DNA of 64,000 nt from Prorocentrum cordatum (Eukaryota > Sar > Dinophyceae > Prorocentrales > Prorocentraceae), in NCBI GenBank assembly GCA_963575745.1, contig CAUYUJ010015016.1:228236-292235 (forward strand). Direction: 5' to 3'. The notes beneath the pieces are model-generated. The model searched no databases. It was not told the origin of the DNA and saw only the letters and a program-made list of their open reading frames with translations. Position numbers and translations under genes: made by a program. Shown piece after piece: positions 1 through 64,000 of this stretch (positions within the stretch are counted from its first letter, which is position 1; every line of letters starts with the position of its first letter).

Positions 1-500
1 TGGGGCTTCCTGGGGGTCTCTTGGCGGCTTCTTGGGGCTTCTTGGGGGGCTTCTTAGGGACCTCTGGGGGCCTCCTCAGAGCTTCTCAGGCCGAGGGCTC
101 GAAATGTCCGTTGGGGCCCCCCGTCTGGGCTTCTCCTTGGAGCCGTCTTGGGGGCTTTTTCGGCTGTCTTGGAGGCCTCTTGGTCGGTCTTGGTGCCCTC
201 TTGGGTCGTTTTGGGGCTCACTTGAAGGCCTCCTGGGCCATCTTGGGGCGGTCTTGGGGGCTTCTTGGCCTGTCTTGGAGCGTCGGGAAGCTGAGAAGGC
301 GAGAATGCCGAAACCTTTCAAACATTTACAGAAAATCAATAATTTTTGCCCCTTGGGACCCTCTTGGAAGTCCTCTTGGAGGCCTCTTGGGGCGTTTTGC
401 GAACCTTTTGAGCCGTCTGGAGGCTACTTTGGCGACTTGGACCGATACTTCGGCGATTCGGAGCCCTCGAGGATCGTTTTGGAGGCATCTTAGGGCAGTT
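1..500. repeat. degenerate CTTGGGGGC-type short tandem repeat
   Basis: Variants of CTTCTTGGGGGC and CTCTTGGAGGCCTCTTGG recur every 15-30 bp. The open frames across this stretch on both strands come from the repeat, and I see no credible gene. Confidence 0.5.
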
Positions 501-821
501 CTGTCGCGTCCTGTGGCTTTTCTTGGCCGCCCAACCGCCCGAGGGGGAGTCGTATCTGCCCCGGAATCCCCGCGGAACCCCTCCCCCGGGACCCCCCAGG
601 GACCCCCCCGGGACCTCACCCCCGGGACCACCCCGCCCCCCCCGGCGGGGAAGGGATCAAAGGGAAGGGGCTTCCCTTCGACTCAACTACAACGTTGCTA
701 AATTTCGCTGTGGGTGGCGCTCTCGAGGAGGAGAACCCACTGAAAGTGGGGGGAACGGCGACGGGCCTAGGGAAAATGGGGGAAGCGAGCGGCGAAGGCG
801 ACGTCGACGACGACAACGACC

Positions 822-853
<32 letters not shown>

Positions 854-1830
854 TCAAATGGAACCGCCTCTTCCACACGCCGACAGGGTCGGCGGATTTC
901 AAGGGGAGGTGGTGCTCACAGGGTGCGTGATAGAAAGGGGGGTCGGTCGATAGTAAAAACACAACAACACTTTTCAGGCAACATGGCGAGCATTCGAACA
1001 CGCCCATTCTGTGCATGCACTGTTGCTGATAATGAATCTGAGGAGCCGCGGGGATCGCAGGACTTAGAATCGCTGGGGCGCCATTTTATACAGTTTTCTT
1101 CAAACTGTCTCCCATGGCCTCCTCTTGTTTCCCGTTCTCTCCATGATCACTCCAGATGTCTTCGAAGTCTTCGTGTATGAACCTCTGTCCGCCACAGCGT
1201 GAAACTATTTAGTGTCTTCTGCCGCAGCGGCGTCATTGCTGATTGATTCCCTCTCCCCAGTTCCCCTTTATCTCAAGAGGCATATCAGAGGCGTCGGAAG
1301 AGTCCAGCACTATGATCGGTATCCTGAGACGCGCGGTCATCGTTGCCCAGAGTAGGGCGTGGATCTGACGGCGGTGGCCTATATCTCGCGCGTTATTCGG
1401 TAGGAACTATTCGCATTCGAGCAGGTGGAGGAAATGGACTGCGACGCCAACCACGATGAGCAACAGGATGAATAGTCCCGCGTTTCGGTGCCGCCTGATC
1501 CTAGCCACAGCAGTGTTTCCAGCATGTGGCGCTGATTCGCGCCAGTTTTCAGAGTTTTCACGTGCTTCCCGCAACCCGTCCTTCCTGGAGGCGCGCGCGT
1601 TTCGCGCGCCTGCCGCCCTTGCCAAGTCAAACATGTAGGAGAGAGTTGGAGCGATGGTCAGAACGGGGGGTACAGAGTGAGCGACGGTACTGGTTAGGTT
1701 GGTGAAGGGGATGAGGGCGAGGACCAGCGCGGAAGCGAGCGTGACCCTGAGATCCGACGCTACGACATAGTTACAACACCGTAGAACATCACGGCTGGAG
1801 CTCTAGACCTTCCGGGGTCCAGTTGGGCCA
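500..1830. other. no gene recognised; includes (CGA)n near 805-853
   Basis: A C-rich stretch (540-660) is followed by GA-rich DNA with a CGA run near 805-853, then moderately AT-richer unique sequence. No reading frame here looks like protein beyond low-complexity Arg/Asp/Ser runs. Confidence 0.4.
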
Positions 1831-1889
1831 ATGTCTCGAGCCGTGTCCAGCCTCGGAGACGAGAGCCTCGTGAGGTGCCTCAGATCACC

Positions 1890-2045
1890 CGAGACGACGA
1901 TGTCGCTGTCGTCTTCCTCGTCGTCGTCCTCCTCGTCGTTCTCCTCTTCGCCCTCATCCCTCCTCCTCCCTCCCACCCTCACTCCCTCCCTCCCTCCCCT
2001 CTCCTCCTCCCCCCTCCCTCCCCTTCCTCCCCCTCCCTTCCTATC
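1890..2045. repeat. CT-rich low-complexity tract
   Basis: Runs of TCC, TCG and CCCTCC make Ser/Pro/Leu-rich frames. This is simple sequence. Confidence 0.6.
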
Positions 2046-2076
2046 CTCCGATCTGAGTTTTTTCTTGTGACTGCAT

Positions 2077-2372
2077 GTATGTGTATATCTATGTATGTAT
2101 GTATGTATGTATGTATGTATGCATGTATGTATGTATGTTTGTATGTTTGTATGTTTGTATGTTTGTATGTTTGTATGTTTGTATGTTTGTATGCTTGTAT
2201 GCTTGTATGTTTGTATGTTTGTATGTTTGTATGTTTATATGTTTGTATGTATGTGTGTATGTATGTATGTATGTATGTATGTATGTATGTATGTATGTAT
2301 GTATGTATGCATGCATGTATGTATGTATGTATGTATGTATGTATGTATGTATATATACATATATGTATATAT
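2077..2372. repeat. tetranucleotide microsatellite (GTAT/GTTT)n
   Basis: About 295 bp of GTAT, GTTT and GCAT units. The alternating M-Y-V-C frames on plus and I-H-T-Y frames on minus are translations of this repeat and are not genes. Confidence 0.95.
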
Positions 2373-2876
2373 AAATCCTCCGCCCCAGAGGTCCCCGGGG
2401 TCCCGACCACTTCCCTGGAGGTAGCTGTGCGCCCCGGTCCCGTTTTTGATGGTCTCGGGGCCCGACAGCCGGTCCCGTGGGGCCGAATCCGAAGAAGTTC
2501 GCCTGGAAACAACCTTCTCGTCGGAGATCTGGGTCTTCGACAGGGCGGAGGCTCGCGCGCGCCGGCGCGGCGCGGCCAGGCGGGAGGACGCAAGCGCGCA
2601 AGCGAGCGACCCCCGGGCCGGAGGTGTCACCGCGTTGCGCACAACGTTCTCACAGAGGCGCCCCCCCCAGCCTAGAGTCTAGAGGGGAGGACGCAGACAC
2701 CAGCCAGCCAGACGACCTCGCCGAGTCTCCTTCGAGCGAGGGTCTCAGTCTGCGTCGATGCTCCCGGGTCGGCCCCCGAAGTCCTTAGGTGCCTTGGAGC
2801 CGGCCGCGGGTCTGAGGTGGCTCCGCTCCGGTTCTGGCCACTTGGGAGGGCGTTCGACGTCCTGGGTTCTCAGAGG
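2373..2876. other. no gene recognised
   Basis: GC-rich unique-looking sequence with a C8 run near 2660. I could not identify any coding, RNA or regulatory feature. Confidence 0.3.
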
Positions 2877-3515
2877 TTTTTACCTAACAGCGAAGACTGA
2901 TAGGCTTCTAGTAGGCTCAAAAGAGAGCATCTTGACTCCCCAGGGGGGTCTGGGCAGATGCCGGACGGGTGCCCGGAGAATCCGCGGAAGTCGTTTTAAG
3001 CAAATAGTTACACACTTCGTGGTCTTCGAGGTCCCAGAACTCCATTACCGGGCCACATGCTGAATGCCCGGAGCCAACTGTAGGCCACTTCGTGCTCTTC
3101 GAGTTCCCAGAACTCCATTCCCGGGCCACATACTACGCCGTTACAAAAGTTCGTCACGTTTCATGAGAGCTTGAAGGTGGCATGGGTTTCGTGTCTTCCT
3201 TCCGCGTGAGCAAGCGGGCAGAGGCTGACCACTGCCCTGGCCGCGCCGAGCTGGCCCCCCCTTCCCCCTTAGAATCCTAGCGGACTGAGTCAAGAGCGGT
3301 CGGATCAAAGATCCGGGATTTCTCAAAGTGGGATTTCATCCCTTACTGTAATAGTATAGATTTAAAACGGGACATTTGGAAATCCCGACGTAAATTCACA
3401 CGGTTCTAGAAATCCCACCGGGGCGGGATTTGTCTTTGCTTATGCAAGATGTTCGACTTTTATTTTATGACGGAACTTTTATAACGCCGATGTATTTGAG
3501 TGCCCGGAGCCAACT
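2877..3515 (+). repeat. composite dispersed repeat, left part, interrupted by two insertions
   Basis: From about 2877 the sequence aligns with the start of the copy at 39175, sharing GATAGGCTTCTAGTAGG, AAAAGAGAGCATC and CAGGGGGGTCTGGGC. Two 73-bp satellite units follow from about 3009. The second is split by a small TIR element (3133-3492) and then ends abruptly after CAACT at 3515, where element 1 begins. The missing remainder of the unit resumes at 19641. Confidence 0.8.
3133..3492. mobile_element. small TIR element (MITE-like), about 360 bp, with TA target duplication
   Basis: It interrupts a 73-bp satellite unit between GGGCCACA and TTTGAGTGCCC. Imperfect 17-bp terminal inverted repeats (CTACGCCGTTACAAAAG against the complement of CTTTTATAACGCCGATG) match at 13 of 17 positions. 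TA flanks both ends, as in Tc1/mariner-type insertions. The interior carries several inverted GGGATTT and AAATCCC blocks and no ORF, so it would be non-autonomous. Confidence 0.65.
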
Positions 3516-3537
3516 GCTGAAAGGCTGGAGCTTCTTA
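3516..3537 (+). repeat. element 1 left terminal inverted repeat
   Basis: This 22-bp end is inverted relative to 19619-19640. The shared core is AGGCTGGAGCTTCTTA. Confidence 0.75.
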
Positions 3538-3689
3538 GCCTAGTTGGGAGGTGTTTGTGGCTGGGCTGAAGTTATTTGTGTTCGGGCATGTGTTGCGCAA
3601 GTGGCTTAAGAAATTTGCAAGTGTTGTAAGTATTTGCTGTGCGTTGTAAGTACACTCGGGGAACTTATAAGTATGTGTCAGCCTTTGAG

Positions 3690-3775
3690 CACCGAGTTAA
3701 GTTACTTAGTAAGTGCAGCTAAGTAACTTAGGTGTACTTAGCATTAAGTAGCTTAGGAGAACTTAGTGACACGTA
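3690..3775. repeat. element 1 left subterminal AAGTAACTTAG-type motifs
   Basis: TTAAGTTACTTAGTAAGTGC, CTAAGTAACTTAG, TACTTAGCATTAAG and AACTTAG occur within 85 bp. The core ACTTAGTAAGT is palindromic around its centre. The same motifs cluster near the right end (19500-19600), the usual arrangement of transposase-binding subterminal repeats; that role is inferred. Confidence 0.5.
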
Positions 3776-3919
3776 TGCGGAACTTACAACTTTCCGACAT
3801 CTCCCCCCCCCCCCTTCCCCCCCCTTTCCCCCGCGCGCGCCCCTCCGCGCGGCAGGCGCGCCTCGCCGCGGGACGTGCGCAGCGGCGCGCCAATGGGGGG
3901 GATGAGAAGGAGTGGAGAT

Positions 3920-4604
3920 AGCGATGGCGATCGCTTGAGGGAGGTAGTGGGATGATGGAGGGTAGCGATTGCGATCGCCGGAAGGAGACAAGACCGATAG
4001 CGATGGAGATCGCTTGATCGAGCGATGACGATCGCTCGGGAGGAACGCCGAGGGGGGAGATAGCGGTGTCGACCGCTTGAGCGAGGTGCTGGGAGAACGG
4101 TTTGGAAGCGATTGTGATCGCCTGTGTGCTTCAAGGGGAGATGCGTTGAGGATGGGATTAGCGATGGCGATCGCTTGGAGGATGAAACGGGGAAAACGGA
4201 GGGCTGCGATTGCGACCGCGCTTCGGGGGGGGGGGGATGGGTGAGAGTCCAACGAGGGCGATGGCGATTGGGGTCGCTTGAGGGCGGAAGAGGAGGAAAG
4301 GAGGAGGGTGCTCATGAGGGACATAGCGATGGCGATCGCTCCAGGAAGGTAGTGGGATGATGCAGCGATTGCGACCGCTCGAGGGAGGAGGAGGCGGACG
4401 GTGATGAGGAAGATAGCGATACCGATCGCTGGGAAGCGTTGGCGGGACGATGAGGGGTAGCGGTTGCGATCGCTTGCAGGAAGAAAATGAGAGGATCGTT
4501 TCGGAGGCAACCAGCGATGGCGATCGCTTTGGGAAGCTTGTGGGTTGATGGAGGGATGGCGGTAGCGACCGCTTGGCGGCGCATGTAGCGATGGCGATAG
4601 CTTG
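3920..4604. repeat. hairpin block 1 (AGCGRT-NNCG-AYCGCT)
   Basis: About 16 copies at 25-60 bp spacing, for example AGCGATGGCGATCGCT at 3920, AGCGATGACGATCGCT at 4021 and AGCGGTGTCGACCGCT at 4062. Each folds as a 6-bp stem with an NNCG loop. The change of AGCGAT to AGCGGT is matched by ATCGCT to ACCGCT in the opposite arm. The block lies between the left end and the first gene. Confidence 0.85.
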
Positions 4605-4869
4605 GGCAGGTCGCGATATCGTTCGGGGGGAGGGGGTTGGCAGGGGGGGCCATGGCGGGGGCGAGTGCGATGAGGGCGCAAAGTGAAGATAAGGATGAAC
4701 TGGCGATATCTAGGATGAGGAATGGGGGGGGTCGCGAAGAGGGGGGGAACTGGCCGCGATTGTGGTCACTCGAGTGGTCGGAGGGGCCGACTGTGGGAGG
4801 GCTCGACGTGCTTGCCAGGCGATCTCGATCGCTATGCGGCTACCGCCTTCTGCATGCAATCAGGGCGGC

Positions 4870-4885
4870 AGCCGTTTTGGCTTCG
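4870..4885 (+). other. relict spliced leader upstream of gene a
   Basis: AGCCGTTTTGGCTTCG resembles the 3' part of the dinoflagellate spliced leader (AG-CCATTTTGGCTCAAG). It starts just after an AG, as expected when the AG inside an older leader was reused as a trans-splice acceptor. It lies 73 nt before the ATG at 4958. Confidence 0.6.
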
Positions 4886-4957
4886 CGCGCGACGCGACGC
4901 GCGCTTCGCGCCGCGTGCGGGGCGCCACCTGTCGCCTTGGGAGCGGCGTGCCGCGCG

Positions 4958-6543
4958 ATGACGGACGCCCAAGAGTCGGTGGAACATCTGAGGTGCGCCA
5001 CCACCTTCCTGTCCAAGCTGCAGCCTCGGAGCGAGCCATGGAAAGAGCTGCTCAACGCCCAGGCGACGCTGGCGACGACCATGCTGCAGTCATGGTCTTC
5101 CATTTCGTCCGAGGACTCGGCCGAGCTGGCGCAAGCCATTTCGGAGCTGCCATTCGGCGCGAAGCAGCGTGGTGATCTCCTGCGGGCTGTCGCAACGCTC
5201 GCCACTGCCTCGGCGCGCGCGCTGGTTGCCAACGCAGCTGCGCCCCAGAAGCTGCTGAGCAACTCTCGCGCCCCCTGCAGGACTTCACGGCCATCGCGGC
5301 CTGCCTCACGGCGAGGCAGTGGGAGACAATGCTGGGCGAGGGCAACGACTTTCTGGGCCGCGCGGGGGTCGTGCCCCAGGCGTGCAAGACGCTCGGATGG
5401 AGGACCGTCCACGAGGCTACAGCCCAGGTTGCCCGCTGCGTCGCGCTGCAGGTAGATGGCGCCGACAAGGCGCTTCGACAATGTCCCGTGACCCTTTGGG
5501 GCTACTGCAAGCGTGCGAAAACGTGCGCGAAGAAGCTGCTCCCTTGGAAGCTGTGCAAGCAGATGGCGGAGTCCGAGGGCGCCTTCGTTTCGGCGCTGCC
5601 CGCTTCCCCTGTGGGCTACGCCAGGTCGCGTGGCGAGATGTGCGCGCGCGCGCGTTTCCGAAGGAGGGCCCAACGGCTTTCCCGTTGGATTCCGCGCAGT
5701 TCATGGCGCTGGCGGACGGCGCCCCCATGCGCGAGAGCAAGGCGCGGATTAAGGCGCTGACTGCGTCGGGCTCGGCGCAGGGCATCGCGTTGGCGCTGGC
5801 GACGCCAGGGCAATGCGACGCCAGGGCAGTGCCGTGCAGGCGGCGCCAACCGTCGTCGCCGTTGCCGCTCGAGGATGACGGCGCCGCTTCGAGCACTGCC
5901 GCGCCGGCGCGTCGGGCATCGGGCCTGTCAGCGCAGGAGGCCAGGGGCAAGATCCTCGAGGAGCTCAAAGACCGCAAGCCGAAGATGCCCGCAGGAGGGC
6001 GACGGCGACGGCGGCAGCGGCAGCGAGGAGACAGATGCCGAGGCGGCGGGCGACGCGGCCGTCGGCGCCGCGAAGGTGAGGGGCGCGGGATCACCCACCA
6101 CGCCACAGGGCCACTGGGGGGGCGCATTGCGCGAGGTAGACAGAGTGACACCCCCAGCGGGGGATGACATACCCATCTCATACCACAGGGGTGGGTGGCG
6201 AAGGGGGGGGGGGGGGGCGCGTAGATAGAACCAACCTTCACAGAAGGCCAAGAAGACGCCCATCAAGAAGGCGCCCAAGAAGGCGCCGAAGGCGCCGAAG
6301 AAGGCGCCGACGACTGCGCCGAAGAAGAAGAAGGCGCTGAAGGCGCCGAAGGTGGGATCGCACAAGGCAGGGAAGCCGCCCTTCTCCGTGGAGTGGAGCA
6401 GGGGCCAGGTCTTGCGCAGGACAGGCAAGCGCGGGCCATGCTAGTCGATAGCGCTCAAGTTCGCGAAGTTCGGCGGCGACAGCGATGAGGCGATCGCGGC
6501 GGCCAAGAAGTGGGTGGCCAAAGCGATCGCGGGCGGCGCGTGA
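4958..6543 (+). pseudogene. gene a: dinoflagellate-type protein with Lys/Ala/Pro linker and FSVEWSR C-terminal domain, broken
   Basis: The first segment (MTDAQESVEHLRCATTFLSK...) is helical. The frame changes near 5270 at a C5 run into a segment with DFTAIAACLTARQWETMLG and WRTVHEATAQ, and again near 5650. From memory this resembles an unnamed family common in dinoflagellates. A GT-AG intron (6076-6243, GTGAGG to TTCACAG) precedes a KKAPKKAPKAPKK linker and a tail starting FSVEWSRGQVLRRTGKRG. That tail is cut by an in-frame TAG at 6442-6444 but continues SIALKFAKFGG...AIAAAKKWV to a TGA at 6541. Two frame changes plus one stop suggest a decayed copy or assembly indels. Function unknown. Confidence 0.5.
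6076..6243 (+). other. intron of gene a (GT-AG, 168 bp)
   Basis: The donor AAG/GTGAGG and acceptor CCTTCACAG/AAGGCC leave the Lys codons in phase on both sides. The intron contains a G14 run. Confidence 0.55.
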
Positions 6544-6695
6544 GTCGCGCCCGCGCTGCGCTGGCGCCGCAGGGGTGCTGGCGCGCCATCTGCGCGGCAC
6601 GGGGCCGCTGCCGCGCGTGGAGGCGGCGTGCGCGCGGAAAATGCAAAAGGGATGCGGCCGATATGAATGACGAAAGGTGGAAGGCGCGATTGGGT

Positions 6696-7056
6696 AGCGG
6701 TTTCGACCGCTAGGAGGTGGATGGCGAGGGGGCGAGAAGGGGCAGAAGGATGATGAGGAGGGCGAGGGGAGAAAGAGGAGGAGGGTGAGGGGGGGGGAGG
6801 AGGGGGGGAGGAGGGGGGGGGGGCGGATGGAGCGATGGTGATCGTTTGGGCGGAGCGGTGGCGACCGCTTGATGGAGGTTGAGAGGCAGATCGAGGTTGA
6901 TGACAATGATGATGAAGTTTTCGCATGAGGTTTGTAGCGGTTGCGATCGCTGGGGTTCAATGATGGATTGCAGCGGGTGAGATCGCATGAGGGGGGGATT
7001 ATGGGGCCAACGTTGGGGAAGGAGGGGTGGTCGGACGGGTAGCGATTTCGATCGCT
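6696..7056. repeat. hairpin block 2 (AGCGRT-NNCG-AYCGCT)
   Basis: Includes AGCGGTTTCGACCGCT at 6696, AGCGGTGGCGACCGCT at 6854 and AGCGATTTCGATCGCT at 7041. The first two are compensatory stem variants of the common form. The block lies between genes a and b. Confidence 0.85.
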
Positions 7057-7109
7057 TGGAGTTGCGTGAGAATGGGCGCGATCGTGGCAGCGATCAGTTT
7101 GCCATAGCG

Positions 7110-7125
7110 AGCCGTTTTGGCTCTG
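7110..7125 (+). other. relict spliced leader upstream of gene b
   Basis: AGCCGTTTTGGCTCTG matches the spliced-leader 3' part at all but a few positions and again begins at an AG. It is 78 nt before the ATG at 7203 and closely resembles the relict at 4870. Confidence 0.6.
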
Positions 7126-7202
7126 CGCGGTGCCGCCCGCGGCAGCTGCGCGCCGCCCGCGGCGCCCGCGGCTCTGCGCGGCGCCGACCGCGCTCGCGCG
7201 CG

Positions 7203-8643
7203 ATGGCGGAGGAGTTCCTGTCCGCGGCACAGGCGTTCGCGTCGCGGCTGGGCGACCCTGGCGCCGAGACCGAGCGCGACGGCGAGCGCGACGGCGCGGG
7301 CGGCGAGCGCGACGGCGTGGGCGGCGAAGCCGTTGCACCAGTCACGGAGGATGGCTACGCGGGGGGGGTGGCGTCGCCAGTGGATGCGCCGCCGTCGCCG
7401 TCGCCGCCGCCGCCGCAGAGCTACAGCAGCTATGCGGCGGAGAGCGGCGACAGCGTGCCGCTGCCGAAAAGCGCCAGCAGCGGCGAGCCGCTGCGCGTGC
7501 CCGTCGGCATCTACGCGCAGCCGCCCGCGCAGCCGCCGCCGAAGCGCCCGCGCCTGTCGGCGGCCGCGGCTTCGGCGGCGGACGCCCCCGACGTGCTCGC
7601 GATCGCCGTCGCGGCACCGACGGCGCCGCGCTCGAAGGCAGCGCCGCGGGCGCACGCGCCGGCGGCCGCGCCGCGGCGGCAACGGTTGCAGCAGCAGGTG
7701 CCGCGGCCACCAAAGGCATCGGCAGCAGCTGCAGCAGCAGTTGCGACGGCAGCACCAGCGCCACCAGCAACGCCACCGCCTCGGCGCACACCAGCAGCAG
7801 CGCCACCAGCAGCAGAAGCGAGAGCAGCAGCACGCCCTTGGCCGAAGGCCTTTCGCCTAGGCCCAGCACCACCAGCAACGCCACCGCCCGCAGCAGCAGT
7901 AGCGAGAGCAGCGGCAGGCAAAGCAGCTCCAGCAGCAGCTGCAGCAGTCGCAGCGTGGCGGCAGGCGCAGCAGCAACTGCAGACCAGGCTGCAGGCGCAG
8001 GCAGCAGGCGCAGCAGCTCCAGCTCCAGCAGCAGCAACTGCAGACCCTGCTGCAGCACTGCAGGCCGCAGCCGCAGCGCGGGCGAGCGCGCGCGAGCAGC
8101 GGGCCAACAACTACACGCCCGAGCAGGTCATTGACCTTCAGGCGGAGTCGGCTGCGGCGAGGGCGCTGGGCCTGCGGTGGGATCAGCGCGGCCCTGCGGG
8201 CCCGCAGCAGGGCGGCCCCGACACGCGGCGGGGGCGGCGGTACGGCGGTGGCAGGAACAAGGGCAAGGACAAGGACTGCGGCAAGGACATAGGCAGCGGC
8301 AAGGGCAAGGGCTGCGACAACGCCACCGCCAGCAGCACCGCTGCCATCAGCACCGCCGCCAGCAGCAGCAGCCGCCAGCAGCAGATGCAGTTCCTGCGAG
8401 CAGCGGCGCAGCCCGCTGCGCTGCTGCGCTCGCTGCCGCGCTCGCTGATGCGCTGCTGCGCCCGCTGCGCCTCGGCAGCTGCGGCGCTTCGCGACAGCCG
8501 CTGCGCCGCCGCGCTCGCCGCCGCGCTCGCTGCTGGCCGCTGCGCCCGCTTCGCGGCAGCTGCGGCGCTTCGCTGCGGCCAGCTGCGGCAGCGCCGTGCT
8601 CGTGAGCGTCGCGGCGGCGGCGCTCCGCTTATAAGCGACTGAC
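7203..8643 (+). CDS. gene b: Ala/Gln/Pro-rich low-complexity protein
   Basis: A single open frame starts MAEEFLSAAQAFASRLGDPG, chosen because it lies just downstream of the relict leader. An acidic and Pro-rich region follows, then a long Ala/Gln region made by GCAGCA repeats (about 7690-8080), a short conventional segment with NNYTPEQVIDLQAESAAARA, a GKGKDKDCGKD stretch and an Arg/Leu/Ala-rich end of doubtful coding value. The open frame ends at the TGA at 8640. No known domain. Because the GCN repeat keeps several frames open, the C-terminal third may be artefactual. Confidence 0.4.
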
Positions 8644-8796
8644 TTCGCGCTTGCGAGCGCGCGCAGAGACGGCTGCGCGCGGTCGGCGGCGGCGGCGGCG
8701 ACGGCGGCGGCGAACGCGGCGACGGCGTTAGCGACGGTGGGCGGGTCTGGTGTCTGGGGGGTGGAAGCATTCCAATTGTTGGGCTGGCAGGTGTAA

Positions 8797-9020
8797 AAAC
8801 GATTCCGATCGTTGATGGGGGGGGGGGGGACCCGATCTCTGCGATGGTTGGCGACGGGCGATTTCGATCGCTCGGGGGGAAGGGTGGTCTGGGCGAGTTG
8901 GTGACAGCGATTCTGATCGCGGCCTGAGGGGCTTGAGGGAGACGTTGGAGGGCGTCATGGGCGATTCCGATCGCTTGGGGGTGGGCTGCGCGCGCATGGG
9001 ATAGCGATTTCGATCGCGTC
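8797..9020. repeat. hairpin block 3
   Basis: Five copies or near-copies, including GCGATTTCGATCGCT, AGCGATTCTGATCGCG and AGCGATTTCGATCGCG, lie between genes b and c. Confidence 0.75.
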
Positions 9021-9234
9021 CGATGGGTGGGCATGGTCCGAGCGCGCAGCATGCCATTGCCGTTGTTGGATATGTCCCCCCGCGCGCGGCCTGCGGCAGG
9101 CGGCGGGCGGCGTCGCGGCCCGCGGCGGGCGGCGGGCGACATCGCGGCCTGCGGCGGGCGGCGGGCGGCGCCAGCGGCGGCCGCGGCCGCGGCGGCAGCA
9201 GCTGCCAACACCACCGTCGGCAGCACCGACATCA

Positions 9235-10173
9235 GCAGCAGCAGCAGCAGCACCGCTGCAGCAGCAGCGACAGCAGCTCCAGCAGAAGCGCCACGTCGGC
9301 GCAGGTGGGCGAGTGGTGCCGCCTCGGGTGCGCGGCCCCAGGCTGCGCAAAGAAGTGCTTCAAGCAGTCGCCGCGCGAGTGCTACATCTGGCACGAGGAG
9401 CACTTGAAGAATTCGACCGCTGGGAGCCAAGGTTGCATCGACGAATGGCAGCGGGCCGACATGGCCGGCCGGGCGGTCGCCACTCCGTCGACCCCTCCGA
9501 CGTCGACGAGTGGCGCGCGCAGGGGGCCAGGAAGACGGCCGAGGCAGCGGGCGCAGCAGACGCAGCAGGCGCAGCAGCAGCAGCAGCAGCAGCAGCAGCC
9601 ACCTCCGCGGAGCCCACGCGCGAGTCGCGGTCGCGGTCGCGCAAGCGCCGCCGTCGCGCCAAGCGCGAGGAGGCCAGCCCGCCGCCGGCGGCGCGCGCCC
9701 CGCGCTCGCCGAAGCGCAGGGGCGAGCCGACCTCGCTCGCCGCCGCCGCCCGCCGAGGCGTCGTCGCTGGCGGCGGCGGCCCCCGCGCCAAGTCGGCGTC
9801 CTCGGCGCCGCCGCCCGCCGCCGCCGCCGATCATATCCGCTCCCTCCATGCGACTGCGGAGAGTCTCAAGGAGACGGTGGCGGCGGCGGCGAGCGTCGCG
9901 GCTGCCGGCCCCTCGTCGTCGGCGTCGAACGCGGTCGCCATCCTCAAGGAGACCATGGCGCCGATGGCGCCGCTGTCCGTGGGCGCGGCAACCGCGACGC
10001 TGTCCATGGGCGCGGCAAAGCAGGTCCTGGACCACATCAGGAGGGCCGAGAGCTGCGCGGAGACGGCGGCGGACGTGCGCAGCAAAGCCGCGGCCGCGTT
10101 CCAACGCGAGGCGGCGAGCCTGGCGTCGGCGCGCGCCGACGTCGAGCAGGCGACGCGGCCGCGCGGCCTCTGA
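9235..10173 (+). CDS. gene c: Cys-rich segment followed by Arg/Ser-rich and Ala-rich segments
   Basis: Near 9305 the frame reads VGEWCRLGCAAPGCAKKCF, a cluster of Cys (C-x3-C-x4-C-x3-C) followed by CYIWHEEHLKNS, which could bind zinc. Near 9480 the coding signal moves to another frame (VDPSDVDEWRAQGARKTAEA), then poly-Ala from CAG repeats, an Arg/Ser-rich stretch (ESRSRSRKRRRRAKREE) and an Ala/Ser-rich helical C-terminus ending at the TGA near 10171. The frame change is either an unseen intron or an indel. The RS-like stretch hints at RNA binding, but no domain is recognisable. Confidence 0.4.
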   Translation, partial: AAAAAAPLQQQRQQLQQKRHVGAGGRVVPPRVRGPRLRKEVLQAVAARVLHLARGALEEFDRWEPRLHRRMAAGRHGRPGGRHSVDPSDVDEWRAQGARKTAEAAGAADAAGAAAAAAAAAATSAEPTRESRSRSRKRRRRAKREEASPPPAARAPRSPKRRGEPTSLAAAARRGVVAGGGGPRAKSASSAPPPAAAADHIRSLHATAESLKETVAAAASVAAAGPSSSASNAVAILKETMAPMAPLSVGAATATLSMGAAKQVLDHIRRAESCAETAADVRSKAAAAFQREAASLASARADVEQATRPRGL

Positions 10174-10768
10174 GGTTGCACCGCAGATGGGGGCATATCG
10201 ATTAACTGATGGACACCCGGAAGCTGAATGGTTAGCTGGTGGTGGCACCAAGTGGCTAGCCATTCGGCATCCATGCATCCAGCAGATATCAGGAGGGGAA
10301 AAAACACACAGACACAATTAATCCTCGATTCCGGAAAAAAAAAATATGGGAAAATATGGGAAGTGGGGGGAGGGCAAAAACCCAGAACATATGGAAAAAT
10401 ATGGTGGGTATTTTTATTTGTGTGTATTTATGTGTGTGTCCCAGTTCCCCTTCAAGATAGTCGCTCGGCCCTCAACTGCCACCGGGCTGCCTCCCCGCGC
10501 CGCCGCCCCGCAGCGCTGACAGCGCTGCCGCGGCCGCCCGCCGCCCCGCCTCGCCCGCCGCCGCGGCGGCCCTCGCGCCCCGCCGCGCCCGTCGCCGCGG
10601 CCGCCCGCCGCCCCGCCGCGCCCGTCGCCGCGACGGGCGGCCCCTTGCGGCCCCGCGCCCGCCGCCGCGGCGACGGTGGCCGCGCGGCCTACCGTCGGAA
10701 AAATACATTGCAGGGGGGGGTGAAGGCGAGGGGGGTGAGGCGGAGGAAGAGAAGGAGGGTGAGGAGGA
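10174..10768. other. spacer with one stem-loop; no gene
   Basis: A stem GCTGAATGGTTAGC pairs with GCTAGCCATTCGGC around 10221-10268 with two mismatches. Then come A-rich and TG-rich simple sequence and GC-rich codon-like repeats (10490-10690). No convincing gene. Confidence 0.35.
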
Positions 10769-11349
10769 AGCGATGGCGATCGCTTTGATGTCGAGCGCGT
10801 GGGTTAGCGGTGCCTGTCGCTCGAGATAGCGACGTCGATCGCTTGGTCGGAGCGGCGGCGCGGGGTGCTGGGGGGGGGGAGGGGATGGGGGGGGGGATGT
10901 AGCGATGTTGATCGGTTGCGTAAGCGATGGCAATCGCTTGGGGTAACAGCGCTCATCGCTTGGATTAGCGATGCCGATCGCTTTTTTTTTTTTGGGGGGG
11001 GGCGGTGGCGATGGATGTTGAGTGGGGAGTGCGTAGCGATGCCGATCGCTTGGGTAAGCGATGGCCGTCAATTGGGCCAGCGATGCCGATCGCTTTGGGG
11101 GGGGGGGGGGATGGGGGGCGGTGACGATGGATGGTGAGTGAGGAGTGCGTAGCGATGCCGACCGCTTGGGTAAGCGATGACCGCCAGTGGGTTAGCGATG
11201 TCGATCGCTTGGGCGGGGTGGCGGTGGGGGATGCGGATGGGGGGGGCGTAGCGATGTCGATCGCTTGAGAGGGGCGACGGCGAGGGACGTTGAGGGGGGA
11301 TGGTGTGGCGACGACGATCGCCCGTGAGCGTAAGCGATGGCGATCGCTC
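10769..11349. repeat. hairpin block 4
   Basis: About 15 copies, densest in the element: AGCGATGCCGATCGCT at 10967 and near 11036, 11081 and 11152 (the last ending ACCGCT), and AGCGATGTCGATCGCT near 11195 and 11250. Partly degraded copies (AGCGATGGCCGTCAAT) alternate with intact ones at about 20-bp spacing, suggesting local pairwise duplication. Confidence 0.85.
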
Positions 11350-11499
11350 GTGGGAATGATGATGAGGTCGGGGGAGCGAGATTGTGAGATGGCGGTGGTG
11401 GTGATTGGAGTAAGTGCACCCAGGGCCCTGGTAAGTACCGCAAGAATCATAAGCTCCGCACAATGTTATGTTTTTTTGTTTAAAAAATGAAACAAATGC

Positions 11500-11724
11500 T
11501 ATATTGCGTTATCTTCTAGTACCCTGAAATTTCGGATGCGAGGATAACACAATGATAGCATATGATAGCATTTTGTCCTAACATACACCATGTTATCTTA
11601 TAAGATAGCACGCACATGATATCATGCTACATTTTAGGATAACCTGTTATATTTTTGGATACAACGCTATATTGTGTTATCCCGGTGCCAGAAATTCCAG
11701 GATAACATAGGATAACGCAATATA
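11500..11724. mobile_element. small TIR element (MITE-like), 225 bp, AT-rich
   Basis: Perfect 14-bp terminal inverted repeats TATATTGCGTTATC at 11500 and GATAACGCAATATA at 11711 enclose a nested second inverted pair (GGATAACACAAT and ATTGTGTTATCC). The segment is far more AT-rich than its surroundings and has no ORF. It is nested inside element 1. Confidence 0.65.
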
Positions 11725-11963
11725 TCAAACAGAGAACAAAGCTATAACATCGTGTGGATTTTATCGTACTTATCATACTTAGGCGCGGTAAGTAACTTAG
11801 CAATGGCGATCGCCTGTTCATAACGATCGTGGTTGTTGATGTGACGCCAATGCTGTTGTAGATCGAGCGGGCGAGCTTGGTGCTCGTCCTTGCAACGAGA
11901 GCGCCCCCCCCCCCCCGATCGCGGGGCTTGCGCGCCGCGCGCCTCTCGCGGGGCCCGCGCGCC

Positions 11964-14624
11964 ATGCCCGCCGCGACGGGCGCCGCCCAGGCCAAGGGCG
12001 AAAGCGACTGCGACAGCGAGGCGACGCTGAAGCCCGCGGGGCCGAACGATGATAGCTTGCACGCTGCTGTGATTGCCGACCTCGGCTTGGGCAACGGGCA
12101 GGCAAGTGGCGCCGCGGCGGGCGGCGCCGAGGGGGGCGGCGCCGCGGCGGGCGGCGCCGATGGGGGGCGACGCAGCGGCCGGCGACGCCGAGGGGGGCGA
12201 CGCCGCGGCGGCAGGCAGCGCGGGCGACGCCGCGGCGGCAGGCAGCGCGACGGGCGACGCCGCGGCGACAGGCTGCGCGGGCGATGCCGCGGTCGATGCA
12301 GGCAGCGCGGGCGACGCCGCGGCCGCTGCAGGCATCGTGGGCGGCGCCGCGACGCCGCCGACGGCGACGCCGAGTGTGTCCACGAAGGGGAAGCGGCCGC
12401 CGAAGAAGGCCAGGGAGAAGGCGAAGGCTGCAGACGCGGCGGCCCGGCGCGTGGCGAAGGGCAAGGCTAAGGGCATAGCCATGTCGGCGCCGAAGCCGCC
12501 ACCCAAGAAGGCCGCGGCCAAGGCGACGGACGCGGCAGCGTCTGTGCCACCCAGGGCCAAGTCGGCGAGTGCGGCAGCGCTTGTGCCCGACAGGACCACG
12601 TCGGCGAAAGCTGCAGCGCCTGTGACCAAGGCAGCAGTGACGAGTGCGGCAGCGCCTGTGCCCAAGGCCGCGGGCAAGGCCATGGCTGGCTACGCGGACA
12701 TCGGCAAGTGGGTCCAGAAGGTGCCAGTCCGACCGCCGCAGGCGGGCTCGATTGCTGCGAGTTCGAGGACGGCTGCGCCCAGCAAGACGGGGCGGGGCGA
12801 GGACTGCTCCTCTCCACAGAGGCTCGCGGTGGGGAGCTTCGCGGCGCTATCGAGCCCGCAGAGAAGGGGCCGCCTGAGCGACCGGCGCGAGTTGGGCCTG
12901 GACGCTGTCGAAGACGCGTTCAACTGCGATCGGCGCGGCCAGCCGTGCGACGCGATGTCGTCGCATCCCATGCGGGTCGCGAAGGAGGGGCAGGTCTTCC
13001 GGCGCAAGTTGTGCTCGTCGCGCGGCGCGCTCGTCGCGAGGGGTGGGGGTGCGATGAAAGCGCGGCTGCTGCGTTTCAATGGTCACGAGCGGAAGGCCTT
13101 TGGAGCGGCCTGCAGGAATGCACGAAAGGTTTGGGCTGCAGAAGCACCTGGGCTTCACGCTGCAGACGCTCGCGGAGAAGGGGCAGCGCCACGGCAAGAA
13201 AAGGTGGCGATTGCCCATTGGCGTGGTACAGGAAACAAGGGTTCCCGTGGCGCCGCACCAAAGCCACGTGCACGGACGTTGTTCAACGCCCCGTGTTTGG
13301 CAAGTGCTACCGCGTTGTAACGCATGAAATAGGGCGCTGGGAGCAGCAAGTGGGCAGAAAGGCCCAGGGGGAGCCCGCGAAGGGCGTCGACGCGAGCGGC
13401 GGCGACGTTGCAGCGGACAGTGACCGCGAGAGCAGCGAGGAGGCCGACGACGTCGACAACGCCGACTTCGAGGAATGTGAGGGGGAGTGCGAAGGCGACG
13501 AGGAGGAGGAGGGCGGCGAACGCGGCGAGGTGATCAGTGATTCACTTGCGTCGCCCAGCGGTAGCGATGATGATCACGATCGATCATCAGAGGACGGCTC
13601 GAGTCACGAGCCACCGGCGCCACCCATCAAGGCAGAGCATCGCCGCGAGGACGGCGCCAAGAAGGTCTCGCGCAAGGACGAGCTGCGCAGCGATGACGAC
13701 ATTGAACGCAGCAGTGCCACGCGCAGAGATAAGCAGCATCGCAAGGACGGCGATGCGAAGGTCAGCAGGCACGGCGGCAACAAAGAGCTATCGAGTGATG
13801 CGATGATCAGAGCAGCACTGGATGTTGGCACTAAGCGCCCTAAAGACAAGGCCACGCACGCGGACGAGGGCAGAAGCAGCAAGGACAACCACAAGGACAA
13901 GGGCACTGGCAGCAAGGCCACGCGCCTTGATAAGAGCAGCGCGGGCCGCGCCAAAGGCACGTCCATCCACAAGAGCAGCAAGGGCAAGGCCAAGGGCAAG
14001 GCCGCTGAGAAGGAGAGAGCCGCCAGCACTAAGGAGGAGACTCACCGCGACGCCGACGCCGATGAGACGCACAAGAAGCCGCTCCCCACCAGCAGCGGCA
14101 GCGACAGCAACACCGACAGCGACCCCCCCGAGCTGCCGCCTTCGCATGAGACCGCCCAAGAGAGGAAGACCCGCGAGAAGGCTGAGAGGGAGAGCGCCAA
14201 AGAGAGGATGGACACGTCGAAGAAGGCGGAGAAGGAGAAGGCAGCCAAGATGCTCCTGGCGACGCGGGCGCAGGTGATTATCATCACCCTCTTACCCCCC
14301 ATCTTCCTCCATCCCACCCCCAAGCAATGCTCAGCCTCCTTTTCCTCCTGCAGTCGAAGCTGATGGTCCCGCGCCAGAGGCTGGAAAAAAGCAATTGAAT
14401 CCGACGGGTTTGGCAATCCCCCCGATGCCATCAAGGAGAACGCGACCGACAAGTTGCAGGCGTTGTCGGCCATTTTAAGGGCGAGCTCGAAGATTGCCCC
14501 CCCAGGCGCTGGGACCCCTCCAGGTTCGCTTGGACGGCGACCGAAGTGCACGACATCGTCAACACGGCGAATGCACAGGGGGTTTTCGCGAGCACGATGT
14601 GCAAGGGCATCCAGGCCATGAAGT
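11964..14624 (+). CDS. gene d: Ala-rich, then Lys/Asp/Glu/Ser-rich protein in several frames
   Basis: Start chosen at ATG 11964 (MPAATGAAQAKGESDCDSEA). The signal moves frame near 12160 at a G6 run into an Ala/Gly repeat region and a KKAREKAKAADAAARR linker, then MAGYADIGKWVQKVPVRPP. A later segment in another frame (CYRVVTHEIGRWEQQ) leads into a long acidic and Lys/Ser-rich low-complexity region (13380-14260). A GT-AG intron (14274-14353; GCGCAG/GTGATT to CCTCCTGCAG) is likely. The C-terminal part reads AIESDGFGNPPDAIKENATD, then after a C7 run WTATEVHDIVNTANAQGVF, ending in TAA near 14622. I recall similar C-termini in unnamed dinoflagellate proteins. Function unknown; the exon structure is only partly resolved. 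Confidence 0.4.
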
Positions 14625-15340
14625 AATCATGCCCTGGGCGTCATCGGCGTGGCCTTAGCGCAGCCACGCATCGCCAGGAGGTCGCTGCAGGTAGCGGCGC
14701 TGTCGGCCACGCGGTGCCGTAGCGTCTTTCCCCACCGTGGCCACGGTGCGTGAATTGAGGGCGCCGGCGCGCCCTGCCCACCACCGCGCGCGCCGCGGCC
14801 GCAAGCCTTGGCAGAGGCGCAGAAGCCTGCCGTCTGATCCAGGCGCCAGGCTTGAGCTTGCGCAGCCAGATAGCTTCTCTGTTGGGCTGTATTCGTCCAG
14901 CCGCAGGCTGGGTTATTTTGAGCTGTTGAGCTGTACTTGTTGCTTGCAGGCGCCCAGCTGTATTCTGCTGGGGCTTGCGCAGCCAGAGAGTGCAGCTGCC
15001 ACCGCTGGCGCACGCCGGCCATGTGCCTTGTTCCTTGCTGCGCATATGCCACCCAGCAAGGAGGTCTTTCCGCGCGGCGCAGCGCATTTGCGCCACGCCG
15101 CGCCACGGCGCGGGCGAGGCGCATCGCGACGGAGGGGGATGACGAGGAGGAGGCACATGCAGAGGATGAGGCGCCTCCCCTGCCACCCGCCGCGCGGCGC
15201 ATCATTTCCGCGCGGCGCAGCGCATTTGCGCAGCGCCGCGTGCCTAGCTCCAGGTGTGGGCGAGGCGCGCGGTGACGCGCGCTGCCCCCCTCCCACCGAC
15301 TGCGCGTTGATCGCGCAGCGGTTGTGGCTTGTAAAAACAT
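14625..15340. other. spacer without recognised gene
   Basis: It contains repeated GCGCGGCGCAGCGCATTTGCGC-type blocks near 15070-15100 and 15205-15240, a local duplication with palindromic GCGC content. No credible coding frame. Confidence 0.35.
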
Positions 15341-15668
15341 AGCGGCGATCGCAATGTCGATCGCTGGATGTGGGTGGTGCAGTCGTGGAGGTGGCAGAAG
15401 CGGGTGGGCGAGTGACCTAGCGATGACGATCGCTGCGGGGTGGAGTGTAGCGATGCCGATCGCTGCGGGAGGGATGGCAGCGATGGCGATCGCTATGATG
15501 AGGAGCAGCGCGGGGATCAACATGTTCAGCGATGGCGATAGCTTGGGGCGGGGTGATGAGCGGTGGTTGGAACGAGAAGTAGGATGATGATGATGATGAG
15601 GATGATGCTGAGACGGCGGGGGGGGGATGAGGAGGAAGGAAGGTGTTGCCAGCGACGACGATCGCTTT
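15341..15668. repeat. hairpin block 5
   Basis: Six copies upstream of the transposase-like gene, including AGCGATGACGATCGCT, AGCGATGCCGATCGCT and AGCGATGGCGATCGCT near 15420-15495 and AGCGACGACGATCGCT near 15652. Confidence 0.8.
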
Positions 15669-17837
15669 CGAGGCTGGGAGACTGGGCGCGTGGTCAGTCA
15701 TAGAGCCGCGTCGGCTCGATATCGGCGCGCACCCGCGCGCCGCGTGGCTGCCTCGGCCGCGCCGCCAGGCGAGCGCGCCGCCAAGCGTCGCCGATTGGGC
15801 GAGCTCGTCGCCGCGCCAGGCACCACTGCCAGGGCACTCGTGCGCCTCGCGAAGCAATTCGCGGATGACCCAGATCGCGCCGCGTCGATATCTCGCAATG
15901 CGATCAGTTCCGCCGTTGCCGAGGCTTACGACGCTCTCGGCACGTCGATCGAGCTTCCAATGGCCGACAAGGCTGGGAAGCCGTTCAACTGGCACGCCGG
16001 TAATGTCGGCAACTCGTTGCGGTACTTGTGCCGAGAGAGCTCCGAACACGCGGCGATTATCGAGCGGGCGGTTGAAAGTGGCATACCGCTCACACTTGTG
16101 TTATACTTGGACGAGATCACGCCAGGCGACGCGTTGGCGCCGCGGCGCGACCGAAAATTCTGGATGATATTCTTCAGCTTCCTGGAGCTCGGTTCCGACA
16201 TGCTACGCAGGCAAGAGTTTTGGCTTCCATGTGGCGTCCTGCGCTCGAAGATCGCCAGCGGCGTGAAAGGCGGCATCAGCTGCGCCGTTCAGCTCCTCCC
16301 GAGGAATGCGTTCCATGCTCCAAGCAGGCTGGCCACTGCTGGCGAGCGCGCGCCCTTGGCCGACGGCACCTCGGCGCTGATTCGGGCGCGCCAGTGCAAG
16401 ATCCTTGCCGACATGGACGCCCACAAGGGAGTACTCAGCATGAAAAGCGCCAACGGTTGGCGGCCGTGCATGCGATGCAAGTGCACCATCAGAAAAGGAG
16501 CCCGCGTCGCGGGCGACGTCGACAACTATTTCGTCGACACTTGCTGCCGCGACCTCGCGCGTTTCGACGCGCAGTCGGACGACGAGGCGCGGGGGCTCTG
16601 GGGCGCGCTCGCCGCGCAGGTTGGCCGCCTGCCAGCGGCCGGGTTCAAGAAGCTCGAGGTCGCCAGCGGGTTCAATTACCACGCGCATGCGCTGCTTGAC
16701 GATCGCGAGCAGCGGAGCGCGGTGCGACCGTCATCGTTGATGCACGACTCAATGCGCAACCTCTGGAGCAATGACATCATCGGTTGGGAAGTGTTCGCTT
16801 TCCTGGGCGCGCGCAAAAGGAAGGCTGGCATGTCGTTCGCCGACTTGCGAAAGTACGCGCGCTGCTGGTCGTGCGCTGGCGGCTCGTCGGCGACGCGGCG
16901 TGCGCTCACGACTGGGCGCGAGGCCGCGTGCAAGAAGTCGTTCGCATCTGGCGCAAGCGAGCTGATCTCCCTGTTGCACATCCTGCTGGCGCGCGCCGAG
17001 GAGCGCGTCGCCGACATTCCGTCGCTCGAGCGCGAGCTCGATTCATTCCGCGCGTGCTGCCTGATGGCGGACGCCCTCCTGCGGGCCAAGCGCGGGCTTC
17101 CCGCCCCCGCCGAGGAGGAGTTCATCGCGTTGGCAGAAGTCCATTTTGACCTCCACCAGCGGGCGCACGGCCCCCGCTTCGTCAAGCCGAAGCACAACTA
17201 CGCGTTGCACAACGCGGCGCAGGAACTCCCCAAAGCGCACCTCCCCCCCCCTCCCCGCGGGCGTTGCGTTTGAGCTGGGGGTGTTAAAGGGCGCCCCCAT
17301 CCAACGCCACCCGTCGCAATCGAACGACGCAACGCTGACCGGGGGCCCAAGCAGCTCGACTGCTTCGTCACTGTGCGGCACAACAAGGTGGCGAAGGGCA
17401 TCGCCGAGTCCGCGGCGAACTGCTCCAATTTCGAGCTCGCGGTCCTCGGGGCCGCCGTCCTGCGCCAGTTGCGGATGCCCAGGGACATGGGGCCGTCTGG
17501 CAACGCGCTGGCGCCGGCTGCGTTCCGCGATCGGGGCCGTCGAGGTCTTCGCGGCGCCGTCGCCGCGCTGGGAGGGGGCCCAGTTCGCAAAGTAGGCGAG
17601 ATCGTTCGCTCGCGCGGTGGCGAGTGCTTCGTCGTGGACGCGCGCGCCGCCATGTCGGGCGACTTGCACGTCGTCGCGCGCGGGGTCGAGATCCACGCGC
17701 GCGGGGGCGGCGTTAGCACTGGCCGCGCGATCAACGAGCTCCTCGCGATCAAGCTTGCCGGCGCCGATCTGGCGGCGTCGGTTTGGGCGCGGCGCTCGCG
17801 CGAGGGCGAATGCGCCATTGCGCGCGCCCGCTGCTGA
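15627..17837 (+). CDS. gene e: transposase-like protein of a dinoflagellate family (LDEITPG / MHD / KPKH motifs)
   Basis: Two exons, 15627-17234 and 17352-17837, give about 697 residues in one frame. After a basic N-terminus the protein has LVLYLDEITPGDAL (residues 157-170), a hydrophobic FFSFLELG, three Cys in RPCMRCKC (281, 284, 286), CC at 306-307, a LMHDSMRNLWSNDIIGWEVF block (371-390) and FVKPKHNYALH near the exon end. Exon 2 supplies QLDCFVTVRHNKVAKG. I recall this motif order from many unnamed dinoflagellate proteins; no function has been shown for them. The D/H motifs and the KPK block would suit an RNase-H-like transposase core, but that is inference. It is the most downstream large gene in element 1, so it is the best candidate mobility gene. 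The true start is uncertain, since the first 30-60 residues run through a hairpin copy. Confidence 0.6.
17235..17351 (+). other. introner-like GC-AG intron of gene e (117 bp)
   Basis: Exon 1 ends at CCCAAA and the intron starts GCGCACC; it ends CCCAAG and exon 2 begins CAGCTCGAC, both in phase 0. Near-identical CCCAAAGC and CCCAAGC flank it like a target duplication. Inside, CCCCGCGGGCGTTGCGTT near the 5' end is an inverted partner of AACGACGCAACGCTGACC near the 3' end. Removing it deletes the in-frame TGA at 17271 and joins ELPK to QLDCFVTV. Confidence 0.6.
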
Positions 17838-18230
17838 AACAAACAAAAAGTCGATGCGCAGGAGGCCGCTTTAAGTGGATGGGGGGGGGGGGGGGCAGGA
17901 GGAGGGGGGGGGGAGGACAAGCTAGGTGCGCGCGCGTCATATCTGACGTCCTACCCCTCCCTCCCATCCCTTACCATGGCGCTGATTTTCTCTATCCGCG
18001 GACTAGTGGGTGGTGGTGCGCGCGCGTGCGTGCGCGCGTGTGTGCGTGTTGTTGTGGTGGTGGTGGCTGGTGGTGTGGTGCTGGTGGTGGTGGTGGTGCT
18101 GCTGCTGCTGCTGCTGGCTGGTGGTGGTGGTGGCGGTGGCGGCGGTGGTGGTGGCGGTGGTGCGGCGCGCGGAGGGGAGGGGGATGATGGGGGGGGGAGA
18201 TGGGGATCGGCGACCGGGGCTCACTTGGGC
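17838..18230. repeat. G-rich and (GTG/GGT)n simple sequence
   Basis: G runs near 17880-17915, an alternating GCGCGTGTGT tract and GGTGGT/CTGCTG repeats to about 18175. No gene. Confidence 0.6.
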
Positions 18231-18708
18231 GGAGCGGCGACGACGCTTGAGGAGGAGGGGAGGGGGGGGGGGGGGGGAAGAGGAGAGGTGGGGGGCGAGC
18301 GATGGGGCCGCCTGGGCGGATCGGCGGCGACCGCTTAAGGGGGGGGAATGAGAGGATAATGCGCGATATGGAGCGGAGCGATGGTGATCGCTTGAATGAT
18401 GGCGGGGGCGACGGCGATCGCCCGGGCGGAGCGGCGGCGACCGCTTTAGAAGGCGGCGTAGGGGGAGGGCGGCGACGAGGGGAGGATGAGGAGAAAGGGG
18501 AGGAATTACGATAGCGATGGCGATCGCTGCAGGATGCGAGGGGGGGGGGAGGGGGGGGGGCAGGGCAGGGCGCTCCGTGGGCCGCTGCGATGGAGGGCCA
18601 GCTGGTCGCGCTTGTCGCGCGGCACCGCGAGCAGCAGGCCGAGCTGTCGCAGTGGCGCTCTGTGCGGGAGGCCCCGCGCCCCCCTCCAATCCAGCGATAG
18701 CGATCGCT
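18231..18708. repeat. hairpin block 6
   Basis: Copies include AGCGATGGTGATCGCT near 18379, AGCGGCGGCGACCGCT at 18430, AGCGATGGCGATCGCT near 18513 and AGCGATAGCGATCGCT at 18693. The last lies inside the intron of gene f. These are the right-most copies in the window. Confidence 0.8.
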
Positions 18709-19421
18709 CTCCTCTTATTCTTCTTCATCCTCTTCCTCTTCCCCCCATCGACCTCTCCTTCTCCTTTCCCCCCCCCCCCCCTCCTCCTCCTCCACCTCCT
18801 CCTCCTTCTCATCTTCCTCCTCCTCCCCTTTTCCTCCTCCTCCTCATCATCATCGTCATCCTTGTCCTCCTTCTCCTCCTCCTCCTCCCCCGCCTTCTCC
18901 TCCTCCCCCTCCTCCTCTCCCCCCTCTTCCCTTCCTCCTCCTCCTCCTCCTCCTCGTCCTCCTCCCCCCCCCCTCCCCCTCCTCCTCTCCCTCGCCCCCC
19001 CCCCTTTCTCCTTCTCTCCTCCTCCTCCTCCTCCTCATCCTCCTCCTCATCCCCCCCCCCCACCTCCCCCCATTCCTCCTCCGCCTCCTCCTCGCCCAGG
19101 CGATCGACCGCGGCTTGCTACAGCCGGTCCGCGACCTGGGCCAGTGGCTCACCGAGGTGGGGGCGACGACGACGACGTGGCGACGACGCGGAAGACGACG
19201 GCGGCGCGCGCGCGACGATGACGACGAACGAGGCCGAGCGCGAGCTGGAGATCGCGCCCCAGGAGCACGACGCGGCGCTGGCGGCGCTGGACGCGGCGAC
19301 GCGGCGCGAGGAGGAGAGGCGACAGAAGAAGAAGGAAAAGAAGGAGAAGAAGGATAAGAAGAAGCAGGAGAAGAACGCGGCGCGCTTGCGCTGCGTCAAG
19401 AAGCCCGCGAACAATCGCTGA
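18590..19421 (+). CDS. gene f: small charged protein with Lys-rich tail, two exons
   Basis: Exon 1 (18590-18661) reads MEGQLVALVARHREQQAELS then QWRS. A pyrimidine-rich intron (18662-19099, GTGCGG to CTCGCCCAG) holds a hairpin copy and about 370 bp of CCT repeats. Exon 2 begins AIDRGLLQPVRDLGQWLTEV in phase. The plausible C-terminus lies in another frame (EAERELEIAPQEHDAALAAL, then RREEERRQKKKEKKEKKDKK and a TGA at 19419), implying another intron or an indel inside the GACGACGACG stretch near 19165. Predicted helical or coiled, highly charged. No known domain. It is the last gene before the right end of element 1. Confidence 0.4.
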
Positions 19422-19499
19422 GTTGGCCGCGCGCCTTCGCCTTCCTTCTTCTCCTCGCCCTCACCCTTTAAAAAAGTTGGTGTTACTTTTAAGAAGCCC

Positions 19500-19600
19500 A
19501 TAAGCAACTTAGATGTGAAACCCTACAGAACTTAGTAAGTAACTTAGTAAGTAACACTAACTTGCAGCGGTAAGTAACCTAAGTCACTTGAGGTACTCAG
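19500..19600. repeat. element 1 right subterminal AAGTAACTTAG-type motifs
   Basis: CAACTTAG, AACTTAGTAAGTAACTTAG, AAGTAACACTAACTT and TAAGTAACCTAAGT lie 40-140 bp from the right end and mirror the cluster at 3690-3775. Confidence 0.5.
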
Positions 19601-19618
19601 CGCTAAGCTTGAGTAGCA

Positions 19619-19640
19619 TAAGAAGCTCCAGCCTCTAAGC
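19619..19640 (-). repeat. element 1 right terminal inverted repeat
   Basis: Read on the minus strand from 19640, it matches the left end from 3516, with AGGCTGGAGCTTCTTA fully conserved. GTAGGCC of the interrupted satellite unit resumes at 19641. Confidence 0.75.
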
Positions 19641-20757
19641 GTAGGCCACTTCGTGCTCTTCGAGTTCCCAGAACTCCATTCCCGGGCCACATGTTGAATG
19701 CCCGCAGCCAGCTGTAGGCCACTTCGTGCTCTTCGAGTTCCCAGAACTTCATTTCTGGGCATGATTTTGAATGCCGGGAACGAACTGTAGGCCACTTCGT
19801 GGTCTTCGAGACCCCAGAACTTCATTCCTGGGCATGATTTTGAATGCCCAGAGCGAACTGTAGGCCACTTCGGGGTGTTCGAGTTCCCAGAACTTCATTC
19901 CTGGGCATGATTTTGAACGCTCGGAGCCAACTGCTGGCCACTTCGTGTTCTTCGAGTTCCCAAAATTCCATTCCCGGGCCACTTTTTGAATGCTGAGGCA
20001 GGCTGAGGCTGAGGCTGAAGCGGGCTGAGGCTGAGGCTGAGACTGAGGCTGATGCAGGCTGATGCTCAGGCAGGCCGAGGCTCAGGCTGATGCAGGCTGA
20101 GGCTGAGGCAGGCTGAGGCTGAGGCTGAGGCCGAAGGCAGACTGAGGCCGAGGCTGACGCAGGCTGAGGCTGAGGCAGAGGCAGGTTGAGGCTGAGGCAG
20201 GCTGAGGCTGAGGCAGGCTGAGGCTGAGGCTGAGGCAGGCTGAGGCTGAGGCAGGCTGAGGCCGAGGCTCAAGGCAGACTGAGGCTGAGACAGAAGCAGG
20301 CTGAGGCTGAGGCCGAGGCAGGCTGAGGCTGAGGATGAGGCAGGCTGATGCTGAGGCAGGCTGAGGCTGAGGCTGAGGCTGATGCAGGCTGCGGCTGAGG
20401 CAGGCTGAGGCCGAGGCTGAAGGCTGACTGAGACTGAGGCTGAAGCAGGTTGAGGCTGACGCAGGCTGAGGGTGAGGCTGAGGCATGCTGAGGCTGAGGC
20501 AGGCTGCCAGGCTGAGGCTGAGGCTGAAGCAGGCTGAGGGTGAGGCTGAGGCAGGCTGAGGCTGAGGCTGAAGCAGGCTGAGGCTGAGGCTGTGACTGCG
20601 ACTGCCCTTGCCGCTGCGACTGTCATCGCGAATGCGATTGCGACTGCGAGAACAGAAGAGTTCTACAACTGGATTCTCATCTGAATCTTAAGGGGGATGC
20701 TTCCACATATGCTCCTACACATCGGTGTTCGGTTGCTTTGCCGGGATAATTTTGGTT
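19641..20757 (+). repeat. composite dispersed repeat, right part
   Basis: Five 73-bp units (19641 to about 19988; GTAGGCCACTTCG, TTCCCAGAACTCCATTC and GAATGCCCGGAGCCAACT are typical pieces) run into a GAGGCTGAGGCAGGCT array to about 20600, then a unique tail with CATCGCGAATGCGA, CAACTGGATTCTCATCT and TTGCCGGGATAATTTTGG. Order and sequence match 39310-40149. Minus-strand frames here (Gln/Pro/Ala/Ser repeats) are artefacts. Confidence 0.85.
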
Positions 20758-22190
20758 GTTCGGCCATGCGGGGCCGTTTTCGGGACCCCCGGGACCATCA
20801 CTAGCGGTCCTGGCGTGAACATTTGCACGCACCAGATTGATCCCAGGAGGGGTTTGGGGTCCCGGGACCGATTGTGACTGGATTTGCCCCCCCCCCCCCC
20901 CCCCCCGCTCATGACTGATTTACGTGGGTCCCAGTCAGTTCAGACCCCCTGCCCCGCCGTCTCAAGCCCCCGCCCTCTTCAAGTGGCAAAGCCACCAACA
21001 TCCAGCGCATTGGACAGATCAGGACGGAGGTTTTTGTTGCCCGGCTTCGGCGACCTCGCCAGGCCCCAGGACCGTCAAGCACTACCCGGGATGAGACTCT
21101 CGTGCTGGGGAGAGGGTCGACACTCATCGGATATATGGGACAGCTTCGGGTTGTGAACAGACCGCTGGCCCAGGAATTCCGCGCTGGCCTCCGCATGCCC
21201 CCCGGGGCGGTCTCAACACCCGGGCTCGGCCTCCGCAGGTGCTCCTGGGGCGTGGAGCGCCCCAGGGTCGGGCTGTTGAGAGACCGCTCGCTGACTGCGA
21301 CGACGAGGCCGACGACGATGCCGCCGACGCCGACGCCGACGCCACCGCCGCCGCCGCCGACGACGACGCCGACGACGACGACGACGACGACGGACGACGA
21401 CGACGGACGACGACGACGGACGACGACGACGGACGACGACGATTCGACCTGCGGCGACCTCCGCCAGCGACCCAGACTCGGTCGATATTAAACGATCCGA
21501 CGTTTCGTAATCTGCCGATCGTTCAAGGTGGGGCAATCCCCCGGTGTCGGGAGCCAACACTGGGGTCGACATGACACGAACCTGCCTTGCTCGGGGGGCC
21601 TGCTGAAGCCAGCTGGGGCTGCCTGGGAGGGCCGTCTTTTCCCCCAGATCTCTCACGGTATGACTCACTCAATCGGGGCGAGCTCCTTCGATTTGGGCCT
21701 CCAGTGCAAGTTGTCGGGCCCCAGAACCATCGCAAACAGGTCCGGGGCGAACGAAAATTGGCCCTGAGGAGCGGGCCAGGACTTTTGGGGCCGCGGGTGG
21801 AAGAAGTCAGGCTGGAGGACATCTGGGCCTCCTGCTCCCTCGGGTTTCGAGCTGCGGAACTCGAGATCTCCGAAGAGCTGTGGCCTTCATCCCCAGCTCT
21901 TCCTCCCCAGCAGAACTCGGCCTGGGGATGTCGGGGGCGGCCAGGAGGAGGGTGATGACTCGGGTGGGGTTGGATATCACCATGATATCTCCCCAGATTT
22001 CACAGCGCCGCTCCTTATTTCAATACGTCCCCGGCCCCCCCTGGGCCGCGCACATGCCGCCAGCCATGATTTACGTCCCCCCTCTCGGACGCTGCCCTCT
22101 TGGACGCTCTCGAGAGGGGGGTGTGCTGGGTGTAAGAGCCTGGGCGGTACCACAGCCAGGAGGGGGGGGCGGCTCCTGACGAGAGGGAGG
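20758..22190. other. no gene recognised; C21 run and (CGA)n tract
   Basis: GC-rich unique sequence with a poly-C run near 20887-20907 and a CGACGACGACGG tract at about 21296-21445 whose Asp/Arg frames are repeat-derived. Confidence 0.4.
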
Positions 22191-22440
22191 GCGCGGAGCG
22201 ATGGCGACACGAGGAGGAGCAGCAGGGGGAGAGGCGAGAGAAAGAGAGAAGGGATGAGGATGAATGGAGAGCGGATGGAGGAGGAAAGAAGGGAGAAGGA
22301 GGAGAGGAAAGAGAAGGAGAAGGAGAGAAACGAGGAGGAGAGGGGGAGGAGGAGGGGGAGGAGGAGGAGGAGGAGAAAGAGGAGGAGAAGGAGGAGGAGG
22401 GGGAGGAGGAGGCGAGGCGAGGCGAAGCGAGACGAGGCGA
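22190..22440. repeat. GGA/GAG-rich purine tract
   Basis: About 250 bp of GAGGAG, GGAGGA and GAGAAGG repeats give Glu/Arg/Gly frames on plus and Ser/Pro/Leu frames on minus. Confidence 0.7.
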
Positions 22441-23460
22441 GCGCCGATGTCCGCAACTGCGCTCGTGCGCGGCCGCGCGCCATGCAGGCGTCGGCGATGG
22501 GGCCAGAGCCCCTCAGGGTGAGGTAGTCCTTGAAGTACTGGGCCTGCTTGAAGCACGTATTTGAAATGCCCAGAAACGCTTCCCCAATCGAGCTGGTCAG
22601 GGTCGTACACGACGTTGAGAATGTCTGCGTCTTCCACCACATTGTCCGCAATTTACTGCTCATATGTGTATGACAAACGATATGACCTAACATTGTGCGG
22701 TGCTCGCGCTCCTCTATCTCAAAGGCCTGACTTTTTTATGTACGAGTTCCTCGGCATGACTTTGAGATTGGATGGCATACCAAATAATGCGATGACTGCA
22801 TCGGGCTCTAATCGGGACAATGCTGGGGCAGGGCTCCGCTTCGTTTGAGTCCCGCTCGTGACCATCTTCGCATGAAGGTGCAACGTAATATGCTGTACGC
22901 TGGCGCGGCCTTTCATAATGAATGCGCTTTGTGTGCTCTTCAAAATCGGTGTTCAGAGCAGTCTCCACCTGAACAGAAGCCGGAAGAGGTTCCCATGTAC
23001 AATCGCAACACGACATATGTAACTATATTCTGCAATGCAATGAGACAGCTTTGTCCACTATGTGCTCGATTGCTCGATCGTCGTGCTCGCACTGTGGCAA
23101 CGGAAGACTGTCTGCTGTCTGCGTCTCCTTCAAAATGCGTTTGGACTTTATTTCCACCGAGTCTTTCGCTAATTCGTTCGACTGCAAACGGAACTGGTCA
23201 TTCGCATGCACGTCCTCGCTCGCGCAAACAAATTGCCCATGATTCCACTGAGTGACATGTGCAATGTGATCTGTGGCACTTTGTACAGATATCAGTCGCT
23301 GCTCGAGTACATCCAATTTAGCTGCCAATCCAGAGTAGGCGACTGGAGAAGCAAGCACGGGCGCATCGAAGTGGCCGTCCGGATACATCGATGAAGCATT
23401 TGAGATTGCCGGTAATCCCAACAGAGATTTTACGCAGTCATTGGAGACAAATTACATTTC
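22440..23460 (-). CDS. hypothetical minus-strand gene in several exons
   Basis: This stretch is lower in GC and less repetitive than its surroundings. On the minus strand, 23421-23023 gives a well-mixed protein segment (SSMYPDGHFDAPVLASPVAY, then LAAKLDVLEQRLISVQSATD) and 23016-22714 another (SVQVETALNTDFEEHTKRIH). A further piece near 22560 reads either NVVYDPDQLDWGSVSGHF or NTCFKQAQYFKDYLT, depending on frame. Composition suggests real coding DNA interrupted by introns or decay. I recognise no family, start or splice sites. Confidence 0.35.
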
Positions 23461-23624
23461 GCTGCAACCTGCGTCTTCGTTTCTGCTGCGTGGACAAACA
23501 TCTCCTTTCCAGCGCTCTTGGTCGCACAATGTGGGCGTCTCAAGGCGGGGCCGCGGGGCCGTTCCATCAGGAGAGAAAGCAGAAGTTATAGTGGGCTTGC
23601 TGGCCTTGAGCTAAATGGCCTTGA

Positions 23625-23639
23625 GGGTGATGATGATGC

Positions 23640-23675
<36 letters not shown>

Positions 23676-23725
23676 GGAGGAGGAGGCGGAGGAGAAGGAG
23701 GATGAGGAGGAGGAGGAGGAGGAAT
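23625..23725. repeat. (GAT)n/(GAG)n microsatellite
   Basis: About 40 bp of GATGATGAT is followed by GAGGAGGA repeats. Confidence 0.85.
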
Positions 23726-25655
23726 GGAGAGAAGGGAGTATGAGCGGGAGGAACAGCAGCACGACGGAAGGGAGTGGGAGAGGGGAATGAGGAGAGTCGC
23801 TAACGCAGCCGAAGCACCCCCAGAGCACCCCTGGGAGAGCAAGAGTGGAAGGGACAGGGGAGAGCAGGGTCTGGGGCCCCTGACCAGTGCTGTGGCCACT
23901 CCGTGTGGTGAGTCAGTGGAGATTCGGGTGACCACGCAGTTTTGGAATTTGGGTTGTTTTCCGAGGAGGGCGTCTGGGGCCTCCGCGATCCCACAACCAT
24001 GCGGTGACGGACCGTGCGGTGAGGTCGTGGGCGATTTCGAGGGCATCCCACGATGGAAGAGCGGGGAGTGAGAAACGATATAATGCTCTCGGAGGGCGTC
24101 GGCGGCATCGGCGGCCCAATGGTCAGAGAGTCGCTCCACGTGTCTCTTCCTCCAGTCCCTCACTCCTCTGTCCTCGTACGTTGCCCTCCCCGCCCACCCC
24201 CCCCAAAGCCTTTCCCACTGGCATGGGGGCGTGGCCGCTCGCGGGACGGCGCTCTCGCCCAGCCTTCTTATCGGGATGCGTGCGTGGAGCGCCGGGTTGA
24301 TTTCGTTATGATGGCAAGCGAAGCGGGCGGTGTGTTGCTGTGGAGCGAGTGGAAGATGCGGGCAGCGAAGAAGTGAATGCCAGAGATTTTATGATCTCGC
24401 GGGGACTGCTAAGAGGATAGGGGGCTTATCAAGCGGAAGCCAAGCTGGGCATACGTATATGGCCCAGCCTGGCTCATACTTGGGTTACAGGTGCCCCACG
24501 TGGCGTTTCATTTCAGCGGGTTAACGATCCAGGCAACCCCGGACGCCCCTCGGCGAGGCGCAGCCGCTGGAAGGCATCCCGAGGCTGGAAAGCCGCCGAG
24601 AGCCAACGAAAGCGTCTGAAGACCTCGAACCTCCGACCTCGAACCCTTGTTGTTGCGACGGGCGCGTCCGCGGGCGTTGCCGAGCTCGTGGCCGCGTTCG
24701 AGAAGCTGGCCGGCGCGGCGGGCGCGGCGAGCGCGGTGGCTGGTCCAGGAGCCGCGGGGAGCGTCGTCGGCCTGGCCTGGCGGGGGAGCTCGAGGGCCCC
24801 GCCGCCGCTCCCGCCCTTTGCTCAGGAGAGCCCAGACCGGTGGCGGCGCTGGCCGGAGGGGTGGGCTTGGAGGCGGGCGCGGCGGTTGGCGGGGAGGCCG
24901 CGGGCGGCGCTGCCGGCCTGGAGGGGGCGCTCGCGGGGCTCGTGGGAGCGGCTGCTGGCGCGGAGCCCGGCCTGGGCGCTGGCGAGGCCCCCGCCGGGCG
25001 CTCGCGGGCCCGGTGTGCGGCCCTGCGGCTCGTCTACGGCCGCGGCCGGCAGCGAGAGCCGTCGTGAGCTGATTCACGGTTGCGCCGGGCTGCTTGCTGA
25101 GGTGGCCGCCCCTGTGCCTTCCTCAGCTGACTCCGCGTCAGCGTGGCGCACGGGAAAACAGTGCTGCGTTTCCCTATCTTTTGGCCGCCCCGCGCGACAA
25201 TCCCAGCTTGCCTCTCCTGGCCCGCGGGGGCCCCCTTCCTCTTGCCGCGGGCTCTTCCGTGGAGGCCCCCGCGGAGGCCTCCACCGTGAGGGCCGCCATT
25301 GGGCCCTACGTTTTCCGCAGCTTCCATCATAGGGGCTGCGTGGACAAATCCCCGCGATCCCTGCACCGACGACGGATGTCGAGGACCGCGACTTCGGCGA
25401 CGACGACGACGACGACAAGGATTGGCGCGTGGGCGTAGCTGCACGAGTACAGGGGTGTACGTATATGGGACTTGTGCTGCCTCCTAAAGGAATGACCCAG
25501 GGGATAGGAGCGAGGTGTCCGACGGGGGCGTGACGCCGCGGGGTGGCGGCGGGCGCGGCGTGAGTCCCCGCCCGTGGAAGGCTCGTGGTTGGGTTTATGT
25601 TTGGACGGTGGTTGTAGTTGCCATCGCTGCCCTTCTCAGGTATCCTCCGATGACG
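23726..25655. other. no confident gene; Ala/Gly-rich plus-strand frames near 24640-25070
   Basis: Frames such as ELVAAFEKLAGAAGAASAVA and LVGAAAGAEPGLGAGEAPAG on plus are compatible with Ala/Gly-rich protein but occur in different frames and could be compositional. No start, splice site or family is convincing. Confidence 0.25.
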
Positions 25656-25659
25656 CATT

Positions 25660-25812
25660 TCTAGTAGGATTCCACTAGAACTAGACGCAGCTCTAGTAGT
25701 AGGATTCCATTAGAGTTGGGCGCAACTCTGGTAGGATTCAATTCGAGCTGGACGCAGATCTGTTAGGATTCTATTCGAGCTTGACGTAGATCTGATAGGA
25801 TTATATTGGAGC
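25660..25812. repeat. short tandem repeat, about 32-35 bp unit, 5 copies
   Basis: Units begin TCTAGTAGGATTCCACTAGA, TCTAGTAGTAGGATTCC, TCTGGTAGGATTCAATTCGA, TCTGTTAGGATTCTATTCGA and TCTGATAGGATTATATTGGA, each with a GACGCAGMTC-type linker. Early units contain inverted TCTAGT and ACTAGA. Confidence 0.7.
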
Positions 25813-28585
25813 GCGCCCCCGCCCCGAGGCGCCCCACCCCGTCCAGGCGTCACTCGCCTCCCCACCTGGTAGCGACCGTTGCCGAAAATGGTAGAAGATA
25901 ATCTCGATGAGGAAGGGGTGGTCGGACCGGGCGAGGACGAGGCAACTCCGTTCCAGAGCGTTCGGAGCGCTCTCAGAGCTTTCCGGAACGCCCTGAGAAG
26001 GCGGCCGCGCCCGAGACACTCTCCAGAGCCGCTGGATCTACGAGATTCTCGATTTACCTTCGCCCGATTGTATCCTTGTCCTGGCTTCGTGTCAGTTGGA
26101 GGTTGACGACCTGGACCTCCGGCGGATCGCTCCTCCAGTCCGTGTGTTCCGCAGCTTTGGCCCTTCCCCTCTGGGGCCAGCCGCTCCTCCCAGCCCAGAT
26201 GGCTCCCTGCCGGTTCCCTGGGGCCGGGAACGCCCCTCCCTTTCTGGAGGCCGAGGTCGAGGAGACATGCCAGGATGGGGGATGGGAGAGATCCGCCGGC
26301 CAGAGGCCCAGGGAGGCAGGAGCGATGTCGATGCGACCGATCCGATTTGACGCAGATTTTTGCCTGCTCGATCCGACTCGGTCTTCATGTTCCGGCGATC
26401 CGATGCGGCCTGATGCTTGCATGGCGCCGTTGTGCATCCTGGCGCGGCTGCTTTGATTGAGCTTCGACACAGTGCCGATGCAATGCGATCCGATCCGACG
26501 CACATTCCGATTGGATTCTGCTTACCGAAGCGGTGCTGATTAGGAGCGAAGTCGAACAGCCCCAAGGTCGTTAGGAGCAGTTTATTGTGCCAGGTCGAGA
26601 TCTGGGCCAAGGGGGTCCTCCCGCTCCTCCCCTCATCCTCCCCCTTTCTCGTCCCTCCCTCCCCGTCCTCCTCCCCGTACCTCTTCGCGGCTTGAGCAAG
26701 TCGTACCTGAGTGCTCTTCTTGTGATTTTCGGTGAGGCCTTTTCGAGGGCCCAAGTCCGTCAACGAAAAGGAGCTCAGGATGAAAATCTATCCTTGGGCA
26801 AGGGCGGAGAGCTCGGGGGCCAGCGGCTTGAATACATTGAGGAGTCGGATGTTCAGGTTTTCCTCTGCCTCCTCCCTGTGATCTTTGAGCTCTGGAGGAC
26901 CCCCGCGCCACCACCTTGAACGCGCCCCAGGTCGCCTAAACATCTCTCAAAGCAGTCCACCCTTTCGCTCCTCTCCCTCCTCGTCCCCTTTGCCCTCGTT
27001 CTGCTGCTGCTCATACCCTTCGTTTTCCTCCTCGTGTTCCTCGTCATCCTCGTCCTTCTCCTGCTACTCCGCTGGCTGCTTCCTGCTCCTCCCTACTCGT
27101 CGCCGTCGCTCTCGTTCTCCCGAGGCGGAGAACCTGATCAAGATCTCTCGCGACCACCCGTCCATTAGCATGGACGCTGCCTCTGCGCCGCCGGGGGAGG
27201 AGAGGGGAAGGTGGGCCAGGCGGGAGCGAGCGACATCGAAGGCGGTGTTTCGGACAGGGGAGCCGTGCTGTTGCAAACGCCCGCTCAATCCATTTGTATC
27301 GTCGTCGTTTGATCCGTCAACCTTTCAATAGGGCTGGTCGGGCCTGACCCTTGCCCGTCCCCCTTGTAGCGCCCTTCTTCCCCTTGAGGGTGCCCTCCCT
27401 CTGTGGGCGCCTTTTCCGAGGCGCGTTTATTTGAGGGCTTCCAAACCCAATCCAGGGGCTCGGACCCCCAGGAAATGGGAGTAAAATAGCGGTCGACTAC
27501 CTTCCCGCCTGTGCGCTGCTCCGAACTTTCGCACCCGCCATGCACGCTCAAGTCAGGTTTGCGCCGCGTCGACGCGGCGGCGGTCCCAGCGCGAGCCTTC
27601 GAGATGGAACGCCGCTGGGGCCCCGGAATCGGCCGACACGGAACGGCCCGCATCATCGGAGAGCCGCGACTGTCAGAGGTTGCGCGGCCCACGCGGCATC
27701 AGAGTCCGGCGCGAGCCTGCCGTGTGCAGTGCTCTGAGTCGGCGCCCCGCCGAGGGGGGCGCGGGAGGGGGCATGCCCGAGCTCGTCGGAATCCCTGCGG
27801 CCTTTACAGAGAGGCCCTCTGCTCGGCACCGCCCAGGCATGCTTCTTCTACGTGTGCGTCGGGCCCCTCTGGGGCGACGCGCGCGCCCATGAATTCATTA
27901 TGGTATGCGCTTTCTGGCTATGCCGGCCGGGTATAGCCCTCGGCCGTGCGACCCCAAGGAGAGCGCAGCGCGTTTGTATGTTTTTTTCTGCGCTCCATCT
28001 GTGGCGTCATGGGAGACTCAGAACCAACCGAGCCTTCTGTCAGGAGTAGTTTTTGTTGGGTCTGCCGCCGAGGGGCCGGAAGTAGCAGTAAGTTCGCCGT
28101 CGTTTCTTGTTTGCGACACACGCTATGAAACAAAAGCAACGAGGCCTCGCGCGGCGCGCAACCGTTGTAATTACTATCTAGTTCCATACGTCCTCCCTGT
28201 CAGATCTTGATTGCACGAACTTCGCTCGGCGACGTTTCAACGTAAGTCCGATGGAACTCCGACGTGAATCTGGTGTGAATCCAGTGTGAATCCGACGTGG
28301 ATCTGGAGTACACTGTGTCGCAAGCTGCCACGCGAGGCCTCCAGGCTTTCCTGACACATGGGGGTCTGGGTTCTGACCTGGGCACGCCGCCGATTGAATT
28401 CCCCTTCTCGTTCCTCGGCTCCTCGCTCTCCCGCCCGTCCCTGCTGCCTGCCTGGCCCGCTCCTCTTTGTCCGTCCGTCCTGTGGTCCAGGTGCAAGTGC
28501 GCATCATTTGCCGCCTGTGCTCCCTTTCTCGCAGTCTTTTCCTTCTCCTGTGTATCGCCCAGTGGAGTCCCGTTGGTCAAGATCA
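25813..28585. other. no gene recognised
   Basis: Mixed GC-rich sequence with CT-rich stretches (26620-26690, 26960-27110) and short GTGTGAATCC direct repeats near 28250-28290. I saw no coding segment I can defend. Confidence 0.3.
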
Positions 28586-28586
28586 A

Positions 28587-28625
28587 ACAAATCATCATCA
28601 GCATCAGCATCAGCATTAGCAGCAC

Positions 28626-28704
<79 letters not shown>

Positions 28705-28752
28705 AGCATCAGCATCATCATCATCATCATTAGCATTATCATCATCATAATC

Positions 28753-28798
<46 letters not shown>

Positions 28799-28877
28799 GC
28801 ATCATCCTGATTAGCATCATCATCATCATCGTCATCGTCATCGTCATCATCATCATCAACATCATCATCCTCATCAG

Positions 28878-28917
<40 letters not shown>

Positions 28918-28945
28918 GTCATCGTCATCGTCACCATCATCATAG
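28587..28945. repeat. (ATC)n microsatellite, about 360 bp
   Basis: Near-continuous ATC with GTC and AGC variants. Poly-Ile, Ser, His, Asp and Met frames on both strands are artefacts. Confidence 0.95.
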
Positions 28946-29170
28946 TCTTCGCTCGAGGGTTTTGGGGGCGTAAGCAGGCTGACGCGCTTTCTCGTGCTGC
29001 GACTAGCGCAACGTGGTGCGCGCTTCGGCAAGCAACCATAATGCCCGCCGTGATAGCCAGCGGGCCCACCCGCCTCTTTGGCGGCCTGGGCGGCAAGGAG
29101 CAGCGTGCGCGTGGGCCTGGCGGAGGGCGCCAGGACCCTCGCGAGCCGCCACGGCTCCCCGCCTGGGGGG

Positions 29171-30760
29171 ATGGCGGCCCACGGCAGCGAGGGCGACGGC
29201 AGCCAGGCGGGCTGGGACGACGCGGGCGCGGGGGAGGCTCGTGGGAGCGACAGGGTGGCGGTGCTGCGGGTCCTCGTCGCGAGGCTGGAGGCCCTAGGCA
29301 GCCCTGTTGAGGCCATGGTGTCGAACCTGGTGTCGCTTCTGTTGTCCTACCGCAGCGAGGTGGCGGAACTGGACAAGCGCTGCTCGGTGAGGCAGGAGCA
29401 GGTACACGAGCGGAAGGAGGCCCTCGCCATCGCCGAGAGGGGGCTCGAGGAGGCGCTGGCCGAGCGCGCCGCCTTCGGCGCGGAGCGGGCCAAGGTCGCC
29501 GCGACCCGCCTGGCGAAGCTCGCGACCAAGGCTGCGCCGCTGGCGGAGCGCGAGCGGCTCGTCCTGGAGTGCTACGGCAACCCCCAGGCCGCGGCGGAGG
29601 GCCAGTTCCCCCTGAGGTCGCGGCCGCGGCGCAGCTCGTCGAGAGGACGGGCGCGCGGAGGGTCGCCGCTGCCGCCGCGGCAGCCTGGCCGAGCAGCGCG
29701 GGGGGCGGCACCAGCGCAGAACCGTTCGAGGTCGTCGTCGTCGCCAGCCAGGAGGAGGCCGAGAGCGCTGACGCGACGATGGACGACGCGTCGAGGTCGG
29801 CCTTGGCTGCGGATCTGGTGGGCCCTGGCGACGATGGCGGCCGCTCTGCCTCGAGCCTCAGCCGCGAGGGGAACCGCGTCGCCGTCGCTGCAGCCCGCGC
29901 CGTGGCGCGAGGCGATCGCCGCGGGGGCCGCGGCGGAGTCGTCAAGGAGAAGTGACAGCAGCGGGGCGCCCGTGCCCCTCTGCCCCGGCGCGCTGATCCC
30001 AGCAGGCGGCCCTGCAGCGCGCGCGGCGCCCGAGGGCGCCCCGCGGGGGCAGCCCCGCGCGGGGAGGGCGGCCGTCGCCCCGGCCGCCCCGAGGGCGCAG
30101 GCCCGAGGCGGCCAGCCCGGCAGCGGCGCGCCCGCCCGCGGCGCGAGGACACGTTCGAGGTCGCCACGGCCAACGGGTCTGGATGGGGCCCGCTCGCCCA
30201 GCTCTGGCAGGAGGAGGCGGCTGGCACTGGGTTCGTGGAGAGTCACCGCGCAGACGCGTGGCTCGTCCAGGGGGCGCGCCTCCGCGCGCGCGACATCAGC
30301 GTGCGGGAGGCGCGGTGCAGGCGTGCGGGGGTGAAGGCTGCCGCGCCAGGCGCAGCTGGCATGGCGGCGCGGGGGGCGCCCGCGCGGCCTCGAGCGGCGC
30401 CGGGGTCGCAGTCCACGCCGCGAGCGGCCCTGCCAGCGCCGGCGCGGCAGGCGGCGGCCGCGCGACCTGCAGCGACGGGCGCGGCGTCGTCGCGGTCGCA
30501 GACGCAGTCCGCCGCGGCGGCCTCGCCCCTGGCCGCATAATACCTTGCCAGCAAAATGGCGGGGAAAGCCTCGCACCGAGGCCTCATCGAGATTGGCGAC
30601 GCGCTGGTCTCCCAGGGCAGGCCGCGGGTCCTCGGCGGCGTTTCCAGCGCTGCGCCCGACGTCCTAAGGGGGGAGGCGGGCTGGTGGCTGGAGGCGGTGC
30701 AGGGCGTCATCGTGCAGTCGGCCGAGGGCGAAGCCTGTTCCAGCCCGCGGCGCGAGGCCG
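29171..30760 (+). pseudogene. LINE-like retroelement remnant (coiled-coil ORF1-like part, then decayed endonuclease-like part)
   Basis: From ATG 29171 one frame gives a helical, coiled-coil-like segment (RVAVLRVLVARLEALGSPVE and VAELDKRCSVRQEQVHERKE). Another frame carries the 29600-29953 segment. From about 30145 three frames in turn give pieces arranged like the N-terminal half of an APE-type endonuclease: VATANGSGWGPL, DAWLVQGARL, SGAGVAVHAASG and RPRVLGGVSSAAPDVL. In intact relatives I expect LVQE and GDFN at two of these places; here they read LVQG and GGVS, so catalytic residues appear lost. No reverse transcriptase was seen downstream, because the copy ends in simple repeats. The family call rests on motif order recalled from dinoflagellate LINEs. 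Confidence 0.45.
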
Positions 30761-30839
30761 CCCCCCCCCCCCCCGCCGCCCGACCTGCCTGGCTGGTCCA
30801 CCACGGGGGGGCATCATATTAAGGATCTGCGGCGTCGCT

Positions 30840-30945
30840 GACATCGTCACCTCGCCGTCGTTATCGTCATCGCCATCATCATGACCATCATCGCCATCAT
30901 CGTCATCACCATCATCATCATCACCATCATCATCATCATCCACAG
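30840..30945. repeat. (ATC)n microsatellite
   Basis: About 105 bp of ATC/GTC triplets. Confidence 0.9.
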
Positions 30946-31267
30946 CGGTTTCGGCTCTCGGACGCGAGTAGATCGCTTTTCGCGCTCCCCCTAAACCGCG
31001 AGCGTGGTGCCGCTGCCTCTGGCGCGGGTTCAGATGTCTGGAGAGTCTGAGTCAGAGGCGGGCTCGGTTGGGCGTGGTCGCAGGCTGCGGCCTGCGGCTG
31101 AGCGTAGGTGCTGGATCGTGGAGAGCCTGTTCAGGATCCGGCGTCTTCAACGAATGTAGGGACACGTTGGACAGTTCTTGCAGATCGTGGCAGCGACGAC
31201 TCTACGAGAGCGACTTCGAAAGCTGCTACCCCCTGAGATGCAGGAGAAGAAGTAATGGCGACTCAGC

Positions 31268-31560
31268 GTGCCGCTTGTGCGGCGAGCGCGGCGAGCTTCG
31301 GACATCCAGGTTGGCGGAAGCGGGCAATGGCTTCCAGCTGCCTCTGGCGCGGGGAACGCTGCCTCTGGCGCGGGCGGGGAACCGCCGCGACGACGAGGAG
31401 ACGGCTCCCGAAGAGCCACGCAGCAAGAAGATGAAGAACCGCACCGGGATCGTCGACTGATCCAGGCTGCCTCTGGCGCTGATATCTTTTCACACAGCAA
31501 TGGCTTGCAGGCTGCCTCTGGCGCTGCCTCTGGCGCAGGGTTCTCCAGACTAGGGCCCCG
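31268..31560 (+). CDS. possible coding segment with five AASGA cassettes
   Basis: One frame reads SGQWLPAASGAGNAASGAGG, an Arg/Asp/Glu-rich stretch, then two more cassettes back to back. All five cassettes are in this same frame. The 5' boundary and continuation are unknown, and downstream sequence becomes a Leu-rich CTG repeat. Confidence 0.3.
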
Positions 31561-31760
31561 TACTAGGTGCTCTGGACTGCGCCGCTGGTGCGCAGCGTGC
31601 CACGGAACAAAAAAAAACAGGCGCATGCTCTGCCGCTGTTGCCAGCTGCTGGTGCTGCTGCTGCTCCGCCTCCTCCAGCTGCTGCTCCTGTTGTTGCTGC
31701 TGCTCCTCCTCCTGCAAGCCGCTGCCCCTGCTGCCGCTGCATGCGGCAGGGGAGGCTGGG

Positions 31761-32047
31761 GGAGCACAGCATTGGGGGAAACGCGAGGGGAAGCAGGTGC
31801 CCCCTGGGTTCGCTCCGAGGCTCAACCACGCGAGGTTCTCGCGATACCAATAGCCCGCGACTCCTAGGGTTGCCGAGCCAACCGCGGGCGCACCCGTACG
31901 TCGCGACGCCAAGGGTGCGCCAGTGGTTGGCTCGGCAACCCTTGGAGTCGCGGGGCACTGGCAATGCCAGAACCTCGCGTGGTTGAGCCTCTGCGCGAAC
32001 CCAAGAGGCACCTGCTCTGACTCGCGTTTCCCCAGTGCCGTACTCCT
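31761..32047. mobile_element. foldback (MITE-like) element with 135-bp inverted arms
   Basis: Arms 31761-31895 and 31912-32047 are inverted copies with few mismatches; GAGGCTCAACCACGCGAGGT and its complement are shared. They leave a 16-nt loop GTACGTCGCGACGCCA. Similar CTCCGCCTCCTCCAGC sequence lies outside both ends. No ORF depends on it. Confidence 0.7.
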
Positions 32048-32403
32048 CCCGCCTTTCCTGTTGCCGCTGCTCTTGCTGCTCCTCCGCCTCCTCCAGCCTC
32101 TCCTCCTGCTGCTCCTTCTCCTCCGCCCTCGTGCTCCTCCGCCTCCTCCAGTCTCTCCTGCTGCTGCTCTTTCTACTCCGCAGGCTGCCTCTGGCGCTGA
32201 TATCCGTTTACGCAGCAATGGCTTGCAGGCTGCTGCTGCCAGCCGCTGCTACTGTTGCTGCTCCGCCTCCCCCAGCCTCTGCTGCTGCTCCTGTTGTTGG
32301 TGCTGCTGCTGCTGGTCTCTTCGCCCCCCGCCTGCTCTTCCCGCGCGTCCGTGGCGTTTGCCGGCTCGAGCGGGGGCGGCGCGAACGCGGCGCGTTAGCC
32401 GCG

Positions 32404-34975
32404 ATGAGTCGCCGCGGCGCGGAGAAGGCTGCCTCTGGCACGCGTTCTCCTGCGGTGGGTGACCTCGCCGCGGTGTCGGCAGCCGAGTCCTGGAGGTCCC
32501 GGCGAGAAGTGCATCCCGTCCGGCCCGGTGGCCCCGTCAATTTCCGGAATGGTGGGCGGCCAACCAAAATCGGCCAGAGGCCCTGGCGCGCGTGCACCAA
32601 CTACTCAAATGGCAAGGTCGTCCAGGAATGGTGGATGACGCCGTTCCTCGCGCCTAGTCACGAGGTGGCCACGATGATAGGCAATGGCGGTGTTGAGACA
32701 ATGTTGCAAAAATGTTGCGTCGCTGCCTCTGGCGCGGGGCCAGAGACGCACATGCGCCGGACGGACATCTACAGGATCGCGTCTATGGCCAGGAGCCACC
32801 CCATGGTCTGTCATACGCGGCGTGGACCCAACGACAAAGACCAACACCCAGAGATGAAGGACATATTTGGTCGCGCAGAAAAATGGCACCATTCTCCATT
32901 TGATTTGCACCTGTCGGCGGCGTCCCGCGCGGAGATGATCGTCGGGTGCTCTGTCAACGGGGCCGTCAACATTGCGCGTGATGACCCTGCTGCTCATGGG
33001 CTGCTCGGTTTGTGGTGGAAGCCTGCTCGTCAGGCGAAGCTCTCGCCATAGCAAGAGGACGCGGCTCGGGCAGTCTTTTTCCACTTGATGGAAGGCGATC
33101 ATCGAGTGCCAGAAATATACGCCTGCGAGTTTCACGTTCTCCCAAACGTCTCCGCTGCCTCTTGCGCGTCCGCTGCCTCTGCCGCGCCCGCTTGCTTTGG
33201 CGCGTTCGCCGCTCCTGCTGCTGCTGCAGCTGCTGCCGTTGGTGCTCCTGCGGCAGCTCCTGCTGCGCCAGCTGCTCCTGCGCCAGCTGCAGCTGCTGCG
33301 ATTGTTGCAGCTCCTGCGCCAGCTGCAGCTGCTGCTCCTGCTGCGCCAGCTGCCCCCGCGGCAGCTCCAGCTCAGTTCCCGCCGCTGCCGCCGCGGCTGC
33401 CGCAGGCGGCGCCGCCGCCTGCCGCGGCGCCGCCGCAGGCGCCGCCGCCTGCCGCGGCGACTTCGCAGAATGCCAGCACCGCTGCCTCTGGCGCGCGCGT
33501 CATGCCACCCCTGCATGTGGCACCGCTGGCATCGGTGAGCGCCGCTACCGCTGCTAGCTCGCCGCCGCCGCCGCGGCCGGCCGCCAGCTCGCCGTCGCCG
33601 CCGCCAGGGCAGCCTCCTCAGAGTTCCGCGCCTGCTGCCTCTGGCGGCTATGCTGCGCCTTCGGTGGCGACGGCCTCGGGCAGCGCGATCGCGGCGCCTC
33701 CGCCTGCAAGCCAGTCGATGGACACGACGCGACGGGGGAGGCACGAGGAGCGGACGGAAGAGCGGCGGACGAGGATGCGTTCCAGAAGCCAGCCGAGACC
33801 GACCGAGGCGGATCTTTCTGCTGCCTCTTGCGCGTCTGCTGCCTCTGGCGCATCAGAATCAGTGGACGAGTCAGAGGTTGGCGCATCAGAATCAGGCGGC
33901 GAGTCAGAGGTTGGTGTCTCTGGCGACCTCGACTTTGTTGCTGGTGTCACCGACGACCCCGGTTTGGTGTCACTGACGACTCCTCTGTCTGAGCGGGCCT
34001 TGTCGCGATTGCCCGAGGCTCAAAAGGCCGAGTTACGCAGGGCGCACCGATCGGACAGGCCTAAGGAGGATCATTTCGTCGACAGCAGGGCGAGTTGGGA
34101 AGCGAACGCAAGAGCTCTTGTCCGAAACTGGCAAATGTCGCAGCTCCAGGACGCAAGCGGCCATGCGCTTCTGCGCCGGCTCGACCATTTCTGCGAGCCC
34201 GCCCCTACGCCGGGGCAGTTTTTCCACGGCATGCCCCACCGAAACGACAACCCAGACAACGCGGGGCAGATATGGGACGTCGTGCGCGCTGGCCTCCAAG
34301 AAACAACACTACAATAAGCGGCTCCAGCAGGCCCTGTGGCCTGGCGCTGCCAGATCTGGCGCGCCTGTCGCTGCCTCTGGCGCGCCCTTCGCCGACGCAT
34401 GCCCGAACGCCGTGCTCGGCGACGGGTGGGCGGCGCTCGCGCCAGAGGCCTTCGAGCAATCGAAGCGCCCAGCCCGCATTCCCAGCGACGAAAGGCACGT
34501 CCACCACATCCTCGAGAAGCACAGCGGCGAGGCGCGGCACTGGGGGGCCCTCGCATGGATCGAGGTGGACTCTGGCCACATCGAGATGCTCTTCCACGTC
34601 AATCTCTGGCGTCGCCAGCCGGTTAAGACCGAGCGGGCGCATGAGTTTCTGGTCTGGGCGAATGCGAGAGGGGAGGCGGAATTCCTGCCTCTGGAGGACA
34701 TCAACACGGCCCTGCACATGGAGGATGGCGAGACCCGCGTTCTCAAGCGTGTCATCCGCGACGTCACCTCTGCCTCTGGCGAGACGTGGTGCATCCGGGC
34801 GGGCAATTACATAACGCTTGCGGAACTGTTTGATTTCGGGTGCCGCCTTTGCTCCTGCCGCTACCCGTGCACGTTGTACCTCCGACAACCGATGTTCGTG
34901 CACGGGAAAGGGCGCAGCCAGTCGCAGTCGGAGCAGGCAGTTATCAACAGGAATGTGGCGCCTCCAGTTTGTGGA
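32404..34975 (+). CDS. AASGA-cassette protein, unknown function, with one in-frame stop and one frame change
   Basis: Starting MSRRGAEKAASGTRSP at 32404, one frame runs to 34317 with a single TAG at 33049-33051; text on both sides is protein-like (RAEMIVGCSVNGAVNIARDD before, AARAVFFHLMEGDHRVPEIY after). The middle (33150-33650) is an Ala/Pro/Ser region made by GCTCCTGCTGC repeats. Near 34295 coding continues in another frame (KKQHYNKRLQQALWPGAA, WGALAWIEVDSGHIEMLFHV, ELFDFGCRLCSCRYPCTLYL, SEQAVINRNVAPP) to about 34975. The Cys cluster CRLCSCRYPC may bind metal. I do not recognise the family. Cassettes appear in both frames but always read AASGA-like. Confidence 0.5.
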
Positions 34976-35094
34976 GATAGGGCACTGGCGCCTGCCCAGG
35001 CGGCCAGGGTGAGAGCGCGGCGCTGCTGGGTCGCTGCCTCTGGCGCGTCTTTGCGACACTTACTTACTTCTGCCCTAGCTGCCTCTGGCGCTTC

Positions 35095-36640
35095 CTTCCT
35101 TCTGCGAGTAGCCCGCTTAATTTTGCTAAGGTCTCGTTTAGTTTTCTTATATTCTCGTTTAGTTTTGCTAGGGTCCTGCTTAGTTGTCCGAGGGTCTCGT
35201 TTACTTTTGCTGGTCCTGTTTCGTTTTCCTAGGGTCTCGCTTGGTTTTGGTAGGGTCTGGTTTAGTTTTCCTTGAGTCTCGTTTAGTTTTGCTGGGGTCC
35301 TGTTTAGTTGTCCTATGGTCTCGTTTAGTTTCGGCAGGGTCCTGTTTAGTTGTCCTAGGGTCTCGCTTAGTTTTGGCAGGGTCCTGTTTAGTTTTCCCAG
35401 GGTCCCGTCTAGTTCTGCTAGGGTCACGTTTAGTTTTCCGAGGGTCTCGTTTAGTTTTGGTAGGGTCCTGTTAAGTGTTCCTAGGGTCCCGTTTAGTTTT
35501 GGTAGGGTCTTGTTTGGTTGCCCTTAGGGTCTCGTTTAGTTTTGGTAGGGTCATGTTAAGTTGTCGTTGGGTCTCGTTTAGTTTTGGTAGGGTCTTGTTT
35601 AGTTTTCCGATGGTCTCGTTTAGTTTTGGTGGGGTCCTGTTTAGTTGTCCTAGGGTCTTGTTTAGTTTTGGTAGGGTCCGTTTTAGTTTTCCTAGGGTCT
35701 CGTTTAGTTTTGCCAGGGTTCTGCTTAGTTGTCCTAGGGTCTCGTTTAGTTTTTGTAAGGCCATGTTTAGTTGTCCTAGGGTCTCGTTTAGTTATGGTAG
35801 GGTCCTGTTTGGTTGTCCGACGGTCTCGTTTAGCATTGGTACGGTCATGTTTAGTTTTCCTAGGGCCTCGTTTAGTTTTGCTTGGGTCCTGCTTAGTTTT
35901 CCGATGGTCTCGTTTAGTTGTGGTAGGGTCATGTTTCGTTATCCGAGGGTCTCGTTTAGTTTTGCTAGGGACTTGTTTAGTTTTCCTAGGGCCTCGTTTA
36001 GTTTTGCGAGGGTCAGGTTCAGTTTTCCGGGGGTCTCGTTTAGTTTTGCTGGTCCTGTTTTGTTTTCATTGAGCTTTCGTGCAGTTGTCCTACGGTACAG
36101 TATTGTGTAGTTGTCCTTCCGTTTTGTTTAAATGTCTTACGGTCTTGTTTAGTTTTACCAGGGTCTTCTCTAGTTTCCATAAAGTCTTGTTTAGTTGTCT
36201 TAGGGCCTTGTCTAGTTTTCCGAAGGGGCTCGTCTCGTTTTCTTGGGGTCTCGTTTAGTTTTCGCTGGGTCTTGTTTAGTTTTCTGAGGGCCGTGTCTAG
36301 TTAGCATAGGGTCTTGTGTGTTTTCCCTTGGGTCTTGTCTACTTCTCCTACGGTCTTGTCTAGTTTTCCGAGGGTCTTCTTTAATTTTACTAGGGTCTTG
36401 TCTTGTTCTCCTAGGGCCTTCTCTAGTTTTCCTAGGGTCTTATCCTGTTTTCCTAGTTTGGGTCTTGTCTAGTTGTCCTACGGTCTGGTTTAGTTGTCCT
36501 ATGGGCTTCTGTAGTTTGCCCAGGGTCTTCCCTAGTTTTTTTCATTGGTAGTGTTTAGTTTTCCCCTGGCAGTGTTTAGTCTTCTCCTGGTCGCGTTTAG
36601 TCTTCCCTTGGCTCGTTTGGTTTTCTCCTGGTCGTGCCGA
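35095..36640 (+). repeat. array of 21-bp monomers (42-bp higher-order unit)
   Basis: Alternating GGGTCTCGTTTAGTTTTGGT and GGGTCCTGTTTAGTTGTCCT-type monomers, about 70 copies, become looser after 36100. Because 21 is divisible by three, all frames stay open (for example KLNETLGQLNRTLP on minus). These frames are artefacts. The same monomer builds the foldback arms at 41570-43620. Confidence 0.9.
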
Positions 36641-37402
36641 TTTTTCTCCTCGGTCGCGTGGAATTTTTCCCTGATCCGCGCCGCCGCCGTCGTCGCCATC
36701 ATCGCGCTTCGTCGAGCTCGCTGTTGCCCCATAGCCGGTTTGGCACAAGCAGAGCGTCGCCCATCTGCGGCGCACCGCGATCGGGGACGCTGTGCTGGGC
36801 GATGCGCGCGCCGCTTTATGTTCAATTCGGTGGTTATCTAAAAAAAACGGCAGCAGCGAGCGCGGGGCAGCCGTTGCCGCCGCGGGGACATTGAGACAAA
36901 CCCGCAGCGGCGGAGCGTCCAGCGCCCAGACCCCTGGGGCCCTGTTGCTGCTTCTCCTCCTCCTGCTCCTCTTTCTCCTCCCCTCCTTGTCCTCCTCCTT
37001 CTGCATCCGCCGCCTCCTCGTCGATCTGTTCCTGCCCCAGTCTTTTTATATTTAAAAAATACCAGGCCCAATTTGGAAAACAAATGCGAGGCCCACTGCG
37101 GGGCAAAGAAGATCCGAGGTGCAATGTTGCCCCCCAAAAAATACCAAATTTTGAAGAAAAAAACAAGAAGAAGGAAAAAGAAGAAAACAAAACAAAAAAA
37201 CAGACAGGTGCGAACTCCAATTTTCTTGGACACGCTGAAGATGAGGGCGAAACTTCTGAACAAAATGCAGTTGCGGAGCCCGCATCTGGAAAAAATGCGC
37301 GGGGCCCAATTTTGCAAAAAAAACAATGCGGGGAACATATGTCTGCAACAACTACCAGTTGCATACCCAATGTCGAAAAAAAGAGGCGCGCGTGCTCCAT
37401 TT

Positions 37403-38500
37403 TGTATATATATATATATATATAACTGCGGGGCCCACCTTTACCCCACCCAAAAAAAACGCTGTGAGTTAACAGAGTTTGAAAACAAAAAATGAGAGGC
37501 CGAACTAATCATAAAAAAATGAGTTCGTTTTATTTCTATTGTTCTCCGAGTTGTCGCAGCGACAATGTTACGTGTTTTCTCCACCGGGCAATTTCTTTCT
37601 TTCCATTTGTTTTGTAAAGTTGTCGTGGCGACAACTTTTTAATGCAAAAATCCAGACGGCAACTTTATTTGTTTCCCGCATTTTTTCCAGCGCGACATGT
37701 TTTTTTTTGATTTTTTCCTCCCGACAAATATATCATGTTCATTTTTTTCCGAGGCCTACGTTTGCAAATAAATAAGTTATGCCGCGCAAGTTTTGCAGAC
37801 ATAATTAAGTTGCGCTGCAGGAGCTGCGGGAAAACATGCAGCGGGGAAAAATTGCGAAATCAATTGAAGCATTTGTTTCAAATATGTTGGGATTATGTAT
37901 ATACATATATATATATGTTGTGGCGAGGCCCAACTGCGGAAAATTTCGACGACAAGATTGAAGAACTGTTGCGAGGTAAAAGAATTGAAAAACAAATGTA
38001 TTGAGGCCCAATTGGAATAAAGAATAAAAGCTGCGCGGGGCAACGAGGGACTTGGCCCCGCGCGGCCCGCGATCATGGCCAGAGGCGCGACCGCGAGCGT
38101 CGACTAGCGCGGCGGGGGGAGGCGCGTCGAAGGTCAGGCGCCGCGAGGGCGCGCGCTTGGAGGAGAAAAAATTCAAAAAATACAGTTGGTGGTGTGGCGA
38201 CTCCATTAAAAAATGATCAGACATAAAATTGTCGGGCGGGCAAAACTTCTGACAGCTTTCAAAACAATTCAAGTTTATTTTCGCTTTATAAAAAGAACTG
38301 TCGGTGCGACGATTCCATTAGAGACGCCCCGAACAAACATAAAATTGTCGAGTGGAAAATGTTGAAAAACATAAAGTTGCCGCTGCGTCAACATTTGAAA
38401 AAATTCGAGGAAACAAAAAAAACTGCCGGGTGGAAACATCAAGTCGGTGGTGCCAGTCTTTTGGGTTGGTTATTAATATATATATATATATATATATGTA
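37403..38500. repeat. (TA)n microsatellites
   Basis: Three short TA runs near 37403-37424, 37897-37918 and 38476-38500 lie in the AT-rich interior of element 3. Confidence 0.85.
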
Positions 38501-38966
38501 TACACACACGAAGAAACGTAAAATTGTCGGTTGGGAAAAATGTTGAAAACATAAAGATGTCTTTGCGACAAGTTTATTCAAACAAAAATGGGAAAAAACT
38601 GTCGGGGGAAAAGTTTTGAAAGCAAATGAAGTTGTCACTGCCACAATTTCATGGAACACATGTTGGGGAAACTATACAATAAAGTTGTCGGGTGGAAAAA
38701 ATTTGAAACAGAAAAACATAATGTTGACGCTACCACTGCTTTTTGCATTAATAAAATGGAAAACAAATACATCAAGTTGTTGGGTTGATTTTTTAACGAA
38801 AAAAAGTTGTCTCCACCGCAACTCGTATTGGGCATTTTTTCAAGCAAAAAAAAAGTTGCGGGTGGGAAAAATTTTGAGAAAAACATAAAGTTGCGACGGG
38901 GGTTGTGGAAGAGGAAAATTCGGAGCCATGCGTTATTTTATCAAATTTCGAGACCGGCTGAAATCA

Positions 38967-39141
38967 GCGAACATTGAATCTGTGCGTTGGGCTCTTGAGT
39001 TGTGGACGTAATTAAAAATCAATATGCAACCACAACTCAACATCCCAACATAATGATTCAATGTTCGCTTATTTTACCCGGTTCTGAAAATTGGTAAAAT
39101 AAGCGAACGGTGAATCGGCATGTCGGCCAACTGAGTTGTCG
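38967..39141. repeat. three 39-bp copies in alternating orientation (two hairpins)
   Basis: Arm 38967-39005 (GCGAACATTGAATC...GAGTTGTGG) is inverted at 39030-39068, and a third copy in the first orientation starts at 39103. The second and third also pair through TTCGCTTATTTTACC and GGTAAAATAAGCGAA around a 14-nt loop. Confidence 0.8.
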
Positions 39142-39174
39142 CATCTTGGCCCGAGGAGTTTGGCATCGGAGTTT

Positions 39175-40150
39175 TTTTTACTTGACAGCTCTTGCTGATA
39201 GGTTTCTAGTAGGGTCAAAAGAGAGCATCATGACTCCTCAGGGGGGTCTGGGCGGGTGCTGGGGAAGAGAACCGGGAACATAACCGGGCTCGTTTTAAAC
39301 AAACATTCACACATTTCGTGCTCTTCGACCTCCCAGAACTCCATTCCCGGGCCACATTTTGAATAACCGGAGCCAACAGTCACACACTTCGTGCTCTTCG
39401 ACCTCCCAGAACTCCATTCCCGGGCCACATTTTGGATGCCCGGAGCCAACTGTAGGCCACTTCGTGCTCTTCGATTTCCCAGAACTCCATTCCCGGGCCA
39501 CATTTTGGATGCCCGGAGCCAACTGTAGGCCACTTCGTGCTCTTCGAGTTCCCAGAACTCCATTCCTGGGCATGATTTTGAATGCCCGGAGCCAACTGTA
39601 GGCCACTTCGTGTTCTTCGAGTTCCCAGAACTCCATTCCCGGGCCACATTTTGAATGCTGAGGCAGGCTGATGCTGAGGCAGGCTGAGGCTGAGGCAGGC
39701 TGAGGCTGAGGCCGAGGCTGAAGGCAGACTGAGGCTGAGGCTGAAGCAGGCTGAGGCTGAGGCTGAGGCAGGCTGAGGCTGAGGCTGAGGCAGGCTGATG
39801 CTGAGGCAGGCTGAGGCTGAGGCTGAGGCAGGCTGAGGCTGAGGCAGGCTGAGGCTGAGGCTGAGGCTGAGGCCGAGGCTGAAGGCAGACTGAGGCTGAG
39901 GCTGAAGCAGGCTGAGGCCGAGGCTGAGGCAGGCTGAGGCTGAGGCAGGCTGAGGCTGAGGCTGAGGCAGGCTGAGGCTGAGGCTGCGATTGTGACTGCC
40001 GTTGTCACTGCGACTGTCATCGCGAATGCGACTACGACTGCGAGAACAGCAGAATTCTTCAACTGGATTCTCATCTCAATCTTAAGGGGAATGCTTCCAT
40101 ACATGCTCCTACACATCGCTGTTAGGTTGCTTTGCCGGGATAATTTTGGG
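39175..40150 (+). repeat. composite dispersed repeat, intact copy
   Basis: In order: a unique 5' block (39175-39309) with GATAGGTTTCTAGTAGGG and AAAAGAGAGCATC, five 73-bp units (to about 39655), a GAGGCTGAGGCAGGCT array (to about 39985) and a unique 3' block ending TTTGCCGGGATAATTTTGG at 40149. This is the uninterrupted version of the copy split by element 1, and it lies inside element 3. Confidence 0.85.
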
Positions 40151-40377
40151 GAAAAAGCTGTCGGGGGGAACAGTTTTGGGAAAAAAGGTTGTCGCGTGGG
40201 GAAAAATTTGAGAAACAAATTGTCGCCAGAGACAAAAATTGAAAGCAATCAAGTTGTCGCTGCGACATTTTTTGCTGTTGCAAAAAATCGAAAGACATGC
40301 AATTGTCGGGTTGGAAAAATATGGAAATAATCAAGTTATCGTTGCGACGACCTTATTATTGAAAAACCATGAGAGCG

Positions 40378-40690
40378 CGGATGACGAAATGGCCATCAAG
40401 TGTGCGCACACGCGCAACTGCCGCTTTCTCGACAACGACAACTACCAGGACTGGCTCCGCGCCCTCCACAATCCCCAGCAGTGCGCCTGGCTGGAGAGCA
40501 ACCAGGAGAAGCTCCATATGAAGTACTACTTTGACTCCCTGGGCTTCTTCGAAACGCTGGACGGGAACAGTGCCGTCATTTCAACTATGCAGGGCGCGAG
40601 TGATGCAGGCGGTCGGACTGGGCCGTGCAGTCTTGATTATACGCGTGCGCGCGTCGATCCTGTGTCTCATGTGCATGGCGACGACTCCGG
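40378..40690 (+). CDS. coding fragment, unknown function
   Basis: The frame reads MAIKCAHTRNCRFLDNDNYQ, DWLRALHNPQQCAWLESNQE and LHMKYYFDSLGFFETLDG, a well-mixed globular composition. The signal fades after about 40590, and AT-rich sequence follows. It may be one exon of a larger plus-strand gene. I do not recognise it. Confidence 0.4.
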
Positions 40691-41246
40691 TGTGGCGTCC
40701 GTTCAAATTTTCTTTCATTTTTTAAATTGTTTTCAAAATTTTACACCGCGCATTTTTAAAACTACAAGAGTGAGCCTCGCACGTTGAGCCATGCGTTGCA
40801 TCGAAAACTTGCGCCTCGCATTTTTTTTTTGCAACAGTGGGCGTGCAAATGCTAGTTTTGCAAGCGTATTTTCCTCGCGTTGCTTTTCTTACAAATTCGG
40901 CGCATCTTCGGTACCCCCCCCCAAAAAAAAAACAAAAATGGAGCTCGCAAATGTTTTGCGTCGTAAAAAAAGAAGATTTGACCTGCTATTGTTTCAAGAT
41001 TGGAGCAGGAACAGATCGAGGAGGAGGCGGGGGCAGAAGGAGGGGGACAATGGGAGGCAGGGGGGAGAGGAGCAGGAGGAGGAGAAGCAACACCAGTACC
41101 AGCAGCAGGACCAGCACCCGCAGCAGAACCAGCAGCCGCAGCAGCAGCAGGGCAGAGAGGATCAGACTGCGGCAGTTCTCGGCTTAAGGCAACCACCCGC
41201 GCGCAAGGGCCAGACGCTTCCTTCTTCTGGAGGCGACAACCGAAAA

Positions 41247-41575
41247 GCTAAAGTGAGGCGCTGCCTCTGGCGCGCCTGCTGCCTCTGGCGCATTGCCGAT
41301 GTTGTTGCCGATGGGGGCGGTTTGCCGGGCCTGCAAGCAACGCCCCCGCGACCATGATGGTTCGTGCAGGAATCGTGATTGTAGAGAGTTCCGCCCAGGA
41401 CGTACGGGGCAACACTTTAAGAGGAAACGGCAGCAGAATCTCCTCGGGAACGTCGCAAAATGCCTCGGTGACTTCGTTCAGGGCGGGTGCGTCGCTTCGC
41501 TATGTCACAGGCGCGTTGTTCGCATGGGCATTGCGGCAGGCATTTTGCTGCGAGAACAAGACTCGAGAAAAAACT
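41247..41575 (+). CDS. coding fragment with two AASGA cassettes and a Cys-rich motif
   Basis: In one frame, two cassettes (41260, 41278) lead into LPMLLPMGAVCRACKQRPRD, HDGSCRNRDCREFRPG and QQNLLGNVAKCLGDFVQGG. The C-x2-C and C-x4-C spacing could bind zinc. It may continue the cassette protein at 32404-34975 across element 3. Confidence 0.35.
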
Positions 41576-43620
41576 AAACAGGACCCCAGCAAAACTAGAC
41601 GAGACCTCAGGACAATTAAACAGGACCTTACCACAACTAAACGAGACCCTAGGCAAACTAAAGAGGACCCTACCAAATCTAAACGAGACCGTAGGACAAC
41701 TAAAGAGGACCCTAGCAAAACTACACGAGACCCTAGGAAAACTAAACACGACCCTACGAAACCTAAACGAAACCCTAGGAAAAACTAAGCACGACCTACC
41801 AAACCTCAACGAGGCCCCCCGGGCCCCCCCGGGCCCCCCCCGGGCCGCCCGGGCCCCCCCTGGGACCCCCCCTTGCTCTTCCCGGACCGCCCCAAGCCCC
41901 CCCCGGGCCACCCCGGGCCACCCCCAGCCCCCCGGGCTTTTCCCGGGCGCCAAGCCCGGAACCCGTGACCGGCGCGGGACCAGGGTTCGTTTAGTTTTGG
42001 TAGGGTCTTGTTTAGTTTTCTTCGGGTATCGTTTAGTGTTGTTAGGGTCTCGTGTACTTTTGGTATGGTCTTGTTTAGTTGTCCTAGGGTCTCGTTTAGT
42101 TTGGGTAGGGTCCTGTTTAGTTTTCCTGGGGTCTCGTTTAGTCTTTGGTCGGGTCCTGTTGAGTTGTCCTAGGGTTTCGTTTAGTTTCGGTGGGGTCTTG
42201 TTTAGTTTTCCTAGCCAAACTAAACAAGACTCAAAAAAATACCAAATCAAAATTAGAAGAGATCTCAGGAACACTAAACAGGACCTCACCAAAACTAAAC
42301 GAGACCCCAAACTAAAGAGGACCCCACCAAAACTAAACGAGACCGTAGGAAAACTAAAGAGGACCCCAGCAAAACTAAACGAGACCTCAGGAAAACTAAA
42401 CACGACCCCGCGAAGCCTAAACGAGACCAGAGGAAAACTAAACAGGACCCAGCCAAAACTAAACGAGGCCCCCCCGGGCCCCCCCCGGGCTGCCCGGCCC
42501 CCCCCGAGACCCCCACCCCCCCCCCCCCAGGCCGCCCCCTGCCTCCCCCCAGGCCCCCCCCGGTCCCCCCCCCGGGCCGCCCGGGCCCCCCCCCGGGCCC
42601 CCTCCGAGCCCCCTTCGGGCGCGAAGCACGGAAGCCGTGACCGGCGCGGGGCCAGGGTTCGTTTGGTTTTGGTAGGGTCTTGTTTAGTGTTCCTGGGGTC
42701 TCGTTTAGTGTTGCTCGGGTCCTGTTTAGTTTTCCGAGGGTCTCGTTTAATTTTGGTAGGGTTCTGTTTAGTTGTCCGAGGGTCTCGTTTAGTTTTGGTA
42801 GGGTCATGTTTAGTTATCTTAAGATCTTGTTTAGTATTTGGTAGGGCCCTGTTTAGTTTTCCTGGGGTCTCGTTTAGTTTCGGCAGGGTCCCGCTTATAG
42901 TTTTCCTAGCCAAAACTAAACAAGACTCCGGTGGAAGAGCTAAACAGGACCCAAGCAAAACTAGACGAGATCCCAGGAAAACTAAACAGGACCTGACCAA
43001 AACTAAACGAGACCCTAGGAAAACTAAAGAGGACCCTACCAAAACTAAACGAGACCGTAGGAAAGCTAAAGAGGACCCCAGCAAAACTAAACGAGACCTT
43101 AGGAAAACTAAACACGACCCTACGAAACCTAAACGAGACCTTAGGAAAATTAAACAAGACCCTACCAAAGCTAAACGAAGCCCCCCGGCCACCCCCCGGG
43201 GGGTGCGCCCCCCGGGACCCCCCCCGGGCCCCTCCTGGGCCGCCCCCGGCGTTCCCCGGGCCCCCCCCGGCCCCCCTCCCGGGCTGCCCGGGCCCCCCCC
43301 CGGGCCCTCCCTGGGCCCCCCCCCCGCGCGCGAAGCCCAGAACCCGTGACCGGCGCGGGGCCAGAGATCGTTCAGTTTTGGTAGGGTCATGTTTAGTGTT
43401 CCTAGGGTCTCGTTCAGTGTTGCTAGGGTCTTGTTTATTTTTCCCAGGGTCTCGTTTACTTTTGGTCGGGTCCTGTTTAGTTTTCCTATGGTCTCGTTTA
43501 GTTTTGGTAGGGTCATGTTTACTTTTCCTAGGGTCTCGTTTAGTTTTTGGTAGGGCCCTGTTTAGTTTTCCTGGGGTCTCGTTTAGTTTTGGTAGGGTCT
43601 TGTTTAGTTTTCCTAGCACA
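41570..43620. repeat. three tandem foldback units built from the 21-bp monomer
   Basis: Each unit is a complement-oriented arm (CCCTAGGAAAACTAAACGAG type), a GC-rich spacer ending CCGTGACCGGCGCGGG, and a forward arm (GGTCTCGTTTAGTTTTGGT type). Units run about 41570-42212, 42213-42906 and 42907-43620. Junctions are symmetric, for example TTTAGTTTTCCTAGCC followed by AAACTAAACAAGACTC at 42205-42230. Each could fold into a hairpin with arms of about 230 bp. Confidence 0.85.
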
Positions 43621-43679
43621 AATTGAACAAGACTCTAGAGTGAGAGGAGAAATTTGCTTGGCGAAGGACCCAACCATGT

Positions 43680-45370
43680 GCAGTTGTGAATGCCGCAATT
43701 GTGCTGGGTGGTGGCGGACGCATGCGGGCGGTGCCGCTGGGACCTTCGGTGGAGCTCCCTATGGGGCCGCGAAACGCTGTGCTGGGTGGGTGAGACGCGG
43801 TCAGCAAGGGCTGTGCTGCGTGGTGGCGGACGCATGCGAGCGGTGCCACTGGGGCCTTCGGTGGGGCCCCCTATGGGGCCACGAAACGCTGCACTGGGTG
43901 GGTGAAACGCAGGCAGGGAGCAAGGGCTGTGCAGGGTGGTGGCGGACGCATGCGGGCGGTGCCGCTGGTGCCTTCGGTGGAGCTCCCTATAGGGCTACGA
44001 AGCGTTGTTCTGGGTGGGCGAAGCGCAGGGAACAAGGGCTGCGCAGGGTGGTGGCGGACGCCAGCGGGCAGTGCCACTGGGGCCTTTGCTGGGGCCCCCT
44101 ATGGGGCCACGAAGCGTGCGAGGGGTGTGCCAGAATGGGGTGTGGAGCCGCATGCCAGCGCAGCCACTGGGGCCTTCGGTGGAGCTCCCTATGGAGCCAC
44201 GAAACGTGTGAGGGGTGTGCGAAATTGGGGGTGGAACCGCATGCGAGCGCAGCCACTGCGGCGTTCGGTGGAGTCCCTATGGGGCCACGAGACGTGCGAA
44301 GGGCGTGCCGAGAAAGGGGGTGGAACCGCATGCGAGCGCAGCCACTGGGCCTTCGGTGGAGCTCTCTATGGGGCCACGAACCGCGCGAGGGGTGTGCCGG
44401 AATGAAGGGGGGGGGGAACCACATGCGAGCGCAGCCACTGGGGCGTTCGGTGGAGCTCCCCATGGAGCCACCCACGAAGCGTGCGAGGGGTGCGCCGACA
44501 TGATGGGGTGGAACCGCATGCGAGCGCAGCCACTGGAGCGTTCTGTGGAGCTCCCTATGGGGCCACGAAAAGTGTGAGGGTGTGCCAGAATGGGGGGTGG
44601 AACCGCATGCGAGCGCAGCCACTGGGGCCTTCGGTGGCTCCGTATGGGGCCACGAAACGCTGTGAGGGGTGTGCCAGAATGGGGGGTGGAACCGCGTGCG
44701 AGCGCAGCCACTGGGCCTTCGGTGGAGCTCCCTATGGGGCCACGAAACGTGTGAGGGGTGTGCCAGAATGGGGGGTGGAACCGCATGCGGCGCAGCCACT
44801 GGGGCCTTCGGTGGAGCTCCCTATGGGGCCACGAAACGTGTGAGGGGTGTGCCAGAATGGGGGGTGGAACCGCATGCGGGCGCAGCCACTGGGGCCTTCG
44901 GTGGAGCTCCCTATGGGGCCACGAAACGTGTGAGGGGTGTGCCAGAATGGGGGTTGGAACCGCATGCGGGCGCAGCCACTGGGGCCTTCGGTGGAGCTCC
45001 CTATGGGGCCACGAAACGTGTGAGGGGTGTGCCAGAATTGGGGGTGGTTTCGCATGCGAGCGCAGCCACTGGGGCCTTCGGTGGAGCTCGGTATGGGGCC
45101 ACGAAACGTGTGAGGGGTGTGCCAGAATGGGGGGTGGAACCGCATGCGGGCGCAGCCACTGGGGCCTTCGGTGGAGCTCCCTATGGGGCCACGAAGCGTG
45201 TGAGGGGTATGCCAGAATGGCGGGTGGAACCGCATGCGGGCGCAGCCACTGGGGCTTCGGTGGAGCTCCCTATGGGGCCACGAAACGTGTGAGGGGTGTG
45301 CCAGAATGGTGGGTGGAACCACATGCGGGCGCAGCCACTGGGGCCTTCGGTGGAGCTCCTTGGGCCAGAA
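43680..45370 (+). repeat. tandem satellite, 90-bp unit (longer variants at the 5' end)
   Basis: Typical pieces are GGTGGAACCGCATGCGAGCG, CAGCCACTGGGGCCTTCGGT and GGAGCTCCCTATGGGGCCAC. Units from about 44100 are near 90 bp; the first four are longer, with an extra CTGTGCTGGGTGGGTGA segment. The 90-bp period keeps frames open (30-residue repeat with CEGC), but a protein is not supported. Confidence 0.9.
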
Positions 45371-45509
45371 ACGTGCAGGGGCGTGGCCAGAATTGGTGCG
45401 GGAGGGGATGTGGGAGGGGGAGGGGGGAGGGGGGAAGGAGGCGGGAACGCGGGGCACCGTCTCTTCCAAAAGAGGACCCAACACCACAGGATGGTTGGGA
45501 AAAAATTAT

Positions 45510-45793
45510 CAAAGCAAAACTAGACGAGATCTCAGGAAAACTAAACAGGACCTCACCAAAACTAAACGAGGCCCTAGGACAACCAGAGAGGACCCTACCA
45601 AAACTAAACGAGACCGTAGGACAACTAAACAGGACCCCAGCAAAACTAAACGAGACCCTAGGAAAATTAAACACGACCCTACGAAACCTAAACGAGACCA
45701 TAGGACAACTAAACAGGACCCTATAGCTAAACGAGGCCCCCCGGGCCCCCCCGGGGGGCGCGCCCCCCGGGCCCCCCCCCCGGGCCCTTCCCC
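45510..45793. repeat. truncated fourth foldback unit
   Basis: A complement-oriented arm (45510-45735) and the start of the GC spacer (45736-45793) are present. The rest is missing where element 2 begins at 45794. Confidence 0.7.
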
Positions 45794-45829
45794 CTTGAGC
45801 ATCCAATGCACCAATATATTGCAAACACC
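45794..45829 (+). repeat. element 2 left terminal inverted repeat
   Basis: A 36-bp end, inverted at 55593-55628 with two mismatches (G/A and T/C). Confidence 0.8.
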
Positions 45830-45943
45830 CATGTATTAGGATTCTCTTAAAATCTCGTCCGTTAAGATTTTCTGTCAAAATTCGCACCGAAGAAAATCCC
45901 CTTAGATGAGGGGCGTTGCCTTCTTTGGGCTATTTTTTCATAC

Positions 45944-48372
45944 TCAGCGCAAGAGACGAACAACAAGCTGCCCCATAAACTTCGCCATGCATGCCCTTGA
46001 AAACTCAGACGTGTTCGGGGCGCCCCCTCTGCGCTTCCCAAACGCCGCAGCGGACCCTCCAAAGTCTTCACCTCGGTAGTTCCAGTGCTTGGGCGGTTGT
46101 CCTCCAGAAGAACATAATTCCAAAAATAAATGCAGTTTGGGTTTAATGCGAAATATGTTATCATGCGCCGTCGCCAAAGCAGCGAAGTGTTGAGCAAAAC
46201 GCACATAATGGTCCAGCATCGTGTCTTTCGTAAATGGGAAAGACCCTGCAAGCGCAGCGTAGCAGCGTGATAAACTCTGCATGCAAAAATACATAGAAGA
46301 CTCCACGGGGTCATTCCTGTCGCAGAACTGTTCCGCAAGTTCCATACCCCACGGTTTTAGATGCCGAACCATACCAGCGCTACATCTGAGCTTGGGATTG
46401 CTGTTTGATTTGCCTTTCACAACCCCAATGCTCAAGTGAGGAAGCCTGTTCGGCGCGCCGTTCGGAGGTTGTCTATCGTAAAACCCCTGCATCATAAGGT
46501 GCATCTCTCGCATGCGCTGCTTCTGCGCGCCGCCTGGGACTTTCCTCTCGACGACGCAATACCAGATCAGAGAGCCCATAAAATCTGCAGCTACACCTAA
46601 ATCCGCGCAGTGCAGCCAATCCAACATCAAAATTCGCACGCTGGCAAACGGAACCATCAACAAAGGGCATACTCGATGTCCAGCACCCAGGATTTTCATC
46701 AAAAGTTCTTGCCATGATCTGCGGTCCGCGCGCCAGGGCGCGCCGTGGCCGATCTCGGTAGAGACCGCGCGGGCATCGAAGACTTCGCTTTGCCATCCTC
46801 CCTCTCCTGTTCTGCCTCTGCCTCCTCCGCCTGCTCCTCGGCTTGCCCGCCCTCCTCGACGCCCCCGTCACTTGGCGCGTCGCCCTCCCCTCCTCCCCAG
46901 CGCATCGCCCCCCCCCTCGCATATGGTTTCCCGTTGCGTGCCTCGTCGTCGTCGTCGTCGTCGTCCTCCTCCTCCTCCTCCTCCTCTTTCTCCTTCTGCT
47001 CCTCCTCCTTGCCCTCCTCCCCCTCCTCCTCCGCCCCTCCCCCTCCTCCTCCTCCGTCTCCCTAATCATCTCCTCCTCCTCCTCCTCCTCCTCCTCCTCC
47101 TCCTCCCCCTCCCCCTCCTCCTCCTCCTCCTCCTCCTCCCCCTCCTCCTCCTCCTCCTCCTCCTCCTCCTATCCGTCTCGTGTCATTGATTTGCTTGTGC
47201 GCGTTGCCATCCCTTTCCTCCATTCCCCTCTCCCCCCCCCCTTGCCTCCTCCAGCTAATGGTCCGCGCTCCACCTCTCAACTCGCCCTGCTGGCCCCGCG
47301 CGCAGCGTTGATAGCCCTCCCCCGCTTCTTGGGCGATCGCCCCCTAGCGATAGGGGATGGCCTTTGCAACGCCAGTGCGGGGGGCGCACAACTTTCGCGC
47401 CAGGATCCCCCTCCTCAGGCAGCGCGGGGGGAAGGGGGGGGGGGGGCGTTGGGGCAGGGGTCGGTGGAGGCAGAACTGGGTTGGCTATGTGTTTTTCCCT
47501 GTGACCTCGGGCAGCTTGATCTTACGCTGGAAGCAGCGCTCCGCGCCCTGCCACCCTGGCAGCTTCAGCGCCTCCTTGAACATCTCCCAGTCGCCTTTGA
47601 CCTGGCAGACAACGCCACTGAGAGGGGGTCGCCCTCTCTCGCTATGCTGTTTGGCCCTCCACTTGTCGCTCTTCCCGAATGGCGATCCCTCGTGTCTGCA
47701 CGATGGCCGCGTTTTGGTTGCGAGGTGCGCGAATGACCAGCGGGCAATTTCAAACATGTCATCCAGGGTGTTTGGGGACAACTGGTTCTTCAGCAAGCAT
47801 GCGATGGGCGCGCGGAGGTTCGCGTAGCGCTCCTCTAAGCCAGGCAACAGGAGCGAAACAATTTCAGCGGTCACGCTGCGGTCCCAGTTACAAGGCACAC
47901 CGTCTTGCCAGATGCCGCATGGGACCGTGTCGGAGTCGCCGAGGGACGACGCTGCACTGTTGAAATGCTCCAGCGAAACGGGATCTAACCCAGACGCGCC
48001 AGTCAGAACATTTGCGTGGCCGAAGAACGCCAAACGATCCAAAATCTCGTGGGGCAGCATTAACTGCATTTTCCGCGGCCCCTCCACCTGCATTTTAGTG
48101 TTCCACACCCGCGCGTCGCACACGTACAAGGGTGGCCAACCGGTCTTTCTGAAAATTTGGCGAAAGAAACGTGGGGCATTGCCCGGGTATTTTTCTGATG
48201 GTACTAAACCAGTAACGCCTGTGGCACCAGAGCGGTGGACGTCGTTTGCCAATTGGGGCCCCCTGGCGCCCGACGCGATGTTGCGCGACACGAGGTCAGC
48301 GACGTTCGCCCTCAGGCGTTTGTCTGCTGGCAGCGCGCGCCTGTCATAAGGCAGCGCGCGTTTGGACAGCAT
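45944..48372 (-). CDS. gene I: transposase-like protein of a second dinoflagellate family (LPHE / DWLH-ADLG / KPKLH motifs)
   Basis: Exon A runs 48372 to 47526 (282 codons plus one base). MLSKRALPYDRR was chosen as start because two relict leaders lie 15-60 nt upstream. Exon A contains LMLPHEILDRL, VPCNWDRSVTAEI, NTLDDMFEIARWSFAHLATK, PSCRHEGSPFGKSDKWRA and VKGDWEMFKEALKLPGWQG. A donor GC/GTAAGA follows at 47525. Exon B begins near 46800 and reads GAPWRADRRSWQELLMKILG, MLDWLHCADLGVAADFMGSL, RIKPKLHLFLELC and WNYRGEDFGGS before the TGA at 45944; the acceptor is not pinned down. The intron (about 720 bp) holds the CCT tract and a hairpin. I recall this motif order from many unnamed dinoflagellate proteins. 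Shared KPK and Asp/His blocks with gene e suggest a common, probably RNase-H-like, ancestry, by inference. It is last in the gene row. Confidence 0.6.
46950..47170. repeat. (CCT)n tract in the intron of gene I
   Basis: About 220 bp of TCC/CCT on plus, purine-rich in the gene's sense. Confidence 0.85.
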
Positions 48373-48387
48373 GCTGCGGCGACCTCT

Positions 48388-48431
48388 CTCGAGCCAGAAG
48401 CTACGGGCGTCCCTTGAGCCAAAAGCTACGG
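48388..48431 (-). other. two tandem relict spliced leaders upstream of gene I
   Basis: On minus, CCGTAGCTTTTGGCTCAAG (48431-48413) is followed after 6 nt by CCGTAGCTTCTGGCTCGAG (48406-48388), then 15 nt to the ATG at 48372. Both match the dinoflagellate leader (CCGTAGCCATTTTGGCTC plus AAG) with the same 2-nt deletion, and the downstream copy has diverged more, as expected for an older one. Confidence 0.65.
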
Positions 48432-48585
48432 ACGTATCTTGCGCACTGGCGCGCCCTACAACGGGGCCACCCCTGCAGGAGAGGGGCGACGAGAAGATGC
48501 GAAGGCCCCCCTCGAGAAGGGGTCGCGCTGGATACCGGGCGGGGCGGCGAAAGGGGGGTGGAACAGCAGAGGGAGAAAAGGAGAG

Positions 48586-48587
<2 letters not shown>

Positions 48588-48629
<42 letters not shown>

Positions 48630-48669
48630 AGAACAGACGAACGCGAGTGAGAGCGAGAAGCAACGAACG

Positions 48670-48705
<36 letters not shown>

Positions 48706-48740
48706 GGAAACAGACAGACAGACAGACAGAGATAGGCTGA
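48588..48740. repeat. (GA)n and (CAGA)n microsatellites
   Basis: GAGAGA at about 48590-48623 and CAGACAGA at about 48671-48733. Open frames reading upstream of gene I into this region are artefacts. Confidence 0.9.
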
Positions 48741-48898
48741 GACAGACAGGGGCAGACAGACAGAGAGCCCCTATCAAGGTTTGCGCGCATTTTTTCTTGT
48801 TGGAGCGTCGCCTTGCGCCTCCATCTCTAGCGCCTGCGCGCCGAGGGGATGATGTGGATGTAACTCAGAGAGCTACGAATATGATATGGAAACGCCAC

Positions 48899-50097
48899 TC
48901 ACTCCACGTAGCGCGAGAACCTCCTGGCCGCCAGTTTGATGCCGTCCAGGTGGTGCTCTGCGGTGGACTTCATGGCTGCGAGATCCTTGTTCAGATTGGC
49001 ATAATCCTCTTTCTTCTCGTTCGTCTCGTGAGTGATTCCCGTCTTCTCGATCAGGAGCTCCACCGCCTCCTCGTGATCAGTCGCGCTCTTGAGGGTCTTG
49101 TCAGCCTCCTTTGCCCAGGTGTCATATTGGCCTTTGTCACTGTCCTTGGCAGTCTTGGCGTGATTGTGGAGCTTCGCGCGGAGCGTCTTCAGCTTCTTCA
49201 TCTCAGCCTGGTACTTCGACAGGGTAGACCTATGCGCAAGAAGAGGGAGGGGGGGAGCGTTTGTGAGGGGAGTGAGCAGGAAGACGAGGGAGAGGAGAAA
49301 TTGCTGAGGCGACGGCGTGATCGAATCCTTGTTCGCCTGGATGTTCGGCCACAGCGGGTTCTCCAGCTTCACTGGGTTCGCGCTCGCACTGCTGCTGCCA
49401 CTGCGCAGCTCCCCCATCCTGCCTGCTGCCCATTCCAGCGCTTTTGCCGACTTGACGTCGCCCTCGCCCGTAAACTTTTCTTGTCAGACGTCTCCAAGCT
49501 GTCCTCAGACATCTGTGGGAAAATGAAATAGAACTCGTGCCACAATATGCGGTCCTTCTTGTCGTACTTCACTGGGAACGCCTCCTTCGTATTGTACGTC
49601 TGTGAACTATCCTCCCACCACTCCTGGACGAACTCGAGAGCCAGCTTATGATCCTTAAAATCTGACAATTAAAGGTTCGGTTCTTTCAAAGCTTGCGGAA
49701 CTGTGACGTACCCCTTCTTGGCCCATTCCTTATGCTTTTCTGCATTTTCGCATTCTTCGTGAAACGTACGCACCCAGTCCGAGTTCTTGCTCTTATCCTT
49801 CTGGAAGCTCTCCAAGAATATCTTGCGCTCTGAAGGGCTCTTGCAACTCGACCAGACTGCCTGCGCTTCCGCTGCCTTCTTCTGCAAATCTGCATCAGTG
49901 CCAGAGGAATTGTGCTTGAGCCAGTTGCGCGTCTTTGTGGCCTCCTTCGGGTCGACCGCCTCCCCCTTAGAAGCCTTGCATCTCTCAGGGGCGGGGCCAG
50001 AGTCGTCGCCTTTCTTCGCCCCGCACACCATCGACGAACATAGAATCATCATCGGCGCGGCGTACGCGAAGCAAGAAACCGCGGCGGGAGGAGGCAT
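48899..50097 (-). CDS. gene H: multi-exon lineage-specific protein, helical, unknown function
   Basis: Start MPPPAAVSCFAYAAP at 50097; a relict leader lies about 75 nt upstream. Exon 1 continues to about 49710 (VDPKEATKTRNWLKHNSSGT, CKSPSERKIFLESFQKDKSK, WVRTFHEECENAEKHKEWAK). Exon 2 (about 49660-49500) reads HKLALEFVQEWWEDSSQTYN and RILWHEFYFIFPQ. A third segment (about 49480-49323) reads FTGEGDVKSAKALEWAAGRM and ENPLWPNIQANKDS. A probable GA-AG intron (49322-49230, GATCACG to GCATAG) precedes exon 4 (49229-48899; STLSKYQAEMKKLKTLRAKL to SRYVE and stop). The first N-terminal residues are hydrophobic (APMMILCSSMV) and could be a signal peptide. The two upstream junctions are unresolved. I recall similar charged helical proteins in dinoflagellates but no function. 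Confidence 0.5.
49230..49322 (-). other. probable GA-AG intron of gene H (93 bp)
   Basis: Exon 3 ends AAGGATTC, the intron starts GATCACG and ends GCGCATAG, and exon 4 begins GTCTACC. Only this choice keeps both flanking frames (NKDS into STLSKYQ). Confidence 0.5.
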
Positions 50098-50170
50098 TCT
50101 GTCGAACCGTACAAGGATCAGACACTCGCAAATGCAAAGATGACAATCAGCGCGCCGAAAACAAGCGGAC

Positions 50171-50194
50171 CTTGAGCCGAAAAGCACTTACGGG
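50171..50194 (-). other. relict spliced leader upstream of gene H
   Basis: The minus strand reads CCCGTAAGTGCTTTTCGGCT then CAAG. The CCGTA and TTTT-GGCTCAAG parts match the leader; the middle is altered by a few bases. Confidence 0.5.
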
Positions 50195-50197
50195 ATG

Positions 50198-50860
50198 CAT
50201 GCCCCCCCCTCCCCCCGTTGGCCCTACCTGCCTCCTTCCTCGTCGGTCCTTCCTTGCCGTAGTGTCCTGATCTACAGAAATCCGCCATGCTCATCCTGCC
50301 CCCCAGAAAGCCCCTACAGTAGGGACATGAACCAAGAGGACAATGATATCTAGGCTAGATACCCCGATCAAGGGGTGATCGCGGACTGCGAGCGAATGGT
50401 AAACATTTGCACTACCGCTATTAAGCTGATCAGAGTGTAGGGTCAGAAGCCCCGTGGTCAAACCACCAGTCTTTGTTCGGAAGTGTTGGTTTCATCAGGC
50501 AACGCAAAGTGAGCCAATCTGCCGCTAGAAAGCGGACAATCTCTTTTCTGAAATTCTTTTAATAGAATGTGGGTTTTGCTTGATACTTCCTTCAATTCTA
50601 TTAAATAGAATTTCTATTTAATAGAATCGGGTGTGTCTTCTGTGGCCCAGCTGAGCGGGCTTCCAGTCGCAGCCAGCGTGCAGCGACTGTCGTAGATATG
50701 GATGTGAAACCCACCGCGGGTCTCAGGCCTCCTTCGCGCCGCACACGAGGAAGTCGCCCTCTGGGAGGGGGGATGGGGGGGGGGCGCGCAAGTGTAATGT
50801 GTGGGAGGGAGACAGATCCACTACAGAAGTGGTGACGGCTCTCAAGGAAAAGCATCGCGG
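50198..50860. other. intergenic region with AT-rich palindrome
   Basis: No gene seen. A perfect inverted repeat ATTCTATTAAATAGAA (50595-50610) and TTCTATTTAATAGAAT (50612-50627) has a one-base centre, and a partial copy TTCTTTTAATAGAAT lies near 50552. One CCCC/GGGG hairpin is at 50362. Confidence 0.6.
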
Positions 50861-50862
50861 TC

Positions 50863-51828
50863 CTAGTTCCCCTTGCGGCCGCCCTTCTTGCCGTCCTTCT
50901 TGCCCCCGCCCTTCTTCGCCTGGGCGTCCTCGTCTTTCCTCCGCTTCTCCTCCTCGTCTTTCTTCCGCTGGTCCTCCTCGCGTTTCTTCCGTTCCTCCTC
51001 CGCCTTCCGATCGGAATCCTCTTTCTGCTTCCTCTCGGCTTCTGCCCTCGCGTCGTCCTCTTCCTTCTTCTTCCTCTCTTCCGCTGCTGTGCGGGCCTGC
51101 TCTGATTGCGCCGGTCTCCGCTCCTCTGCAGCCTTCCTGTCGTTCTCCTCTGTCTGCCGCCTTTCTGCGTCAGCCCTCTCCGCCGTCGCCACCTCCAGCG
51201 GACTCGCAGTGCCTGCGCAACTGCCCCCGCCTCCCCCGCGCCTGGCGTCAGCTCTCTTTTTCATGCGTTCTCGCTCGCGGCGCCTGTCCTCTTCCTGCTT
51301 GCGTTTCCGACTTTCTTCGGTTGCGCTCCTGCATTCCTCCTCTTACAGCCTCATCGCCGCAGCTTCCTCTTCTTCCTGTTGCCTCTGTTTTTCAAGCTCC
51401 TCCGCCTCTTTTCGCTCCTGCTCGATTCGTTGGAAAGCTTCGGCTGCTCTGCTAGCGACACTCACCTCTGCTTGCTCCAAGACGCGCAGGACTTGCCTCG
51501 TCATCTCTGCTCTCCTCTTCCTCTCGTCGGCCTTCGCTTGAATCTCCCTTTCTTCCGCCTGCCTGGCTGCTTCCTTCCTCTCTTCCTCTTGTCGCCGAAG
51601 AGCTGCTTCCTCGCGTCGTCGGGCTGCTTCCTCGTCCCTCCGCGCCTGCTCCTGCAGAGCCCCCCTTTCCATCTCCTCGCGTGAAGCCGTTCTCTCGCGC
51701 CTCCCCCTCCTCTGCCTCTTCAGGGTTGCGCGCCCTCTCTTGTTGAGATCCTCCGTCTCAGCGCCGCTAGTGTCGTCTGCGTCCGCCTCTGGGCTGAGCG
51801 GGGCCCCCTCGCAGGTCTCGGTCTGCAT
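50863..51828 (-). CDS. gene G: long Glu/Arg/Lys coiled-coil protein with one in-frame TAA
   Basis: From MQTETCEGAPLSPEADADDT (51828) one frame continues for 322 codons through ERRERTAS-type charged helix, EEAARRREEAALRRQEEERK and RKKREEDQRKKDEEEKRRKD to a GGKKDGKKGGRKGN end. A single TAA at 51345-51343 interrupts it. The stop lies inside an 18-nt GTAAGA...TGCAG stretch that would keep the frame if removed, though that is very short for an intron. The whole reads as one coiled coil. Coding-like sequence continues a little upstream of the Met in the same frame, so an upstream exon is possible. A hairpin triplet (51958-52056) precedes it. Confidence 0.5.
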
Positions 51829-52139
51829 TCCTGCCTCCTGCGTCGCAGGCTGCGTCGCTGGATGCGCGCCTGCAGCTCCTGCTTCCGCGCCTTCTCCTTC
51901 TGCTTCCGCGCCCCCACCTGCTCCCTCGGCCGAGCCCCGGGGATTGCGGACAATATGCCCCTAGCTGAGGGGTCGTTAATGCAAGTAGGGATGTTTGCAC
52001 CCCTAGCAAAGGGGAATCTTATCGTAGGGCTGTTTTGGCGCCCCCTAGCGCAAGGGTGCTTTATTTCCTGATCCCCATCGCGTCCTCGGTGGCGTTCACG
52101 AGAGCTTGCTCGTTCCTGCCCACCCTCTGCTGCTGCCAC

Positions 52140-52480
52140 CTGGGAGGGGGAAAGGAGGGGGGCAGGGGGGGGAGACGGCGGGAGAGGAAGAGGGGGGATG
52201 GGGGGGGGGGAGGAGGACGAGGAGGAGGAGGAAGAGAAAGGAGGGGAAAGGAGGAGGGAGGAGGGAGGAGGCGGAGGAGGAGGAGAAAAGGAAACGGACG
52301 TGAAGAGGGAGAAGGGGGGAGGGGGGGAGGGAGGGAGGAGGAGGAGGAGGATGAGGAGGAGGAGGAGGAAGAGAAGGGGGAGGAGGAAGAGGAGGAGAAG
52401 GAAGGAGAGGAGGAGGAAGAGGGGAAGGAGGAGGAGGACGAGGAGGAGGAGGAGGAGGAAGAACCCTGCAAGAACAGAAA
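52140..52480. repeat. GGA/GAG purine-rich tract
   Basis: About 340 bp of GGAGGA repeats between genes F and G. Glu/Arg frames are artefacts. Confidence 0.85.
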
Positions 52481-52508
52481 CTCGGATTGAAAAGCTGCGA
52501 AAAGTTTT

Positions 52509-52796
52509 TCATGCCAAACTCTGGTGACAAGAAAGGTTTATCATGTCAAACTTAGGTTTCCAGTGGGCGCGCAGTGTAATGGGTTCCCATGGGGGCCACC
52601 TGGCGCGCTCGGCCTCCGACTTGCGGCCGCGATAGCGGCGGCCCCCCGTGGAGATGAAGCCCCGCTCCGTCCACCAGCGAGAGGCGTGGTGCTCCTGGCA
52701 GGAACGCGACACGCACGTGAAGACCCACGTGCGCCTGCTGCACTTATTGCACAGCTGGATCTCGTCCGTGCGCAAGAACGGCCTTGTTGGAGCCCT
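52509..52796 (-). CDS. gene F, second segment: Cys/His-rich exon
   Basis: Minus frame: RTDEIQLCNKCSRRTWVFTC, then CQEHHASRWWTERGF and a basic tail. The C-x2-C ... C-x4-C-x2-HH pattern looks metal-binding. No ATG fits, so it is probably an internal or terminal exon, perhaps of the gene starting at 53322. Unrecognised. Confidence 0.4.
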   Translation of the reverse strand, partial: RAPTRPFLRTDEIQLCNKCSRRTWVFTCVSRSCQEHHASRWWTERGFISTGGRRYRGRKSEAERARWPPWEPITLRAHWKPKFDMINLSCHQSLA

Positions 52797-53071
52797 CGTG
52801 CGCCGCTACTCCCTGAGATCCCTCAGCATCTCAGCCTCACCCCCCCCCCCTCCTCGTCTGACGGCGGTCACGTCGCCCTAGGGAAGGAAAGGGGGGGAAG
52901 ACGAACAAATCCTCTATTGAAGAGGCGCCCCGTAGCAAGGGGTCAATAAACTTGTGCATCCGACCCAGCGTCCTTCGCGCCATCGAGATGACGCTTCCGC
53001 GGAAGATCGCCCCGCTGGTCGCCGCCGCTGCCTCCCGGAGCAGATCCGCTGCCAGCGATCATCGCCTGAGT

Positions 53072-53073
<2 letters not shown>

Positions 53074-53110
<37 letters not shown>
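53074..53110. repeat. poly-G run of 37
   Basis: Uninterrupted G homopolymer between the two gene F segments; its length is likely to be uncertain in the assembly. Confidence 0.9.
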
Positions 53111-53139
53111 CTGGCGCGCGCCCTCGCTCTTCTCTGGCT

Positions 53140-53322
53140 CTACCCAAGGAGTTCCTGGAGGGAGAAGGTTTCTCTTAGAAAACTTTGGTATCTGAATTCC
53201 CTGATCCCCATCTCGCCCCTGACATCCGAACCTCCTGATTTGTTCCCAAGACTCGCGGCCTCCGCCCCCTGCGAATCGAGCCACGCGGCGAGCGCCGCGA
53301 GCACAAGAGCGGATTTCGCCAT
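53140..53322 (-). CDS. gene F, first segment: 60-residue ORF with signal-peptide-like start
   Basis: MAKSALVLAALAAWLDSQGA followed by EAASLGNKSGGSD looks like a short signal peptide with a plausible cleavage after AEA. The rest (MGIREFRYQSFLRETFSLQ) is unremarkable. It may be a small secreted protein or the first exon of a gene continuing at 52796. Confidence 0.3.
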   Translation of the reverse strand: MAKSALVLAALAAWLDSQGAEAASLGNKSGGSDVRGEMGIREFRYQSFLRETFSLQELLG

Positions 53323-53665
53323 TGCGCGAAGGCCTTCTCGTGAGCCTCGCGGGCTCGATCGCCTGGGGCCGCAAGCGGCTGCACTGAACATAAACAATCG
53401 AAATCTCTTGCTGCGGTTCCCCCGAATGAAGGGGCGCGCCCCCTAACAAGGGGTTCGTGACGCCCCTGGTGGAAGGGATGTGAACATTATATAAAAGCGT
53501 GAAGAGACGAGATGGCGAGCCCCTGAAAGAGGGGAAGTGCTGCGTAAGATGACGATGTGTGCTGATGATGGCGATGATGATCGCGATGATGATGATGAGG
53601 AGGATGAGGGCAATTCCATCGATCAGCTCCTCCATCAGAGCGTCCGCAGCGCCCCGCGCAGCAGC

Positions 53666-54336
53666 CTACGTCTCAGCAATCGTGCCCTCCTTGAGCTGTT
53701 CGCACACCTGCCTGCCGATGTCCAGCAGCTCCTCCTTCGACACCTTGTCCCTCGCAGCGGCGCCTCCGAACGAGCATAGCTGATTCTTCTTCCCGCGCAG
53801 CAGTTTGATCCCCACCCTGCGGTCCCTCTTGTACCAGTCAAAGTGATAATCGCGCCCGTCGACAAAAAATGAAAGAGAGCAAGACAAAGCAAAAACAAAA
53901 AAAAAAGAGGGGATACCAAAAAAAATAAAGCACGACAAATAAAATAAGAGAATAAAAAAAAACCACCCCAAAAAAGCAGGACAAAAACAAAAAGACAAAA
54001 AAAAGAAAAGACAAGAGGACCATCAAAAGAACAAAGACAAAAAGAATAAAAAAAAAAATTAGAAAAACAACACAACACAAAAAAAGAAACGAAAAAGTAT
54101 AACAAGACGCCTCCAACTGCTTCGTCGGCTAGCTCGTCCTCCGCCTCGTCGTCGCCACCGCCTCCCGCGTCCTGCTGCTCCTCCTCCTCCTCCTCCTCTT
54201 CGTCTTCCTGCCCGCCGCCTTCTTCTCCGTCCGAATCCTCGCTGGCAGCCTTCGCGCGGGCAGGGCGCTTCCTGGGAGGTCCCTTCATCGCTGCAGCAGG
54301 GCGCTTCCTGGCTGCTTTTATACACTTTTTCTTCAT
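53666..54336 (-). CDS. gene E: basic and acidic linker plus small C-terminal domain, interrupted by a T-rich insert
   Basis: Exon 1 (54336-54109) reads MKKKCIKAARKRPAAAMKGP, a KRPARAK stretch and an acidic tract (QEDEEEEEEEEQQD). A 245-bp segment, T-rich on this strand (54108-53864), separates it from exon 2 (53863-53666): VDGRDYHFDWYKRDRRVGIK, LLRGKKNQLCSFGG and VSKEELLDIGRQVCEQLKEG, then TAG. Both exons are in phase 0, and GTC occurs at both edges of the insert, but the 3' edge is TT rather than AG. The ATG overlaps the stop of gene D (ATGA) just after an A8 run, so D and E may be one gene split by a one-base indel. Function unknown. Confidence 0.5.
53864..54108 (-). other. T-rich insert or unusual intron in gene E
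   Basis: 245 bp, almost all A and T with A-runs on plus. It begins GTCTTGTTATAC and ends TCATTTTTT before GTCGACGGG. The GTC at both edges is either a splice ambiguity or a target duplication. Confidence 0.5.
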
Positions 54337-55353
54337 TGTTTTTTTTGGTCAGGTTTCGTCGGCGCCTCCTTCTCTTGGGCCTCCCGCTTCTTCCGCCACT
54401 CAGCATGGGCAACGAGCAAGGCGTTGGACTGGTCTGTCTCGATCTTGTCCCCACCAGGCGCGCGTGAGATCAAGAAACCCATCTCGCCTGCTGACAGCGG
54501 CATGCGCGTCTCCTGGCCCGACTCATCAGCAACGACCATGGACGGCGGGTCGGAGTTCCAGTCGTACCACGTCACCTGTGATAAAGAAGACGGATGAGTT
54601 GGACGGATAGAAGAGGATGATCTCAGCAGGAGAAATTAGCAGGCAGCAGAAAGGGATGGAGAGGAGGTGAAAAGTGACCTTCTTCGCAGAGCTAGAAGCG
54701 GCAGGTGCAGCGGAAGGGCGCGCAGGTGACTCCATCACCTCCTGGCTTGAGAAAACGACGAGCGGGCTGTGCACTTCGTCCTTCTTGGTCTTCGCCTTGG
54801 GCGGTGGAGAAATCCCATATAGCTCCTTGATCAGCTTGTGCCTTGCGTCTGCTGGACTGCGTGGTGCACTCGCGGCTGGGGCCGAGCTCTCGGCACGAGT
54901 GTCATCCGCGGAGGTGCTCTCGACGACGTCATCACTGCGTGGCGTCTCCTTCTTTTTGCCAGAAGAAGTACGACCGCACTCCAAGTTCATCGCCTGTCCG
55001 AGGGTCCTCGTGTAGTGATCCAGCTTCTCCGCGGCCACGGCGCTCCTGAACTTGTTCACTACGTAGCTGACGCACCTGCTCATCTCAGTGGCCCAGCGCT
55101 TCGCTTCCTCTGCCGTGAGGTGCGTCTTCTGCGAAACGATGGCCTTCGTGAGCGCTGTGGAGCTCAAGCGCTGCGACGCCTGGCACGCATCCAACAAGAA
55201 CGGCATGTTATCTTTGATGATCTGCTCCGTTGTGCCATTGATGTAGTTCTTCTCGATCAATGACACGCGCTGCTTCACCAAGTCAACCATGGCCTCATCG
55301 CCGAGCTGGCAAGTGCGGTAGAGGCGCGGCTTCTCCTTAGAAGCGCCCCCCAT
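54333..55353 (-). CDS. gene D: helical protein of unknown function, two exons
   Basis: Start MGGASKEKPRLYRTCQLGDE at 55353, 28 nt after a relict spliced leader. Exon 1 (55353-54679, 225 codons) reads VSLIEKNYINGTTEQIIKDN, KRWATEMSRCVSYVVNKFRS and a Ser/Lys-rich linker. A GT-AG intron (54678-54576, GTCACTTTTC to TTTATCACAG) joins SSAKK to VTWYDWNSDPPSMVVADESG in phase 0. Exon 2 ends DQKKQ and TGA at 54333. About 305 residues. Unrecognised family. It is the first gene in element 2 in transcription order. Confidence 0.6.
54576..54678 (-). other. intron of gene D (GT-AG, 103 bp)
   Basis: AAG/GTCAC at the donor and CAG/GTGAC at the acceptor form a near-repeat AGGTSAC at both junctions, as expected if the intron arose by insertion with target duplication. 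Confidence 0.7.
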
Positions 55354-55380
55354 CTCAACGCAATGCCTGCTGCCGCTCGC

Positions 55381-55398
55381 GTTTGAGCAAATGGCTAC
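55381..55398 (-). other. relict spliced leader upstream of gene D
   Basis: The minus strand reads GTAGCCATTTGCTCAAAC. Against the leader GTAGCCATTTTGGCTCAAG it lacks two bases. It follows a pyrimidine-rich stretch (CTTTTACCCTTTTTATTATG), so its own TAG could serve as the trans-splice acceptor. Confidence 0.7.
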
Positions 55399-55592
55399 AT
55401 AATAAAAAGGGTAAAAGAAAAGGAAGTGCCCCTTTGAAGGGGTCGCAGGAAGCTCTTCCCCCAGCAAGGGGTGACGTCGCGCAACCATGATGGATCATGC
55501 CGAACACAACATAGGAAAGCGTACCAATATATTGGCGCCCGCCGCGAGCGAATATTTTCGAACATGGGTTCTCGCTGAGAGCAATATATATT

Positions 55593-55628
55593 GGTGTTTG
55601 CAATGTATTGGTGTATTGGATGCTCAAG
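55593..55628 (-). repeat. element 2 right terminal inverted repeat
   Basis: Inverted copy of 45794-45829. An extra palindrome CCAATATATTGG lies just inside, near 55523. Confidence 0.8.
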
Positions 55629-57110
55629 GCCGCGGCGGCCGCGGCCGCTCGCCCGGCGGCCCCGGCGGCGTCCCCAGCGGGTTTGGCAGCGGGCTGGGGC
55701 GATTCTGGGCCGCGACGCTCCGGGCCCAGAACCCTGGCCCCGCCGCCCGCGGCGGCCGCGGCCGCCCGCCCGGCGGCCCCGGCGGCGCCCCCGAGGGACC
55801 GGGAACGGCTCGGGCGCCCCCTCGGCCTCCGCGAACCGCACCGCCCGCGGCGCGCCCGCAAGCGCGCCCAGTGCCGGCGCCGGCGAGCAGCAAGGGCCGC
55901 CGCGGGCAGGCGGCCAGGGGGCGTGACTTCGAGGGGCAGAATCCTTCCCCCCCTGGCCGCAAGCGCCCGCGGCGACAGCAGCTGATCTGCCTGGGCGCCG
56001 GTTGCCCCGCGGGCGCCGCCGCGCGCCCGCCCGCCGTTGGGTTGCCACGCCGAGTTGCCGGCAACCGCCCGCGCGGGGCCGCCTGGCCGGGCGCCGGGCG
56101 CCCCGCGGGCGCCGCCGCGCGCCCGCCCGCCGCCGGGATGCCACGCCGAGCTGCCGGCAACCGCCCGCGCGGGGCCGCCTGGCCGGGCGCCGGGCGCCCC
56201 GCGGGCGCCGCCGCGCGCCCGCCCGCCGCTGCAGGGCTGCCAGGCCGAGCTGCCGGCAACCGCCCGCGCGGGGCCGCCTGGCCGTGCGCCAGGCGCCCTG
56301 CGGGCGCCGCCGTGCGCCCGCTTACTGCGGGCCGCTTGGCGCCCCCAGCGGCGCGGCCGCGCCCGGTCCGCGGCGCCGGCGGGGCCGCCAAGCGCGCAGC
56401 GTTCGTCGCGGGCAGCGTCAAAGCCCCCGGGCAGCCGCGTTGGCCCTGACCGCGTCGCCCAGGACGCGCGCCAAGGCGTCCCGCCGCGTCACGCCTCCGG
56501 CGGCCGCGAGGAGGTCCAAGGCGGCCTCCCCGTCGTCGGACAAGCGCTGGAGGATCACGCGCCGCGGTCCCGTCGCAGCTGCGAGCTCGGCCCGGACAGC
56601 GCGATGCCATGGCGGCATGGCGGCAAGCCCCGGCGGTGCAGCAATGGCCTGATCGAGCAAGCCGCGCCCACCCAGACGCCAGCGAGGCGGCCCGGTGCGC
56701 GATCTGCTCGAATTGCAAGCCGACCAGCAGCCTGCACAGGACGCCGACCAAGCACCAGCCCCACGCCAGGGCGAAAGGCCCGAAGCCAGGCGTGAAAGCG
56801 AACAGGGGCCTCCCAGCCGCCACACTCGTAGATGGCATGCGTGACGGCGCCCTTGCAGCTCGCCGTCGACGCCACCCAGGCTGTCGTCGCGCTGGTGGCA
56901 GCCCGCGAGGCATGGTCCCATGCCTGCGCCACCACCTCGCCCCATCCCGCCATGGCGCGGCCCAGTTTTCCGCGCTGCGTCCAGCCGCGGCTACGAGGGG
57001 GGCCCAGGCGCGAGACCCAGTCGAGGACGAGGCGCTGCCCCCCCAGGCGGCGGCGCCGGCGCCGGCGCTGGCGGCGGCCAGCAACGCCGGGGCCGGCGAC
57101 GGCGGGGACG
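55629..57110 (-). CDS. weak minus-strand coding region with GC-rich 96-bp tandem repeat
   Basis: About 3.5 copies of a 96-bp unit (56035-56335; CCGGCAACCGCCCGCGCGGG and GGCGCCCCGCGGGCGCCGCC are typical) keep frames open on both strands. Outside the repeat, minus frames near 56600-56430 (AVRAELAAATGPRRVILQRL, DDGEAALDLLAAAGGVTRRD) look protein-like. No family, start or splice site is clear, and it may be part of another decayed retroelement. Confidence 0.3.
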
Positions 57111-57119
57111 CATCGACGA

Positions 57120-57760
57120 TTACCACCACTATCACCACCACCACCACCACCAGTACCACCAACACCGCCTCAACCCACCACCACCTCCACCAACCCACCA
57201 CACAACCACCACCACCACCACCACAGCCACCACCACCACCACAACCACCACCACCACCACCACCGCCAATTCACCACCACCACCACCACCACCACAACCA
57301 CTACCATCACGACCACTACCACCACCACCACCGCCACCACAATCTACCACACCACCACCACCACCACGACCGTCACAACCACCACCGCTACCAGCAGCAC
57401 AACCCACCACCACAAACCGCACCACCACCACCACCACCACCACCACCACCATCACCCCCCACCACCACCACCAGCACCACCTCCACAAACCACCGCCACC
57501 GCCACAACCCACCACCACCACAACCACAAACCACCACCACACCACCACCAAACCACCACCACCAACACCGCAACCCACCACCGCCACCACCACCACCACA
57601 AACCACCGCCACACCAACACCAAACCACCACCACCACCACCCACCACCACCACAACCACCACCAACACCACCACCACCACCACAAACCACCACACCACCA
57701 CCACAACAACCACCACCACCGCCACCACCACCACCGCAACCCACCACCACCACGACCGCC
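57120..57760. repeat. (ACC)n microsatellite, about 640 bp
   Basis: Nearly continuous CCA/ACC with occasional CAA and CCG. Thr, Pro, His, Val and Gly frames are artefacts. Confidence 0.95.
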
Positions 57761-57944
57761 ACCGTCGTCCTCGTCAACGCTCTCCGCCGCCGCCGCCCGC
57801 CGCCGCAGGCGCCGGCGCGGGCCCAGAAACAGAAGTCGCGGCCCCCGCTGCCGCCGCCAAGGGGGGGGTCCGCCCCCCCCCCCCCCCCCCACTTCCAAGC
57901 GACCGCAAAACGCGCTCTTTCCTACGTAGCTACACCCCCCCCTT

Positions 57945-58215
57945 AAGACCTCCCCTGCCAGAAGCCGCCCCTCCTCCTCCTCCTCCTCCGCCCCTCGGAA
58001 ACTACCCCCCCTCCCTTTCGCGCTACGGAAGCTACCCCTCCCCCTTCCTCCCTGTCCAAAGGAGAAAGACTTAGCTAACCCTCTGCCCGTGAACCTCCCC
58101 TGCCGGACCCCCCCCCTCCTTTTTTCTCCGCCCCTCGGAATCTCCCCCCCGCCCCCCCCCGCTTTCGCGCTCCGGAAAGGGCACCCCCCTCCCCCCCCTC
58201 TCCTTTCCCGAAGGA
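57945..58215. repeat. tandem duplication, about 130-150 bp unit, C-rich
   Basis: CCTCCCCTGCCAGAAGCCGC...CCGCCCCTCGGAAACTAC...TTTCGCGCTACGGAAG is repeated as CCTCCCCTGCCGGAC...CCGCCCCTCGGAATC...TTTCGCGCTCCGGAAAG. Confidence 0.65.
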
Positions 58216-60411
58216 AGAGGGGGCACCCCCTGCTGGCGCCGGCGCGTCCTCGAAGAGTTCGTCCACCCGCGCTGGCGCCGCCGCTGGCGCAGCGGCCGCT
58301 GGCGCTGGCGCACTGTCTGCCGGCGCGGGCGCAGCCGGCGGGGCTTGCCCGAAGTTGCCCGGCAAGTGCCAGAGTCTGGCAAATCGAGATTCGCCGGATC
58401 ATTGCAGGTGGCCCCGCTTGTTTTGGCCATAGTCCGCCTTGCAGCCTGGGCGTTCCAAGCAGTGGGGTTCTTTGTCAAACCACCGACATGTTCGTGCATG
58501 GCGGTTCTGTCGCAGCGCATTCAGTTGCACATTATCGGCGCGCGCTGAGCTACCCAGCCCGCTCGGCGGTGGTCGGCGGATTGAGCCATTGGCGTCTCGA
58601 GGTAAAGTGGGGTCGTCAAGATCGCATGCGGCATTGCTTATCATAAGAATGCATGCCTGTTTCCGATCTGCGAATGGGCTTCTACCTCGCGCAAAAAGGC
58701 ATCGCGAAATCTTGACCGCGCCAACGATCAGGGATTGCATATTCGGTGCATATCGGGCCGCCTGTGCGGATTATCGGCTGCGTGCTTGGGCATGTTCGCG
58801 ATGGCGAGAGCATCTTTTATTTTCAAATGGTTTCAGACATGCTCTGCGGTCAGCCATCTTTCTGGTTGGTCCCCTGATGAGCGCGCCGTGGATATCTCGT
58901 CGCCCTGCCAAGCATCGGTGCATGCTATGCGCGCGAGTGTCCCTGCTTTTGGCTAGAGTCGACCACGGGGCAAACTTATCTGCCACGCACCAACAAGTTG
59001 TTCCCTGAGGGATAGGCGTTGTTGGGCGTTGAAGTAGGAGGGCAAACCCTTGGATCTACAATTGGGTTGTAATATCACCGTTGCGACGAAGCAGGCGCGC
59101 AGATAGCGCCCCGGAGCACGCTGCGCCCGCGGGCGCGCTAAGTCAGCGTTAGCGCGTTTGTCAAAGTAACTTCTAGAGGTCAGTTTTGTCTTCCGAGCAC
59201 AATGGGATTCGCCGCCCATGCCCCCGCAAGAATTCCAGCGCCTCTGCGCCGCTGTCCCGGCCAGAACAAAGTAGGTATTATGATGATGGTCCCCCTGCGA
59301 TAGGTAGCACTAGGAAGAGATAATCGTCGGCTTCTGGTTCAATTTCTTCTGCCGGAGCATCGGGGCATAACGCAGCGCGCCCCGGGCCTCTGAGGTCATA
59401 GCCGCAATCGCCGGCGCCGTCCTCAATGTTTTAAAGGTATCTTCATTGGTTCGACGTCGGCCCCTCGTCAGCTATTCGTTTCCTGGCTGCCAAGGCCGGG
59501 CATCAGTTGGCAATGCTGTTCGCGACTGTAGCGCGCCCGCCTCGAGCGCAGGGGAATGGCGAAAGAGCTGGGGGGGGCTCGTCGCGTCCCATCGAGAGGG
59601 GGGGTCAACCATCTACGATGAACGCAGCTCGTTTCCTCGGGCTCGTCGTTTGCCCGTGGCCGAGCGCGGCTTCGGCCGCAGGTTCCCTGTGCAAGCGCTC
59701 GCGCGCGCTGCGGGCGCCCGGCGGCAAAGGCGCGCGCGAGTCGCGCCATGCCGGTTGGATCATATTCTCGGCGTGTAGATCCAAGGCAGCACGACGGACC
59801 GCGTCGCCCCATTTCGGCCCGCCGGCACTTGATTGCGCGTCACTCTTAAGGTTAATGCCCGCGCGGGTGAACGCGATTGGGCACGTGCGTTTTCTGCGCT
59901 TTCCTGAGGGCGCGCGGTTGCCCGGTTGGTTCAGCAATTGTGAGATCAGGAATGCAACATGTTTGTTTCGCCACTCGGCGCGTCGTCGGCCGTGCCCGCG
60001 CCGGCCCAGTTGGCGTGCGGCAGCAGATGCGCACGCGCATTTCCGCGGGCTCATCGGGCCCCCAGGGCGCGACATGCACGCCTGTATATCTGGGACGCTC
60101 GGCCGCTTGCCGGCGCGATCGCAATTGGCACCGAAGCGGCAGAGACGCATCCGAGCATCTCTGACATTGAACTCTCAAAGGCTTCTCTTTTCCGCCCCAC
60201 TCTCCAGAAGTACCCCAGAGGTCGCGCGATCACCACTTGCATCCTGAGGGCGCGCGCTCTGGTCAACGGGCTCCGCATTCTCTCGCAGCGCGGCCCGGCG
60301 CGCTGCCCCGGCAGTCGCATGGGCCAGTCAGAGGGCGCGACAACCCAGACCAGTGCGCAATCTCCAGCCAACAAGCCGCCCAAGCATTGGGTTTCCATAG
60401 ATGCCATCCTT
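58216..60411. other. no gene recognised
   Basis: Moderate-GC unique sequence. Frames on both strands lack conserved-looking blocks, and I found no hairpin family, TIR or RNA gene. Confidence 0.3.
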
Positions 60412-62127
60412 TCATTGTGGCAACGCGGTCAGACATATAGCCTCGGCGGCAACGTTCGGCGGCAGCCATTCGAATTTCCTCTGACACAATCGCCCTGGGA
60501 CGACGCGACTCATCATATGTTTTATAGCACATGGCCGCGAACGCCCGCGCCGCGCAGAAGACGCCCGCGCGCAAGGCCGCGTCGGGGCGGCAGGCAGGCT
60601 CGACCGAAGAGTCCGTCTGCCCCCATCAGGGGGCGTCAACGCGGGGCAGGGCGCCTGGCAGATCGCTGCGCGTAAACGACCGCACCCCCCGATGGCTCGC
60701 GTCGCCCTGCTCGGAGGAATTTTGCGATGGCGGGCTCGGGTCGCCAATGCGATGCGCCTGCGGCAGGTTCGCACGGGCGGAACCTCGACCCGCTCCCCTT
60801 TGGACGTGGCCGCCCTGGACATGCCGGGACTGCCCGTAAGCCGGCCCCGTGCTTCCTCGAAGTGCGAGCGGAGATGGTGCGTCGACATGTCTGTCTCCCC
60901 ATGTTCCGCAGCTGTCTTCACCTTGTGATGGGTCCCTACTAGCAGCGCGCGGGTCATCTCGTGGCGGTTGGCAGGACGGTCTGAACGATGCCAACGGTCA
61001 CGCGTAGTGCTGACCATCATGTTCACGGCGTCGTCGACCTCCCGATCCATAAAGCGATGCAGGTTCTCGTCGTTGAATTCGCCAATGTCCAGGCTTGCCT
61101 GGGACCTCTGTCCGCGATCACCTCCCGTCTCAGTAGCGTAGCGGACAGTGCCGCCGCAATCGTTGACGCGCGTGATGGCGCCCTCCAGCGCGGCGCTGCC
61201 AGGGCCGGGAGTGGCCTCCCAATAACTGGAGCATGGGATGGCCAGGTGCCCCGATGCCACGAAATCTGATGCGCCCACGGCCTTCCTCCAATAACCAGAT
61301 CACCCTCTTCTGCTGCGTGGAAGTCAGACCGATGATGGCGGGCAAATTTTCGCCAGAGCCCTCAGCGATGTTGGCGATGAAGTGATCCATCCTGGTTGTA
61401 TCAGGTTTGTCCTGATGGTGGCAATGGCAAGCGATGTAGAATGCTCCAAGCTTGCAACATACTGCTGCGCAGCTCCCGACACCATTGACGTACACCAGCC
61501 TGACCAGGTCCATGATGCGCGGCACGTGTCCATGCTGTCTGGCCTGGCTGTCAAACCTTCTGGAGGCGCTGATGCCAATAATGCCTATGCATGAGCCAAT
61601 GTCTACAAGGAAACTCAATGTGTCGCTTGTCGGGAATCAGCGTCTTGAGCTTGCCCGATGCGTATACATGCGGGATGCCAGCTGGCGTTGCCACAGTAAC
61701 CGTCTCCGCGCCCAATTGCCGCTTGAACCGCCTATTGTGTATGACCCATTGGTTCCTCGAGAGGTGCAGGGCTGAGTTGTCCCAGTTCGGATGGAACGCC
61801 TGCAACTCCTCGTGGATAATGGCCCAGTCGGCATAGTGGACGCTGTTGAACGGTTCGGGCAGAAGGTCCTGGATCTGGCCAAGTCGCTGATGTACGCACC
61901 GTGGTGTCCTGCAGCGGGACTCCCGTGCTCTGCTCATACATGGCCCTTTCCTTCTCCACGGCTTGGTCCATGTCCACGTCTTGGCTGTGGGCACAGGATC
62001 CACCCGGAGAGTCAACGCGGCTACTGCGGCTCGCAACCGACCGGGGCCGACGATGAAGCCTCGCTCCCGTTGCCACCTGTTGCTGTTGAAGGCGGTCCAG
62101 CAAACGATTGCTCAAAGGATTGGGCAT
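60412..62127 (-). pseudogene. LTR-retroelement-like polyprotein remnant with degenerate aspartic protease
   Basis: Minus-strand segments in several frames: VDMDQAVEKERAMYEQSTGV (near 61985), FNSVHYADWAIIHEELQAFH and VATPAGIPHVYASGKLKTLI. In another frame comes SFLVDIGSCIGIIG, with HFIANIAEGSGENLPAIIGL downstream (61618-61240), then SLDIGEFNDENLHRFMDREV. LVDIGS followed later by LPAIIGL has the layout of a retroelement aspartic protease (LVDTGA ... ILGL). The T of DTG is I here, and the frame changes at least twice, so it is probably inactive. I recall very similar protease regions in dinoflagellate retroelement polyproteins. No reverse transcriptase or LTRs were identified. Confidence 0.45.
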
Positions 62128-62279
62128 GTTATGAGCAGCAGGTGTCCCCGCGTCTTGGAGCGAGGGGGCTGATGCTGCAGGTATCCCCGCATCTTGTAAG
62201 TGTTGCTATTGCTGGAGAAGAGATCGGTGTTGGCTGCATCGGTATGGCATTGCCCGTCGCCGAGTTGTTGGCGGGGATC

Positions 62280-62507
62280 ACAACCACCACCCTCATCACC
62301 ACCGCCAATGTCATTATCATCCCAACAACCAACGTCATCGTCAGCATCGTCATTACCACCACTATCATAATCATACTAAGCAGCACCACCACCATCCTCC
62401 TCCTTCTCCTCATTATCATCCTCATCCTCATCCTCATCCTGATCCTCATCCTCATCCACATCCTCTTCCTCCTCATCATCATCGTCATTACCATGACCAT
62501 CATCATA

Positions 62508-62541
<34 letters not shown>

Positions 62542-63127
62542 TCAGCATGATCATCATGATCATCATCATCATCATCATCATCATGGCCACCGCAACCACC
62601 ATCATCACAATAACCATAACAATCACAATGACCATGACCATCACCACCATCAGCATCATCGGCATAGTCATCATCATCAGCGTCGTCATAATCACCACCA
62701 TCATAATCATCATCATCATCATCGTCATCATCAACAGCATCATCACCATCAAAATCACAATCATCATGGTCAACATCATCATCACAGCCACCAGCATCAT
62801 CATAAACATCATCATTGTCAGCATCGTCATCATCATCAGCATCATCACCATCACCATCACCTACACAATCACCATCACAATCATCATCACAATCATCATC
62901 ACACCACCATCATCCTATCAGCATGATAATCATCATCACCACCAAAATCACCACCACCAGTACCACCACCATCATCATCATAAGCATCATCATGCATCAA
63001 TCATCAATCATCAGCAGCATCAGCATCAGCATCAGCATCAGCATGATCATCCTCATCATCATCAGCATCATCATACCATTCAGCATCACCATCATCATCA
63101 TCAATCATCATCAATCATCATGGGCAA

Positions 63128-63162
<35 letters not shown>

Positions 63163-63193
63163 GCATCAGCATCAGCATCAGCATCAGCATCAG

Positions 63194-63225
<32 letters not shown>

Positions 63226-63240
63226 CCGTCATGCGCCCTG
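62280..63240. repeat. (ATC)n microsatellite, about 960 bp
   Basis: ATC/CAT/TCA triplets with AGC, ACC and TCC variants. The very long plus-strand open frame across it is an artefact. Confidence 0.95.
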
Positions 63241-64000
63241 CTCCTTTCTCTCCCGAGCACGCCCGAGGCGCTCCCGACCGAGCCGAACGAGTAATTGAAG
63301 ACCACTGTGACCGGGTACACGCCGCGGTTCAGCACCCTGGCCTGCGGCGCAAACGTCGCCGGTATACCCGATCTCCGTCCCTCGGAAGGGAGAGGCAGAG
63401 CGGTGCAGTCATCGTGCTGCCACAGGGTGCGCTGAATAAGGCACGGGGGGTTTTTGGCTGGCCCCAGCGAGCCCCAGCCACGAGGAGGTTCCCCGACCTG
63501 GACCCAAGGAACCGCCCGAGCACCAGAGCCCCTCTGGAGCCCAAACCGGAGGGGTCGTCATTTCAGCGTGTTGAAAATAGGAGAAGCTGCGAGAGGAGGC
63601 AGGGAGCGAGAGGCAGAGGAGGGCGAGGGGGGGCAGCAACGCAAGGACGGGAGGGAAGAGGCGGGGGAGGAGAAAAAGGGGGGGGCGATGACGGAGAGGA
63701 CGACGATGGGTGGGAGTCAGGAGCGAGAAAGGAAGGCGAGGGCAAGGTGAATGGAGTAGTGGAGGGGGGGTGATTACGTAAAGGACGAGGGGTGGGGGGT
63801 GAGAAGGATGGGGCGGTGGGGGAGCTGGGAGGTTGAAGATGAGGCTTCGAACAAAGGATCGAGTTCTAAATTTATGTACCTCAAAAAATATGTTCGCACG
63901 AGACTACGAACAAACAACCTAGAACGTTCCGTAGATATACGAAACATCTTTCGATACTTTCCGCACACTCGACACACACATCAATTCCTGGATACTTCAA
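63241..64000. other. no gene recognised; G-rich stretch
   Basis: GC-rich sequence, then GGGAGAGG-type purine-rich DNA to about 63830, then AT-richer sequence at the window end. No supported feature. Confidence 0.3.

Follow-up and report, generated by a model that had tools for sequence, protein, structure and literature searches.

A 16.1-kb terminal-inverted-repeat element in satellite DNA of Prorocentrum cordatum carrying a predicted RAG1-fold transposase gene

Described relatives and the studied locus

RAG1 is the enzyme that cuts antibody genes, and CACTA elements are characterized by large size and dense subterminal repeats that bind their transposase. For RAG1, the catalytic and zinc-binding residues, including the zinc histidines H937 and H942, were taken for comparison from PMC4914335. 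Excerpts of further sources describe RAG-like and Transib elements as starting with CAC and almost always carrying a 5-bp target-site duplication (TSD; PMC7204232), and CMCT transposases as having C(2)C and H(3-4)H motifs between the second D and the last E, with termini that are mostly 5'-CA..TG and TSDs of 2-5 bp (PMC12730594). Giant En/Spm elements of 16-20 kb with 4-5 ORFs appear in an excerpt on the red alga Chondrus crispus (PMC6431247). The main text of a review of dinoflagellate genomics uses "transposon" 3 times and "transposase" never (PMC11453091), and among the matches listed we found no published account of an element like the present one in titles and abstract openings of the dinoflagellate, RAG-like/Transib, BAH, CACTA and giant-transposon literature, a collection mostly without subscription journals.

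We analysed a 64-kb window of P. cordatum DNA (the whole stretch studied, 64,000 nucleotides) and find good support there for a large terminal-inverted-repeat (TIR) DNA transposon that has inserted into satellite DNA (Table 1). Very probably, this element encodes its own transposase, a divergent DDE enzyme of RAG1/CACTA fold with a C-terminal BAH chromatin-reader domain. We file it as a new variant working like RAG1/CMCT and lying outside the named families, because its fold and residues fit and its ends do not. The first-pass annotation of this DNA had proposed an undescribed transposon class of dinoflagellates; its transposase family has no credible Pfam match, but "class" goes too far in view of the predicted RAG1/CMCT fold and the 16-20-kb multi-ORF En/Spm elements excerpted above (PMC6431247).

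Table 1. Coordinates of the element, its flanks and its internal features in the window
Feature	Position	Strand	Description
Left flank	3007..3515	+	73-bp satellite units, broken by nested 360-bp TIR element 3133-3492
Left TIR	3516..3537	+	22 bp, GCTGAAAGGCTGGAGCTTCTTA; 20/22 match to right end
Left subterminal repeat zone	3538..3790	.	13 TAAGT/ACTTA motifs in 253 bp (51 per kb)
Hairpin cluster before gene A	3920..4833	+	12 NNCG copies
Gene A, broken	4958..6540	+	Frame changes near 5240, 5650, 5990 (by eye); in-frame TAG 6442-6444
Hairpin cluster before gene B	6696..7056	+	4 NNCG copies
Open frame B	7203..8642	+	Low complexity; 479 aa from first ATG (chosen by eye); without Pfam match
Hairpin cluster before gene C	8798..9018	+	4 NNCG copies
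Gene C pieces	9281..10173	+	Cys-rich stretch 9281-9499, then open frame; frame probably shifts near 9480 (by eye)
Hairpin cluster before gene D	10769..11814	+	10 NNCG copies
Gene D exons	11862..14363	+	Frames change; C-terminus charged, low-complexity; no Pfam match
Hairpin cluster before transposase gene	15350..15666	+	6 NNCG copies
RAG1-fold transposase gene (predicted)	15612..17837	+	Open frames 15612-17234 and 17352-17837
Hairpins before gene F	18513..18708	+	2 NNCG copies
Short exon F	19200..19421	+	Charged protein; no Pfam family reaching cut-off
Right subterminal repeat zone	19390..19618	.	7 TAAGT/ACTTA motifs in 229 bp (31 per kb)
Right TIR	19619..19640	-	Near copy (20/22) of left end, inverted
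Right flank	19641..20005	+	73-bp satellite array continues

Termini, target site and flanking satellite

The element ends in GCT..AGC. Searching for GCTKARAGGCTGGAGCTTCTTA with up to three mismatches returned exactly two sites in the 64 kb, the two TIRs in opposite orientation, and no such pair arose by chance in 100 shuffles, which bears out the earlier reading of the ends as inverted copies. Joining position 3515 to 19641 restores ..GGAGCCAACTGTAGGCCACTTCG.., a normal satellite unit boundary, and an uninterrupted 73-bp satellite lies near 39.2-39.6 kb within a longer composite repeat. The joined flanks aligned with this composite repeat (39.2-40.0 kb) without a gap across the junction over 228 bp at 91% identity, only 21 bp of which lie left of the junction because the nested element comes next; identity was 81-92% further out in the left flank and about 84% in the right flank. 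These results agree with the first-pass annotation in placing a 16.1-kb TIR element in satellite DNA with an uninterrupted copy of the target in the same window. Its equation of the two flanks with the whole composite repeat stands once the nested element is omitted, though as similarity at the identities just given, and the satellite junction it had called invariant does vary, as CAGCTG, GAACTG, CAACTGCTGGCC and CAACAGTCAC also occur.

TIR similarity and unbroken satellite sequence end at the same base to within one G (3516 or 19641), which can be assigned to either element or target. At this single insertion, no TSD of at least 3 bp is present at the TIR boundaries 3516/19640 (3-10 bp tested) and none of 2 bp was seen by eye at the TIR ends, so that the missing target duplication remarked on earlier is confirmed. 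Direct matches of 3-4 bp, which we take as chance ones, were given by 12 of 400 boundary pairs around the ends, and none was longer than 4 bp; the nearly symmetric match, GCCA at 3513/19644, would place satellite bases inside the element. A real TIR unit might instead have been excised and end-joined into broken satellite, rather than inserted by normal strand transfer, and the zero-bp duplication with its 1-bp ambiguity would suit such an event, given that RAG-like, Transib and CMCT elements duplicate 2-5 bp. However, no target sequence was lost on rejoining and neither TIR is damaged, an outcome we infer to be rare for end joining, and some transposons (Spy and some Harbinger relatives, in the excerpt of PMC12730594) are normally without TSDs; we consider this route unlikely.

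It is extremely improbable that the locus holds no mobile unit and is unique DNA between two satellite tracts whose TIR match arose by chance. A single copy was seen in the 64-kb window and viral contigs gave no exact TIR match (0 found), which tells against the transposon reading; an account without a mobile unit nevertheless conflicts with the empty shuffles, the gap-free flank join, the subterminal repeats at both ends and the private hairpins inside.

The window contains other repeats as well. The nested 360-bp element in the left satellite flank has its own TIRs (CTACGCCGTTACAAAAGTT / CATCGGCGTTATAAAAGTT); a TA duplication can be seen by eye. Tandem satellites of 21 bp occupy 35088-36100, 41527-43520 and 45452-45800, the first block being inverted relative to the other two, with stretches of 208-262 nt that are 79-86% complementary among the listed pairs, and a 90-bp tandem array at 43709-45434 has central units that are 96-97% alike.

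The transposase and its family

The two open frames of the transposase gene are separated by a GC-AG intron (17235-17351; 117 nt, divisible by three, with an in-frame stop), placed by comparison with relatives that read straight through. A transposase-like gene near one end of the element had been predicted; the gene was found, its end lying 1.8 kb from the right terminus. In the predicted structure, which models a relative rather than the window protein and in which residues were paired with RAG1 by position and range, the core matches the RAG1 transposase fold over about 450 residues and the C-terminus has a BAH fold, a domain that Pfam did not recognise in this family. No viral structure model matched at E<=0.001. 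Pfam gave no credible match in sets of nine and four segments, and on the 37 family members it returned 13 families, each in 1/37 (best E 0.0094) and none credible. Profile searches of PDB sequences (4-row and 37-row profiles) listed no RAG1 or Transib chain up to E 10; the 4-row profile had matched lysozyme and MarR (E 0.014, 0.31 and 1.2), but these matches were gone with the 37-row profile. Its predicted fold and its pattern of residues group the enzyme with transposases of the RAG1/Transib/CACTA type (CMCT). A best match to RAG1 cannot separate RAG-like from CACTA-like, because we know of no solved CACTA transposase structure, and any CACTA enzyme might also match RAG1 first.

We aligned the family in 37 rows drawn from 45 proteins plus P0006, leaving out P0032, P0034 and P0040-P0046 (157-339 aa) and keeping a few equally short ones; the tree was built without P0006, P0018, P0030 and P0033, which were too short. 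The two D residues are conserved in 35/35 and 36/36 members, the zinc-type pair C240-x2-C243 in 36/36 and 37/37, and E507, which we assume from its position and the modelled fold to be the catalytic E, in 33/33. Histidines occur at H487 in 28/35, at H488 in 34/35 and at H492 in 31/34; compared with the spacing of 5 between H937 and H942 of RAG1, the family spacing is 5 or 4 (H487 or H488 to H492), and its pair may be H488-x3-H492, 4 apart. Most relatives are on short contigs, which, together with the GC-AG intron and the GC-rich DNA, is in the style of a dinoflagellate host; three (P0035, P0036 and P0037) lie on contigs of 126-290 kb.

The window copy keeps D codons at 16110 and 16410, CxxC at 16467/16476 and H at 17193 and 17208 (H487 and H492). 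V (GTG, 17373) stands at the putative catalytic E, R (16755) replaces the DxMH histidine that is H in 36/37 of the family, and N takes the place of the second histidine of PKHH (H488). Its branch in the tree is long (0.57), the three closest relatives having branches of 0.06-0.17. With these replacements and the long branch, the element has the look of an old or relaxed copy whose resident enzyme is probably inactive, provided that E507 is the catalytic E: either the transposase lost its function at some point following insertion, or any movement the element still makes is driven in trans. The same changes (E to V, H to R, H to N) and the same branch could also mark a domesticated or captured RAG1-fold gene within a non-autonomous TIR unit moved by another enzyme. 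We find this distinctly unlikely; the family at large retains its acidic residues, and the gene, as with the others of the element, is preceded by a hairpin cluster.

Resemblance to RAG1, RAGL and Transib lies in the predicted core fold, the D-D-CxxC-E set (E being V in the window copy) and, less cleanly, a nearby His pair. Unlike those elements, the present one has TIRs starting with GCT rather than 5'-CAC and, on one insertion, lacks a 5-bp TSD; its transposase ends in a BAH tail and gave no sign of sequence similarity to RAG1 or Transib. As in CMCT enzymes, C(2)C is accompanied by H(4)H or H(3)H (H487 or H488 with H492), not in every member. The short TIRs recall CMCT/EnSpm, the large size and dense subterminal TAAGT/ACTTA repeats (putatively transposase-binding) recall CACTA, and size together with several ORFs per TIR element likens it, by description rather than by sequence, to the En/Spm elements of C. 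crispus. We weighed whether this is simply an ordinary CACTA/EnSpm-type element of giant size, comparable to the 16-20-kb ones of the red alga, its transposase merely divergent and its BAH tail and missing TSD local oddities. The motifs, size, TIRs and subterminal repeats all fit, whereas the termini (GCT..AGC, not CAC or CA..TG), the 0-bp rather than 2-5-bp TSD, the predicted C-terminal BAH fold and the lack of a Pfam CACTA match, or of any credible Pfam match in the 37 members, do not; the idea is a real possibility, although we lean against it. An assignment to KDZ/Plavaka, made from motifs, was abandoned: the fold search led to RAG1, an excerpt of PMC12730594 places Plavaka within CMCT, and KDZ elements (Zisupton, Kyakuja) have 7-8-bp TSDs there, unlike the ends seen here.

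In our preferred reading, a transposon with its own RAG1/CACTA-fold enzyme, the RAG1 transposase fold and catalytic residues are placed in a sizeable, probably protist family absent from Pfam. Family profile scans found no relative in viral contigs (two profiles) or in genome contigs (one profile). The predicted RAG1 fold would here be fused to a chromatin-reading domain, unlike the BAH-domain proteins ZMET2, DNMT1 and BAHCC1, and the BAH domain may direct the transposase to a chromatin state on repeats such as satellites. These features bear on the origin of the RAG recombinase fold and on chromatin choice by transposons. A bolder and doubtful extension would be a protist-wide transposon superfamily that combines a RAG1-fold recombinase with a BAH reader, leaves no target duplication on entering satellite chromatin and carries a plus-strand gene set run by a private hairpin code. 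If true, the RAG1-like enzymes would include a lineage far from animals whose built-in reader serves as the PHD finger of RAG2 does. No RAG2-like gene was recognised in the element, where broken frames limit detection.

Other genes, hairpins and subterminal repeats

GC phase contrast was 0.226 in the gene intervals, which we drew ourselves; the stretches between them gave 0.103 and the remaining window, repeats included, 0.152. We trust this coding signal on the plus strand. A codon model, trained on the transposase itself, gave mild support for genes A-D and F while scoring the minus strand nearly as high and in places higher. The coherent plus-strand genes proposed in the first pass are thus upheld by phase contrast, but at least one of them (4958-6540) shifts frame and contains an in-frame TAG. 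Gene A has a likely GT-AG intron at 6076-6243 (by eye), and its pieces matched no Pfam family above cut-off, including the AP2-like domain that had been suspected by eye. Genes B, C, D and F likewise lacked a Pfam match above cut-off; in exon F, DUF1840 scored 17.9 bits (E 0.0038) against a cut-off of 25. Pfam matched no polymerase, capsid or packaging gene in 9 + 7 segments, although broken or spliced frames could hide one. Rfam gave no match, and comparing the element with the remaining window by blastn and tblastx yielded short weak matches only. A single 4-mismatch match at 36729 was too weak for a DinoSL relic.

A hairpin family is private to the element, as the annotation had suggested. 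With up to one mismatch and both strand readings counted, 47 matches were found, all within 3920-18708 (chance mean 0.02). The form AGCGAT-NNCG-ATCGCT (NNCG loop, up to two arm mismatches) has 38 copies, every one on the plus strand and inside the element, with none on the minus strand or outside. Pairing is perfect in 23/38, and some stems carry changes in both arms (AGCGGT/ACCGCT in three copies, AACGAT/ATCGTT in one). All 38 copies avoid the drawn gene intervals, which make up 54% of the element, and 29/38 are closer to the next gene start than to the preceding gene end. Their position upstream of genes is suggestive only, the pattern being partly circular because the gene intervals were drawn by us. 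The clusters before plus-strand genes may serve as element-specific control sites, acting as DNA or RNA.

The subterminal repeats noted in the first pass are likewise evident, the densities of TAAGT/ACTTA at both ends (Table 1) comparing with 0.45 per kb in the element interior and 0.28-0.34 per kb in the flanks. The left zone and the inverted right zone have 3 9-mers in common, which is not above shuffles (maximum 5 in 300 shuffles), and on the same strand the two zones have 9 in common against a shuffle maximum of 5. Because the motif occurs in both orientations, we base the subterminal claim on motif density. We propose that the transposase binds these clustered repeats, pairs the 22-bp TIRs and cuts there, and that the whole 16-kb unit would be excised and then joined to target DNA. 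Together, the TIR, subterminal motif, hairpin and protein family may provide a label for finding big gene-carrying elements in genomes with poorly classified repeats. Within the interior, 6/7 copies of TAAGT/ACTTA, at 11411-11432 and 11768-11795, border a nested AT-rich inverted repeat (11497-11727) whose 57-nt arms match at 77%.
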